A stretch of DNA of 64,000 nucleotides, from the NCBI GenBank assembly GCA_963971285.1, contig OZ020244.1:4216001-4280000 (forward strand). The letters run 5' to 3'. A program made the translations under genes and the position numbers. This document shows, one piece after another, positions 1 to 64,000 of the stretch (positions are counted from its first letter, which is position 1; the number at the start of each line of letters is the position of its first letter). This DNA comes from Astropecten irregularis. Lineage: Eukaryota > Echinodermata > Asteroidea > Paxillosida > Astropectinidae. The notes beneath the pieces were generated by a model that worked only from the letters and a program-made list of their open reading frames with translations, was not told where the DNA came from and made no database searches.

Positions 1-110
1 GTTAGTTTACAGAATGTGATTGTTTTCTGTTATTGCCAGTTGTTGACATTTGGTTGTTGAATTTGTTATTTAACCTTGTGTGCTCTTTTCTTGTTCTTGT
101 TCTTATACAG

Positions 111-177
111 TGTGTTTGTGAATGGACTACCATGACACATATCAACGGCAGCTTCTTGATACAGGTCTTCTGAATCG
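111..177 (+). pseudogene. Exon-like segment B0 (duplicated module, unrecognised gene)
   Basis: A 67-bp segment sits between a good acceptor (pyrimidine tract then ACAG ending at 110) and a donor GTAGGT at 178. It is similar to the 3' part of the exon-like segment at 2526-2626, including the bases around the donor, so it looks like the leftmost copy of a three-exon module repeated across 0.1-4.1 kb. The reading frames contain stops near its end, so it may be degenerate or noncoding. The gene would continue to the left of the window. Product unknown. Confidence 0.3.
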
Positions 178-224
178 GTAGGTTGATTTTGTTTACATTT
201 CCTCCTCTTCCCTCTAGGGTTTAT

Positions 225-440
225 GAAACGGGGGCTCAGGCTCAGGCTCTGACATCCATATGCTGAAAATACAGGTTGTGGTTTTTTATTGAAGCTGAAG
301 CTCTGTTTTCATTTTCAAACCAGAGAATCTACTTTCGAACCGCTTCCAGAAGTATCTATTCTAATATACCCGTTACTTTAGAATGGATTCACGAAATGGA
401 GCTGGAACCAGAGCCGGAGCCCGAGCTTCCATTTCAAAAA
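225..440. mobile_element. Miniature inverted-repeat element, GGCTCAGGCTC family
   Basis: About 215 bp whose ends are inverted copies of GGGGCTCAGGCTC-like sequence. The centre carries an AGAGAATCTACTTTCGAA-like block. Related copies lie at 25987-26190 and 62496-62700, and one starts near 63930. No coding capacity. Class not determined. Confidence 0.6.
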
Positions 441-651
441 GGCCCTTAGGTTTTGTCCTTCTCTCAGTCTTCAAGTTTTTCCTCTATCTATGGAAAAGTT
501 CAATTTTGTCAGCTTAGCTTTGTCACATCCCCTCTTTTGGTCCAACCCAAATGATAGACCTTCTCTGGTCAAACCGATTATTAGAACACAGAAGGAAATA
601 AGATACTCAATCCAAATACCGGTAGTCCTTAGTTCACAGCTGTGACTCGGG

Positions 652-885
652 CCAATTTGATGGAGCTGTTAAGCACAAAAAAGATGCTTGATAGCACAAA
701 ATGTCTTGTTCAACCACCATGAAAAATTTCATTTTTTATTCATGGTCAGTGAACAACAGCCAAACAACAATCACAAGTGATACACAACACATGGAAATGT
801 GGTTGTTAATCCTGTTTTTATTATAAGACAGAAATTGCATGGTTGGCAAATGTTTGTGCTAAGCAGGCAATGAAATTGGCCCCTG
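652..885. mobile_element. Miniature element of the GGGCCAATTTCATA family
   Basis: The ends are inverted (CCAATTTGATGGAGCTGTTA on the left, CAATGAAATTGGCCCC on the right). The middle contains ATTCATGGTCAGTGAACAAC and TCACAAGTGATACACAACAC, which recur in copies at 17967-18208 and 21145-21562. The same family is the host for nested insertions at 16.3-17.6 kb and 35.9-36.5 kb. Noncoding. Confidence 0.65.
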
Positions 886-1107
886 GTCAGCAGATGTTAT
901 CATCTCCCAACTTTAAAAGCTATGAATTTGGATACTCCTAGCTTGTCCGATAGGGTACCGGTATCTGCGAATTTGCCCTCAAATGGCTCACTTCAAAGTT
1001 AGGTCTACCTAAGGCTAGCTGTGACCTTTCCTTAATAGATAACTTAGTAACTTTTCTCGAATTTTGACTCGGCTGGTCATCATGGCTGGTCTCAATCCTC
1101 TCCACAG

Positions 1108-1211
1108 AATCTCATCTCTATGTTCTCCACCACACCCCAAGAGAATCTTAGCAATGGCCCATACTCAGATCCAAGGATCCAGTTTGCATCCAGATTGCCG
1201 TTTTCAGCGAG
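1108..1211 (+). CDS. Putative exon C0 of an unrecognised plus-strand gene
   Basis: A 104-bp segment lies between acceptor CTCCACAG (ends 1107) and donor GTATGT (1212). One frame stays open and reads like protein (it ends in LPFSAR); a second frame is also open. Its 3' half and donor are similar to the exon at 3343-3421 (both end in PFS-x-R before GTATGT), with a 2-bp deletion relative to it. The downstream intron starts with the same sequence in both copies, so a segment including exon and intron was duplicated. With two bases left over at its end it could splice in phase to 3891. Product unknown. Confidence 0.35.
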
Positions 1212-1237
1212 GTATGTATCAAACTACTTCCTAGTAT

Positions 1238-1833
1238 GCTTGGAGTTAGGAGGGCCTGACGCGTTTTGATCCTAGCAGGATCTTTATCGAATCAGGCCCA
1301 CCCCTTCAATAAAGATCCTGCTAGGATCAAAATGTGCCAGCCCTCCTAAGGGGCCGTCCATAAAGTACGTACGCACGAAATGCCGACTTTTTTGACCCCC
1401 CCTCCCCCTCTGTACGCATGGCGTACGCAGTGGTCCCAACCCCCCCTCCCCCCTGTACGCATACGCATTCCACATTAGGTTTTTCACTTCTCATGGTACC
1501 TTGCTTTAGCATCATTAAAAATGTCACCGGAATCCGGGCCTGTACAGCTATTGGGACGTCACTTTCAAATTCTGTAATGAATGACTAAAGTTTAACCGGT
1601 TTTTATACATTTACAGATGGAATTTACTATTTTTTATGTTGAATAAGAAAAAAACAAGGAAAAATCAAAACAGTCCCGGTGCTTTTTTCACGTTTTTTTA
1701 CCTCTCTTTTCGCGCGATAATGCTATGCAAAATTTTCGTTTGCGTACGGTACGCATTGGCCTTAACCCCCCCTCCCCCCCTTCGTGCGTACATACTTTAT
1801 GCACGGCCCCTAACTCCAAGCATTTTATATTTC
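1238..1833. mobile_element. Fold-back element (TAGGAGGGC family) interrupted by a second element
   Basis: GCTTGGAGTTAGGAGGGC at the left is mirrored by GCCCTCCTAA...CTCCAAGC. A hairpin around GATCCTAGCAGGATCTTTAT lies between them. Similar copies are at 3455-3590 and, as two arms, at 19465-19592 and 19763-19897. This copy is split at a TAA by the element at 1350-1810. Confidence 0.65.
1350..1810. mobile_element. Miniature element with GGGGCCGTCCATAAAG termini, PIF/Harbinger-like
   Basis: The ends GGGGCCGTCCATAAAGTACG and its near-inverse CGTACATACTTTATGCACGG-CCCC are long inverted repeats with a C-rich subterminal block on each side. The element is flanked by TAA on both sides, and the interrupted host fold-back element gives the pre-insertion reading CCTCCTAACTCC. 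A TAA target duplication fits the PIF/Harbinger and ISL2EU groups. It has no transposase. Confidence 0.65.
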
Positions 1834-1884
1834 AGGTCATTATTTTGGTTGATGAGCAGTTTGGAGCAGTTTATTACTTGTACA

Positions 1885-2045
1885 GTCGAACCTCATTAAT
1901 ATGAGCTCTCTTAAGAGGAGATCCCTGTTAAGACGAGCATATCACGCCGGTCCCGACCGAGTTGTACACTTTTCTATGGGGAACTATTGCTTAATACGAG
2001 CACTGATAATACGAAAAACCTTTTAATACGAGCTTTTTTGGCTGA
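1885..2045. mobile_element. Probable pogo/Tc1-like transposon end fragment
   Basis: Begins CAGTCGAACCTCATTAATA and carries repeated TAATACGAGC-type motifs, the pattern of many pogo-like element ends. Related ends (CAGTGGAA-x-GCC-x-CTATAAC) occur at 3740 and, inverted, at 61340-61375. No open frame for a transposase. Identification is by terminal pattern only. Confidence 0.35.
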
Positions 2046-2401
2046 CCCAGTTGCGTGAAAGTCATTGTAAACAACCCATTTACAAGGAGGATTTTTTAAT
2101 CGGGCATTTATGGAGGACATAAAGTGGACATCTGCTTTTCCAATGGTAAAAACACAGCTTGAATGATACCGGCAAACTGTTTTTTAATTGCTTTTTTTGC
2201 CAGCATGGATTCTTGAAAACATATTAGACTTGTTTGCATGTACTGGCGATCAGAAAATTGATATAAGCAATAGCAAATGGACTTTTCCATTTCGTCAAGA
2301 TTTAGGGATTTTATGAACATTGATTGAACTCCAAAAGCACACGTGTGATTTCATCAAAGTAAATAGAGTTTTCCTGCTTGCTAAAAAACACCATTTCTCA
2401 G

Positions 2402-2626
2402 CATTATTCTAAAGAATCATCGGTCCTAAGGAAAGTTTGTGGTGCCAATCACACATACCATCAGGTACACGTAATGATTCTGTTTCACTCTAACATTCTC
2501 TTCATATTTTTGTCTCCTGATGCAGATTGTACTCTGATGTTCAGCAGGATGATATCAAGCTTGTAGACCATACCCAAGGCTGAGCCACACATGAACTGCA
2601 GCTTCATGATACAGTCTTCTGAATTG
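2402..2626 (+). pseudogene. Degenerate exon pair A1 (2402-2464) and B1 (2526-2626)
   Basis: Exon-like A1 (63 bp, acceptor TTTCTCAG, donor GTACAC) and B1 (101 bp, acceptor TGATGCAG, donor GTAGGT) are separated by a 61-bp intron and are clear copies of the pair at 3891-3957 and 4019 onwards. A1 encodes KESSVLRKVCGANHTYHQ, close to its partner. In B1 one extra base shifts the frame and brings stop codons, and no frame of the exon at 1108-1211 enters A1 in the coding phase. I therefore read this as a decayed copy of the module. Confidence 0.45.
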
Positions 2627-2811
2627 GTAGGTTGATTCTGTGTACATTTCCTCCTCTTCACTCGTTATACTTTGTTCATTCTTCGTTGTTTTCAAATCTT
2701 TTAGTCCTCTCAGTCTTGCATATGTGTGTTGCATTCTGGGTGTACTTGGGAACAATCTACAAGGATCTTTCTTCTCATTTTTTTTATTATCAGACTTGAC
2801 ATTTCAACCAA

Positions 2812-3102
2812 TTAAAGGTACTATCATACTTTGGTAGCATACCGAAACAGAAATCTTCACAGATTTACCTATAACTTTCAAGGTATAAAGATGGTGATGG
2901 TAGAAACATACCGTTAACTTATTTCTGAAATGCTGTATTTATCCAGAAAAAGAGTCAAACGTATGACCAAAAACAACTGTTTTCTCAAAACGTGGGCATC
3001 GTAAGGGACTGGAAATTTCACAGATGACTGTATCTTCCTTGATATTTTTGCTCATGAATCTACATTTCTTTGACAGAAACCAAAGTATAATATTACCTTT
3101 AA
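2812..3102 (-). mobile_element. TTAA element, subfamily A (internally deleted)
   Basis: Bounded by TTAA. It begins AAAGGTACTATCATACTTTG and ends in the near-inverse CAAAGTATAATATTACCTTT. Compared with full copies (about 360 bp) the central AAAAGATC palindrome region is missing. Noncoding. Confidence 0.75.
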
Positions 3103-3342
3103 CTTGAACTGCTGCACCAAGAAACAAAAATGGATGATTTTGAAGAGCAAGGTTGAACATTTATCTTATTTCCTTAATTTTGCCAAAAAAATCCAAAGTT
3201 TGCATCTCCACGCCAGAAACAATTTACGAATATTTTAATCAGAATCAGGCAAATATCTTACTAGGACTGTTAGCCAAACTATTATGGGTTTTTAGATTCC
3301 ATGTTTGATTTTCATTCCTTATATTTCTTTTTATAGTAACAG

Positions 3343-4081
3343 AGGAAGATGACAGTCGATACAACCCTGTAGAGATGAATGAGACATCAGATTGCATGCA
3401 GATTGAGCCGTTTTCATCAAGGTATGTATCCAATTACTTCATAGTAGGCTTGGAGTTAGGAGGGCTTGACGCATTTCGATCTTGACGCATTTCGATCCTA
3501 GCAGAATCTTTATTGAAGGCCTTTGATAAAGATCCTGCTAGGATCGAAATGCGCCAGCCCTCCTATTTCCAAGCATTTTATAAATATCATGTCATTATTT
3601 TGGTTGATGAGCAGTTTATTCCTTGTACTTCATAGTATAATGGACATAAAATGGACATGTGCTTTTCCAACGGCCAAAATGGATCTTGCAAACTGTTTAT
3701 TTAATTGCTTTTTGGCCAGCATGGAAACATATTTGCATGTACAGTGGAAAGCCGCTATAACGAACATGGCAGGATGCACAAATATTGTCTGTTACAGTTG
3801 TTGTTCATTGATTTTAAGTCTCATATTGGTTATGTATTGTACACCAAAATTGGGAGCCAAGGGTGATGTTCAGTATAGCCAAATGTTCAGCACACTGTAC
3901 TCTAAAGAATCATTGATCATAAGGAAAGTTTGTGGTGTCAATCACACATATCATCAGGTACACGTAATGGTTCTGTTTGACTCTAACAATCTCTTCATAT
4001 TTTTCTCTCTTGATGCAGATTGTACTCAATGTTCATCAGGATGGTCTCAAGCTTGTAGACCATAGGCCTAACAACTGCTGA
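3343..4081 (+). CDS. 3'-terminal coding exons of an unrecognised gene (3343-3421, 3891-3957, 4019-4081)
   Basis: Three exons join in phase: C1 (acceptor AACAG or TATAG, donor GTATGT), A2 (acceptor GTTCAG, donor GTACAC) and B2 (acceptor GATGCAG), with a TGA at 4079-4081. Parts of the deduced C-terminus are EDDSRYNPVEMNETSDCMQ, then KESLIIRKVCGVNHTYHQ, then IVLNVHQDGLKLVDHRPNNC. The alternating hydrophobic stretch before GLKLVD recalls the beta-strand core of PTB/PID-like domains, but that is only a resemblance and I do not name the gene. The A2 acceptor lies inside transposon-like sequence shared with 61270-61320, so the current acceptor may be transposon-derived. Upstream exons are outside the window or at 1108-1211. 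The 3' UTR and poly(A) signal follow. Confidence 0.5.
3455..3590. mobile_element. Fold-back element copy (TAGGAGGGC family)
   Basis: Inverted arms around CTTTGATAAAGATCCTGCTA with outer GGAGTTAGGAGGGCTTGACG and GCCAGCCCTCCTATTTCCAA. Same family as 1238-1833, without the inner insertion. A 20-bp segment (TTGACGCATTTCGATC) is locally duplicated. Confidence 0.6.
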
Positions 4082-4800
4082 CATCCTGAGCTGACCTACT
4101 TCCCTCCACAAACTACACCCAGAATTCGTGATTCTCAACTCCATCTGATGAGTCTGCAAAGGCCAGAGGACCCTGCCTCCGATGTTTAGATGTCCGTGGT
4201 AACAGAGAAAGCATTCCGCGAGGACAAGAAACTTGCATCATCATGGAGGAGCGTCTTGCATGAACTCTTAATTCTCACGGCAACAAATGACAATGACTGA
4301 ACAATTCAATTGTTGATGTACAAACTGCTTCTTAATAATCACGAGTCTGCCGAGGGAGGTCACCAGACAGTATTTTGGATGTTGACAATTCCACAGCAAC
4401 GACAGCTTTGTCTAGAGCGGATCAACTTCTGTTCGTACGGAGAAATAATGAAGTGACTGAACACTAGACTGTTATATCTAGGACCAACATGCTATATTAA
4501 GGACTGTGTCAAGACAGCTACCTCTGTGAATTCGGGAATGGTAATGTTTTAGAGAAGACAGGCTTTTGCCTTTCCAGTTCATTCTATTTCCTTCCTTCTT
4601 TACCATCCTTCTCAAACTTCATTTCATTTCCGTTCATCTATCTCTCTTATACCTACCTCCCTTCCACCAGCTTCTTAACCCGTACCTAATACCCTCCTTT
4701 ATTTCCAATCTTTTCCCCTTTACTTTTCACTTTTTCACTTAAAACGTTCCTTTTTGTACATATTTACAGACAAAATAAAGCAAAACCAATAAAAAGCAAA
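4082..4800 (+). other. 3' UTR of the gene ending at 4081
   Basis: About 700 bp with no useful open frame and a pyrimidine-rich stretch at 4570-4740. AATAAA at 4774-4779 and a second AATAAA about 11 bp on are followed by a GT-rich stretch from 4804, the normal layout of a cleavage and polyadenylation site. Confidence 0.5.
4774..4779 (+). terminator. Polyadenylation signal AATAAA
   Basis: AATAAA followed at 25-35 bp by TGTGTCCTTGTTTCC. It marks the likely end of the plus-strand transcript of the 3343-4081 exons. Confidence 0.5.
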
Positions 4801-4909
4801 CAAATGTGTCCTTGTTTCCTTTATTGCAGTGTTTATTATACAAAATAGATTATAGTAATACAAAAAACATGTACATGTACATACAGTAGGCCTAACCCTT
4901 TTTCCAAAT

Positions 4910-4998
4910 TTGACCCCTGACCTTTGACCCGACCTTTGACCCGACCTTTGACCTGACCTTTGACCTAACCTTTGACCTGACCTTTGAACTTTGACCTC
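4910..4998. repeat. Short tandem repeat, CCTTTGACCCGA type (12 bp)
   Basis: Seven or so slightly varied 11-12-bp units. On the minus strand they read AGGTCAAAGGTC, that is, AGGTCA half-sites in direct repeat. Confidence 0.8.
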
Positions 4999-5042
4999 TT
5001 CCCAAAATATCATACAGTTCAATAAAAATCTCAAAGTGGAAA

Positions 5043-7071
5043 GTCACAGCTTTTAGGGTCCGCCCCCGGTGGGTCACAGCTTTTAGGGTCCGCCCCCGGT
5101 GGGTCACAGCTTTTAGGGTCCGCCCCCGGTGGGTCACAGCTTTTAGGGTCCGCCCCCGGTGGGTCACAGCTTTTAGGGTCCGCCCCCGGTGGGTCACAGC
5201 TTTTAGGGTCCGCCCCCGGTGGGTCACAGCTTTTAGGGTCCGCCCCCGGTGGGTCACAGCTTTTAGGGTCCGCCCCCGGTGGGTCACAGCTTTTAGGGTC
5301 CGCCCCCGGTGGGTCACAGCTTTTAGGGTCCGCCCCCGGTGGGTCACAGCTTTTAGGGTCCGCCCCCGGTGGGTCACAGCTTTTAGGGTCCGCCCCCGGT
5401 GGGTCACAGCTTTTAGGGTCCGCCCCCGGTGGGTCACAGCTTTTAGGGTCCGCCCCCGGTGGGTCACAGCTTTTAGGGTCCGCCCCCGGTGGGTCACAGC
5501 TTTTAGGGTCCGCCCCCGGTGGGTCACAGCTTTTAGGGTCCGCCCCCGGTGGGTCACAGCTTTTAGGGTCCGCCCCCGGTGGGTCACAGCTTTTAGGGTC
5601 CGCCCCCGGTGGGTCACAGCTTTTAGGGTCCGCCCCCGGTGGGTCACAGCTTTTAGGGTCCGCCCCCGGTGGGTCACAGCTTTTAGGGTCCGCCCCCGGT
5701 GGGTCACAGCTTTTAGGGTCCGCCCCCGGTGGGTCACAGCTTTTAGGGTCCGCCCCCGGTGGGTCACAGCTTTTAGGGTCCGCCCCCGGTGGGTCACAGC
5801 TTTTAGGGTCCGCCCCCGGTGGGTCACAGCTTTTAGGGTCCGCCCCCGGTGGGTCACAGCTTTTAGGGTCCGCCCCCGGTGGGTCACAGCTTTTAGGGTC
5901 CGCCCCCGGTGGGTCACAGCTTTTAGGGTCCGCCCCCGGTGGGTCACAGCTTTTAGGGTCCGCCCCCGGTGGGTCACAGCTTTTAGGGTCCGCCCCCGGT
6001 GGGTCACAGCTTTTAGGGTCCGCCCCCGGTGGGTCACAGCTTTTAGGGTCCGCCCCCGGTGGGTCACAGCTTTTAGGGTCCGCCCCCGGTGGGTCACAGC
6101 TTTTAGGGTCCGCCCCCGGTGGGTCACAGCTTTTAGGGTCCGCCCCCGGTGGGTCACAGCTTTTAGGGTCCGCCCCCGGTGGGTCACAGCTTTTAGGGTC
6201 CGCCCCCGGTGGGTCACAGCTTTTAGGGTCCGCCCCCGGTGGGTCACAGCTTTTAGGGTCCGCCCCCGGTGGGTCACAGCTTTTAGGGTCCGCCCCCGGT
6301 GGGTCACAGCTTTTAGGGTCCGCCCCCGGTGGGTCACAGCTTTTAGGGTCCGCCCCCGGTGGGTCACAGCTTTTAGGGTCCGCCCCCGGTGGGTCACAGC
6401 TTTTAGGGTCCGCCCCCGGTGGGTCACAGCTTTTAGGGTCCGCCCCCGGTGGGTCACAGCTTTTAGGGTCCGCCCCCGGTGGGTCACAGCTTTTAGGGTC
6501 CGCCCCCGGTGGGTCACAGCTTTTAGGGTCCGCCCCCGGTGGGTCACAGCTTTTAGGGTCCGCCCCCGGTGGGTCACAGCTTTTAGGGTCCGCCCCCGGT
6601 GGGTCACAGCTTTTAGGGTCCGCCCCCGGTGGGTCACAGCTTTTAGGGTCCGCCCCCGGTGGGTCACAGCTTTTAGGGTCCGCCCCCGGTGGGTCACAGC
6701 TTTTAGGGTCCGCCCCCGGTGGGTCACAGCTTTTAGGGTCCGCCCCCGGTGGGTCACAGCTTTTAGGGTCCGCCCCCGGTGGGTCACAGCTTTTAGGGTC
6801 CGCCCCCGGTGGGTCACAGCTTTTAGGGTCCGCCCCCGGTGGGTCACAGCTTTTAGGGTCCGCCCCCGGTGGGTCACAGCTTTTAGGGTCCGCCCCCGGT
6901 GGGTCACAGCTTTTAGGGTCCGCCCCCGGTGGGTCACAGCTTTTAGGGTCCGCCCCCGGTGGGTCACAGCTTTTAGGGTCCGCCCCCGGTGGGTCACAGC
7001 TTTTAGGGTCCGCCCCCGGTGGGTCACAGCTTTTAGGGTCCGCCCCCGGTGGGTCACAGCTTTTAGGGTCC
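5043..7071. repeat. Perfect 30-bp satellite, about 67.6 copies
   Basis: The unit starts GTCACAGCTTTTAGGGTCCG and continues CCCCCGGTGG. I see no sequence variation between copies over 2,029 bp. Because 30 is a multiple of 3, long repetitive frames run through it on the minus strand. These are trivial and not evidence of a protein. The end runs directly into the 7-bp repeat. Confidence 0.97.
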
Positions 7072-7950
7072 TTTGTCCTTTGTCCTTTGTCCTTTGTCCT
7101 TTGTCCTTTGTCCTTTGTCCTTTGTCCTTTGTCCTTTGTCCTTTGTCCTTTGTCCTTTGTCCTTTGTCCTTTGTCCTTTGTCCTTTGTCCTTTGTCCTTT
7201 GTCCTTTGTCCTTTGTCCTTTGTCCTTTGTCCTTTGTCCTTTGTCCTTTGTCCTTTGTCCTTTGTCCTTTGTCCTTTGTCCTTTGTCCTTTGTCCTTTGT
7301 CCTTTGTCCTTTGTCCTTTGTCCTTTGTCCTTTGTCCTTTGTCCTTTGTCCTTTGTCCTTTGTCCTTTGTCCTTTGTCCTTTGTCCTTTGTCCTTTGTCC
7401 TTTGTCCTTTGTCCTTTGTCCTTTGTCCTTTGTCCTTTGTCCTTTGTCCTTTGTCCTTTGTCCTTTGTCCTTTGTCCTTTGTCCTTTGTCCTTTGTCCTT
7501 TGTCCTTTGTCCTTTGTCCTTTGTCCTTTGTCCTTTGTCCTTTGTCCTTTGTCCTTTGTCCTTTGTCCTTTGTCCTTTGTCCTTTGTCCTTTGTCCTTTG
7601 TCCTTTGTCCTTTGTCCTTTGTCCTTTGTCCTTTGTCCTTTGTCCTTTGTCCTTTGTCCTTTGTCCTTTGTCCTTTGTCCTTTGTCCTTTGTCCTTTGTC
7701 CTTTGTCCTTTGTCCTTTGTCCTTTGTCCTTTGTCCTTTGTCCTTTGTCCTTTGTCCTTTGTCCTTTGTCCTTTGTCCTTTGTCCTTTGTCCTTTGTCCT
7801 TTGTCCTTTGTCCTTTGTCCTTTGTCCTTTGTCCTTTGTCCTTTGTCCTTTGTCCTTTGTCCTTTGTCCTTTGTCCTTTGTCCTTTGTCCTTTGTCCTTT
7901 GTCCTTTGTCCTTTGTCCTTTGTCCTTTGTCCTTTGTCCTTTGTCCTTTG
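7072..7950. repeat. Perfect 7-bp satellite (CTTTGTC)n, about 125 copies
   Basis: Homogeneous tandem TTTGTCC units for about 880 bp, strongly strand-asymmetric (pyrimidines on the plus strand except for the G). Open frames on both strands (SFVLCPL repeats, GQRTKDK repeats) are by-products of the period. It ends abruptly at CTTATAAGCC. Confidence 0.97.
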
Positions 7951-8009
7951 CTTATAAGCCACTGTTTTTTGACATGAACTAGAGGACTTAGCAAAAGGAC
8001 GTGGACGCA

Positions 8010-8975
8010 GAAACAAGCAGGCGCAGACTCAGAAACAAGAGGAGGGAGAACATCAGACTCGGAAACAAAGGGACGAGGAACATCCGACTTAGAAACAAGT
8101 AGACATCAGACTCGGAAATAGGTAGACACAGAACATCGTACTCAGAATCAGGTGGATGCGGAGCAGGACATCGGACTCGGAAACAAGTGTACACAGAACA
8201 TCTGACTCGGAAACAAGTGGACGCAGGACATCTGACTCGGAAACAAGTGGACGCAGAACATCTGACTCGGAAACAAGTGGACGCAGAACATCGGACTCGG
8301 AAACAAGTGGACGCAGAACATCGGACTCGGAAACAAGTGGACGCAGGACATCGGACTCGGAAACAAGTGGACGCAGGACATCGGACTCGGAAACAAGTGG
8401 ACGCAGGACATCGGACTCGGAAACAAGTGGACGCAGAACATCTGACTCGGAAACAAGTGGACGCAGGACATCGGACTCGGAAACAAGTGGACGCAGAACA
8501 TCGGAAACAAGTGGACGCAGAACATCAGACACGGAAACAAGTGGACGCAGGACATCGGACTCGGAAACAAGTGGACGCAGGACATCGGACTCGGAAACAA
8601 GTGGACGCAGGACATCGGACTCGGAAACAAGTGGACGCAGAACATCTGACTCGGAAACAAGTGGACGCAGAACATCTGACTCGGAAACAAGTGGACGCAG
8701 GACATCGGACTCGGAAACAAGTGGACGCAGAACATCGGAAACAAGTGGACGCAGAACATCAGACACGGAAACAAGTGGACGCAGGACATCGGACTCGGAA
8801 ACAAGTGGACGCAGGACATGGGACTCGGAAACAAGTGTACACAGAACATCTGACTCGGAAACAAGTGGACGCAGAACATCTGACTCGGAAACAAGTGGAC
8901 GCAGGACATCGGACTCGGAAACAAGTGGACGCAGAACATCGGACTCGGAAACAAGAGGACGCAGAACATTGGACG
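8010..8975. repeat. Degenerate 30-bp minisatellite, type 1
   Basis: Units of the form ACGCAGAACATCGGACTCGG plus AAACAAGTGG, about 32 copies with point variants and two 24-bp deletion units. A longer-period structure is visible: the 24-bp unit and its neighbours recur 234 bp apart (8496 and 8730). Frames are open on several strands and phases at once, which argues against coding. Confidence 0.95.
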
Positions 8976-9650
8976 CGGAACGACAGATTCAGAAACAAGA
9001 AAACGCGGAACGACAGACTCAGAAACAAGAAAACGCGGAACGACAGACTCAGAAACAAGAAAACGCAGAACAACAGATTCAGAAACAAGAAAATGCAGAA
9101 CGACAGATTCAGAAACAAGAAAATGCGGAACGACAGATTCAGAAACAAGAAAACGCAGAATGTCGGACTCGGAAACAAGAAAACGCAGAATGTCAAACTC
9201 AGAAACAAGAAAACGTGGAACGACAAACTCAGAAACATGAAAACGTGGAACGACAGACTCAGAAACAAGAAAACGTGGAACGACAGACTCAGAAACAAGA
9301 AAACGTGGAACGACAGACTCAGAAACAAGAAAACGTGGAATGACAGACTCGGAAACAAGAAAACGTGGAACGTCAAACTCAGAAACAAGAAAACGTGGAA
9401 CGACAGACTCAGAAACATGAAAACGTGGAACGTCAGACTCAGTAACAAGAAAACGTGGAACGTCAGATTCAGAAACAAGAAAACGTGGAACGTCAAACTC
9501 AAAAACATGAAAACGTGGAACGTCGGACTAAAAAAAAAACAAAACGCGGAACGTCAGATTCAGAAACAAGAAAACGCGGAACGACAGATTCAGAAACAAG
9601 TAAACGCGTAACGTCAAGACTCAAAAACAAGAAAACGCAGAACGTCGGAC
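8976..9650. repeat. Degenerate 30-bp minisatellite, type 2
   Basis: The same period and the same AGAAACAAG core as type 1, but with AACGCGGAACGACAGACTC- and later AACGTGGAACGTCAAACTC-type units, so the sequence drifts from left to right. The last units are the most diverged, as expected at an array edge. Confidence 0.93.
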
Positions 9651-10006
9651 TTTCTTGTCACAATAATTACATGTACATAACAAACAGGACAATTTCAGTT
9701 TACAGTAATGAAGGTGTTAAATAAACTACCCAACTAACAATTGACACAGTGACAAGAGACAATAACATTTTAAGAACCAATTTGTACTTTGATTTTTTAT
9801 TATACTCCATCGTTATTTATTTTTCTCGTTATATATTTTTCACCTTTCAATACATTATGAAAAATTATTGTAGACGATAAACAAGGATTTTGTGCAATAG
9901 TCTAGAACAGAAAGTATATAATTTTTGAAAATTTGACAAAATTGGTAATCAATTTTACAAGTTTTTTATATCACAATCAACTGATGGAAATTTTATAGTA
10001 AAGTTT
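9651..10006. other. AT-rich sequence, no gene seen
   Basis: Very A/T-rich DNA between the minisatellite and a TTAA element. No splice-flanked frame, RNA gene or clear repeat found. Confidence 0.6.
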
Positions 10007-10326
10007 TTAAAGGTTGTATCATACTTTGGCAGAAACCAAAACAGACATGTTCACAGATTTACCAGGGAATAAAGATGGTGCTGATAAAATTTATCAAGAA
10101 ATTTGTAAAAGAAACGACCGGAAATAGTTTTGATCTTTAAAAGTAAAACAAAATGGCAGTGAAAAGACTTAAGAAATCCTGTGGCCGTTTTTCACTGTTT
10201 TCTCAAAAAGTCGGCACCATATGGGACTGGGAATTTCACAAATGACTTTTACTATATCTTTCTTGATATTCTTGCCAATGAATCTGCATTTCTTTGACAA
10301 AAACCAAAGTATGATATTACAATTAA
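10007..10326 (-). mobile_element. TTAA element, subfamily A (diverged)
   Basis: TTAA, then AAGGTTGTATCATACTTTGG, to CCAAAGTATGATATTACAAT and TTAA. Contains the family blocks GTTCACAGATTTAC and ATGAATCTGCATTTCTTTGA. Noncoding. Confidence 0.7.
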
Positions 10327-11482
10327 ATTTATAACAAATCAGACTTGAACAAAGTTGCACATGTATATCCAACGACATAATGTGTAGGTTTTCTATCCAC
10401 ATAAATTTCACTGTTAAAACTACATTACAACTTTTAAACCAAACCAAATCACATTTACAGAAACTTGGGTGATGGACGTGCAGTTATTTAATAATGATTC
10501 TGTGAACTTAAAAAACCAGAGTTGGTACGTGGAGTTTGCTAAACCGAGCAAATTTGGTGGCAAGGCATGCACTTTAAAAGTGCAGTACAAGTTTTTCACA
10601 AAAAAGTTGAAGCATGGACAGGGAGTGCGCTGCAATTTCAAAAGTGCTGCTATTCCCGCTTTATTAATAATGTGAAAAATTGTTCCTAATGGCAAAAGCC
10701 AAAGACAAGATGTCCGCAAGTGCCTCTTAAGAAAGAAGCGATTGAGGACAAGCAAAGCATACAAAGATGCTTCAAATGTACAGGTTTTAGGGTTCAAATC
10801 ATACATTTCATGTAAATTTGATCAAAAATGGTGTTCAGGTTTACAAAACAGGACAAAATAATACAGAAAGACCAGTAGGCCTAACAATAATTATCAACTT
10901 CAGAAATTGAACATTCTTTGGGACTTAACCACTTTGTATAAAGGTTTTTTTGAACCAATTTTTTTTAGGATACTTTTCCATGCCATTTCTGTTCCAATTC
11001 AAATTTTGAAGAACAAAAAGGCAAAGATAACATGTGAACCAAAAGCATCATAAATTACTGGTTATTTTTGTTTTCCATACTCCATGTAGGCCTACCACCT
11101 AACAGCATCATACAAATGTGTATGCATAGCCACCTTCAAACAAAATGCGCACAAAATTCTACATTGTCCGAGATTGACCAAACCTCAAACCACTAAGCCA
11201 ATTTTCATACAGAACTGAACTAGTGTCCATCACAAAATTTCATAAGGGTGTTACTTACTTTGCTACCAAATACCAATACCATTTCAAACCGATGAAAAAT
11301 GTCAACAATTTTTGGTTTTCAAAACATACAACGAGTCTCATCTACTTGGGCAGTGTAACCAGTATGGATGCTTTCATGTGAAACTGTATGCCCATGCATT
11401 GCTTGTGGTAGGCAAGTCACGCTGCCTGCAAATTCAAGATGCAAATTAACAAATTATGAACAAGATTATTTTTTATCTCACT
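10327..11482. other. No gene seen; unclassified AT-rich sequence
   Basis: Short open frames at 10420-10806 have no splice context or recognisable motif, and I do not call them genes. No repeat unit was recognised with confidence. Confidence 0.5.
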
Positions 11483-11841
11483 TTAAAGGTAGTATCATAC
11501 TTTGGCTTTTATCAAAAAAATACAGATTCATGGGCAAAAATACCAAGACAGATACATTAACAGTCATCTGTGAAAATTTCAGTCCCATACGTTACCCACT
11601 TTGTGAGAAAACAGTGAAAAATAGCCACAGTATTTCTTAAGTCTTTTCTCTTTTATTTTTGATCTTTTAAAAGATCAAACATATTTTTGGTTGTTTTTTT
11701 ACTAGTTTCTGGATAAATACACCATTTCAGGCGGAAAAATTTTAACGGTATGTCTCTACCAGCACCATCTCCATATCCTGTATGTAAATCTGTGAACATT
11801 TCTGTTTTTGGTTTCTTAACAAAGTATGATACTACCTTTAA
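11483..11841 (+). mobile_element. TTAA element, subfamily A (full length, 359 bp)
   Basis: A well-preserved copy: TTAA, AAGGTAGTATCATACTTTGG at the left, and the inverse at the right before TTAA. The central palindrome is TTTGATCTTTTAAAAGATCA. It serves as a reference copy for the family. Confidence 0.85.
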
Positions 11842-12180
11842 GCAGTGAAAACATTTTCTTACAACTTCAGAAAAGTGTTTCCAAAGTACATTGCTGTACA
11901 ACATTAGTGTAGGACTATGACCTGTCTGTACGCTGTTTTGCTCGAAAGAAAAATGTTGCTCGAGCTAAAAATTGCCCATTAAAGTGCATGTATATCTGGG
12001 GATGTTAGTAAATAGATAAAACCCAATTCTACAAAGCACACAACAAAACAACTGATATTTTTAATATGAAGGTACAGCGCGCTACAAAGTGCACCTGTGT
12101 ATACGCTTTCTGAGCTGTCAATGCCTGGATAAAGAAGATGTAGGCCTATATGGTCAAGTCTAGTATTAAAAGTGACTGTA

Positions 12181-12991
12181 GTTCTGCAACTCAAGTTTGA
12201 GGGATGATATCTTTTTTGCTACTGATCTATGAATAGTGAAACTTGTATCATTGGAAAGCTTCATTATTCCTCTTTACAATCATGTGTCATCTGTTATGCT
12301 AAGGTAAGGCCAAACAAAAAATTTTGTTTTGCCCTCAAGTGGAAAAATTAACATTTTGGGTCGGTCGGTCGATTTTTATTTTATTTTTTTTGGGGCCGAC
12401 TTTCAAACATGATTTTATCGTGAATACCAAGCAGGATGTATGGTCAGCAGGGCTTATAAATCAACGGTCTTGGGTCGTTTTGAGGAGACGCGCTTTTTTA
12501 CTGCTAAATCTTACATTTTCTGTAAAAAATGGTGAGTTTTTATACTTTAGGACTCTGAGAAAGAAAAAAATCCTGACTCAAAGTTTTGGCATTTTACGGT
12601 CGGTCGCTGAGGGCAACACAACCATTTTTGTTTCGGCCTAATGTAATCGTGGAATGTACAGTTCTGATATGCAGCATGTCAAAAATGAAATGTTGCAAAA
12701 TTAATTGTATTCAGTAGTGAATTCCCAATCGTTTGGAGGATGGACTGAGTTTGATGAATGGTGTTGATGCTCTGATGCGTGAAAGCACGGTCCAAACATG
12801 GTGTATTCTCATTTGCATCATTTCCCTTCTGACTTTGTGCTATTCAGGAGAAATGCACATTCCATGATTACACAATCACAACAAATGGCACATCATTGTA
12901 AAGAGGAATAATGAAGCTTTCCAATGATGCCAGTTTCATAATTCATAGTTCAGTAACAAAAAACATATCCCTCAAACTTAAGTTGCAGAAC
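12181..12991. mobile_element. Long inverted-repeat (fold-back) element
   Basis: An arm of about 115 bp at 12181-12296 (GTTCTGCAACTCAAGTTTGA ... CCTCTTTACAATCATGTG) is mirrored at 12880-12991. The space between holds an inserted miniature element (12305-12641) and about 240 bp of other sequence. Noncoding. Confidence 0.7.
12305..12641. mobile_element. Miniature inverted-repeat element nested in the fold-back element
   Basis: The left end TAAGGCCAAACAAAAAATTT reaching TTTTGCCCTCA is matched by inverted TGAGGGCAACAC reaching GTTTCGGCCTAA. Subterminal GGTCGGTCGG motifs occur on both sides. A 105-residue open frame across it has no protein-like features and follows the element limits. Confidence 0.65.
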
Positions 12992-13009
12992 TTTTTTGGG
13001 AGGGGTTTA

Positions 13010-13510
13010 GAAGATCCATTGGTCAGTGCCCTACTCGAGCCTTACTCCATTGGACCACGCCCTATTGGAGCCTAATTTAAGTGACCATGGACATAGGATA
13101 TCCACTGGACCACGCCCTATTGGAGCCTAGTTTAAGTGACCGTGGATATGGCAGATCCACTGGACCACGCCCTATTGGAACCTAGTTTAAGTGACGGTGG
13201 ATGTAGAAGATCCATTGGACCACGCCCTATTGAAGCCTAGTTTAAATGACCGTGGATATCCACTGGACCACGCCCTATTGTAGCCTAGTTTAAGTGACCG
13301 TGGATGTCGAAGATCCATTGGACCACGCCCTATTGGAGCCTAGCAATAAGTGACCGTGGATATAGAAGATCCATTGGACCACACACTATCGGAGCCTAGT
13401 TTAAGTGACCGAGGATATAGAAGATCCATTGGGCCACGCCCTATTGGACCCTAGTTTAAGTGACCGTGAATATAGAAGATCCACTGGACCACGCCCTATT
13501 GGAGCCCAAA
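13010..13510. repeat. Tandem repeat of about 60 bp, about 8 copies
   Basis: Units contain CCACTGGACCACGCCCTATT, GGAGCCTAGTTTAAGTGACC and GTGGATATAGAAGATC, with point variants and small indels. One related partial unit recurs at 13850-13885. Confidence 0.9.
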
Positions 13511-14306
13511 GGTGATCTTCATATTGTTTGGAATAAAGCTCAGTAAGCACACACACATAATGCAAGATTCAATATTTTCTACAACAATAACTAGGATTTC
13601 ATACCGGTTTTTCACGCAATTTTGCAGTAAAAAAAGAAAACAAAAAGCAAACGAAACTTGAAGTTGAATAACAACATTATAGATTTGATGTGTGCCTGTA
13701 GATTTGATTGTCTACTTCGCTGAGTTCCTCACAATTTCCAGCAAAGAAGTTCACAGGTATTCATGGTTTCAATTGAATATGAAAGAAGGTCGCTGGTTCG
13801 AATCCAGCTCCAGTCAATTTGTATTGGTCCTGTGCCCTGTCCTGAGCCTAGTATAGAGACCATGGATATAGAAGATCCAGCCCTCCCAATGAGGACTAGA
13901 GCAGGCTAGTCGAAACGTTGAGACCTTAAAAGAAGTGCGAACGAAATAGAAGTGCGAAAGTATGAGTGATTCTTACATGGTGTTTCCGCAAACCGATCCA
14001 CATACCAATTGTCACCATGCAAAGCCTCAAATTTGTTCCAATTTTTATTTGTTCACTTTTCAATCACTTCAGATTAATCCAGTCAGTTTTAACCTTGTGG
14101 TTATTTACATAGTGCTCTTGCACTTAAGTCGCATGGCATAATTCATAAATTAAAACTGCAGATATGTAAAATATGCAATATCCTATAATAATGTGAACAT
14201 CTCTTTTCTGAAAATGGTGAACTTTCCAGCGTTTCTACTGGAATAAAAAGACACACCCAATTGAATCTTTGCTTTTTTTCTTCATGAACTGCAACAGTTA
14301 CTAGAT
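13511..14306. other. No gene seen; retroelement-tail-like fragment
   Basis: CGCTGGTTCGAATCCAGCTC at about 13791 resembles a tRNA B box. GCTAGTCGAAACGTTGAGAC near 13906 resembles the GAAACGT-containing tails of Penelope-like elements. The rest is unclassified. Confidence 0.35.
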
Positions 14307-14400
14307 CAGGGGTAGGCAACCTTTTTGAATCAATGCGCCAGAAACGAGGAATGGAAAATTTGGCGGGCCGCACTATGGTCAACAATGCACTTTCAATTTC
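14307..14400 (+). mobile_element. hAT-like terminal fragment
   Basis: Starts CAGGGGTAGGCAACCTTTTT and includes GGCGGGCCGCACTATGG, a layout common at hAT element ends. I found no matching inverted end, so this is probably a solo or truncated end. Confidence 0.4.
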
Positions 14401-16273
14401 AAACATTCAGTAACAAACTTCATGCATGCACGTACAATACATGCATGCACAGATGCACACCCACGTCACACACGTTTGCAATGTTTGTCTGAGATCCAGG
14501 GTGCTATTTTGAGCGCAAGTAAGTGCGGAGCGCTATTGCCGTGTTCAATACGCGACCTATACGTACTACTGAGAGGTGTTGGTTTCAGGTATACAATGAC
14601 CACATGTGCATTAGGCACATCACAAGCGCCAGCAATAAACTCAGAGCTAGCTCGTTCTTTGTGTTTATACCGTACCGCGCTGTGTGAAGCACATACCTAT
14701 TTTTTTTAAATTTCAACTTTTTTCTCCAAATTTGTTTGACCAAATCATCGACCCCCCTATGTTGTTTAAAACCAAATTGATTGTTCTTCTAGTACACTGT
14801 ACATGCATTTGATGTGAATTCATATACATGATACTAAAATCTAGAAGGCCAAGTTAAAAACAAAACATGTTTAGCGTCCCTGCCCACTTCCTTTTTGGAA
14901 GCCGCCTACTTGCTTTTTTTTGTCTAAAACGGGAAAAAACTGTAAATTTCATGATTTGTTGTCGAGAAAAATGAATAATACAGCTGTTCTGATAAAAATC
15001 AAAGACTCAAGGTCTAAATATTTGCAATTGTAGTCATTTCCTGGCCTGTGGGCCCTGGCCGGTTGTTTTGGATAAAATGGTTGGTCCGCCATTTTTGAAA
15101 GAAATAAAAGGACCTCCTCCTTCCTTTTTTCTAAAAAGGCAGGACGTTAAACATGTTTTTGTTTGTTTGCTTGGCCTAATGCAACATAGTATGCAAGTGA
15201 ACGATACATGTATTTCAGTGATGGCAGATGAAGTTGTCGGTCTTCCCCTTTTACATACAGGTGCCCTGGATATTTCTTGTGCTTCATTCGTTGGTAAAAT
15301 GTAACCAATGCCAAGTTACAGTCCGGAAACCCACAAATATGACTCTGATTTGGAAACAAAGTTGAAAAACATGCAATTTTGGAGTGCTGGTAAGGTGCGC
15401 ATGCTACATGTTTTTCAGGCAAGTCAGAAAAAAAAAAGATGGATTTTAGGCACCAAAAAAAAAAGTTCTCGGTCTCTGGTCAGACCAAAGTTCCAGAATT
15501 GATGCACAAATGCAGTTTTTTTCCCCGGTATGCTGTATTTTTTTTTTATACCATAAAAAGCAAAGTGGCTGCTAAATTCAAGTTGGGACCAGAAGCCTTT
15601 TAAAAATAATAAATACAAGCTTTATCAAAAATTAAGTTCAAGATTTATTTTATTTCGAAAACATCCATTTCTTCAAACATGGTCAGATGAAAGTAAGTAT
15701 CAAACGAATGCTTACTAGGTAAACATTCTGCGTACATGCAAAGTTTGAATTGAAAAGTTGATCAAGACCTAATTTGGAAAATTTGGAGGCAAACAAAATT
15801 TGGAAAAAAAAAATTGACACACACGTTCAAAATCGATGCACGCGCTGACCAGAGACCAACTGTTTATTTGTCATGGCCTTAATTTATGGAAAGTGAATTT
15901 CGATTTTCAATTTACTTCAATTTATTTCCCAGACACACCCACTATTTCGAAAAAAAGTCAAAATTTTACAAACATTTGACATTTTGAGTGGCCTCTAATG
16001 TTGTGTGTAGAGGGGCAGAGGGACTTAGAATGTGCAGAAAAGAAACACAGGAATTTCTCTCACTCACCCCAAACCAATACTTCAGGACGAATTCAAGCTG
16101 TCGATCGAGACATTGAAGAAGACAAGACGACATACAACAAGATAGATGTCTGTAGGGCCAAACAGATTTCATATGTTATTTATAAATGTGTATTTTTTAA
16201 CAAATGAAATGGATAAACAGTTTACATTTTAGATCCACTTAGCTTTTGTTTCCTGCCATCAAAAAATGTAAGC
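14401..16273. other. No supported gene
   Basis: Contains small open frames (such as 15068-15304 on the plus strand and 15147-15422 on the minus strand) that overlap each other and lack splice signals or known motifs. Poly-A and poly-T runs are frequent. No call. Confidence 0.45.
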
Positions 16274-16295
16274 GGGGCCAATTTCATAGAGCTGC

Positions 16296-16673
16296 TTAAA
16301 GGGATGGTACCGAACTGGTGTTTGCGACAAAACCATTGCTGACAGTGAAAGCACATTATGTGATCCATCATATACCTTAACTGACAAACCTGTAGAAGTT
16401 TGAGGTCAATCAGCCATCTGGGTCACGAGAAAATAGTGAAAACCCGTGTACGGAGAATTACTGTACACATTTCAACGAATGAATAAAACGCTTCGAAGCG
16501 ATTTATTCCAATCGGAAAATAGTTTCATTTATTTCTCAACGAATATGGCATTTCAGACAAAAACATTTCATGGGATGTTTTCTCCTATCATCACCATTAT
16601 ACTGTGTAAGTTTTGTGTGAATCTGTGATTATGAAGTGTATTTTGTCTTACCAATTCTGTACCCTCCCTTTAA
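16296..16673. mobile_element. TTAA element, subfamily C
   Basis: TTAAAGGGATGGTACCGAAC at the left and ACCAATTCTGTACCCTCCCT before TTTAA at the right. It shares the interior layout of subfamilies A and B (CTGGGTCACGAGAAAATAG, GGCATTTCAGACAAAAAC) but has its own termini. Its right TTAA is the left TTAA of the next element. Confidence 0.65.
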
Positions 16674-17037
16674 AAGGTCTAATACATGATTGGTAAAGGT
16701 CACAGAACAGCACCCACACTTTGACTGATCAAACATGTACATGAAATGATAAACTTGTGAAAATGTGACCTCAATCGGACATCTGAGTCACAAGAAAATA
16801 GCGAAAACCTGACTCAATTTTCCTTATGAAACATGAAGAATGGTTTTGGTCTTATACCCCAAGATCAAAACTGTTTTCGGTCTTTGTTTTACTAATTTCT
16901 GGATAAATACACCATTTCAGACGAAAATATTTTCACAGTATGTTTCTACCAGCACCATCTTCCTATCCTAAAAGTTATATGTAAATCTGTGAACATTCCT
17001 GTTTGGGTATGTTACCAATCCTGTACTATACCTTTAA
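16670..17037. mobile_element. TTAA element, subfamily B
   Basis: TTAAAAGGTCTAATACATGA, then GGTAAAGGTCACAGAACAGC, to ACCAATCCTGTACTATACCT and TTAA. It shares one TTAA with the preceding subfamily C copy. Confidence 0.75.
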
Positions 17038-17051
17038 GCACCGAAATTTGC

Positions 17052-17375
17052 TTAAAGGTAATCATAGACTATTCATATTTTGGTTTTTGTCAAAGAAATG
17101 CAGATTTATGAGCAAAAATATCAAGAAAGATACAGCAACAGTCATTTGTGAACATTCTAGTCCCATACAGTGGCCATTTTGTGTGAAAACAGTAAAAAAT
17201 ACGCATGTGGGGTATTTCTTTGAAAAATCTTTTCAACATTATTTTTGGTCATTGGTTTTACACTTAGCATTTCAGGCAGAAAAAATTGAACGATATGTTT
17301 CTATGATCATCGTCATAGGTAAATCTGTGAAGATTTCTGTTTCGGTATGCTACCAAAGTATGATAGTACCTTTAA
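17052..17375 (+). mobile_element. TTAA element, subfamily A
   Basis: Inserted at the second TTAA of the host element. Contains TTTTGTCAAAGAAATGCAGA and ends CCAAAGTATGATAGTACCTT-TAA. Confidence 0.75.
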
Positions 17376-17822
17376 GCACCAAAAACATTGCTAAATAAAA
17401 TCAGTTTGCCAGCCAAAACTCGTTGTGAATGTTATGCTCAGCAAACAATGGCCGAATACAAGTCAAAAGCAGTAAACATCACATGAACATTTGGTTGGTA
17501 ATTGTTTGATCAAGGAACACTTTTCATGCTCTAAGCAAAGTTTTGCGCTTAAGCAGCTTTCTGAAATTGCCCCAGGTTCTAAAGGTGGGATGTGAAAGTC
17601 AAACCAAATTAGGTTTAGGATAGCACCAATGTCGGACCAATAAAACCACCAAAAGGTCTGTGGGAATACTTAAACTGTATCAGATGGTACTGCAGTCCAT
17701 CATATCATCTACTGTAGGTGATAGTAACATGTAAATCAAGCATTGCTTTTTAAAATTCATACAGCACAGTACCTTATACACAGAGATTTTTGGTCGAGTT
17801 AAGTGGATATTTGATTCAAATA

Positions 17823-17940
17823 TTAAAGGTAATTAATATACAACATTGGTAACAAACCCAAAAAGAAATGTTTACAGATTTACATATAACTAAGGTATAA
17901 AGATACTAATGATAGAAACATACTGTACAAATGTGTATGT
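17823..17940 (-). mobile_element. Truncated TTAA element, subfamily A/B
   Basis: TTAAAGGTAATTAATATACA, then a recognisable GTTTACAGATTTACATATAA block. The copy is lost after about 115 bp. Confidence 0.5.
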
Positions 17941-17966
17941 CTGCAAATGCAATGGGGTATTTATCC

Positions 17967-18208
17967 AGGGACAATTTCATAAAACTGTTAAGCACAAAAA
18001 TTTGCTTAGCACAAAAATGTCTCGGCCAATAAAACAAACCACCATTGAAAATTCCATTTAATATTCATGGTCAGCGAACAACAGCCAAAGAACAATCACA
18101 AGTGATACACAACACATGGAAATTTAGTTGTTAACCCAGTTTTTATCAAGACAGAATGTCATGCTTAGCAAATTTTTGTGCTTAACAGTTTTATGAAATT
18201 GGCCCCAG
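17967..18208. mobile_element. GGGCCAATTTCATA-family element
   Basis: GGGACAATTTCATAAAACTG to CAGTTTTATGAAATTGGCCC with TTCATGGTCAGCGAACAACA inside. The host copy here is not interrupted. Confidence 0.65.
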
Positions 18209-18289
18209 GTTTGTTTTTATTCCACGACAATTTGAATTATGAGCAGCCTGCAGCTGCTCTGTCACCTTTACTAATGTTGTACATGCCCT

Positions 18290-18640
18290 TTAAAGGGTAC
18301 AGTACAATATTGGTAGCATACCAAGACAGCAATGTTCACAGACTTGTATAACTTTCAGGGTATGAAGATGATGCTGGTACAAACATACCATTGAAATATT
18401 TCCGCCTGAAATGGTGTATATATCCAGAAATTAGTAAAAGCAAGACCAAAAACAGTTTTGATCTCGGGGTAAGATCAAAACAATTGTTTATGTTTTATAA
18501 GAAAAATTTAGTCAGGTTTTTGCAATTTTCTTGTGACTCAGATTGAGCTCAAAGTTTCACAGGTGTATTATTTCATGCACATATTGGATCAGACAAAGTG
18601 TGAATGCTGCTCTGTGACCTTTACCAATCGTGTAGTTTAA
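18290..18640 (-). mobile_element. TTAA element, subfamily B (reverse orientation)
   Basis: TTAAAGGGTACAGTACAATA to GACCTTTACCAATCGTGTAG and TTAA. The bases just before it (18210-18289) are the right end of another decayed family member, which reads ACATGCCCTTTAA. Confidence 0.65.
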
Positions 18641-18662
18641 AGGGATATGAAGAAAACATGTA

Positions 18663-18740
18663 GAAGACACTTACCATTCAAGAACATCTTCATAAGCTTT
18701 TCAACCGGTTGAAACCAGATGTCTCATGAAGGGTGGTATC
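18663..18740 (-). other. Exon-like segment with splice signals, coding status uncertain
   Basis: On the minus strand an acceptor (TTTTTTCTGCACAG) and a donor (GTAAGTG) bracket about 65 bp. One frame gives WFQPVEKLMKMFLN after an upstream stop; the frame expected from the candidate first exon at 21805-21934 ends in a stop. It could be a real exon, a 5' noncoding exon or repeat sequence. Confidence 0.25.
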
Positions 18741-18959
18741 TGTGCAGAAAAAAGAAATTTCATATTTGTGGTTATTATTCTAGTTCTTGGTCCAAATAGA
18801 AATCTGAGAAATAATGGGTTTGACTATGGCATGGAAAGAAGATTATGCATTTGTTATCGATATTTGTCGCAGTAAAATTTGTCCAGCTATAGTTCATTGT
18901 ATCATTGCTGTCGCACATGACCAAATACATTTCTCTTAAAAATGACAAATTTCAAGTTG

Positions 18960-19325
18960 GGTAATGGGGTGTAGTACAAAGTATTAATCATTTTTGTGTC
19001 AAAGAAATGCAGATTCATGGGCCAAAGTATCAAGGAATACAATGTACAGTTACAGTCATCTGTGAAATTTTTCAATGGTACCCACTTTTCGAGAAAACAG
19101 TGAAAAACACCAACAGTATTTCCCAAATCTTGTCACCGTTATTTTTGATCTGTAAAAGATCAAAATTGTTTTTGGTCATTGGTTTGACTCTTTTCTGGAT
19201 AAATACAGCATTTCAGTCAGAAAAATTGTAAAGGTATGTTTCTACCATCTTTACACCCAATAAGTTATAGGTAAATCTGTGAAGATTTCTCTTACGGCAT
19301 GCTACCAAAGTATGATACATGTTTA
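18960..19325 (+). mobile_element. TTAA element, subfamily A (ends decayed)
   Basis: Contains TGTCAAAGAAATGCAGATTC, TGATCTGTAAAAGATCAAAA and CTACCAAAGTATGATACATG. The terminal TTAA sites are eroded. Confidence 0.6.
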
Positions 19326-19464
19326 AACCCGACTCAAAACCCAAGAACCCAGCTAATAATGTAAGGGCTCGAACTAAGGAAGATGTGCAGCTCTATGACA
19401 CTGGCCCATATAATCATTCAAAGCTTTGTTCAGTCAATGTTTATCATTTATAAAATAAATGTTA

Positions 19465-19897
19465 TTCTTCAATAAAGACCCTGCTAGGATTGAAAAGTGT
19501 CAGGCTCTCCTAACTCCAATCATTTTATGAATTTCAGGTCATTATATTGGCCGATGAACAGTTTGCAGCAGTTTAATACTACTTGTATTTTATAAAATGT
19601 AGTTCTTCAGCCATTTTTAAAATTGTTAAATTTCTAATGTATTTGTGTATTGGTCTTTTAAGTTGATAAATTTACACACATATATAGTACATACTGCATT
19701 TATTAACTGTATACATTTTAAATTGGTTAATTATAATAAATTATTGGCATTTAAACAGATAACGAGTTTAATACTACAAGTAATAAACTGCTGCAAACTG
19801 CTCATCAGCCAAAATAACCTGAAATATATCAAATGCTTGGACTGGACTTAGGAGGGCCTGACGCGTTTCAATCCAAGAAGGATCTTTCTCAAAGGCT
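19465..19897. mobile_element. Fold-back element, TAGGAGGGC family
   Basis: Arms at 19465-19592 and 19763-19897 are inverted copies (AATAAAGACCCTGCTAGGAT ... GCAGTTTAATACTACTTG against the reverse). About 170 bp of AT-rich loop lies between them. Confidence 0.7.
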
Positions 19898-20570
19898 AAA
19901 TAATGATAATGAGATAATGAGTGTGTTACATAAATAAATGGATTTCTAATGTCTGGAAGATGTGATTTATTTATTTATTCATCTTAGTTATAAAATCTAA
20001 GTTGATTACTTTTGGTAAAAGTTAGGAAAAATAAGCTTAAAATGTTATTGTCCAGCTGGCCTAAAATCAGGCAAAGCACATATATTAATCTTGAATTAAA
20101 ACAACAATGATTTATGGTTTTTGGAACAGATGAAACTTGTTTGGGCTGAAATATTAAAGAAATGTTTTGTTTCAAAAACCTGTTGTGGGTTTTCAGACTA
20201 CATGTAGGCTTTAGCATTTCACCCCCAGTTTGAACCGTGAAACGAGTGAAATACATCTTAAATCAACTCTTTCCTGTTTCATTATTTTATTTATTGAGAA
20301 TAAAATGAAAATTCATTTTCAAGTAGGCCTACATGTACTAAGATGAAAATATCCTGGTTTTACACATTTATAACTGAAATGGGCAGAATGGAAAAAAAAT
20401 GCCAGTTTTTTTTTTTCCAAGGTTTATTTAAATTATCAAATAACCACAAGGGAAACTAACTGCAAAAAATGTGTCAGGTGTGTTATTAAAATCCTACATG
20501 AAAATTTAATCAATGGTTTGCTTAGCTATTTCTTTTCAGAGTACCTGGAACAAGACCATACAAATTAGGA
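19898..20570. other. No gene seen
   Basis: AT-rich intergenic sequence. CCACAAGGGAAACTAACTGC at 20442 is a block that recurs next to tRNA-like repeats at 24268 and 24596. Confidence 0.5.
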
Positions 20571-20574
20571 ATCC

Positions 20575-20766
20575 GTAAAGAATCACAGATTTACCTAACT
20601 TTTAGGGGTATAAAGATGGTGATAACATACTGTTAACAAATTCTGCCTGAAATGCTGTATTTATCCAGAAAATATTAAAACCAATGGCCAAAACAATTTT
20701 ATCTTCCTTGGAATTTTTGCCCATAAATCTGAATTTTTTGACAAAAACCAAATTACCTTTAAAATT
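20575..20766 (-). mobile_element. TTAA element, shortened copy
   Basis: Contains the ACAGATTTACCTAACTTTTA, GAAATGCTGTATTTATCCAG and GACAAAAACCAAATTACCTT blocks. The central part is deleted. Confidence 0.55.
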
Positions 20767-21144
20767 ACTGTTCAATTCAGTTCGCTAAATCAGACAAACA
20801 TTTTTAAAACAGGCTTTAGTACTTTTTTAACATGAAAGATCTGAAAGTGCTACGTAAATATTGAGGTTCAATTAAATAACAATGATTAGGCCTAGGCCTA
20901 GTAATAGTTAGTGGAACAGGTGAATTTTTTGGTCAGCAAATTATACAGAAATTTGTGGTTTCAAGCTGTTAATGACTTTTTTCAGGAAGCAATTAATTAG
21001 GTTAACACTTTATATGGGTAATGTCTGTAGAAAGTTTTAGACCTATGCTTTTAAGCTATTTTGTGTAGTTAATAAATTATGTTAACCCAGTAGGCTATTT
21101 TTATTTTTTTGACTTTGTGGTTTTTAATTAACAAACGTCAACCT

Positions 21145-21562
21145 GGGGCCAATTTCATAAAACTGTTAAGCACAAAAATTAGCTAAGCATGACATTTCTG
21201 TCTTAATAAAAACAGGGTTAACAACCAAATTTCCACGTGTTCTGTATCACTTGTGATTGCTTTGGCTGTTGTTCGCTGACCATAAGCCTTATCGCAAATA
21301 CCGCCTGGTTGATTTTGGACAATAGTCGAAAGGCACTGTGGGAAGGGAAAAGGGACAAAATATGCCCCCTTTTTCCTTCCCGTGGTGCCTTTCCACCATT
21401 GTCCAAAATCAACCAGGCGGTATTTGCGATAAGCCTAGGCTAATTAGGCCCTATGAAATATGAATATCGAATGGAATTTTTCAATGGTGGTTTGTTTTAT
21501 TGGGCGAGACATTTTTGTGCAAAGCAAATTTTTGTGCTTAACAGTTTTATGAAATTGGCCCC
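21145..21562. mobile_element. GGGCCAATTTCATA-family element with a nested palindrome
   Basis: GGGGCCAATTTCATAAAACT at the left and AGTTTTATGAAATTGGCCCC at the right. It is interrupted at 21287-21430 by a hairpin element. Confidence 0.7.
21287..21430. mobile_element. Hairpin miniature element, arms over 60 bp
   Basis: CTTATCGCAAATACCGCCTG through GGTTGATTTTGGACAATAGT is mirrored by ACCATTGTCCAAAATCAACC and CAGGCGGTATTTGCGATAAG. The arms occupy nearly the whole 145 bp. Confidence 0.8.
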
Positions 21563-21804
21563 TGGTTATCTATTCGATTTGAGGGATAGAAATGAATGCA
21601 AGATTTTATTTCATCTGTCAAATATCTCAATCTGGAATTGGAACATGCAACTGCTGATTTTCCAGCACAAAACAACTGTTAAGACCTGTATTTCCGACAC
21701 GGCAAGTTTTACGATAAAAATCAAAATTTCAGGCAAAAGAACACATTCAGATATGTCAGACACACGACACACTACAAACTGTGAAGAATTTTGATGAAAT
21801 TTAC

Positions 21805-21934
21805 CTTCAATTTGGATGAATTTCGGCGTCAAAATCGTCATTCCCTTCACGTAGATGGAGATGGTGCGGTTCCCTGACTCCTGTAACATCTTGGGCAGCA
21901 ACAGTTCAGTGTAGCTCCGACTAATCGCCGCCAT
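21805..21934 (-). CDS. Candidate first coding exon of an unrecognised gene
   Basis: An ATG at 21934 (minus strand, context ATCATGGCGGCG) opens a 43-codon frame plus one base, ending at a donor GTAAAT (21804 downwards). The frame starts MAAISRSYTELLLPKMLQES and continues GNRTISIYVKGMTILTPKFI. It reads like a natural protein N-terminus, and the ATGGCGGC start context resembles a YY1-type initiator. CCAAT and GC-box-like motifs lie upstream (CCAATCAG at 21954, GTGGGCGGGAC near 22293). I could not identify the family or confidently find the next exon. Confidence 0.4.
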
Positions 21935-22199
21935 GATTTTATAGATAATCTGACCAATCAGCATTCAGAAGACACGACGCGGGGTATTCGACTTAGGAAT
22001 GTGTAACACGGTTACCATGTCGTTTGAGGGGATGGGGAAACTATAGCTCTTCTGTGAAATTTCTCGATTGTTTTCAAGTTCAAATTACTCGCTTTGTTCT
22101 CTAAGATCTTCTAGAAGTGTTAAACGAACTCCATTTTGTCACACAGATTTGTTTTAAACCGGAAAATGCATTCTTTGCGTATTTGTTCACCCCTTACAT

Positions 22200-22320
22200 T
22201 GGACTATTTCATATCAGCCAATGGAAAGGCAAAATTATAAAACAGGTGTACAAGACGTGTCCGATTGGTCATTATCCCCAAATCGCATACGGTGGGCGGG
22301 ACTAACGGGCGCCACCAACG
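22200..22320. promoter_or_regulatory. Possible promoter-like patch (CCAAT and GC-box motifs)
   Basis: CCAATGGAAA, GATTGGTCATT and GGTGGGCGGGACTAAC cluster within 100 bp, 270-380 bp upstream of the candidate minus-strand first exon. Motif evidence only. Confidence 0.25.
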
Positions 22321-22673
22321 TTCTGATGTGTCTTATTCTTGTATTCGGAGCCACTGCATGCTCTAAAAACATGGTTTTACATGGTGTATTGAACCGTGCT
22401 TTTTGTGTGGTTCAGACCATGATTCCCACAAAAGAGACACCCGTGACAGGGTCTTTTCTAACCCCCAGATTCGGCACCCAGCCTGGGGTTTATCATCAGG
22501 CTGAAATTTAATTTTATGCCTAAACAATAGTGTTTTTGCTGGTGAAGTTGAACTTGAATCCCAGTTTTGGTGGCAAAACATGTTTCCAAAACGTGGCCCA
22601 ATTCAAACCTTCATCATTGATTTGTATACAGATTTATTGTGTCCAAAATGGCCGCCGAGACTAGCAAATAATG

Positions 22674-23032
22674 TTAAAGGTACCATCATACATTGGTAGG
22701 AAACCAAAACAGAAATGTTCACAGCCTTCCTATTTCCTATAGGGTATAAAGATATGGTGATGGTAGAAACTAGGCTACCATTCCAAGTATTTCTCCCTGA
22801 TCAAGAAAGTGGTAAAACCAATGAACAAAAACAATTTGGATCTTTTGAAGATCGAAAATAATGGTGAAAAGATATTAAAAATACTGTGGTGTTTTTCACT
22901 GTTTTCTCAAAAAGTGGGCACTGTAAGGGACTGAAAATTATTACTGTTACTGTACCCCGGTATCTTCCTTGATAATTTTGCCCATGAATCTGCATTTCTT
23001 TGACAAAAACCAAAGTATTATATTACCTTTAA
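22674..23032 (-). mobile_element. TTAA element, subfamily A (full length)
   Basis: TTAAAGGTACCATCATACAT to CCAAAGTATTATATTACCTT and TTAA. Confidence 0.75.
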
Positions 23033-23042
23033 GAACTAAAAA

Positions 23043-23265
23043 CCACTTTTGTAAAGTAACTCACCTAATACACTGTACGTTGGTAGTGGTGGCCTCTTGA
23101 ATATTAGCAAGGTTAAATTTGTGGAAAGAGGGCAGGGCTTTGAATTTTGAGGGAAATACATGGGGAAAACGGTAAGGAAGATGCGACATTTCACAGACGT
23201 AAGGCTTAGCCATTATCTGCTTAGGAGACCTAACTTGCTGCACTATATCACCCCAAACTAGCTCC
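23043..23265. repeat. Copy of the CAAGGTTAAATTTGTGG repeat family
   Basis: Shares AATATTAGCAAGGTTAAATT and GGGCAGGGCTTTGAATTTTG with both arms of the inverted-repeat element at 38690-39572. A donor-like GTGAGT at the minus-strand end belongs to the repeat. Confidence 0.5.
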
Positions 23266-23361
23266 TTAATTTAAATAATGCTCTCTTGCCAGTGTACATT
23301 AAGAGTAAATTACATCAGTACATGTCATACACGGCCAAATGACTTGGCTCATGGTCTTGGC

Positions 23362-23724
23362 TTAAAGGTAATATCATACTTTGGTTTTTGTCAAAGAAAT
23401 ACAGATTCATGGGCACAAATATCAAGGAAGATACAGTCACAGTCGTCTGTGAAAATGTCAGTCCCATACGGTGCACACTTTTTGAGAAAACTATGAAAAA
23501 CAGTCACTGTATTTCTTAAGTCTTTTCTCTTTTATTTTTGATCTTTTAAAAGATCAAAAAGATTTTTGGTCGAAATTTCTGGATAAATACACCATTTCAG
23601 GTGGAAAAAACGGTAACGGTAACGGTATGTTTCTACCACCACCATCTTCATACCCTGTATGTTATACGTGAATCTGTGAACGTTTCTATTTTGGTTTCTT
23701 ACCAAAGTATGATACTACCTTTAA
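23362..23724 (+). mobile_element. TTAA element, subfamily A (full length)
   Basis: TTAAAGGTAATATCATACTT to CCAAAGTATGATACTACCTT and TTAA. It abuts the next element directly (TTAATTAA). Confidence 0.8.
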
Positions 23725-24082
23725 TTAAAGGTATAACACAAGTTGGTAAAGGTCACAGAACAGCACTCGATCACACTTTGTCTGATCAAACATGTACATG
23801 AAATGCAGCAAGCCTGTGCAAATTTGAGCTCAATCAGTCATCTGAGTCACGAGTAAATAGCGAAAACCTGACTCAATTTATCCGTTATAAAACAAAGAAT
23901 GGTTTTGATCTTACCACGAGATCAAAACTGTTTTCAGTCTATCTTTGACCAATTTCAGACGTATTATGTTTTAACGGTATAATTTCTACCAGCGCAATCT
24001 TCAATTCTTCATACCCTGAAAGTTATACGTAAATTTGTGAACAGTGTTGGGGTATCCTACCAATCCTGTACTGTACCTTTAA
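23725..24082 (+). mobile_element. TTAA element, subfamily B
   Basis: TTAAAGGTATAACACAAGTT, then GGTAAAGGTCACAGAACAGC, to CCAATCCTGTACTGTACCTT and TTAA. Tandem neighbour of a subfamily A copy. Confidence 0.8.
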
Positions 24083-24331
24083 CAGAACAAGATGGCTTCC
24101 ATCCTTGGGGATATGTTTTGATATTATTATTATTAATATTTATTTATGCCATTTCATTAATATCACATACAAGAAAGGCAAAATGAAAAACAAAAGTGAT
24201 AACAATTAATTACCATGGCCAGACACCTGCGACTCCACATCAAGTTGTGTATAAATTAAATAACTTAAATCATCAAACAACCACAAGGGAAACTTAATTT
24301 TAAGTCATTGAAAGGCGAACAAAGTAAAATT

Positions 24332-24413
24332 GACTGGAGCGGGATTCGAACTGGCGACCTCCTGATTTCCTGAATACCGTACAGGCGCTTTACCAACTGA
24401 GCCATCCAGCCCC
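24332..24413 (-). repeat. tRNA-like repeat (SINE-type)
   Basis: On the minus strand GGGCTGGATGGCTCAGTTGG (A box) and CAGTTCGAATCCCGCTCCAG (B box) are spaced like a tRNA gene, but similar bodies at 59926-59999 and 60463-60587 and the shared CCACAAGGGAAACT flank show it is a repeated element. No clean tRNA fold was established. Confidence 0.5.
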
Positions 24414-24735
24414 ACGTTGGTGGTGTCCCTAATAGTCAATTATCTTTGTTCGTTTGGCAGTCAGAAGCCAAGAAACCACTCACATACCGCTATATCCCAA
24501 GGATCATACATGCAGCATTAGCAATGCTGCAATTTGAGAAACATACATTTGGGATCACTCAAAGAGGATGCAGCTTTTTAATCAATATACTCATCAAATA
24601 ACCACAAGGGAAACTGACTGAATTTTAATTCATTAAATCGAATCCCGCTGCAGTAAATTTTTCTTTGTTCAATGAATATAAATTATATATAAATGTTCGG
24701 TGGACACAAAACAAAAACCTAGAACTTGTAACTAC

Positions 24736-25105
24736 TTAAAGGTAATACATGTATCATACTTTGGTTTTTGTCAAAGAAATACAGATTCGTGGGCAAAAAT
24801 ATCAAGGAAGATACAGTAAAACTAATCTGTGAAAATCTCAGTCCCATACGTTGCCCACTTTTTGCGAAAACAGCAAAAAACGGCCACAGTATTTCTGAAG
24901 TGTTTTCTCTTTTATTTTTGATCTTTTAAAAGATCAAAAAGATTTTCGGTTGTTGTTTTACTAATTTCTGGATAAATACACCATTTCAGGCGGAACAATT
25001 TTAACAAATGTTTCTACCAACACTATCTTCATATCCTGTAAGTTATACTTAAATCCGTGAACATATATGTTTTGGTCTCTTACCAAAGTATGATACTACC
25101 TTTAA
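24736..25105 (+). mobile_element. TTAA element, subfamily A (full length)
   Basis: TTAAAGGTAATACATGTATC to CCAAAGTATGATACTACCTT and TTAA. Carries the full central AAAAGATC palindrome. Confidence 0.8.
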
Positions 25106-25426
25106 TTAAGTTTGATATTAATAAAAAGGTAGAAATGAAACCACCACTGAACTGTGTATTAATATAACATAAGAAGATGAATGAAAAAGGTACTTGCCAA
25201 ACTAAAAGAACTTATTAGCAATCAAGTGATAAAGACAATGAATTCACAAAAGAAATAAGATAATCAAAATTCAACAAAGAAAACCGAGGAAATTGTTCAA
25301 AAAATCTGAAGAAAAAGTGAAGGATACTTGGCACAATAGAAGAGGCTCAAATCCTACTCAATGATATGAAACATTAAGAGACTATTAAAATTTGGGGTTG
25401 AAAATTACAAGAACACTATATTCAAT

Positions 25427-25757
25427 AAAGGGCATGTACAATTGCATGGTAACAAACCGAAACAGAAATGTTCAAAGATTTATGTATAATTTACAGGGTA
25501 CAAAGATGTTGATGAAAGAAAAATACTGTGAAAATTGTTCTGCCTGAAATGCTGTTTTTATCCAGAAAAGAGTAAAATGAGACACACAATTTGGCATAAC
25601 AATTGTAACGGTTTTTAAAAATTTTTTTTTACTGTTTCCAATGATCAATTGAGCTGAAAATTTCACAGGTTTGATTATTTTGATTCCATGACAAATCAAA
25701 TTATGAGCAGCCTGCAGCTGTTCTGTCACCTCTACCAATGTTGTACATGCCCTGTAA
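25427..25757 (-). mobile_element. TTAA-family element, divergent subfamily
   Basis: AATAAAGGGCATGTACAATT to CCAATGTTGTACATGCCCTG. Its termini (AAAGGGCATGTACA) differ from subfamilies A-C, but the interior blocks (GGTAACAAACC, ACAGATTTATGTATAA, TCTGCCTGAAATGCTG) are shared. Confidence 0.6.
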
Positions 25758-25986
25758 AGTGTGAAGAAAAGATGAAAAAGGTTGTAGAACAACAGCAATG
25801 CAAACAGATTTGAAAAAAAATTAGCGAAAATGTGGAAACAAAATAAATGCAGGGATTGAGTCTTATAGCTTGATAGTACTGGAACAATACATTCATGACG
25901 GGAATTAACAGAAACATGGTAGGCACAGTCATTACATACATGTACAACAATATCAAACAGATAATGGGTCAACAAAATGCAAAAAA

Positions 25987-26190
25987 AGAGGCTCAGGCTC
26001 CGTCTCAGGCTCTGGCTCCATTTCGTGAATCCATACTAAAATAACGGATATCAAAATAGAGTCTTTTAGCTGCGGTTTGGAAGTAGATTCTCTGGTTTGA
26101 AAAGGAAAACAGAGCTTCAGCTTCAATTTCAGTATATGGATGACAGAGAAAAAGCATGAGCCTGAGCCTCCGTTTCGTAAACCCCCATAG
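25987..26190. mobile_element. Miniature element, GGCTCAGGCTC family
   Basis: GAGGCTCAGGCTCCGTCTCA to TGAGCCTGAGCCTCCGTTTC. The interior GAAGTAGATTCTCTGGTTTG matches the copy at 62496 onwards. Confidence 0.65.
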
Positions 26191-26213
26191 GTACAAACAA
26201 GAGAACAGCATGA

Positions 26214-26400
26214 TCATGATGTCAATTCAGACCAACCCAGAGTTTCTAATCTTGGTAACTTGTTGCACCATGCATGCTTCTGATCAAAGATCAAACGAGT
26301 GGCATGTCTTTGGACTTTCTCAATATTGTCAACCTGCTTCTTAAGGCATTTTCCAAACTGTGGAGTGGAACAAGGTCCAACTATAAACATCTTTGTGAAA
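26214..26400 (-). pseudogene. LINE reverse-transcriptase C-terminal fragment
   Basis: The minus-strand frame contains CLKKQVDNIEKVQRHATRLI followed by PRLETLGW. This matches the conserved post-RT region of Jockey/CR1-type non-LTR elements, where a LKKDI-x-LEKVQRRATKL-type stretch is followed by an R-L-x-x-LG-like segment. The catalytic part of the RT is absent. A dead fragment. Confidence 0.65.
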
Positions 26401-26419
26401 CTTAGTGCATTTTTGATAC

Positions 26420-26611
26420 TGTGCATGTACTCAGACGTGGACTCAGACTTTGGTACTTGGACTCGGCCCTGTACTCTACCTTAAATATACTCGTACTCCA
26501 TACCCTGGACTTGAACTCGCCAGCAATGTACTCAGACTCGGCCCAGTACTCGAACCTTAAAGTACTTGGAGTAGTCTGTACTCGAATTTGAGGACTCGAT
26601 TCCAACACTGG
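26420..26611. mobile_element. hAT-type miniature element fragment rich in GTACTC
   Basis: The right end reads GATTCCAACACTG, the inverse of a CAGTGTTGGAATC-type hAT terminus. The body has many ACTCGGAC and GTACTCG motifs, as in the two larger elements at 28724-29359 and 33021-33588. The left terminus is not clear. Confidence 0.5.
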
Positions 26612-26632
26612 TTGAAACCATAGCCAACATCA

Positions 26633-27625
26633 GAGGGGTCTAGAGGCATGCTCTGTCATCAGGTGTCAAGAGGGTAGAGTACGTATACCAGGAACGACCA
26701 GCAGGACTAGGAGGAAGACCAGGGCAGCCTCAACTGCAGCACCATCTGTCTTTGTCGACCCGATCTGTAATAGAGACTGCCATTCCAGAGTGGGTCTTCA
26801 CAGCCACTCAAAATGATCCTAGCGCTACATCATCATCTCCCGAGGCGAACGACGGCCAATGAGCCGAAGAACAGAAGTACATGTAGCAAGAGGGGTCTAG
26901 AGGCATGCTCTATCATCAGGCATCAAGAGGGTAGATGTCTACCAGGAACAACTAGCAGGCCACCACTAGAGGACCGGGAGGAAGACTAGAGCAGTCTCAA
27001 CTGCAACACCATCCTCCTTCGTCTGTGCCATCTGTAAGAGAGACTGCCATTCTAGAATACAGCCACTCAAGATGATGCTCCTCATCGCCATAGCGCTATA
27101 CCATCATCTCATGAGGGCGAACGGAATCAATGAATCAAAGAACAGAAGTTACATGAGGGCCGGGTCTAGAGGCATGCGCTATCATCTGGAGTCAAGAGGG
27201 CAGAGTCTACCAGGAACGATCAGCAGGCCATCACTATAGGACCAGGAGGAAGACCAGAGCAGTCTCAACTGCAGCACCATCCTCCTTCGTCTGTGCCATC
27301 TGTAAGAGAGACTGCCATTCTAGAGTACAGCCACTCAAGATGATGCTCCTCATTGCCATAGCGCTACACCATCGTCTCCTGATGGCGAACGGCAGCTGAT
27401 GAATCAAAGAACAGAAGTTACAAGAGGGGTCTAGTTCTAGGGGCATGCTCTATCATCTGGAGTCAAGAGGGCAGAGTCTACCAGGAACGACCAGCAGGAC
27501 CAGGAGGAAGACCAGGGCAGCATCAACTGCAGCACCATCCTACTCCGTCTGTGCCATCTGCGAGAGAGACTGTCATTCTAGAGTAGGACTCTACAGCCAC
27601 TCAAGACGGCGCGGTGCTCTGCATC
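26633..27625 (+). mobile_element. Tandem 3'-tail of a non-LTR retrotransposon, about 3.9 copies
   Basis: The GGGGTCTAGAGGCATGCTCT motif starts units at about 26633, 26890, 27157 and 27424 (periods 257-267 bp). Each unit has, in one frame, AASTAAPS followed by a zinc-knuckle-like C-x2-C-x4-C-H-S-R-x-G-L-x-S-H-S motif, best kept in the last copy (VCAICERDCHSRVGLYSHSR). That is the C-terminal finger seen after the RT in many animal LINE elements. Then comes a short 3' UTR. Other copies have frameshifts. The RT itself is not present. Confidence 0.65.
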
Positions 27626-27775
27626 ATCCTAGGGCCGGAGGATGGTGTCTTCGATGAGGCTCTTAAAATGCCAGCTATAAGCTGATGTTTGCAGTCATGT
27701 CCGTGGTGATGGTGGATCTCTGGTGCTTCTTGAACGTCAGTGCCTGATGTGCCATGCTTAGTCAGCAGACAGCTT
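27601..27775 (-). CDS. Candidate terminal exon of an unrecognised minus-strand gene
   Basis: An acceptor (GATTTAGTGCTTACCAG, minus strand) opens a frame starting SCLLTKHGTSGTDVQEAPEI, with HHHHGHDCKHQLIAGILRAS further on, and a stop at 27601-27603. The one-base entry phase matches the two bases left over by the exon at 28514-28639. The last 15 or so codons fall in sequence next to or within the LINE-tail repeat, so the present C-terminus may be retroelement-derived. Family unknown. Confidence 0.35.
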
Positions 27776-27845
27776 CTGGTAAGCACTAAATCAAAACCTT
27801 GGGCGCAGCATGCTGCAGGAACTCACTGTAATTTGACAAATCACA

Positions 27846-28178
27846 TTAAAAGGTAGTATCATACTTCGGTTTTTGTCAAAGAAATGCAGATTCATGAGCA
27901 AAAATATCAAGAAAGATACATTAACAGTCATCTGAGAAATTACCAGTCTCATACTGTGCCCACTTTTTGAGAAAACAGTGAAAAATGCCCACAGTATTTT
28001 AAATTCTTTTCACCGTTATTTTTTATCTTCCGAAGATGGAAATTGTTTTTGGTCATTGTTTTTACTAATGTCTGGTTAAATACAGCATTTCAGGCAGAAA
28101 CATTTTAATGGTATATATATTTCTACAATCACTATCTTTATACCCTGTAAGTTATACATGTAGGTAAATCTGTGAATA
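27846..28178 (+). mobile_element. TTAA element, subfamily A (right end lost)
   Basis: TTAAAAGGTAGTATCATACT through the TTTTGTCAAAGAAATGCAGA block to GTAAATCTGTGAATATGT, where similarity stops before the terminal repeat. It lies in the intron between the two candidate exons. Confidence 0.7.
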
Positions 28179-28513
28179 TGTCACTTGTGTCACATTATTC
28201 CGAAAAAGAACTTCCCTTAATTCACGAGCGGTGACATAAATCACGGTGAGTTATGGACCCGCTCATGGTCAAGCTAAACCGGATATGGTTGGGACAGACC
28301 TTTCAGATGTCTAAAGGCCAATTTGTAGTCTAGACCGTCCCTCCTCAGCGGTATAAGTTTTCAAAGATAGACCGTTTTTAGCACCCAAAACAGTCTATCG
28401 TATTAAAACCGTTCAGACGTGTAGGTGGACCCTTTTCAATTTAAAACTTTTAGTACTGTGTCTGAACACCCCAAAGTTTCTCTCCCTAAAGTACAGTATC
28501 TATAGATACATAC

Positions 28514-28639
28514 CTGATACTGTGGATCATCTTGAGTGAATAGAGAATCATCTCAGCAGTGAAAGAAGGTCCATCATTCATCTGGTTTTCATCAGACACT
28601 TGTAGGGGGTCAGGAGTGGAAGGTGCTGTCCCAGCATAG
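28514..28639 (-). CDS. Candidate internal coding exon of an unrecognised minus-strand gene
   Basis: 126 bp between acceptor TTTCTATTTATTACAG and donor GTATGT (minus strand). The only long frame reads YAGTAPSTPDPLQVSDENQM then NDGPSFTAEMILYSLKMIHS and has the composition of a real protein exon. It enters after two bases of a codon and leaves two bases. The exon at 27601-27775 continues it in phase. Upstream exons were not found; a transposon starts about 85 bp away. Confidence 0.45.
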
Positions 28640-28723
28640 CTGTAATAAATAGAAACCATCACCAAATCAGTCATTGATTATTTCTACATGTAGTGCAGCA
28701 GCCTGGGGCCAATTATTTCATAG

Positions 28724-29359
28724 CAGTGTTGTAGTCGAGTACTTTTTTCCGAGTACCGAGTACTGCCGAGTACTTTGACTGCCGAGTACCAAGACAGGTC
28801 GAGTACTTTGCCAGTCAAGTACAAGTACTAATTTTCGAGTACAAGTGCTTGTGCACCCGAGTACAAGTACGAGTACAAGTGCTTATCTTCCGAGTACGAG
28901 TACGAGTACAAGTACTTATCTTCCGGTAAAAAAACGAACAAGTTGCGCTGTAGCTGATCTAAAAATGGTAGTCAACACACGTGGCTATGCGTTCCAACAG
29001 TAATACGTTACAACAATGTAAACGCCAGGCACGGTGAAGTCTATTTCCCAGACTCAACTCTTCATAAGCATGTAATTTCTATATATATGCTAGATTCGAT
29101 TCGTTGTCAGAATGCTCAGATCCACAATTTTTTAACTGAACAGATTTTTTTATCGAGTACTCCTTTTCGAGTAAGAGTACGTAGTGCTCGAGTACAATTT
29201 TGGATGTCGAGTTCCGAGTATTTTGTAGCCCGAGTACAAGTACCAAAGGACGAGTGCGAGTATTTGGACGTTCGAGTGCGAGTACGAGTACGAGTACTCG
29301 GAAAAGGGTACTCAAGTAGTACTCGAGTGCGAGTACTGAGTACGAGTACTACAATACTG
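28724..29359. mobile_element. hAT-type miniature element with GAGTAC subterminal repeats
   Basis: The termini CAGTGTTGTAGT and ACTACAATACTG are inverted. The 8-bp TTTCATAG lies immediately on both sides (28716-28723 and 29360-29367), the target length of hAT transposases. Both ends consist of dozens of GAGTAC/GTACTC steps. The middle has no transposase. It is inserted in a GGGCCAATTTCATA-family element. Confidence 0.8.
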
Positions 29360-29389
29360 TTTCATAGAGCTGCTAACACAAAATGTGCA

Positions 29390-29600
29390 TTAAGGTATAA
29401 CATCATATTGTTCATACTTTGGTTTTTGTCAAAGAAATGCAGATTCATGGGCAAAAATATCCAGAAAGAGACAGTAATAGTCACCTGTGATATTCCCAGT
29501 CCCATACGTTGTCTAATTTTTGAGAAAACAGTGAAAACGGCCACAGAATTTTTAATATCCTTTCACATTTGTTTTTTATCTTCTGAAGATCAAAAATGAA
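29390..29600 (+). mobile_element. TTAA element, subfamily A (truncated)
   Basis: TTAAGGTATAACATCATATT then CTTTGGTTTTTGTCAAAGAA. Similarity ends after the AAGATCAAAAATGA region. Confidence 0.6.
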
Positions 29601-29734
29601 ATTGGTCATTGGTTTTACTCTTTCTTTTCCTTGTAAAAATGTATTGATCATCATACTTGTATCCATTTTTGCAATACAAAGAGTGGTTGTGTACCGATGT
29701 CTAGTTCTGACTGTTTTTGACAAATTCATTTTAA

Positions 29735-29990
29735 TAATACATGATTTGTAAAGGTCACAGAACAGCACAGGTTCACACTCATCCAACATGTATATAAAAT
29801 AACACACCTGCAAAGGTGACATCTGAGTCACAAGAAAATAGCAAAAAACATACTCAATTTTTTTTTATAAAACAGAAAGATTGATTTTGATCTTACCCCG
29901 AGATCAAAATTGTTTTCGGTCTTTGTTTTAAATAATAATTTCTGGATAAATACAGTGTTTCAGGCGGGAATATTTTAACGGTATGTTTCA
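29735..29990 (+). mobile_element. TTAA element, subfamily B (truncated)
   Basis: AATACATGATTTGTAAAGGT, CACAGAACAGCAC, ACCCCGAGATCAAAATTG and AACGGTATGTTTC blocks, cut off by the Penelope-like sequence at about 29990. Confidence 0.6.
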
Positions 29991-30094
29991 GCTGCTGGAA
30001 CTGCTAGCCTTTATCAAGCAACTGAAAGACTGGATGCTGCGGTGTCTGTTAAATCCTGTTGGTCGGCGTCCATGTTACACAATGTCATGTTATG

Positions 30095-30855
30095 GGTCAT
30101 TTCAGAGGATATATCGTACGGCTCAATCTGTAGTCAGCTAGGGTGGTACCATCCGTTGCGTGGCGGTGGTGTCTTCTCGACCTCTCGATGGTGAAACAAA
30201 TGCTAGGCTGGATGCTGTTCAGATGGGCGAGCAGCCGGTCGGTCCGCGGTGCAATGACGAAGGTGATTAGTGATTGGTGTCCTATGCGATGGAGGGAAGC
30301 CACCGAGCTGGGAGGGAGGGGGGGGGAGCAGATACACCCCCCCACATCTACACTGCCTTGTCGTATACATACAAGGTATTTCTGTGCCACGTACCAAGCG
30401 TAATGCATATAGTACATGTACCGTACATGTACATAAATCAGGGACTTAAAACTTTTTTTTAAAAAGAGTCGAAAAGACGCATTTTAGAGCATTTGAAAAC
30501 GATACTCAGAAACAGAGTCGCCTCACAAACTACCCATTACAAGATAACGTCCCATCGTGCAGAAAATACGTGGAATGCAAGACGAACTCCAGCAAGGTGA
30601 CGATCTTGGCAGACGACAGCGAAGTCCAACTAGACAGGTTCTGATATTTCCTCCAGGCGACATAAAAAAGCCACTCTAGTCACGCGCCGTCAATGGGGAC
30701 ATTGATGAACAGTGACTCAACATCGAAGGAGATCAGTGCCTTGTGGTGGTCGATCCGTTGCCCGCGGAGGAATTCCACGAAGGACTTGGAGTTGGGCACT
30801 GTGTTCACTCTGTTGCCGGTCAAAGGAGCCAGGATTCCCGCCAAGTACTTTGACA
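30095..30855 (-). pseudogene. Inverted fragment of Penelope-like reverse transcriptase
   Basis: The minus-strand translation contains RLLAHLNSIQPSICFTIE (near 30190-30250), equal to the RT segment at 32025-32080 on the plus strand. 30650-30855 is the reverse of the 31536-31760 segment (FNVESLFTNVPIDGV region). The two pieces flank a gap that holds a G-rich stretch at 30310-30345. It is therefore a partial copy lying head to head with the plus-strand element. Confidence 0.7.
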
Positions 30856-31510
30856 ACCTTTGTCAACCTTTGCCAATGCTGACTGCATGTACCCGGATGA
30901 TCCAGAAAATTGACGACCGTTGCCATCAGGAGTTCAAGAAGTGCAAGACCCACCAGCTTGCCAAGTACCAAGAATTAGTCAATGGACAGACATGCCATCT
31001 CGCCAGCCAGCACCAGGCGGAGTCTTCTGTGGATACATCGAAGTGTGTACTCAACCTTTCTGCTAGGACCCTTTCCACCGCCGAGAAGTCACTGCTGGGG
31101 AAAGGTCTCAACTTCGCCGTCGCCCCCGACTGTGTCCAGGCTATGGAGATCGTGGCTAATGTTGAGATGGCGCTGAAGAGACTTGACCCAAAGGCAGCCG
31201 ACTTGGTCCGCAGAGAAGTCAATGGAGCAACGCGTGGCCCTGAGCTGAGGTCTCTTCGGGAGGACTGTTCCATCATGATCATTCCTGCCGACAAGGGCCG
31301 TGACAGCGTAGTCCTCGACGCAGACGCCTACCGCAGCAAGATGGGTGAGCTGATCACCTCGGGTCCCTACCGACCGGCTCTGCAGGAAGATCATAGCCCA
31401 ATTGCTCGCACTCAACAGGACCGGGGGATCTTGATGTGCAACCTACCGGAAACTCCGCCCCACCAGCAAGCAGCCTCCCAGAATATATGGTTTACCGAAG
31501 ATCCATAAAC
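30850..31510 (+). pseudogene. Penelope-like element, N-terminal region
   Basis: The plus-strand frame includes VLNLSARTLSTAEKSLLGKG, LNFAVAPDCVQAMEIVANVE and REDCSIMIIPADKGRDSVVL. The LSxAE-x3-LxKGLNF and PADKGR motifs are typical of the region before the RT core in Penelope-like elements. The frame is continuous for about 200 codons but enters from the inverted copy on its left and is disrupted near 31430-31510. Confidence 0.7.
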
Positions 31511-31535
31511 CAGGTACACCACTGAGGGCCATGCT

Positions 31536-32480
31536 GTGTGAGCTCTTTGGCATATGACCTGTCGAAGTACTTGGCGGGATCAGGACTGGCTCCGTTGACC
31601 GGCAACAGAGCGAACACAGTGCCCAATTCCACATCCTTCGTGGAATTCCTCCGCGGGCAATGGATCGGCCACCACGAGACGCTGATCTCCTTCAATGTTG
31701 AGTCACTGTTCACCAATGTCCCCATTGACGGCGTGTGTAGACTGGCTTTACGTCGCCTGGAGGAAGACCAGATTCTGTCTAGCCGGACTTCGCTGTCGTC
31801 TGCCAAGATCGTCACCTTGCTTGGAGTTTGTCTTGCATTCCACGTATTTTCTGGACATTCTATGAGCAGACAGATGGAGCAGCTATGGGCAGTCCAGTAC
31901 ATGCATGTACATGGAGATGTTTGAGGAGAAAGCCTTGCAGAGTTGCCCGCCCTGATTGCTGCCCCACAGTATGGAAGCGATACGTTAATACAACCTTCAT
32001 CATTGCACCGCGGGACCAGGCCAACCAGCTGCTCGCCCATCTGAACAGCATCCAGTCTAGCATCTGTTTCACTATCCAAAATGAGGAGAATGACAAGATC
32101 GCCTTCCTGGACACTTAATTTGGTCCACAGGGAACCTGATGGAAGCCTGACCAGCATCGTGTACCGCAAGCCTAAGCACACCGACCAATACTTGGCTTTC
32201 GACTCGCACCATCCAGAGTCCGTGAAGCGGGGAATGGCCAAGTGTCTCCATGACTGCACCTCACGCCTGGTGATGAGAAGTCTGCAGTGCAAGGCCACCG
32301 AGAGATGCGATGTGAATGCCTCCCTCACGGTCTATGGATACCCACCACCTTTCATCCGGCATGCTTCAAGGCCCAGGACCAGCACCGACACCAAGTGGAC
32401 GGAGGACAAATCCTTCACGGTTCTCCCCTTGACATATATGGCATCCGTACCATGTTCCAATCTTCCACCACCTTGAGGAA
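31536..32480 (+). pseudogene. Penelope-like reverse transcriptase, broken
   Basis: Consecutive frames carry RT landmarks: ISFNVESLFTNVPIDGV (31690-31740, RT motif A region), CLAFHVFSGHS..QMEQL (31830-31890), then RYVNTTFIIAP (31975-32010) where active elements have a YVDD box, LLAHLNSIQSSICFTIQ (32030-32080), and VYRKPKHTDQYLAFDSHHPE (32160-32220). The catalytic aspartates of YVDD are replaced (YVNT), and at least three frame changes break the frame. Inactive copy. Confidence 0.8.
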
Positions 32481-32521
32481 AGCTCGTCCACCCAAAGAAT
32501 CCGGTCCAACCAGGAAGACGC

Positions 32522-32695
32522 GGAGGAGTTGTCTACCACATCCTGTGCAGCGACTGCAACCATGTGTACATTGGGGAGAGTGGCAGACCCATCAGAGAGA
32601 AGATCAAGGAGCATCAACACGACGTGAGACTCTCCCATGTGAACAGATCGTCGGTAGCTGAGCACGCCTGGGGAGCTGGCCACCACCCTAACTGA
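32522..32695 (+). pseudogene. Penelope-like GIY-YIG endonuclease domain, broken
   Basis: One frame reads GGVVYHILCSDCNHVYIGES, GRPIREKIKEHQHDVRLSHV and SVAEHAWGAGHHPN. VVY...VYIG followed by an arginine eight residues on and a late glutamate-containing AEHAW segment is the GIY-YIG (URI) endonuclease of Penelope-like elements. A stop at 32693-32695 is followed by a frame change. Confidence 0.8.
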
Positions 32696-32696
32696 T

Positions 32697-33020
32697 GGAC
32701 GATGTACGGTGTTTCAATAGTGAACAACATTGGTACACCAGGCACATCAAGGAGGCCCTCCACTTCCGCCTTCGAGAGAACAACATGAATCGGAGGACAG
32801 CGGCATCAACATCCCCGGATTTTAGCTAATTCCCACCATCCTGCACCACGACCACCGTGACGCAAAGGATGGAACCACCCCAGCTGACCGCAGAGTGAGC
32901 CGTACAACATCCGCTGAAGTGACCCGTCCAAAGTCTGCTGATCAAGGCTGAATGTGAATCCCGCCCAACAGGATATAACGGACACCACAGCATCCAGTTC
33001 TTCAGGTGCCTGATGAAAGC
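32697..33020 (+). pseudogene. Penelope-like C-terminus and 3' region
   Basis: The frame from 32697 reads SEQHWYTRHIKEALHFRLRE then NNMNRRTAASTSPDF, the usual end of Penelope-like proteins after the endonuclease, and stops at about 32826. Noncoding tail follows to CTGATGAAAGC at 33010-33020, where another element is inserted. The tail resumes at 33589. Confidence 0.65.
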
Positions 33021-33588
33021 CAGTGTTGTAGTACTCGTACGCGGTACTCGTACCTGAGTAGTACTCGAGTACCGTTTTCTGAGTACTCGTACTCGTCCTT
33101 TGGTACTTGTACTCGGGCTACAAAATACTCGGAACCCGACATCCAAAAATTGTACTCGAGCATCTACGTACTCGTACTCGATAAAAAGTACTCAATAAAA
33201 AAATCTGTTCAGTTGAAAGTTCGTGGATCTGAGCATTAATTCTAACAAGGAATCAAATCTAGCATATAGAAATTACATGCTTATGAATACAATAGTTGAG
33301 TCTGGAAAATAGACTACGCCGTGCTTGGCATTACGTTGTTGTAACGTACATGTATTACTGTTGCAACACATAGCCACGTGTGTTGACTACCATTTTTAGA
33401 TCACCTACAGCGCAACTTGTTTGGATTTTTTTCCGGAAGATAAATACTTATACTCGTACTTGTACTCGGGTGCACAACGTACTTGTACTCGAAAAACCAG
33501 TACTTGTACTTGACTGGCAAAGTACTCGACCTGTCAAAGTACTCGGCAGTACTCGGTACTCGGAAAAAAGTACTCGACCACAACACTG
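33021..33588. mobile_element. hAT-type miniature element with GTACTC repeats, second copy
   Basis: CAGTGTTGTAGTACTCG to CGACCACAACACTG. It is the reverse-oriented relative of 28724-29359 and shares the unique middle (ATCTGTTCAGTTGAAAGT, GATCTGAGCATTAATT-type). No 8-bp duplication is visible here. It interrupts the 3' tail of the Penelope-like element. Confidence 0.75.
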
Positions 33589-33660
33589 ACATTGAAATCT
33601 AGCATTACCAGCAGCCGAAACGTCGCTTCCAGCAACACAACATCGCGTGACTTTGATCAC
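33589..33660 (+). mobile_element. Distal 3' tail of the Penelope-like element
   Basis: ACATTGAAATCTAGCATTAC and CAGCAGCCGAAACGTCGCTT continue the tail interrupted at 33020. CTGATGA before and GCCGAAAC after the insertion are the two core strings of a hammerhead ribozyme, which Penelope-like elements are known to carry. Folding was not tested. Confidence 0.4.
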
Positions 33661-34263
33661 CCTTTTTTTTTACTTGTACTGCATGTATATTCACCACGAT
33701 GAAAAACCCTTTAGAAGTTCCTTTCTATTAGTTGTAATGTGATTTGTGCAATGGAAATGACATTGTGCTACATATCGTTCTTGTTTGCAAGTAATAATTA
33801 TTTGGGTTTGCATGAAACATTAAACATTTTACAATATAAAAAAACGAAATGAAATGTCCGTTTTTGTTGTTTCAATGGAAGTGGCACTTAGATTTTAAAG
33901 GTGAAGCTAACTACATTTTTAGCCTGAAAATTTGCGCAATCCTTCATAATTTGTACAATAACGCATCCTTGTATAAAACACATTCATGTAATAACATAAT
34001 GTCTGTATGTCATTGCACGTAATGCTTCACATTAATTACCGTTGCGTATTACACACTACAAGTAATACAAACTGAAAATGAAAAATCTTGAGTCAGATGA
34101 CATATTGATCTATTAAAACATCCTCAGAGTAAGCACACAAAGGCAATGGTTCAAATTCCACATTGAGTCAATTTCCTTGATTACACAACATTGTTTTATG
34201 TCAATGATTATTTAGGTATTGGTTTGATCGTAATAACTACTTAGATTATTTGAAAAAACTACT
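33661..34263. other. No gene or repeat recognised
   Basis: AT-rich sequence without splice-flanked open frames. Confidence 0.5.
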
Positions 34264-34590
34264 TTAAAGGTAGTATCATACTCTGGTCAGAGACCAAAAC
34301 AGAAATGTTCACAGTTTATGTATTTTTTTTTACAGGGTATGAAGATGGTGATGGTAGAAACATACCGTTAAAATTTTCCGCCTGAAATGGTGTATTTATC
34401 CAGAAATTAGTAAAACAACGACCGAAAACACTTAAGAAATACTGTGGCCGTTTTTCACAATTTTCTCAAAAAGTGGGCGCCGTATGGGACTGAAATTTTC
34501 ACAGATGGCCCTTACTGTATCTTCCTTGATATTGTTGCCCATGAATCTGTATTTCTTTGACAAAAAAACAAATGTTGATACTACCTTTAA
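34264..34590 (-). mobile_element. TTAA element, subfamily A
   Basis: TTAAAGGTAGTATCATACTC to GTTGATACTACCTT and TTAA. The central palindrome is deleted. Confidence 0.75.
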
Positions 34591-34924
34591 TATTGCGTTA
34601 TTGGGTGACATTTCCATAGGGTTGTGCACAAAACTTAATTTACCAATTTCTAAACATCTTTCAACCCAATGAACTTGAAATTGACATGTTCATATTGAGA
34701 GCATTCTCTGTCTACTATAACAATTTGGACAGTAAAAAAGTGTCTTTAAAAGGTCTCCCCAAGTACATGTACATTGTACTATGGTTACCCTATCCTTCAC
34801 TGACATACGAAAACTGGTCTCCCATGTGTTACTAGGCAAGCATTCACAAATAAAATCACAGTGGTGCATATTGCAGCCCCTATGATAGCTCTGAAGGATA
34901 TTAAACCAAAATTGAATGTTCATC

Positions 34925-35291
34925 ATTATACATGTACTTTGGTAAGAAACCAAAACAGAAATGTTCACAGATTTACGTATAACTTACAGGGTATAAAGAT
35001 GGTGGTGGTAGAAACATACCGTTAAAATGTTTCTGCCTGAAATGGTGTATTTATCCAGAAATAAATAGTAAAACAACGACCGAAAATCTTTTTGATCTTT
35101 TAAAAGATCAAAAATAAAAGAGAAAAGACTTAAGAAATACTGCGGCCATTTTTCTCTATTTTCTCAAAAAGTGGGCACCGTATGGGACTGAAATTTTCAC
35201 AGATGACTGTCGGTTACTGTATCTGTCTCGATTTTTTTGGCCATGAATCTGTATATCTTTGATAAAAACCAAAGTATGATATTACCTTTAA
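34925..35291 (-). mobile_element. TTAA element, subfamily A (left end decayed)
   Basis: ACATGTACTTTGGTAAGAAA through TTTTGATCTTTTAAAAGATC to CCAAAGTATGATATTACCTT and TTAA. Confidence 0.75.
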
Positions 35292-35313
35292 GACTTTGCT
35301 CAAACAATTTGAT

Positions 35314-35696
35314 TTAAAGGTAAAAACATGATAGGTAAAGGTCACAGAACAGCACTATTTTTTTCTGATAATAATAATATTAAATAATAAGTCTGTGAAA
35401 ATTTGAGCCGGATCAATCGGACATCTGAGTTCCGAGAAAATAGCGAAAACCCACACTCAGTTTTTCTTACAAAACATAGGTCTAAAGAATGGTTTTGATC
35501 TTACCCCGAGATCAAAACTGGTTTTGGACTTTGTTTGACTAATTTCTGGATAGATACACCATTTCATGCGGAAATATTTTAACGGTATGTTTCTACCAGC
35601 ACCATCTTCATACCCTGAAAGTTAAACATAAATCTGTGAACATTTCTGTTTGAGTATGTTACCAATCCTGTACTGTACCTTTTTAAAAGAGGTTTG
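35314..35696 (+). mobile_element. TTAA element, subfamily B
   Basis: TTAAAGGTAAAAACATGATA, GGTAAAGGTCACAGAACAGC, to ACCAATCCTGTACTGTACCT. It lies 22 bp after a subfamily A copy. Confidence 0.75.
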
Positions 35697-35888
35697 AAAA
35701 TAATCACTTCAGCTACATGTACGCTGTTATTGTACAAAGTATGTATTCTGAGTTTTTTCTCACTGGAGTCATACATGTAGGTCTGTTTAAAAATAGCTCA
35801 TGCTCCCATTCGTGTCCATCATTTACAAACATTGAACACAAATTTTTGACATGATACTGTACATGTCATGAATTAAACATAATGACCA

Positions 35889-36474
35889 GGGGCCAATTTC
35901 ATAGATCTGCTTAAAGGTAGTATCACACTGTACTTTGGTTTTAGTCAAAGAAATGCAGATTCATGGGTAAAAATATCAAGACAGATAAAGTAACAGTCAT
36001 ATGTGAAAATTTCAGTCCCATACGGTGGCCACTTTTTTAGAAAACAGTGAAAAACGGCCACAGTATTTCTTAAGTCTTTTCTCTTTCATTTTTGGTCGTT
36101 CTTTTACTCTTTTCTGGATAAATACACCATTTCATGAGGAAAAATTTTAACAGCATGTTTCTAACACCACCACCTTCATACCATGTTTAGTTATATGTAC
36201 ATGTGTGTGTGTAAATTTCTGTGAAAATTTCTGTTTTGGCTTCTTACCAAAGTATATGATACTACCTTTAAGCACCAAAATTTGCTTGTAAACGCACCAA
36301 AAACATTGGTTAATAAAATCAGTCAGCCAAAACTCCTTGTGCGTGTTATGCTCAGCAAACAATGGCTGAATAAGGCAAGTCAAAAGCAGTAAACATCACA
36401 TGAAGGATAAAGGAATACTTTTCAAGCTTAAAAGCAAATTTTATAAAGCAGCTCTAGATCATTAGCCCCAGTTA
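35889..36474. mobile_element. GGGCCAATTTCATA-family host element with a TTAA insertion
   Basis: GGGGCCAATTTCATAGATCT at the left and AGCAGCTCTAGATCATTAGC-CCC at the right. Split at its CTGC-TTAA-GCACC site by the element at 35911-36271. Confidence 0.7.
35911..36271 (+). mobile_element. TTAA element, subfamily A (full length)
   Basis: TTAAAGGTAGTATCACACTG to AGTATATGATACTACCTT and TTAA, inside the host element. TTAA is present once on each side. Confidence 0.8.
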
Positions 36475-36481
36475 ATTAAAC

Positions 36482-36564
36482 ATGTGTCCTAGCATAATCC
36501 CGTCTTGACAAGAGAACTTCTCCCCAAAATGATGTTTCATGGAGTTGAACAAGCCTATCCAATA
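36482..36564 (-). other. Exon-like segment, minus strand
   Basis: A strong acceptor (TTTTCCTTTTTTCAG) precedes a frame LDRLVQLHETSFWGEVLLSR then RDYART that looks protein-like. A second frame is also open, and I see no convincing donor before the transposon on its 3' side. It may be the remnant of an exon cut by transposon insertion. Confidence 0.3.
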
Positions 36565-36628
36565 CTGAAAAAAGGAAAATAACTATCTTTCAGCCTAATT
36601 TGCACAGCAAGGGGGATAAAGCACTTTA

Positions 36629-37067
36629 ACAATAGGCACGTTCTCACACACCAAAAAAGTGCGACTATTTGGGTCGCGATTTGCAGCGCGACCCAAATAG
36701 TCGCGCTTATTTGTGTGGGGACACAAATAATCGCGACTATTAGTGTGATTTGGAGCACACTCCAAATCGCACTAAAAGTGCGTCTTTTTGCAATTCATAC
36801 ATGTAGTCGCGATTATTTGCTGTGTGAACGTTGCACCAAAAAATACCGGTTTTTATATCCCATCATGCAAGGCGGGCCCGCGAGTTTAGCACAGGATGCA
36901 TGCCAACTTCACGCATCACTGCGCACGGGCAGTTTTTTGATAGAAATCGTACCGGTACGATTTGGGTCGCGCTTTTTTGGCTGTAGGAACACAACAAAAA
37001 GCGCGACTATTTGGGTCGCGATTTGGAGCGCGACCTAAATAGTGGTGTGTGAGAACGTGCCTATTGT
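36629..37067. mobile_element. TA-flanked miniature element with internal GTCGCG palindromes
   Basis: ACAATAGGCACGTTCTCACA and TGTGAGAACGTGCCTATTGT are exact inverted ends, and TA flanks both (36627-36628 and 37068-37069). The inside has several inverted blocks such as GCGACTATTTGGGTCGCG and GGTCGCGATTTGGAGCGCG. No coding frame. Confidence 0.8.
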
Positions 37068-37171
37068 TATAAAAAACACAGACGCCAAACATTCGCAACG
37101 TGATATTTCAAGACTTGAGTAATTATAAAGGTATACCAGTAACGCTTATTATATATGAGTATGAAACATGG

Positions 37172-38407
37172 GGGTGCAGACCAGTAAATAATTTCCCATC
37201 TTGGCTCCCATGCAAAATGGCCAATTCAAACAAATTATTAAAAATACTCAAGTTTCTCAGGCGATCAAGCCATACCAAAAATGAAGCTGAAAACTTCACC
37301 TTTCGTTTTCTTTAAAATTTTCTATAATGGTAAACAATGACTTTTTGAGAAAAGACCATCTAAAGAAAAATAACCCTAAAACTGCCAAGTTGACTGGTGC
37401 CAGACTAAGAAAAATATAGCCTACATGTATCCCTGAACTACAGTACATTATAAATGACAAAAGTAGAGTGACTTAAGGGCCTGATTTCATCCAAACAACT
37501 CAAAGGTGAACGTCCAAACTCTGGTGACCGGGTTCCATCCATTTTCTTTACAAAACTTCCTATCTAAGGCTCATGTCACACTAGGCAATTTACAGGCAAC
37601 CAGTTTCAGGCAATCTCCAAGAGGAAATTGTCTTCCTCTTGAAATCGTGGTTTAACTTTATAGGGGATAATGAGAAACTGAAAGAAAAATGACTTTTGTT
37701 CTACCAAGACTTTCATTTTGCACGTGGTGTACTTGGTTGCCTCCGAGTTGCCTTGAAAAATTTCCTCGTGTGGCATGGCCCTAAGGCTCAGCAAATGCTT
37801 TTATAAAAAAACATTTTGATGGTACAAGTGTATACAAAATATGAAAGGGTCTCTGCAATGGGAATATTATGGCTTGAACATGTGCCAATAAAAAAATATG
37901 TAGGGATTGAGACTTTACCCACTTCCTCACACTGATTCAAAGTTAAAAACAGGTTTTTTGGTTTGTATGCTAATTAGCATTTCCATATTCATGAGCAAAA
38001 CTGTGATGTCATCTGAGGAACCGAGAGCAGTAACCCAATTGATTTGTGCACAAAAAGTTGGGGTTGTTTTATAGGTTTTCTGACAGACCTTTTCCTCCTC
38101 AATGGGTTTTATTTTGCCAAATATATGTTCCTTTCACTCAACTGGTGGCACGTAATTTTTTTACAAAACCATTTCTGTAGGTCAAGTTTGCCTCTTCATT
38201 TTCTATGTTTTTTCATTATACTGTTGGTTCCCTACCTGAGTATGCATGAATATCCCCCAAATAAGACTTGCCATTCATTACTTGTCAGTATATTCTCTGT
38301 ATGAAGGCAATAAAATAACCTCACTGAAAAAAGCACTGCAGGAACTCTTTAAGCTCCGCGGACTGATTTGGACAGGCTATTAGTAGGCCTATAGCTGGTC
38401 TGCACCC
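37172..38407 (-). mobile_element. Longer relative (1.24 kb) of the 467-bp array transposon
   Basis: GGGTGCAGACCAGTAAATAA at the left and a decayed GCTGGTCTGCACCC at the right match the termini of the 467-bp element in the 42-56 kb array. 37172-37560 and 38345-38407 align to that element in reverse. About 780 bp in the middle is absent from the array copies. No matching 4-bp flanks. No clear transposase; a small frame at 38044-38304 is hydrophobic and unconvincing. Confidence 0.65.
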
Positions 38408-38522
38408 TTCAGGCGAAAACTTTTCGTCTGCTGAAATAAAATCTGTTAGATCGTACTGAAATACATTCTCAAAATTTGTTCAGTCATAAGGGTTTTAATT
38501 AATAAGGAACATTTTATTTTGA

Positions 38523-38675
38523 TTAAAGGTACTATCATACTTTGGTAGCATACCGAAACCGAAATCTTCGCAGATTTACGTATAACTTACAGGGAATAAA
38601 GATGGTAAAGGTACACATACACATGGTGTAGAAACATAATTTTCTACCTGAAATGCTGTTTTTATCCAAAAAAGG
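38523..38675 (-). mobile_element. TTAA element, subfamily A (left part only)
   Basis: TTAAAGGTACTATCATACTT to TGAAATGCTGTTTTTATCCA, then lost at the next element. Confidence 0.6.
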
Positions 38676-38689
38676 TTGTTTGTGGACTT

Positions 38690-39572
38690 GGTTCCTAAAG
38701 CTATAAAGGAAAGGAAAGCAACTTTTTGTATTAAGAGACTTACCTAGATAAAATATACGTTAGTGGTGTCTTCTTCAATATTAGCAAGGTTAAATTTGTG
38801 GGAATAGGGCAGGGCTTTGATTTTTTAGGGAAATGATGGGGTAAAACAGCCTGAAATCGGCCCACCACCTTCAGGTACACAAACAGGTAAGAAAATTGTA
38901 CTTTTTTACTTTTTAAGGACACTCTGGAACATTTGCTGAAAGTCAAAAATATCGTTTGGGAACAGTAGAAGCTATAAAAAGTTGCTTTCCTTTCAAGTTT
39001 TCATATAGGCATAACTTTATCGTTTTGGGGATTGTGATAAGAAGGGATCCCCAAACACATTGATTAATTTAGCCCTTAAATAGCTTCTACTCCTCAAAAA
39101 TGATACTTTTGACATTCAGCAAATGTTCTAGGGTCCTTAAAAGCCTAGATTGAAGAAATTTCTGCAACATTTCAGTGTAAAAATGCAATTTTCTTACATG
39201 CTTCTTGCAAACTTGAAAACAGACCGTCTAATCGCGTGAGGCCATTTTGTCTTGTCTGGTTAGTCTAACAGTTAGTGCCCAGACTCAACAGATCAAGAGT
39301 CTTCAAAATGTCAGAAGGCCATTTCCCACGTCACTTGACCAATCTCGGGGGTGGAAACCAGACTATTCTCGTCTGCGGCCGTCCGTGCGGCCGTGAATTG
39401 TTCCATCTTCGTAACTGTCTTTACCCCATAATTTCCCTCAAAAATCAAAGCCCTGCCCTCTTTCCACAAAACTAACTTTGCTAATAATGTAGAAGAGGAC
39501 ATCACCAAGGTATATTTAGGTAAGTAACTTTCAAAAAGTAGTTTTCCTTTCCTTTATAGTTTTGGGACCCGT
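38690..39572. mobile_element. Long inverted-repeat element with a second internal hairpin
   Basis: Outer arms: 38690-38850 (CTATAAAGGAAAGGAAAGCA ... CAAGGTTAAATTTGTGG) and 39420-39572 in reverse. Inner arms: 38917-38975 (TTAAGGACACTCTGGAACAT) and 39078-39140 in reverse. A single-arm copy is at 23043-23265. Donor-like GTAAGT sequences belong to the repeat. Confidence 0.6.
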
Positions 39573-40628
39573 CTTATCACAATCCCCATAGTTTTTATAA
39601 ACCACTTGTCCACAATGCAATTAGCCTACTAAAAATTTTGTTCAGTCAGACATTAGGGTTTTACATTTTAGGAAATCTCATTTTGGAACAGCAGAAGCTT
39701 TTTAAGAGCTAAAAATATTCGTTGTGGACTAATCTACCAAATCCTATTTCACATGACAATGCCATGCCAATTGCGAAAATATGAGATGTGAGCAGACGAT
39801 AACTATTTGTGCAAACAAAACAAATGATTCAGTGTATCACTCAGACTAGAGTCAGACATTTCAGATTTTTGACTCACCCAAACTTTCATCTTGTACTAAA
39901 ATTCCTGTATTCCTCCGGTCCATTTGCTCCTAGAATCACTCAGACACATTAAAACGTTGTTCCAAAATGTATTTTAGTCCTCAAATTTGCAAACAAGGTT
40001 AAAAAATTCGAAGGAATCCGGTTCTTAAAAAGTAAAATCCAGCCAGCGCCCACTTTTTCAGAACTTTAAATGACAATGCACGCCTCTCGATTGGCTGTAA
40101 TTCGCCAAATGAGGGCGCTGTGTTATTTGTTTTCACGGAAGTACTGTGCACATGTGCGTGTATATGGAAATGGTCTGCACGTATTTTTGACAGGAATTTT
40201 GACAGAATGTAGCGTTGAAACTTCGTAATCGGTAGGTCCTGGTTGCAGTGGCTGTTTTCTAACTTGATTTGTCTTAATTGTGGATGTTGATTTTGTACAA
40301 ATTAGCTAAATTGGTGTCAGTGTTCGACTGTTTTTGGTAAAAGTTCTAACGTTTACGTTAGATCAATCATGGAGGAAGGAAGAAGTCACTGGTTGTACTG
40401 TCTCATCACACATTGGGACATTGCGATAATCTGAACCCTTGGTCTGACATTGGGACATGGGCATTACGATAATCATAAGTCAACCTTTGGTCTGACATTG
40501 CCATTCGGATATGGACATTGTCCTAATCTCAGACGGGGTTACCTCAGTTTAGTACACTCAGGTTAGCTGGTATCCAGACCCAGTCATATGTAAGCAATAG
40601 GTGAGTTAGTTTACTGTACAAGCTGGGT
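39573..40628. other. No gene assigned; weak tandem repeat at 40405-40540
   Basis: Three diverged units with GGTCTGACATTGGGACATGG and ATTACGATAATC occur at 40405-40540. Otherwise I see no supported gene. Confidence 0.4.
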
Positions 40629-40635
40629 ACCAGCT

Positions 40636-41105
40636 AGTTGCGATGATCGTAACCCTAGGTCTGACATGGGGACAGGGACCTTAGGGTTACGACAAAACTT
40701 GTTTAAAAAAATGGGTACGACCTTTTTGGCCAACTCCTGAAGTACGTTTCCACTTAGTTTTCCACTTTCCAAAATCCAAACACAAAATCTGACTACATGG
40801 ATCTGATCGGTACTTATCAATGAGTCATATAAAACCACTTTGAATATCGAAAGATCATTTTATGCAGAAAAAATGACCAAAAACTTACCGAAGGTGTCGA
40901 GATTCCCTCCGTTTGCCGTCAGTCGGCCATTTTGAATAGTGCGCAGTGCCATCTCGACCAAATTACGTCATGCGCAATGCCGTTTTGGCTGTTCCACCTT
41001 TCAAACTCAAACTCGCAGCCCTATGGAGGGCTCGTATCACGTGCGTTGTACAGTGCTATACACGGCATATCGCATACAGTGTGTGAGCGTGTCCGTCAAA
41101 TAAAT
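40636..41105 (-). promoter_or_regulatory. Inverted intact copy of the UXT promoter, 5' exon and intron start
   Basis: On the minus strand this reads, without interruption: promoter-like sequence (TGACGTAA at 40963-40970, CAAAATGGCCG at 40924-40934), the 5' exon end (CGGCAAACGGAGGGAATCTC ... CTTCG), donor GTAAGT at 40888, and about 250 bp of intron. The exon and intron part is nearly identical to 56896-57178 on the plus strand; the promoter part is nearly identical to 42238-42372. It is the uninterrupted version of the sequence split by the insertion at 42373-56887. Whether it is transcribed is unknown. Confidence 0.75.
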
Positions 41106-42179
41106 CACAGGTTATTGAATCAGTGACCAGACCCGTGCGCCGAAACTGCCGAATTAAGTTTATTTTCCGCCGCTCTTCTGATATGACAGGTGAAGAAAAA
41201 CGTATACGGCGTGATTTGTTTCCGACAACCAACACAGGCCGACATCGAACACATGCGAAATCTAAATAAAAATAAAAATATTCTGATCGACCGTCCTTCT
41301 AAAGTACCGTAAATCGTCGGCTGATCAGCTTATAAATCTTACTTGAATTTCAATTTCAGTATTCAATATTTTGTTCAATTGGCCAAGTAGAAACACTCTT
41401 TTCATAATTATACTGAATCTAAAATTTTTTTCGTGAAATCCTTCCGAAACCGACCGACGATCGCATTAAAAAATTAAGACGTACAAACATTGCCCACACC
41501 GCAGAGAAAGACAGCCTGGTATCCGCGTGCGTAATAGCCACAGTTTCAAAGCAAACGTGCACCAGCGAAAGTCTCAATCAGTACGTTACACACGTGCCGT
41601 GTGCTTGAAATGAAGTGTATTGCGCTCGGTCGGAAGGCCTTCCTTTTTAGATCGCGGCCGGCGTCGCTCCACCGTTACGGTCGGTGGCTCACGGCCGGCC
41701 GGCTCGGTACAGATTTCACCGTGGGCTTGAAATGTTGCGCTCGGTCGGCACCTTTTTGGATCGCGGCCGGGTTCGTTACCGTATACGGCTCGGTACAGAA
41801 CTACAGATTTGCAGTAAGAAATTGTGGTTTTTCCGCGATCCGCAGTGGAATATTCCGGTGATATTTTTACTAATATGTCCTCACTGTCCTACCGGGTATG
41901 ATCATTTTTTGTGTAATTGATGACCGGATATATTTTTCAGTCCAGCGTTAATTCCGACCACTGCGCGATCTGTGATGAGGTGGATGACCTTTTTATTCTG
42001 TTTGATCATGGATTGTGTCGGCACCGAGTTTGTGACCTGCTAACATATTTTGTCTGTTTGTGAGACCATTCATAAAGGAAATCATTTGATAATCTTAGCA
42101 ATTTCCTTTAGTTCATGATGAAAGATTTGAATTATCAGCGGCAGCTTGACATGGGCAAACAATGCGGACTTAAAAAAAA
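41106..42179. other. Spacer between the two inverted promoter copies; CpG-rich local duplication
   Basis: At 41608-41700 and 41728-41800 a block with TGCGCTCGGTCGG and GATCGCGGCCGG is repeated. No gene supported. Confidence 0.4.
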
Positions 42180-42372
42180 ACCTCCTCCATACTGTATACG
42201 ATATGCGTGTACACGGTATATCATGCACAGCGCACGTGTTATTCTGGGAACACCCTCCATAGGGCTGCGAGTTTGAGTTTGAAAGGTGGAACAGCCAAAA
42301 CGGCATTGCGCATGACGTAATTTGGTCGAGATGGCACTGCGCACTATTCAAAATGGCCGACTGACGGCAAAC
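42180..42372 (+). promoter_or_regulatory. UXT promoter-like region, cut off from its exon by the insertion
   Basis: Mirror copy of 40911-41105; about 120 bp are essentially identical. It contains TTGCGCATGACGTAAT (a CRE-type TGACGTAA at 42313-42320 next to an NRF1-like GCGCATG) and CAAAATGGCCGAC at 42349-42361 (YY1-like), a usual layout for a housekeeping TATA-less promoter. It ends in the 8-bp CGGCAAAC that is repeated at 56888-56895. Confidence 0.55.
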
Positions 42373-42384
42373 ACTGCGCGTTAG

Positions 42385-42851
42385 GGGTGCAGACCAGTAA
42401 ATAGGCCCAAATCGGTCCGCGGAGCTCATTAATTTTTTGTATACCCTCAAAATCTTTTCTCTTAAAGCGTCTGGTGAGCCCTACGTGGTAAGTCTTGTAG
42501 ACAAAATGGATGGAACCCGATCACCAGAGTTTGGACTTTCACCTCTGAGCCGTTTGGATGAAATCAGGCCCTAAATTCGCTCTATTTTTTCCCTGTAGTG
42601 GAGGGGTACTATTTTTGGTCTGGCACCGGTCAATTCGGCCATTTTAGGGGTATTTTTCTTTGAATGTACTTTACGCAAAAAGTCATCGGTTAACCTATAG
42701 AAAATTGAAAAGAAAATGAAAATTGAAGTTTTCACCTTTATTTTGCCGTATTGGTCGATTGCCTCAGAAACTTCTGAGTATTTTTAATATTTTTTTGAAA
42801 TTGGCCATTTTGCGTGGGAGCCTATGGGAATTTATTTACTGGTCTGCACCC
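42385..42851. mobile_element. 467-bp miniature transposon (first array copy)
   Basis: Perfect inverted ends of about 19 bp: GGGTGCAGACCAGTAAATA at the left and its inverse at the right. 4-bp flanks: TTAG on the outer sides of the array, and TAAA/TATA (one mismatch) at the spacer insertion site. No transposase. A longer relative is at 37172-38407. Confidence 0.85.
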
Positions 42852-43878
42852 TATATAGCGAAATCCAAGATGGCGGCATGCCGTTGCAATTTTGCCCTTT
42901 AAATGTCGCTAAAGTGAACTGTAGGCAGAAAATATTGACGGACACAACTTTTGCACTATCTGACATGTCGTTTTCCACTATTAGTTTCCTTTTAAATCCA
43001 TTAAAATTACCATAAATTAGATTTTTCCGAAATAAAGCATACGGCGGCCATGTTTGCCATAGTCAACGCGGTATCAACGCGCGTGCGTGTAAATGCTTGG
43101 GGATTCCCCTGCGTAAATAACTGTATTATCGCTTTGGAGTGGACTGAGTTTGAATTATTTCGGCAAAACAAATATGGGTTAGGATTTTCCTTTGTTTGTG
43201 CATGTTTTCAGCCTTTTTAGTGAAGTTCTTTATATTCATGCAAAGACAAAAGAGCATAGCAAAGAGGGTTACCCGTGACGAGGGTAGCAACTTTTGGCCA
43301 GTGATATTGTTGCGCGTTTGCTTTATCAAACACCTTTTCTTTGACCCCCAAGTCAGTCAACTATCCCAAAAACCGGGGAAAAAAATTATAAAAACATCAG
43401 TCTTGCAAACAAGATGCGAAGAGTCCTCAAAAATAGTCCAACCCTAGTTGCCCTAACCCTAGCGAACCTAACCCTAGCTAGAGTCCACTTGCTGGACCAA
43501 TTCTTGTTAGCCTTCTTGTTTCCCCCCCCCCCCCCCCCCCCCGAAATAAATTGTCGCATAGCCCTGGCCACCCGTCACAACCCCTGGCTGTGAACTCAAC
43601 AATCTTGAAGCATTCAACGATTGCTCCTTGCTTACTTTGAAGACTTGTAATATTAAAAAAGGAACTGCGATGCACATATCGATCCATGGATGCATTACAT
43701 AATGGATACCGTGCTAAAACTGCATAAACAAAATGGCCGCCCCTCCTCCAAGATTGGCCTGTATTTCGAAAAGGGTTCAATTTTGTTCAATTTTTTTTGC
43801 AGATTCATGGTCAGTGAACACTTCCCTTTGTCTTAAGGGTGGTTTTATAAGAAAATAAAATACTTTATGCACTATAAA
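42852..43878. repeat. 1,027-bp spacer unit (first array copy)
   Basis: Runs from TATATAGCGAAATCCAAGAT to TACTTTATGCACTATAAA. Contains GGCGGCATGCCG next to AAGATGGCGGC (YY1-like), a CpG patch (CAACGCGGTATCAACGCGCG), three CCCTAA-like strings (about 43440-43475), a poly-C run (about 43522-43542) and AAAATGGCCGCCCC. No protein gene or obvious inverted termini. Confidence 0.85.
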
Positions 43879-46800
43879 GGGTGCAGACCAGTAAATAGGC
43901 CCAAATCGGTCCGCGGAGCTCATTAATTTTTTGTATACCCTCAAAATCTTTTCTCTTAAAGCGTCTGGTGAGCCCTACGTGGTAAGTCTTGTAGACAAAA
44001 TGGATGGAACCCGATCACCAGAGTTTGGACTTTCACCTCTGAGCCGTTTGGATGAAATCAGGCCCTAAATTCGCTCTATTTTTTCCCTGTAGTGGAGGGG
44101 TACTATTTTTGGTCTGGCACCGGTCAATTCGGCCATTTTAGGGGTATTTTTCTTTGAATGTACTTTACGCAAAAAGTCATCGGTTAACCTATAGAAAATT
44201 GAAAAGAAAATGAAAATTGAAGTTTTCACCTTTATTTTGCCGTATTGGTCGATTGCCTCAGAAACTTCTGAGTATTTTTAATATTTTTTTGAAATTGGCC
44301 ATTTTGCGTGGGAGCCTATGGGAATTTATTTACTGGTCTGCACCCTATATAGCGAAATCCAAGATGGCGGCATGCCGTTGCAATTTTGCCCTTTAAATGT
44401 CGCTAAAGTGAACTGTAGGCAGAAAATATTGACGGACACAACTTTTGCACTATCTGACATGTCGTTTTCCACTATTAGTTTCCTTTTAAATCCATTAAAA
44501 TTACCATAAATTAGATTTTTCCGAAATAAAGCATACGGCGGCCATGTTTGCCATAGTCAACGCGGTATCAACGCGCGTGCGTGTAAATGCTTGGGGATTC
44601 CCCTGCGTAAATAACTGTATTATCGCTTTGGAGTGGACTGAGTTTGAATTATTTCGGCAAAACAAATATGGGTTAGGATTTTCCTTTGTTTGTGCATGTT
44701 TTCAGCCTTTTTAGTGAAGTTCTTTATATTCATGCAAAGACAAAAGAGCATAGCAAAGAGGGTTACCCGTGACGAGGGTAGCAACTTTTGGCCAGTGATA
44801 TTGTTGCGCGTTTGCTTTATCAAACACCTTTTCTTTGACCCCCAAGTCAGTCAACTATCCCAAAAACCGGGGAAAAAAATTATAAAAACATCAGTCTTGC
44901 AAACAAGATGCGAAGAGTCCTCAAAAATAGTCCAACCCTAGTTGCCCTAACCCTAGCGAACCTAACCCTAGCTAGAGTCCACTTGCTGGACCAATTCTTG
45001 TTAGCCTTCTTGTTTCCCCCCCCCCCCCCCCCCCCGAAATAAATTGTCGCATAGCCCTGGCCACCCGTCACAACCCCTGGCTGTGAACTCAACAATCTTG
45101 AAGCATTCAACGATTGCTCCTTGCTTACTTTGAAGACTTGTAATATTAAAAAAGGAACTGCGATGCACATATCGATCCATGGATGCATTACATAATGGAT
45201 ACCGTGCTAAAACTGCATAAACAAAATGGCCGCCCCTCCTCCAAGATTGGCCTGTATTTCGAAAAGGGTTCAATTTTGTTCAATTTTTTTTGCAGATTCA
45301 TGGTCAGTGAACACTTCCCTTTGTCTTAAGGGTGGTTTTATAAGAAAATAAAATACTTTATGCACTATAAAGGGTGCAGACCAGTAAATAGGCCCAAATC
45401 GGTCCGCGGAGCTCATTAATTTTTTGTATACCCTCAAAATCTTTTCTCTTAAAGCGTCTGGTGAGCCCTACGTGGTAAGTCTTGTAGACAAAATGGATGG
45501 AACCCGATCACCAGAGTTTGGACTTTCACCTCTGAGCCGTTTGGATGAAATCAGGCCCTAAATTCGCTCTATTTTTTCCCTGTAGTGGAGGGGTACTATT
45601 TTTGGTCTGGCACCGGTCAATTCGGCCATTTTAGGGGTATTTTTCTTTGAATGTACTTTACGCAAAAAGTCATCGGTTAACCTATAGAAAATTGAAAAGA
45701 AAATGAAAATTGAAGTTTTCACCTTTATTTTGCCGTATTGGTCGATTGCCTCAGAAACTTCTGAGTATTTTTAATATTTTTTTGAAATTGGCCATTTTGC
45801 GTGGGAGCCTATGGGAATTTATTTACTGGTCTGCACCCTATATAGCGAAATCCAAGATGGCGGCATGCCGTTGCAATTTTGCCCTTTAAATGTCGCTAAA
45901 GTGAACTGTAGGCAGAAAATATTGACGGACACAACTTTTGCACTATCTGACATGTCGTTTTCCACTATTAGTTTCCTTTTAAATCCATTAAAATTACCAT
46001 AAATTAGATTTTTCCGAAATAAAGCATACGGCGGCCATGTTTGCCATAGTCAACGCGGTATCAACGCGCGTGCGTGTAAATGCTTGGGGATTCCCCTGCG
46101 TAAATAACTGTATTATCGCTTTGGAGTGGACTGAGTTTGAATTATTTCGGCAAAACAAATATGGGTTAGGATTTTCCTTTGTTTGTGCATGTTTTCAGCC
46201 TTTTTAGTGAAGTTCTTTATATTCATGCAAAGACAAAAGAGCATAGCAAAGAGGGTTACCCGTGACGAGGGTAGCAACTTTTGGCCAGTGATATTGTTGC
46301 GCGTTTGCTTTATCAAACACCTTTTCTTTGACCCCCAAGTCAGTCAACTATCCCAAAAACCGGGGAAAAAAATTATAAAAACATCAGTCTTGCAAACAAG
46401 ATGCGAAGAGTCCTCAAAAATAGTCCAACCCTAGTTGCCCTAACCCTAGCGAACCTAACCCTAGCTAGAGTCCACTTGCTGGACCAATTCTTGTTAGCCT
46501 TCTTGTTTCCCCCCCCCCCCCCCCCCCCCGAAATAAATTGTCGCATAGCCCTGGCCACCCGTCACAACCCCTGGCTGTGAACTCAACAATCTTGAAGCAT
46601 TCAACGATTGCTCCTTGCTTACTTTGAAGACTTGTAATATTAAAAAAGGAACTGCGATGCACATATCGATCCATGGATGCATTACATAATGGATACCGTG
46701 CTAAAACTGCATAAACAAAATGGCCGCCCCTCCTCCAAGATTGGCCTGTATTTCGAAAAGGGTTCAATTTTGTTCAATTTTTTTTGCAGATTCATGGTCA

Positions 46801-49800
46801 GTGAACACTTCCCTTTGTCTTAAGGGTGGTTTTATAAGAAAATAAAATACTTTATGCACTATAAAGGGTGCAGACCAGTAAATAGGCCCAAATCGGTCCG
46901 CGGAGCTCATTAATTTTTTGTATACCCTCAAAATCTTTTCTCTTAAAGCGTCTGGTGAGCCCTACGTGGTAAGTCTTGTAGACAAAATGGATGGAACCCG
47001 ATCACCAGAGTTTGGACTTTCACCTCTGAGCCGTTTGGATGAAATCAGGCCCTAAATTCGCTCTATTTTTTCCCTGTAGTGGAGGGGTACTATTTTTGGT
47101 CTGGCACCGGTCAATTCGGCCATTTTAGGGGTATTTTTCTTTGAATGTACTTTACGCAAAAAGTCATCGGTTAACCTATAGAAAATTGAAAAGAAAATGA
47201 AAATTGAAGTTTTCACCTTTATTTTGCCGTATTGGTCGATTGCCTCAGAAACTTCTGAGTATTTTTAATATTTTTTTGAAATTGGCCATTTTGCGTGGGA
47301 GCCTATGGGAATTTATTTACTGGTCTGCACCCTATATAGCGAAATCCAAGATGGCGGCATGCCGTTGCAATTTTGCCCTTTAAATGTCGCTAAAGTGAAC
47401 TGTAGGCAGAAAATATTGACGGACACAACTTTTGCACTATCTGACATGTCGTTTTCCACTATTAGTTTCCTTTTAAATCCATTAAAATTACCATAAATTA
47501 GATTTTTCCGAAATAAAGCATACGGCGGCCATGTTTGCCATAGTCAACGCGGTATCAACGCGCGTGCGTGTAAATGCTTGGGGATTCCCCTGCGTAAATA
47601 ACTGTATTATCGCTTTGGAGTGGACTGAGTTTGAATTATTTCGGCAAAACAAATATGGGTTAGGATTTTCCTTTGTTTGTGCATGTTTTCAGCCTTTTTA
47701 GTGAAGTTCTTTATATTCATGCAAAGACAAAAGAGCATAGCAAAGAGGGTTACCCGTGACGAGGGTAGCAACTTTTGGCCAGTGATATTGTTGCGCGTTT
47801 GCTTTATCAAACACCTTTTCTTTGACCCCCAAGTCAGTCAACTATCCCAAAAACCGGGGAAAAAAATTATAAAAACATCAGTCTTGCAAACAAGATGCGA
47901 AGAGTCCTCAAAAATAGTCCAACCCTAGTTGCCCTAACCCTAGCGAACCTAACCCTAGCTAGAGTCCACTTGCTGGACCAATTCTTGTTAGCCTTCTTGT
48001 TTCCCCCCCCCCCCCCCCCCCCCGAAATAAATTGTCGCATAGCCCTGGCCACCCGTCACAACCCCTGGCTGTGAACTCAACAATCTTGAAGCATTCAACG
48101 ATTGCTCCTTGCTTACTTTGAAGACTTGTAATATTAAAAAAGGAACTGCGATGCACATATCGATCCATGGATGCATTACATAATGGATACCGTGCTAAAA
48201 CTGCATAAACAAAATGGCCGCCCCTCCTCCAAGATTGGCCTGTATTTCGAAAAGGGTTCAATTTTGTTCAATTTTTTTTGCAGATTCATGGTCAGTGAAC
48301 ACTTCCCTTTGTCTTAAGGGTGGTTTTATAAGAAAATAAAATACTTTATGCACTATAAAGGGTGCAGACCAGTAAATAGGCCCAAATCGGTCCGCGGAGC
48401 TCATTAATTTTTTGTATACCCTCAAAATCTTTTCTCTTAAAGCGTCTGGTGAGCCCTACGTGGTAAGTCTTGTAGACAAAATGGATGGAACCCGATCACC
48501 AGAGTTTGGACTTTCACCTCTGAGCCGTTTGGATGAAATCAGGCCCTAAATTCGCTCTATTTTTTCCCTGTAGTGGAGGGGTACTATTTTTGGTCTGGCA
48601 CCGGTCAATTCGGCCATTTTAGGGGTATTTTTCTTTGAATGTACTTTACGCAAAAAGTCATCGGTTAACCTATAGAAAATTGAAAAGAAAATGAAAATTG
48701 AAGTTTTCACCTTTATTTTGCCGTATTGGTCGATTGCCTCAGAAACTTCTGAGTATTTTTAATATTTTTTTGAAATTGGCCATTTTGCGTGGGAGCCTAT
48801 GGGAATTTATTTACTGGTCTGCACCCTATATAGCGAAATCCAAGATGGCGGCATGCCGTTGCAATTTTGCCCTTTAAATGTCGCTAAAGTGAACTGTAGG
48901 CAGAAAATATTGACGGACACAACTTTTGCACTATCTGACATGTCGTTTTCCACTATTAGTTTCCTTTTAAATCCATTAAAATTACCATAAATTAGATTTT
49001 TCCGAAATAAAGCATACGGCGGCCATGTTTGCCATAGTCAACGCGGTATCAACGCGCGTGCGTGTAAATGCTTGGGGATTCCCCTGCGTAAATAACTGTA
49101 TTATCGCTTTGGAGTGGACTGAGTTTGAATTATTTCGGCAAAACAAATATGGGTTAGGATTTTCCTTTGTTTGTGCATGTTTTCAGCCTTTTTAGTGAAG
49201 TTCTTTATATTCATGCAAAGACAAAAGAGCATAGCAAAGAGGGTTACCCGTGACGAGGGTAGCAACTTTTGGCCAGTGATATTGTTGCGCGTTTGCTTTA
49301 TCAAACACCTTTTCTTTGACCCCCAAGTCAGTCAACTATCCCAAAAACCGGGGAAAAAAATTATAAAAACATCAGTCTTGCAAACAAGATGCGAAGAGTC
49401 CTCAAAAATAGTCCAACCCTAGTTGCCCTAACCCTAGCGAACCTAACCCTAGCTAGAGTCCACTTGCTGGACCAATTCTTGTTAGCCTTCTTGTTTCCCC
49501 CCCCCCCCCCCCCCCCGAAATAAATTGTCGCATAGCCCTGGCCACCCGTCACAACCCCTGGCTGTGAACTCAACAATCTTGAAGCATTCAACGATTGCTC
49601 CTTGCTTACTTTGAAGACTTGTAATATTAAAAAAGGAACTGCGATGCACATATCGATCCATGGATGCATTACATAATGGATACCGTGCTAAAACTGCATA
49701 AACAAAATGGCCGCCCCTCCTCCAAGATTGGCCTGTATTTCGAAAAGGGTTCAATTTTGTTCAATTTTTTTTGCAGATTCATGGTCAGTGAACACTTCCC

Positions 49801-49851
49801 TTTGTCTTAAGGGTGGTTTTATAAGAAAATAAAATACTTTATGCACTATAA

Positions 49852-50875
49852 ATAGCGAAATCCAAGATGGCGGCATGCCGTTGCAATTTTGCCCTTTAAA
49901 TGTCGCTAAAGTGAACTGTAGGCAGAAAATATTGACGGACACAACTTTTGCACTATCTGACATGTCGTTTTCCACTATTAGTTTCCTTTTAAATCCATTA
50001 AAATTACCATAAATTAGATTTTTCCGAAATAAAGCATACGGCGGCCATGTTTGCCATAGTCAACGCGGTATCAACGCGCGTGCGTGTAAATGCTTGGGGA
50101 TTCCCCTGCGTAAATAACTGTATTATCGCTTTGGAGTGGACTGAGTTTGAATTATTTCGGCAAAACAAATATGGGTTAGGATTTTCCTTTGTTTGTGCAT
50201 GTTTTCAGCCTTTTTAGTGAAGTTCTTTATATTCATGCAAAGACAAAAGAGCATAGCAAAGAGGGTTACCCGTGACGAGGGTAGCAACTTTTGGCCAGTG
50301 ATATTGTTGCGCGTTTGCTTTATCAAACACCTTTTCTTTGACCCCCAAGTCAGTCAACTATCCCAAAAACCGGGGAAAAAAATTATAAAAACATCAGTCT
50401 TGCAAACAAGATGCGAAGAGTCCTCAAAAATAGTCCAACCCTAGTTGCCCTAACCCTAGCGAACCTAACCCTAGCTAGAGTCCACTTGCTGGACCAATTC
50501 TTGTTAGCCTTCTTGTTTCCCCCCCCCCCCCCCCCCCCCGAAATAAATTGTCGCATAGCCCTGGCCACCCGTCACAACCCCTGGCTGTGAACTCAACAAT
50601 CTTGAAGCATTCAACGATTGCTCCTTGCTTACTTTGAAGACTTGTAATATTAAAAAAGGAACTGCGATGCACATATCGATCCATGGATGCATTACATAAT
50701 GGATACCGTGCTAAAACTGCATAAACAAAATGGCCGCCCCTCCTCCAAGATTGGCCTGTATTTCGAAAAGGGTTCAATTTTGTTCAATTTTTTTTGCAGA
50801 TTCATGGTCAGTGAACACTTCCCTTTGTCTTAAGGGTGGTTTTATAAGAAAATAAAATACTTTATGCACTATAAA
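49852..50875. repeat. Spacer unit preceded by an empty junction
   Basis: Here ATGCACTATAAATAGCGAAA runs straight from one spacer to the next. Comparison with the filled junctions gives the exact insertion point of the 467-bp element. Confidence 0.9.
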
Positions 50876-53860
50876 GGGTGCAGACCAGTAAATAGGCCCA
50901 AATCGGTCCGCGGAGCTCATTAATTTTTTGTATACCCTCAAAATCTTTTCTCTTAAAGCGTCTGGTGAGCCCTACGTGGTAAGTCTTGTAGACAAAATGG
51001 ATGGAACCCGATCACCAGAGTTTGGACTTTCACCTCTGAGCCGTTTGGATGAAATCAGGCCCTAAATTCGCTCTATTTTTTCCCTGTAGTGGAGGGGTAC
51101 TATTTTTGGTCTGGCACCGGTCAATTCGGCCATTTTAGGGGTATTTTTCTTTGAATGTACTTTACGCAAAAAGTCATCGGTTAACCTATAGAAAATTGAA
51201 AAGAAAATGAAAATTGAAGTTTTCACCTTTATTTTGCCGTATTGGTCGATTGCCTCAGAAACTTCTGAGTATTTTTAATATTTTTTTGAAATTGGCCATT
51301 TTGCGTGGGAGCCTATGGGAATTTATTTACTGGTCTGCACCCTATATAGCGAAATCCAAGATGGCGGCATGCCGTTGCAATTTTGCCCTTTAAATGTCGC
51401 TAAAGTGAACTGTAGGCAGAAAATATTGACGGACACAACTTTTGCACTATCTGACATGTCGTTTTCCACTATTAGTTTCCTTTTAAATCCATTAAAATTA
51501 CCATAAATTAGATTTTTCCGAAATAAAGCATACGGCGGCCATGTTTGCCATAGTCAACGCGGTATCAACGCGCGTGCGTGTAAATGCTTGGGGATTCCCC
51601 TGCGTAAATAACTGTATTATCGCTTTGGAGTGGACTGAGTTTGAATTATTTCGGCAAAACAAATATGGGTTAGGATTTTCCTTTGTTTGTGCATGTTTTC
51701 AGCCTTTTTAGTGAAGTTCTTTATATTCATGCAAAGACAAAAGAGCATAGCAAAGAGGGTTACCCGTGACGAGGGTAGCAACTTTTGGCCAGTGATATTG
51801 TTGCGCGTTTGCTTTATCAAACACCTTTTCTTTGACCCCCAAGTCAGTCAACTATCCCAAAAACCGGGGAAAAAAATTATAAAAACATCAGTCTTGCAAA
51901 CAAGATGCGAAGAGTCCTCAAAAATAGTCCAACCCTAGTTGCCCTAACCCTAGCGAACCTAACCCTAGCTAGAGTCCACTTGCTGGACCAATTCTTGTTA
52001 GCCTTCTTGTTTCCCCCCCCCCCCCCCCCCCCGAAATAAATTGTCGCATAGCCCTGGCCACCCGTCACAACCCCTGGCTGTGAACTCAACAATCTTGAAG
52101 CATTCAACGATTGCTCCTTGCTTACTTTGAAGACTTGTAATATTAAAAAAGGAACTGCGATGCACATATCGATCCATGGATGCATTACATAATGGATACC
52201 GTGCTAAAACTGCATAAACAAAATGGCCGCCCCTCCTCCAAGATTGGCCTGTATTTCGAAAAGGGTTCAATTTTGTTCAATTTTTTTTGCAGATTCATGG
52301 TCAGTGAACACTTCCCTTTGTCTTAAGGGTGGTTTTATAAGAAAATAAAATACTTTATGCACTATAAAGGGTGCAGACCAGTAAATAGGCCCAAATCGGT
52401 CCGCGGAGCTCATTAATTTTTTGTATACCCTCAAAATCTTTTCTCTTAAAGCGTCTGGTGAGCCCTACGTGGTAAGTCTTGTAGACAAAATGGATGGAAC
52501 CCGATCACCAGAGTTTGGACTTTCACCTCTGAGCCGTTTGGATGAAATCAGGCCCTAAATTCGCTCTATTTTTTCCCTGTAGTGGAGGGGTACTATTTTT
52601 GGTCTGGCACCGGTCAATTCGGCCATTTTAGGGGTATTTTTCTTTGAATGTACTTTACGCAAAAAGTCATCGGTTAACCTATAGAAAATTGAAAAGAAAA
52701 TGAAAATTGAAGTTTTCACCTTTATTTTGCCGTATTGGTCGATTGCCTCAGAAACTTCTGAGTATTTTTAATATTTTTTTGAAATTGGCCATTTTGCGTG
52801 GGAGCCTATGGGAATTTATTTACTGGTCTGCACCCTATATAGCGAAATCCAAGATGGCGGCATGCCGTTGCAATTTTGCCCTTTAAATGTCGCTAAAGTG
52901 AACTGTAGGCAGAAAATATTGACGGACACAACTTTTGCACTATCTGACATGTCGTTTTCCACTATTAGTTTCCTTTTAAATCCATTAAAATTACCATAAA
53001 TTAGATTTTTCCGAAATAAAGCATACGGCGGCCATGTTTGCCATAGTCAACGCGGTATCAACGCGCGTGCGTGTAAATGCTTGGGGATTCCCCTGCGTAA
53101 ATAACTGTATTATCGCTTTGGAGTGGACTGAGTTTGAATTATTTCGGCAAAACAAATATGGGTTAGGATTTTCCTTTGTTTGTGCATGTTTTCAGCCTTT
53201 TTAGTGAAGTTCTTTATATTCATGCAAAGACAAAAGAGCATAGCAAAGAGGGTTACCCGTGACGAGGGTAGCAACTTTTGGCCAGTGATATTGTTGCGCG
53301 TTTGCTTTATCAAACACCTTTTCTTTGACCCCCAAGTCAGTCAACTATCCCAAAAACCGGGGAAAAAAATTATAAAAACATCAGTCTTGCAAACAAGATG
53401 CGAAGAGTCCTCAAAAATAGTCCAACCCTAGTTGCCCTAACCCTAGCGAACCTAACCCTAGCTAGAGTCCACTTGCTGGACCAATTCTTGTTAGCCTTCT
53501 TGTTTCCCCCCCCCCCCCCCCCCCGAAATAAATTGTCGCATAGCCCTGGCCACCCGTCACAACCCCTGGCTGTGAACTCAACAATCTTGAAGCATTCAAC
53601 GATTGCTCCTTGCTTACTTTGAAGACTTGTAATATTAAAAAAGGAACTGCGATGCACATATCGATCCATGGATGCATTACATAATGGATACCGTGCTAAA
53701 ACTGCATAAACAAAATGGCCGCCCCTCCTCCAAGATTGGCCTGTATTTCGAAAAGGGTTCAATTTTGTTCAATTTTTTTTGCAGATTCATGGTCAGTGAA
53801 CACTTCCCTTTGTCTTAAGGGTGGTTTTATAAGAAAATAAAATACTTTATGCACTATAAA

Positions 53861-55914
53861 TAGCGAAATCCAAGATGGCGGCATGCCGTTGCAATTTTGC
53901 CCTTTAAATGTCGCTAAAGTGAACTGTAGGCAGAAAATATTGACGGACACAACTTTTGCACTATCTGACATGTCGTTTTCCACTATTAGTTTCCTTTTAA
54001 ATCCATTAAAATTACCATAAATTAGATTTTTCCGAAATAAAGCATACGGCGGCCATGTTTGCCATAGTCAACGCGGTATCAACGCGCGTGCGTGTAAATG
54101 CTTGGGGATTCCCCTGCGTAAATAACTGTATTATCGCTTTGGAGTGGACTGAGTTTGAATTATTTCGGCAAAACAAATATGGGTTAGGATTTTCCTTTGT
54201 TTGTGCATGTTTTCAGCCTTTTTAGTGAAGTTCTTTATATTCATGCAAAGACAAAAGAGCATAGCAAAGAGGGTTACCCGTGACGAGGGTAGCAACTTTT
54301 GGCCAGTGATATTGTTGCGCGTTTGCTTTATCAAACACCTTTTCTTTGACCCCCAAGTCAGTCAACTATCCCAAAAACCGGGGAAAAAAATTATAAAAAC
54401 ATCAGTCTTGCAAACAAGATGCGAAGAGTCCTCAAAAATAGTCCAACCCTAGTTGCCCTAACCCTAGCGAACCTAACCCTAGCTAGAGTCCACTTGCTGG
54501 ACCAATTCTTGTTAGCCTTCTTGTTTCCCCCCCCCCCCCCCCCCCCCCCCCCGAAATAAATTGTCGCATAGCCCTGGCCACCCGTCACAACCCCTGGCTG
54601 TGAACTCAACAATCTTGAAGCATTCAACGATTGCTCCTTGCTTACTTTGAAGACTTGTAATATTAAAAAAGGAACTGCGATGCACATATCGATCCATGGA
54701 TGCATTACATAATGGATACCGTGCTAAAACTGCATAAACAAAATGGCCGCCCCTCCTCCAAGATTGGCCTGTATTTCGAAAAGGGTTCAATTTTGTTCAA
54801 TTTTTTTTGCAGATTCATGGTCAGTGAACACTTCCCTTTGTCTTAAGGGTGGTTTTATAAGAAAATAAAATACTTTATGCACTATAAATAGCGAAATCCA
54901 AGATGGCGGCATGCCGTTGCAATTTTGCCCTTTAAATGTCGCTAAAGTGAACTGTAGGCAGAAAATATTGACGGACACAACTTTTGCACTATCTGACATG
55001 TCGTTTTCCACTATTAGTTTCCTTTTAAATCCATTAAAATTACCATAAATTAGATTTTTCCGAAATAAAGCATACGGCGGCCATGTTTGCCATAGTCAAC
55101 GCGGTATCAACGCGCGTGCGTGTAAATGCTTGGGGATTCCCCTGCGTAAATAACTGTATTATCGCTTTGGAGTGGACTGAGTTTGAATTATTTCGGCAAA
55201 ACAAATATGGGTTAGGATTTTCCTTTGTTTGTGCATGTTTTCAGCCTTTTTAGTGAAGTTCTTTATATTCATGCAAAGACAAAAGAGCATAGCAAAGAGG
55301 GTTACCCGTGACGAGGGTAGCAACTTTTGGCCAGTGATATTGTTGCGCGTTTGCTTTATCAAACACCTTTTCTTTGACCCCCAAGTCAGTCAACTATCCC
55401 AAAAACCGGGGAAAAAAATTATAAAAACATCAGTCTTGCAAACAAGATGCGAAGAGTCCTCAAAAATAGTCCAACCCTAGTTGCCCTAACCCTAGCGAAC
55501 CTAACCCTAGCTAGAGTCCACTTGCTGGACCAATTCTTGTTAGCCTTCTTGTTTCCCCCCCCCCCCCCCCCCCCCCCCGAAATAAATTGTCGCATAGCCC
55601 TGGCCACCCGTCACAACCCCTGGCTGTGAACTCAACAATCTTGAAGCATTCAACGATTGCTCCTTGCTTACTTTGAAGACTTGTAATATTAAAAAAGGAA
55701 CTGCGATGCACATATCGATCCATGGATGCATTACATAATGGATACCGTGCTAAAACTGCATAAACAAAATGGCCGCCCCTCCTCCAAGATTGGCCTGTAT
55801 TTCGAAAAGGGTTCAATTTTGTTCAATTTTTTTTGCAGATTCATGGTCAGTGAACACTTCCCTTTGTCTTAAGGGTGGTTTTATAAGAAAATAAAATACT
55901 TTATGCACTATAAA
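53861..55914. repeat. Two consecutive spacer units without the 467-bp element
   Basis: Junctions at about 53861 and 54888 are both empty. The poly-C runs in these two units are the longest of the array (26 and 24). Confidence 0.9.
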
Positions 55915-56895
55915 GGGTGCAGACCAGTAAATAGGCCCAAATCGGTCCGCGGAGCTCATTAATTTTTTGTATACCCTCAAAATCTTTTCTCTTAAAGCGT
56001 CTGGTGAGCCCTACGTGGTAAGTCTTGTAGACAAAATGGATGGAACCCGATCACCAGAGTTTGGACTTTCACCTCTGAGCCGTTTGGATGAAATCAGGCC
56101 CTAAATTCGCTCTATTTTTTCCCTGTAGTGGAGGGGTACTATTTTTGGTCTGGCACCGGTCAATTCGGCCATTTTAGGGGTATTTTTCTTTGAATGTACT
56201 TTACGCAAAAAGTCATCGGTTAACCTATAGAAAATTGAAAAGAAAATGAAAATTGAAGTTTTCACCTTTATTTTGCCGTATTGGTCGATTGCCTCAGAAA
56301 CTTCTGAGTATTTTTAATATTTTTTTGAAATTGGCCATTTTGCGTGGGAGCCTATGGGAATTTATTTACTGGTCTGCACCCTTAGTGGTAGCCTTGTTGC
56401 CATCTTGTGATTGGTCCGTGTGCAGCGATGCGTAGTCGTGCAGACAATGTACATACACATAGGCAGTGGCTAGTGTGTAGTCGTTACCGTACAGCCTCGA
56501 TTCATGTACAAGTACAGTGCATCCGCATTGTACGGGGTACGTGTGGCTGACGTGAGACTTGAAATTTTAATCTGAATTCCGAAGTTTTTTATACTCAGAA
56601 TTTCAGCTTTGCTTTGCACGGAAGTATAAGAAAACATTCCTTTAAATTTTGAGCTTATTTCTCGGTGTTTTTAACTTCAGATTTTGTTTTGTTTGGCCAT
56701 TGGCCACTCACATCCCCGACGTACGTGCGTGCGGTATTTTATCACACACTACGTACGTACGTCGTGCGTGCGGTACTTGTATTTATCCCACGAGTCGCGC
56801 AGTGCATAGCATGCAGTGCAGGCAGTGTGTAGCACACACGGATGGACCAATCACAAGATGGCAACAAGGCTACCACTAACGTGCAGTCGGCAAAC

Positions 56896-56917
56896 GGAGG
56901 GAATCTCGACACCTTCG
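56896..56917 (+). other. UXT: 3' end of the UXT 5' noncoding exon, with donor
   Basis: GGAGGGAATCTCGACACCTT-CG is followed by donor GTAAGT at 56918. It matches the minus-strand copy at 40889-40910 and can splice to the acceptor CTTTGCTGCAG ending at 57731. An upstream ATG in the ancestral exon would give only a short frame that stops before the UXT start, so the exon is noncoding for UXT. Where transcription starts now is unknown, since the old promoter is 14.5 kb upstream. Confidence 0.5.
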
Positions 56918-57178
56918 GTAAGTTTTTGGTCATTTTTTCTGCAGAAAATGATCTTTTGATATTCGAAGTGGTTTTATATGACTCATTGATAAGTACCAAT
57001 CAGATCCATGTAGTCAGATTTTGTGTTTGGATTTTGGAAAGTGGAAAACTAAGTGGAAACGTACTTCAGGAGTTGGCCAAAAAGGTCGTACCCATTTTTT
57101 TAAACAAGTTTTGTCGTAACCCTAAGGTCCCTGTCCCCATGTCAGACCTAGGGTTACGATCATCGCAACTAGGTACCA

Positions 57179-57731
57179 GCTACCCTGAGTGAACTAATCT
57201 CCGGTAACGCCGTCAGACAGCCAAGGCCAGGTTATCTCAACTAGCTAGGCCTATTCTGTCGGTCGGCAACATGTCACTTATTTGTCTAAGCACAATGTAA
57301 ATTGTAAGCACACTCTAGCGCATTTTGCTACAGCTACACGTGCTTGTTTTCACTCCAGCCACATTGTCAAGCATTGTTCATTGACCAAAAAAGCCAGGAT
57401 GTTCGACCGAGAGAATAGACCACAATCGCAAATTGTGAATGTTGGGAGTTGTAGGATGCACAAGGGTTGAAAGGGCGCCACCACCTGCTTACTTTTAGTC
57501 AGTCTGAGTGAAATTCTCTTTGTGCACTGTATCGCATGAACTTGTTTCCAACAATGCATTGTGGAAGCGCCCTCTCTTGGTGAAAATGGTATTTGCGATA
57601 TACCTTAAGTTTTGAACTGGTGGTGGTACCGGTACTATGATAGTGGTACAAATAGTAATAACTACACTACATTGTTTTAGCAAATTTGATCATATTATTA
57701 CGTCATATTAGCTGACTTCTCTTTGCTGCAG
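57179..57731 (+). other. Rest of the 5' intron of UXT
   Basis: Sequence unique in this window after homology with 40636 ends. Small frames only. The acceptor at the end is TTCTCTTTGCTGCAG. Confidence 0.5.
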
Positions 57732-57859
57732 GGAATCAGAAAGTTTTGGAAACTGCGAGACGATTGACATGATCACAAGATGGCAGAGCCTGACGCTATA
57801 TCAAGCAAGGTGACAGAGTATGAACAATTTGTCAACGATGTCTTGCGAGAAGACCTACA
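57732..57859 (+). CDS. UXT: UXT exon with the start codon
   Basis: Acceptor TTTGCTGCAG ends at 57731. 48 noncoding bases precede the ATG at 57780. Encodes residues 1-26 and two bases of 27. The donor is GTGAGT at 57860. Confidence 0.9.
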
Positions 57860-60800
57860 GTGAGTTGACCACTATTCCTCTGAAAGTCAGGGGCGCAGGG
57901 GTGTTTTGGCAGATGTGACCAGGAAAGCGTTTCTGACGTCACTCTTATTTACTCCGTTGACCCCAGCTAGCTCGACAAAATCAGGTTTTGTAACCACGTG
58001 CGATGTCCACAATGTGCACGATTTATGGTACATAGTTTTTCCTTCAACATGTTCAATGTGATTGTCGCTTACGGAATGCTCTTTACGATGTTATTTTTAA
58101 GACCAAGCATTTAGATCAAGTACGGGGTTTTGTTTAGATCAAGTATGTGAAAAGCGTGTGTTTCTACTTGGCAAAATGGACAAAATAATTGACTGAAATT
58201 CAAGTACAGTATTCTACGGTTTACACTTATGGGTTGTTGAGCATAGGCCAAATGTTTGTCCCTTTTTTCCCTTTCAGTTTCGGTTAACAGTTAGTGAAAA
58301 TTTGTAACCGGATAATTAAATCCGGGTCGGTTTATCTAAAACTGGATAAAAATCCCACCACTACTCTTATAAACCCTAACCCTCTGCAATGACTGCATAA
58401 GGCACAAATTTCTGGAATATTTGTAACTGACAAAATAGTGTTGAAATCTTCTTCTATTTTAAAGGTAGTATCATACTTTGGTAAGAAACCAAAACAGAAA
58501 TGTTCACAGATTTACATATAACTTACAGGGTATAAAGATGGTGGTGGTAGAAACCTACTGTTAAAATGATTCCGCCTGAAATGGTGTATTTATCCAGAAT
58601 TTAGTAAAACAACAACCGAAAATCTTTGTGATCTTTTAAAAGATCAAAAATAAAAGAGAAATGACTTAAGAAATACTGTGGCCGTTTTTCACGATTTTCT
58701 AAAAAAGAGGGCACCGTATGGAACTGACATTTTCACAGATGACTGTGACTGTATCTTCCTTGATATTTTTGCCCATGAATCTGTACTCCTTTGACAAAAA
58801 CCAAAGTATGATACTACCTTTAATTACACATATGCAAATAATAATAAGAATAACGATTTCAGCTGTTTTCTGTTTCATTTACAGGAAAGTGTTGCAAAAC
58901 AGAGACAAGATTTATGAGCAAGTGGCACATTATCTACAATTAAAAACCACCATTGAAAAACTGCAGGTAATTGATTTTAAAGGTACAGAACAGGATTGGT
59001 AACATACCCCAACAGAAATGTTCACAGATTTACCTATAACTTTCAGGGTATGAAGATGGTGCTGGTAGAAACATTCTGTTCAAATATTTCTGCCTGAAAT
59101 GCATATTTATCCAGAAATTAGTCTTACAAAGACCGAAAATTCAAAACAGTTATGATGCGGGGGTAAGATCAAAACCATTCTTTATGTTTTATAAGAAAAA
59201 TTGAGTCAAGTTCGCTATTTTCCCGTGACTCAGACGTCTGATTTAGCTCAAATTTTCACAGGGTTATCATTTCTTGTACATGTATACTACATGCTGGATC
59301 AGACACAGTGTGAGTGCTGTTCTGTGACCTTTACCATTCTGCGTGGGTTTAATGTAGAAAACAGCACAAAAAATTACATTTGAATCACAGATGTTGGTCT
59401 TTTTCTGCATTGTTTATAGGATGGCAGTTTACCAAAGCAAGATATGAAGACCAAAGTGGATTTGGGCTGCAACTTTTATGTGCAAGCAAACGTGTAAGTA
59501 CACACATACCGAAATGTGTATCCTTGTGGAGACATGGCTTTGTTCTCAAAATGAACACTCTCTGAAGAGCAGAATTGAAATCACTCCCATTTGAACCAGA
59601 ATTACTGTCCTGCATTGAAATTTCTAGCGAACATCCCTTATATAAAATACTTTGCAACACATACCTTGGAAATTCCTCCTTTTTGAGTTAATTCCAAATA
59701 TCAGTTTCATGTAAACCTTGTGGAGACCTATGCACCTTTAGAATTTCCCTGTGGAGACATATTCAATCTATTGTGCAGCCTTGATGAAACAGGATTTCCA
59801 ACCAAATTTTCATGTGATGTTTACTTTACCACTTGGTTTGCCAGTAACAAGGCCATGTATTTTTGTTTCCTCTGTGAAATACTTTGACTAGAAAGTGAGT
59901 CATTGAAAACTGAACAAAGAAAACCAAGTGGAACAGGATTCGAACCTGTGACCCCCGAAATATGGTATCAGTGCTCTACCAACTGAGCTATCCAGCCCTA
60001 TGTTGGAGGTGTCCTAAATAGGGCTCCGCGCTCGTGATGTCACATTCAGAAGTTCGGACAAACAAGTCGCACGTGTCCACATTAACTTACACGTAAACGT
60101 TGTGATGTTTGTCCAAACATCCGGGTAACTATCGCTGTCCATAACAAAGGGCGTATTAAAAAAATAGCTCGAGCGCGGAGCCCTATTGTCAATTCAGTGA
60201 TCAAATTTCTTCTCTTTCACTACAAAGTGAAATGTTGAAAAGCGAACAAGAAATTTGGATGGAGCGGGATTCGAACCTGTGTCAATTCAATTGACCATAA
60301 TTATTTCTGCTGTGTTTTACAGACCTGATGCAAGCAGGATTTACGTCCTCGTCGGTTTTGGGTTTTTCGTGGAATTTACGTTGCCAGAAGCATTGGAATT
60401 TATTGAAAAGAAGGTCAATCATCTAACAAGGTTAGTAATCTTTAAAAAGTAAACAAAGAAAAATTGATTGGAGCAGGATTTGAACCTGCAACCCACGGAT
60501 TACAGTACCGGTTGCTCTACCAAGAGTGGGAGCACTGGTACTGTATGCCAGTGGTCCAATATTCGAATCCCGCTCCAGTCAATTAATGCCCCTTCTAAAA
60601 TTCTCGATGGCTTTTTAAAAGTTTCTTCAAAGTGCCTTTTGCCATGGAAACAAGAAATATGATAAAATCCAGCCAGAAAATCGTAAGAAAATGATTTTTG
60701 TTGACAATGTGGCACATCCCCGACTAAATCTCATTTTGCATAGCTGTGTTCGTTGTACTGACATTTTTTTTTCCCATTTTCATTCTTTAGTTTGAGCGAT

Positions 60801-61746
60801 AAGCTGACCAAAAATTCAGCCGAGATTAAAGCAAACATCAAACTTGTCTATGAGGTAAGCTTAACAAAATTTACAATTTCATAAAACTGAACTTTAAGGT
60901 AGTATCATACTTTGGTAAGACACCAAAACAGAAATGTTCACAGATTTACCTATAACTTACAGGGTATAAAGATGGTGATGGTAGAAACATACCGTTAAAA
61001 TTGTTCTGCATGAAATGCTGTATTTAACCTGAAATGAGTGAAACCACTGACCAAAAACAATTTTGATCTTTTATTAAGATGAAAAATAATGCCGAAAAGA
61101 TTTTTAAAATACTATGGGCGTTCTTCACTGTTTTCTCATAAATTAGGCTCCGTATAGGACTGGGAATTTCACAGATGACTGTTACTATACCTTTCTTGAT
61201 ATATTTGCCCATGAATTTGCATATTGACAAAAACCAAAGTATGATATTACCTTTAAAGAACAATGTTCGATATGTCTGCGATGCAAAAATTGGGAGCCAA
61301 GGATGATGTTCAGTATAACCAAATGTTTGGTAAAGCAGTGTTTGTTATAGTGGCGTTCCACTGCATGAAATGGCAAACATTGGTTTCGTACAAGCAATTT
61401 GTACGATTCTCTACAGTACTTAATCAGTGTAAACCCTAACCCACTCTAATCCTTCTGCATACCACAGTTTACCACACGATTTTCCTGTGGTAAGTGTGGT
61501 ATCCTGAATACCACAATACACCACAGTGTGGTTTGTGTGGCAATACATGGTTTATGATCCAGTCCCCCTGTGGAGACTGGTAGTGTGTGGTAAGCAGCTG
61601 TTGCCGGTAGATGAAGAGGGTTAGGGTTAATAAGAATCAACGTGCATTGATTCAATAATATTTATTTCTTTGCTATGCAGGGTTTGAGGGAGTTACAGCA
61701 TCTACAGAAAGATGTAACAGACGACAGGAATCGATTGGTATGGTGA
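57780..61746 (+). CDS. UXT: UXT, alpha-prefoldin-like subunit (six coding exons, 157 residues)
   Basis: Coding exons are 57780-57859, 58885-58966, 59420-59493, 60323-60430, 60791-60854 and 61681-61746. All introns are GT-AG and the phases join without a gap to a 157-residue protein, the length of the common human UXT form. Landmarks: [20 protein letters not shown] and [15 protein letters not shown] (residues about 11-47, N-terminal coiled coil), [12 protein letters not shown] (about 64-76), [20 protein letters not shown] (about 84-103, the beta hairpins), then [20 protein letters not shown] (about 120-139, C-terminal coiled coil). Known role of the family: UXT is an alpha-type subunit of the URI/R2TP prefoldin-like chaperone complex and also a nuclear cofactor in transcription and NF-kB signalling. 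The ATG at 57780 is chosen by alignment and by the in-frame stop upstream. Introns carry three TTAA elements, tRNA-like repeats and other miniature elements. Nothing in the coding sequence looks broken. Confidence 0.95.
58459..58823 (-). mobile_element. TTAA element, subfamily A, in a UXT intron
   Basis: TTAAAGGTAGTATCATACTT to CCAAAGTATGATACTACCTT and TTAA, 365 bp, well preserved. It ends about 60 bp before the splice acceptor of coding exon 2. Confidence 0.85.
58885..58966 (+). CDS. UXT: UXT coding exon 2
   Basis: Acceptor TTTCATTTACAG, donor GTAATT. Encodes the end of residue 27 to residue 54 ([20 protein letters not shown]...). A TTAA element begins only 10 bp into the next intron. Confidence 0.93.
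58977..59352 (-). mobile_element. TTAA element, subfamily B, in a UXT intron
   Basis: TTAAAGGTACAGAACAGGAT to GTTCTGTGACCTTTACCATT and TTTAA. It starts 10 bp after the exon 2 donor and ends about 65 bp before exon 3. Confidence 0.75.
59420..59493 (+). CDS. UXT: UXT coding exon 3
   Basis: Acceptor TTGTTTATAG, donor GTAAGT. Encodes [20 protein letters not shown] and VQAN plus two bases of residue 79. Confidence 0.93.
59926..59999 (-). repeat. tRNA-like repeat in a UXT intron
   Basis: Minus strand: GGGCTGGATAGCTCAGTTGG and GTCACAGGTTCGAATCCTGT are A- and B-box-like. The outer sequence matches the repeat at 24332-24413, and its downstream flank is split by the element at 60019-60185. Confidence 0.5.
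60019..60185. mobile_element. 167-bp miniature element nested in the tRNA-like repeat
   Basis: TAGGGCTCCGCGCTCG and CGAGCGCGGAGCCCTA are exact inverted ends. The interrupted flank reads GGTGTCCTAA|TTGTCAATT against GGTGTCCCTAATAGTCAATT at 24422. Confidence 0.75.
60323..60430 (+). CDS. UXT: UXT coding exon 4
   Basis: Acceptor CTGTGTTTTACAG, donor GTTAGT. Encodes [20 protein letters not shown] and [15 protein letters not shown], the most conserved part. Confidence 0.95.
60463..60587. repeat. Two tRNA-like halves in inverted arrangement
   Basis: GATTGGAGCAGGATTTGAAC at the left and CGAATCCCGCTCCAGTCAAT at the right mirror each other, forming a possible hairpin in the intron before coding exon 5. 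Confidence 0.5.
60791..60854 (+). CDS. UXT: UXT coding exon 5
   Basis: Acceptor TTTCATTCTTTAG, donor GTAAGC. Encodes [20 protein letters not shown] and E. Confidence 0.93.
60894..61256 (-). mobile_element. TTAA element, subfamily A, in a UXT intron
   Basis: TTAAGGTAGTATCATACTTT to CCAAAGTATGATATTACCTT and TTAA. It starts 40 bp after the exon 5 donor. Confidence 0.8.
61265..61378 (-). mobile_element. pogo-like end fragment
   Basis: TTGTTATAGTGGCGTTCCAC-TG is the inverse of a CAGTGGAACGCCACTATAAC terminus. The inner part (AAAATTGGGAGCCAAGGATG) matches 3845-3890 at the gene near the left end of the window. Confidence 0.5.
61431..61632. mobile_element. Small element with telomere-like inverted ends
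   Basis: AACCCTAACCCACTCT at the left is mirrored by AGAGGGTTAGGGTTAA at the right. The interior has repeated TACCACA and TGTGGT motifs. It lies about 50 bp upstream of the final UXT exon. Confidence 0.5.
61681..61746 (+). CDS. UXT: UXT final coding exon
   Basis: Acceptor TTTCTTTGCTATGCAG. Encodes [20 protein letters not shown] and W, then TGA at 61744-61746. Confidence 0.92.
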   Translation, partial: GLRELQHLQKDVTDDRNRLVW

Positions 61747-62405
61747 CAATGTCATACAGGTCATTGCACTCTACAGCCCGGGATTTTTGTTTTGTTTCTA
61801 CCAGCCTCATTATCAGCCACTGGTCAAATAGAGGTCATCTGGCCGTTAGTGCTGGGCAAAATCGGGTAATTTCATATCCGGTTACTGATTGCAAAAAAAA
61901 TTAACAGTTAACCTATGTGATCATGTGTAACGTGTGCGATTTATGGTGTATACGTCTTATTCAATGTGATCGTCGCTTTCAGAATGCTTTTTACAAAATT
62001 GAATTTGGCGTAAAGAAATTTCAAAATGTTTGAAAATTTCAAAATGTTTGAAATTTTCATTGCTCCACTTGCATCGAGCAGTCAGCGCGAAGTGTCCACT
62101 AAGTGGCACCAAATGGTGCAAACAATCCGCCTATTGGAATCCACTTCAATGTAATGGCGCGCGCCAAGTTGAACCACTACGCGCCAATCACATAATCTTT
62201 GGTGCGAACTGGCACCAACTGGCGCCAGCCCAGTGGACTCCTACCATAACCGGATAAAAATCCCAGCACTTCTGGCCGGGCCATGTGTGCAGTGAGCTCA
62301 GCGTAAACAATTGGATTGTCATTGAAAAATGTTGCCATTGCATTTGCTAATGAAACAGTAAAAGTGAATGTAAAGAGTTTATTACTTTATAAAGCAATGA
62401 AATAA
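61747..62405 (+). other. UXT: UXT 3' UTR containing a miniature element
   Basis: After the stop, AGTGCTGGGCAAAATCGGGT at about 61849 and ACCGGATAAAAATCCCAGCA-CT at about 62270 are inverted ends of an inserted element of about 420 bp. Parts of it recur at 57998-58370 in an intron. No polyadenylation signal precedes it, so the transcript probably includes it. Confidence 0.5.
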
Positions 62406-62406
62406 A
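62401..62406 (+). terminator. UXT: Probable UXT polyadenylation signal AATAAA
   Basis: AATAAA is followed at about 28 bp by TGCATGTGTGTGTCTTA. First good signal downstream of the UXT stop. Confidence 0.6.
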
Positions 62407-62700
62407 CTTAACTGACCTGTAAATGGCTTGCTGCATGTGTGTGTCTTATACATGGTGTGTCTTTATGTCAAGTGGTTCCGTCCCAGAAACAGGTCATTTA
62501 CGAAACAGAGGCTCAGGCTCCATCTCCATTTCGTGAATCCATTCTGAAATAACTGGTATCAAAATACATGTAGTGGCTGTTGGCTGCAGTTCGGAAGTAG
62601 ATTCTCTGGTTTGAAAAGGAAAACAGATTTTCAGCTTCAATGAAAAACCACAACCTATTTTCAGCATGTGGATGTCAGAGCTGGAGCCTGAGCCTATAAA

Positions 62701-62816
62701 GGCCTGTTTGTTTAACGCACAGGAGCCCAGATTTAGGGATCCACCTACATGCAGGGTGCGCTAAAATGGGATCTGGATCCGCAATTTTCGTGATACTGTG
62801 CATTAAACAAACAGGC
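62701..62816. mobile_element. 116-bp nested element, GGCCTGTTTGTTTAA termini
   Basis: GGCCTGTTTGTTTAACGCAC-AG and CTGTGCATTAAACAAACAGG-CC are inverted ends. Confidence 0.75.
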
Positions 62817-62819
62817 CCT

Positions 62820-63317
62820 AAAGGCCTTTTCACACAACGCCCAAAAAACTCTCAACCATTGAGAAATTCTCTCACGGTTGCGAAATCTTACAAAAGTGTC
62901 ATCGTGTGAAAGGACACCAATGCTTGAGAGTGACCGACGTCCCTGGTGAATCCTGGAGAGATTTTGACTGAGGTCCAGACCTACGACAACATTTCTCAAG
63001 GGTCCCTTGCGAAGTGCTTTGCAATGCGCATGCGTGTGTTTTCTATGTTTTTCATGGCCTTTGCAGACCGCGCGCACTCCTGCACGCTTCACGCGCAACC
63101 TCAGCGTCGTGATGGTACTAGTGCCGTTTTACATACATAAATGCATAGTTTATCGATTACCCGCATTTCGTCACAAGGGAGGCTTGCGAAATGTTACACT
63201 GTGCCGTGTGAAAGAATGCAAAAGCGGCCAGCGTAAAACCGTTTTGTAAGATTTCACAACCATGAGAAAATGTCTCAATGGTTGAGAGTTTTTTTGGCGT
63301 TGTGTGAAAAGGGCTTA
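62820..63317. mobile_element. About 500-bp nested element, CTTTTCACACAACGCC termini
   Basis: AAAGGCCTTTTCACACAACG followed by CTCTCAACCATTGAGA at the left, inverted at the right (TCTCAATGGTTGAGAG, GGCGTTGTGTGAAAAGGGCT). Small frames inside do not look coding. Confidence 0.75.
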
Positions 63318-63341
63318 AGCCTCCGTTTCGTAAACACCCAC

Positions 63342-64000
63342 AGAAAGGATAAGAGACTACGTGTACTGTTATTGAACAGCGCCATCTAGTGTCCAACTGA
63401 GTGGTTGCACATCTCTGTTGCCTGATTGAACATACAGTCGTTTGGGAACAAAATGTCTTTGATATCCTAATAAATTACTGATGTACATGGTCAACCACTC
63501 TTTCAAATTTCCCACATTGAAGCAGCTTAAAGGATTTGCAAGGCCTCCAAATTTTTTATTGAATTTGAGACAGAAAATTTACTCAGCAGTTCATAACAGT
63601 GCAAACAGTCACCATGGGAAATCTTGGTTCATCAGATGCTGGGTTTTTCAAGGAAATCAAGATTTAGTGTCTTTTAAAAAGATCGTTCGTCTGAACGATT
63701 TAGTAGTATTTCGAAAGTGTGGTGTAACCATGAAGGATTCGGAGGGGGCAAGATTATCTTGGCCGTATATGTCTGCTATCCAGATGAACAAAGCGTAAAA
63801 AGGTACATGAATCAATGTCTGTAAGGAAGTTTAAGACCTTCACTTGTGTTTAAATACCAAATTCAGCCAAAACGCAGATCTTTGCAAATCCTATATGCTC
63901 CCTTTAAATGCAGTAAATGTAAGCCCTGGGCCTTTCTCAAGCTCGGCTCTGGCTAAGGCTCCGGCTCCTTTTTGTGAATCCATTCTAAAATAACAGGTTT
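63342..64000. other. No supported gene; start of another GGCTCAGG-type element near 63930
   Basis: A 105-codon plus-strand frame at 63481-63798 has no recognised motif, splice signals or promoter, and I leave it uncalled. GCTCGGCTCTGGCTAAGGCT with GTGAATCCATTCTAAAATAA at the window end is the left part of a family copy. Confidence 0.45.

Follow-up and report, generated by a model that had tools for sequence, protein, structure and literature searches.

How did an array of two alternating units come to begin and end with the same unit, with TTAG directly outside each end, in the genome of the sea star Astropecten irregularis? The question is raised by positions 42385-56381 of a 64,000-nucleotide stretch of contig OZ020244.1, the whole of which is referred to here as the window and to which all coordinates refer. 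The first-pass annotation described the block as a miniature transposon plus a spacer; it is better read as one transposon, in which the repeated 467-bp unit is the long terminal direct repeat (LTDR) and the spacer the internal region (INT). Taken together, the evidence set out below makes it very probable that the block is a nonautonomous DNA transposon of KolobokP type, present at a single locus as a multimer (LTDR-INT)n-LTDR; its LTDR measures 467 bp, its INT ~1.02 kb and its monomer ~1.96 kb.

Architecture of the array

The block consists of eight copies of the 467-bp element, all in direct orientation and identical to each other, and ten copies of the ~1.02-kb spacer, in the order E S E S E S E S E S S E S E S S S E (E, 467-bp element; S, spacer), so that it opens and closes with the element. 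Rechecking by script, which also located the start of every 467-bp copy (Table 1), reproduced exactly the block coordinates, the element at both ends and the TTAG flanks given by the first-pass annotation; the copy number is that given by the assembly. The monomer LTDR-INT-LTDR amounts to 467+1027+467 = 1,961 bp.

Table 1. Coordinates of the array units, target site duplications and related sequences in the window
Feature	Position	Strand	Remarks
Diverged lone LTDR relative, apparently truncated	37172..37573	-	77.5% identity over 405 aligned positions; identical 19-bp TIR at one end
Left target site duplication, TTAG	42381..42384	.	directly 5' of LTDR 1; one copy in the empty-site paralogue
LTDR 1	42385..42851	+	19-bp TIRs at 42385-42403 and 42833-42851
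INT 1	42852..43878	+	TATA tip at 42852-42855; TAAA tip at its end
LTDR 2	43879..44345	+	identical to LTDR 1
INT 2	44346..45371	+	
LTDR 3	45372..45838	+	
INT 3	45839..46865	+	
LTDR 4	46866..47332	+	
INT 4	47333..48359	+	
LTDR 5	48360..48826	+	
INT 5	48827..49852	+	
INT 6	49853..50875	+	fused straight onto INT 5, without LTDR; TATA tip lost; junction CACTATAAA/TAGCG
LTDR 6	50876..51342	+	
INT 7	51343..52368	+	
LTDR 7	52369..52835	+	
INT 8	52836..53860	+	
INT 9	53861..54888	+	fused straight onto INT 8; TATA tip lost
INT 10	54889..55914	+	fused straight onto INT 9; TATA tip lost
LTDR 8 (last)	55915..56381	+	
Right target site duplication, TTAG	56382..56385	.	directly 3' of LTDR 8
Inverted paralogue of the empty insertion site, single TTAG	56844..56887	-	~0.5 kb from the block; 43/44 bp identical to the joined flanks

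Two observations lie outside the first-pass annotation: the irregular alternation of the units, with three of nine boundaries lacking the element and its neighbouring TATA, and the lone diverged relative of the element. The boundaries at which spacer meets spacer are found at 49852/49853, 53860/53861 and 54888/54889. Wherever an element lies next to a spacer, its flanks are constant, with TAAA on the left (7/7) and TATA on the right (7/7), giving TAAA-E-TATA. All three INT-INT joints read CACTATAAA followed directly by TAGCG, the element and the 4-bp TATA tip both being absent.

Termini of the 467-bp unit and its diverged relative

In every copy of the element the terminal inverted repeat (TIR), GGGTGCAGACCAGTAAATA, is perfect over 19 bp, and the ends read GG...CC, which conforms to the pattern 5'-RR...YY-3'. 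With up to three mismatches allowed, this 19-mer matches the window 17 times, whereas 100 shuffles gave 0.00 matches on average; 16 of these matches are the ends of the eight 467-bp copies and the remaining one is the end of the diverged relative, whose alignment spans element positions 91-467 only. Elsewhere in the window, the element and the spacer find nothing but brief, low-scoring matches of 31, 20 and 18 bp, the 18-bp match being the only one to the spacer outside the array. Comparison of element with spacer and the search for inverted repeats inside the spacer returned short matches only (best E 0.40 and 1.8), and the TIR had no match among viral contigs, which were searched as a check on eukaryotic contamination in a set from which records of the window's own genome may be absent. 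Folded as DNA, the 467-bp unit shows a mild excess of stability (z -2.43; 1/100 shuffles equally good), which probably stems from its TIRs.

Insertion at TTAG

When the two host flanks of the block are joined with one TTAG, the resulting query finds, close to the right end of the array, a paralogous copy of the unoccupied site in inverted orientation (Table 1). The match sits mostly to the right of TTAG; on the left, seven of the eight bases beyond TTAG agree and another 8-bp block agrees at a 13-bp offset, and an equally good local alignment of the left flank was obtained for 25 of 2148 random window pieces, the left side alone being modest evidence. The perfect TTAG repeat around the block, combined with a paralogue that holds a single copy, supports TTAG as the true target site duplication (TSD) of a clean insertion, in line with the transposon insertion at this site proposed by the first-pass annotation. 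Since the joined flanks match the empty paralogue, the spacer would not have been part of the host DNA originally present here; this contradicts the alternative that the first-pass annotation had itself named as fatal to its reading, namely that the spacer is the ordinary flanking DNA of a local insertion.

Sequence identity among copies

The near-identity of all units noted in the first-pass annotation holds throughout the array: in addition to the eight identical elements, all ten spacers are identical outside one poly-C tract of 19-26 bases, whose lengths in INT 1 to INT 10 are 21, 20, 21, 21, 20, 21, 20, 19, 26 and 24. With the poly-C tracts left out, no substitution was found across the 18 copies over 13,756 compared sites, which, on a star tree and assuming no evening-out by assembly or gene conversion, limits the substitutions accumulated from the common ancestor onwards to ~2 x 10^-4 per site (95% upper bound). 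The array would accordingly appear to have been amplified recently.

The two longest poly-C tracts (26 and 24) are adjacent, in INT 9 and INT 10. A local duplication of these two spacers would fit weakly, given that it concerns two copies and that homopolymer errors may contribute.

Probable assignment to KolobokP

In the sections of Kojima & Bao (2022; PMC9587614) drawn on here, KolobokP is described as an INT lying between two LTDRs of ~450 or 660 bp, each with its own TIRs and with 5'-RR...YY-3' ends; the TIRs of the oyster families measure 11-18 bp. Solo LTDRs are reported, whose TSDs are mainly 3-4 or 4-5 bp long, and no strong target specificity is recorded; the lone, apparently truncated relative at 37172-37573 is a candidate counterpart of these solo LTDRs in the window. 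Multimers of the form (LTDR-INT)n-LTDR occur, flanked by TSDs as a rule, and at their INT-INT joints 3-4 bp are "almost always" gone from one INT tip; in KolobokP-1_MeMe, both INT ends carry TATA and one TATA is left at such joints. The nonautonomous oyster families are 1,738-3,261 bp long, and the reported echinoderm hosts of the lineage span three classes, with Patiria miniata as a sea-star example. Beyond this paper, a search of the open-licence literature for KolobokP by name found nothing.

The filing under KolobokP is probable and rests on architecture and termini, compared with the published description rather than with the published LTDR and TIR sequences. Neither a transposase nor a His-Me nuclease was recognised in LTDR-INT-LTDR, where the longest open stretch has 102 codons, and a Pfam search with the six open stretches of at least 75 codons returned one match only, to YwiC (E 0.064), which lies under its cut-off. 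Because no coding capacity was recognised, the family is filed as nonautonomous; the transposase that moved it would presumably be of Kolobok type.

Two further candidates were rejected. Classical Kolobok or piggyBac elements have a 4-bp TSD specific for TTAA, whereas the TSD here is TTAG, and an array of noncoding RNA genes was discarded after a comparison of 42300-44400 with Rfam gave nothing at E values of 1 or below, both tRNA genes of the window lying outside the array.

The neighbouring gene bears on the host. Downstream of the array, reading frames on the plus strand trace the exons of a UXT gene, with the start codon at 57780 and further exons near 58.8, 59.5, 60.4 and 60.8 kb. A protein search with a 127-residue partial UXT, joined from these exons, gave 232 of 241 candidates at E 0.001, UXT being the functional name found among the best 120; the best identities among the matches listed were to Acanthaster planci (79%), Patiria miniata (76%) and Asterias amurensis (73%). 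The same piece matches Pfam Prefoldin (5e-17), with two other families under their cut-offs and weak prefoldin matches in the PDB, while the first 54-residue piece has no match in the PDB or Pfam. Judged by this gene, the host would most likely be a sea star, and probably a species other than the three just named. The closeness of UXT to sea stars among the matches listed, together with the report of KolobokP from Patiria miniata in PMC9587614, supports the KolobokP reading.

Origin of the array and of its INT-INT joints

In the proposed sequence of events, a transposase supplied in trans by an autonomous relative would have recognised the outer TIRs, and a monomer LTDR-INT-LTDR, a multimer or a solo LTDR would have inserted at TTAG, with duplication of those 4 bp. 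Copy number may have grown later in one of two ways, through unequal crossover of one LTDR with another or through the entry of LTDR-INT circles into an LTDR. These correspond to the two multimerisation models that Kojima & Bao put forward, unequal crossover between terminal repeats and circle integration into a solo element (PMC9587614), of which the second was also proposed in the first-pass annotation. Both are compatible with the array, and because neither route would alter the outer TSD, the locus favours neither.

The INT-INT joints may be excision scars, each produced by the departure of an LTDR together with four flanking bases. The recurrence of the same footprint at all three joints suggests a single excision that was afterwards multiplied along with the array units, a uniform closure of the gap, or a joint that represents the older state. 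The last of these finds a footing in the TAAA and TATA tips across the inner LTDRs, which resemble an old 4-bp target duplication (compare KolobokP-1_MeMe) and thereby lead to a reading in which the INT-INT joints are ancestral: the composite-like KolobokP plan would have been born when a Kolobok MITE entered a circular or tandem INT, LTDR-INT circles would still be the multiplying form, and one such circle would recently have integrated into an LTDR already present at TTAG. This extension is speculative and rather unlikely, and it is tied to the rival of an independent satellite with a MITE considered below.

Alternative explanations

Were the array an ordinary local tandem duplication, one insertion would have been followed by amplification of the adjoining host DNA with the element through unequal crossing-over. 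Unequal exchange may well have contributed to the growth in copy number, but the 43/44-bp match between the empty paralogue and the flanks joined with one TTAG speaks against amplified host DNA, and duplication of flanking DNA would not leave the element at the end of the array and the same TTAG at either border; this explanation can scarcely be credited. LTR retrotransposons and TRIMs are recognised by TG...CA ends, a primer-binding site after the left LTR and a polypurine tract before the right LTR. An array of such elements, with the 467-bp unit as LTR and the spacer as internal region, would have the same overall layout and a short TSD; however, the ends are not TG...CA, a perfect 19-bp TIR goes far beyond LTR termini, and the first 15 internal bases contain no TGG and only three purines stand directly before the right repeat, so that neither a primer-binding site nor a polypurine tract lies where expected. 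INT-INT joints short of exactly one 4-bp tip are likewise not predicted by LTR biology. TSD-flanked tandems are documented in rice (PMC11899658) and Cassandra builds tandem arrays (PMC7215508), in the parts of these papers drawn on here, but with termini, primer site and purine tract all failing, the LTR/TRIM array was rejected and its probability is negligible. An artefact of assembly or polishing, by which real copies differ or the copy number is wrong, is very improbable, although somewhat less so: zero substitutions in ~14 kb is extreme, and the same perfection is seen in two further tandem arrays elsewhere in the window. Against it stand the irregular order, the poly-C tracts of 19-26 bases and the two TSD-bounded ends, which are unlike a simple collapse; moreover, the architecture is independent of copy number, and no assembly effect creates a TSD-bounded layout.

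The remaining rival treats the 1.02-kb unit as an independent satellite, a pre-existing tandem repeat or circle in which INT-INT junctions are ancestral. A MITE would have entered one unit with the TSD TAAA, one copy of which later became TATA, and a MITE-to-MITE segment would then have reached TTAG either by means of its outermost TIRs or by homologous recombination into a lone MITE; the former is a joint movement of two neighbouring elements of the kind termed macrotransposition in the portion of PMC1562414 relied on here. Such a history would account for an element-less junction that holds exactly one 4-bp copy, like an empty target, in the same form at three of three places, for TAAA/TATA flanks that resemble a 4-bp duplication with one mismatch, and for the occurrence of a relative of the MITE-like unit on its own. 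However, it requires a separate satellite as well as steps of insertion and capture, whereas KolobokP biology yields the product directly; the losses at either INT tip and the one-sided footprints of 1-5 bp described by Kojima & Bao (PMC9587614, as far as used here) point to excision; and the 18-bp match is all that the window holds of the spacer beyond the array. On balance, this rival is improbable, and a multimer of a nonautonomous KolobokP-type transposon remains the preferred reading.

On that reading, the transposon lineage known for its unusual, composite-like organisation probably gains another sea-star family, and a long, substitution-free multimer becomes available that is suited to testing whether KolobokP multimerises by unequal crossover or through circles. 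The locus also cautions that a TSD-bounded array easily taken for a MITE plus a satellite can be one transposon.

Comparison with known systems

The comparisons that follow draw on portions of the cited papers. Among MITE-linked satellites, Xenopus Xstir and miDNA4 (PMC9659126, PMC12628747) similarly link a MITE-like unit to a tandem array; their tandem unit lies inside the MITE, whereas here it lies between MITE-like copies. Tandem LTR retrotransposons (PMC11899658) and Cassandra/TRIM (PMC7215508) share the alternation of terminal repeat and internal region, the sharing of terminal repeats between neighbours and, in the rice cases, the outer TSDs; the array differs from them in its ends, its TIRs, the regions of the primer-binding site and polypurine tract, and INT-INT joints with a 4-bp loss. 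A similar way of working is found in bacterial composite transposons and IS26-type pseudo-composite units (discussed in PMC9587614), in which end modules in direct repeat, with TIRs of their own, surround an internal part and circles may re-enter a resident copy; unlike them, the present array is eukaryotic and its end modules have no recognised transposase gene.

The closest comparison is with KolobokP itself (PMC9587614), although several differences should be weighed. The TIR measures 19 bp against the published maximum of 18; the same INT tip is lost at all three joints, whereas losses at either tip are described in the paper; ten INTs and eight LTDRs free of substitutions compare with up to LTDR-(INT)4-LTDR named in the sections of the paper drawn on here; and, unlike autonomous KolobokP, no coding part was recognised that could provide a direct sequence link to the KolobokP transposase. 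The correspondences are nevertheless extensive, encompassing a 467-bp LTDR beside the ~450-bp class, LTDRs with their own TIRs and RR...YY ends (GG...CC), a 4-bp outer TSD beside TSDs of 3-5 bp, a 1,961-bp monomer inside the size range of the nonautonomous oyster families, and a multimer bounded by LTDRs whose three INT-INT joints are all short of 4 bp at one tip. The first-pass annotation had been aware of no published system arranged in precisely this way; KolobokP multimers match the layout, including INT-INT junctions with a loss of 3-4 bp, and this arrangement, striking as it is, has already been described in other marine animals.

Duplications and repeats around the array

The TTAG-flanked transposon array is surrounded by nested inverted duplications (40634-42372 and 56382-57172), which take in the region upstream of the coding exons of UXT, the host gene downstream of the array, and include the empty-site copy, an inverted paralogue of the insertion site with a single TTAG.

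Elsewhere in the window, the 25 longest of 129 inverted pairs revealed a dispersed repeat family of approximately 150-300 bp, present in numerous copies on both strands that are approximately 73-92% alike. Two perfect tandem arrays directly adjoin each other at 5043-7950, with further, diverged 30-bp tandem arrays alongside them at 8026-9651. Additionally, GAGTAC-type short repeats are abundant at 28734-29350, 32829-33191, and 33506-33545.

Features located in the window
Feature	Position	Orientation	Details
tRNA gene Thr(GGT)	24331-24411	minus	
tRNA gene Met(CAT)	59925-59997	minus	
Inverted duplication pair	40634-40918 / 56888-57172	opposite	99% identity
Inverted duplication pair	40911-41030 / 42253-42372	opposite	100% identity
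Empty-site copy	56844-56887		member of nested inverted duplications
Dispersed-family copies	58521-58823, 11483-11785, 24751-25006, 23362-23570, 35931-36100, and others	both strands in family	
Tandem array	within 5043-7950		30-bp unit, 67.6 copies, 100% matching
Tandem array	within 5043-7950		7-bp unit, 126.1 copies, 100% matching

Open stretches at 30666-32331

Each strand of this region carries an open stretch, 280 codons long on one and 279 on the other, and the region also contains a 152-bp inverted repeat whose arms are 91% alike. The open stretches may resemble a Penelope-like reverse transcriptase, but a Pfam search returned no matches.
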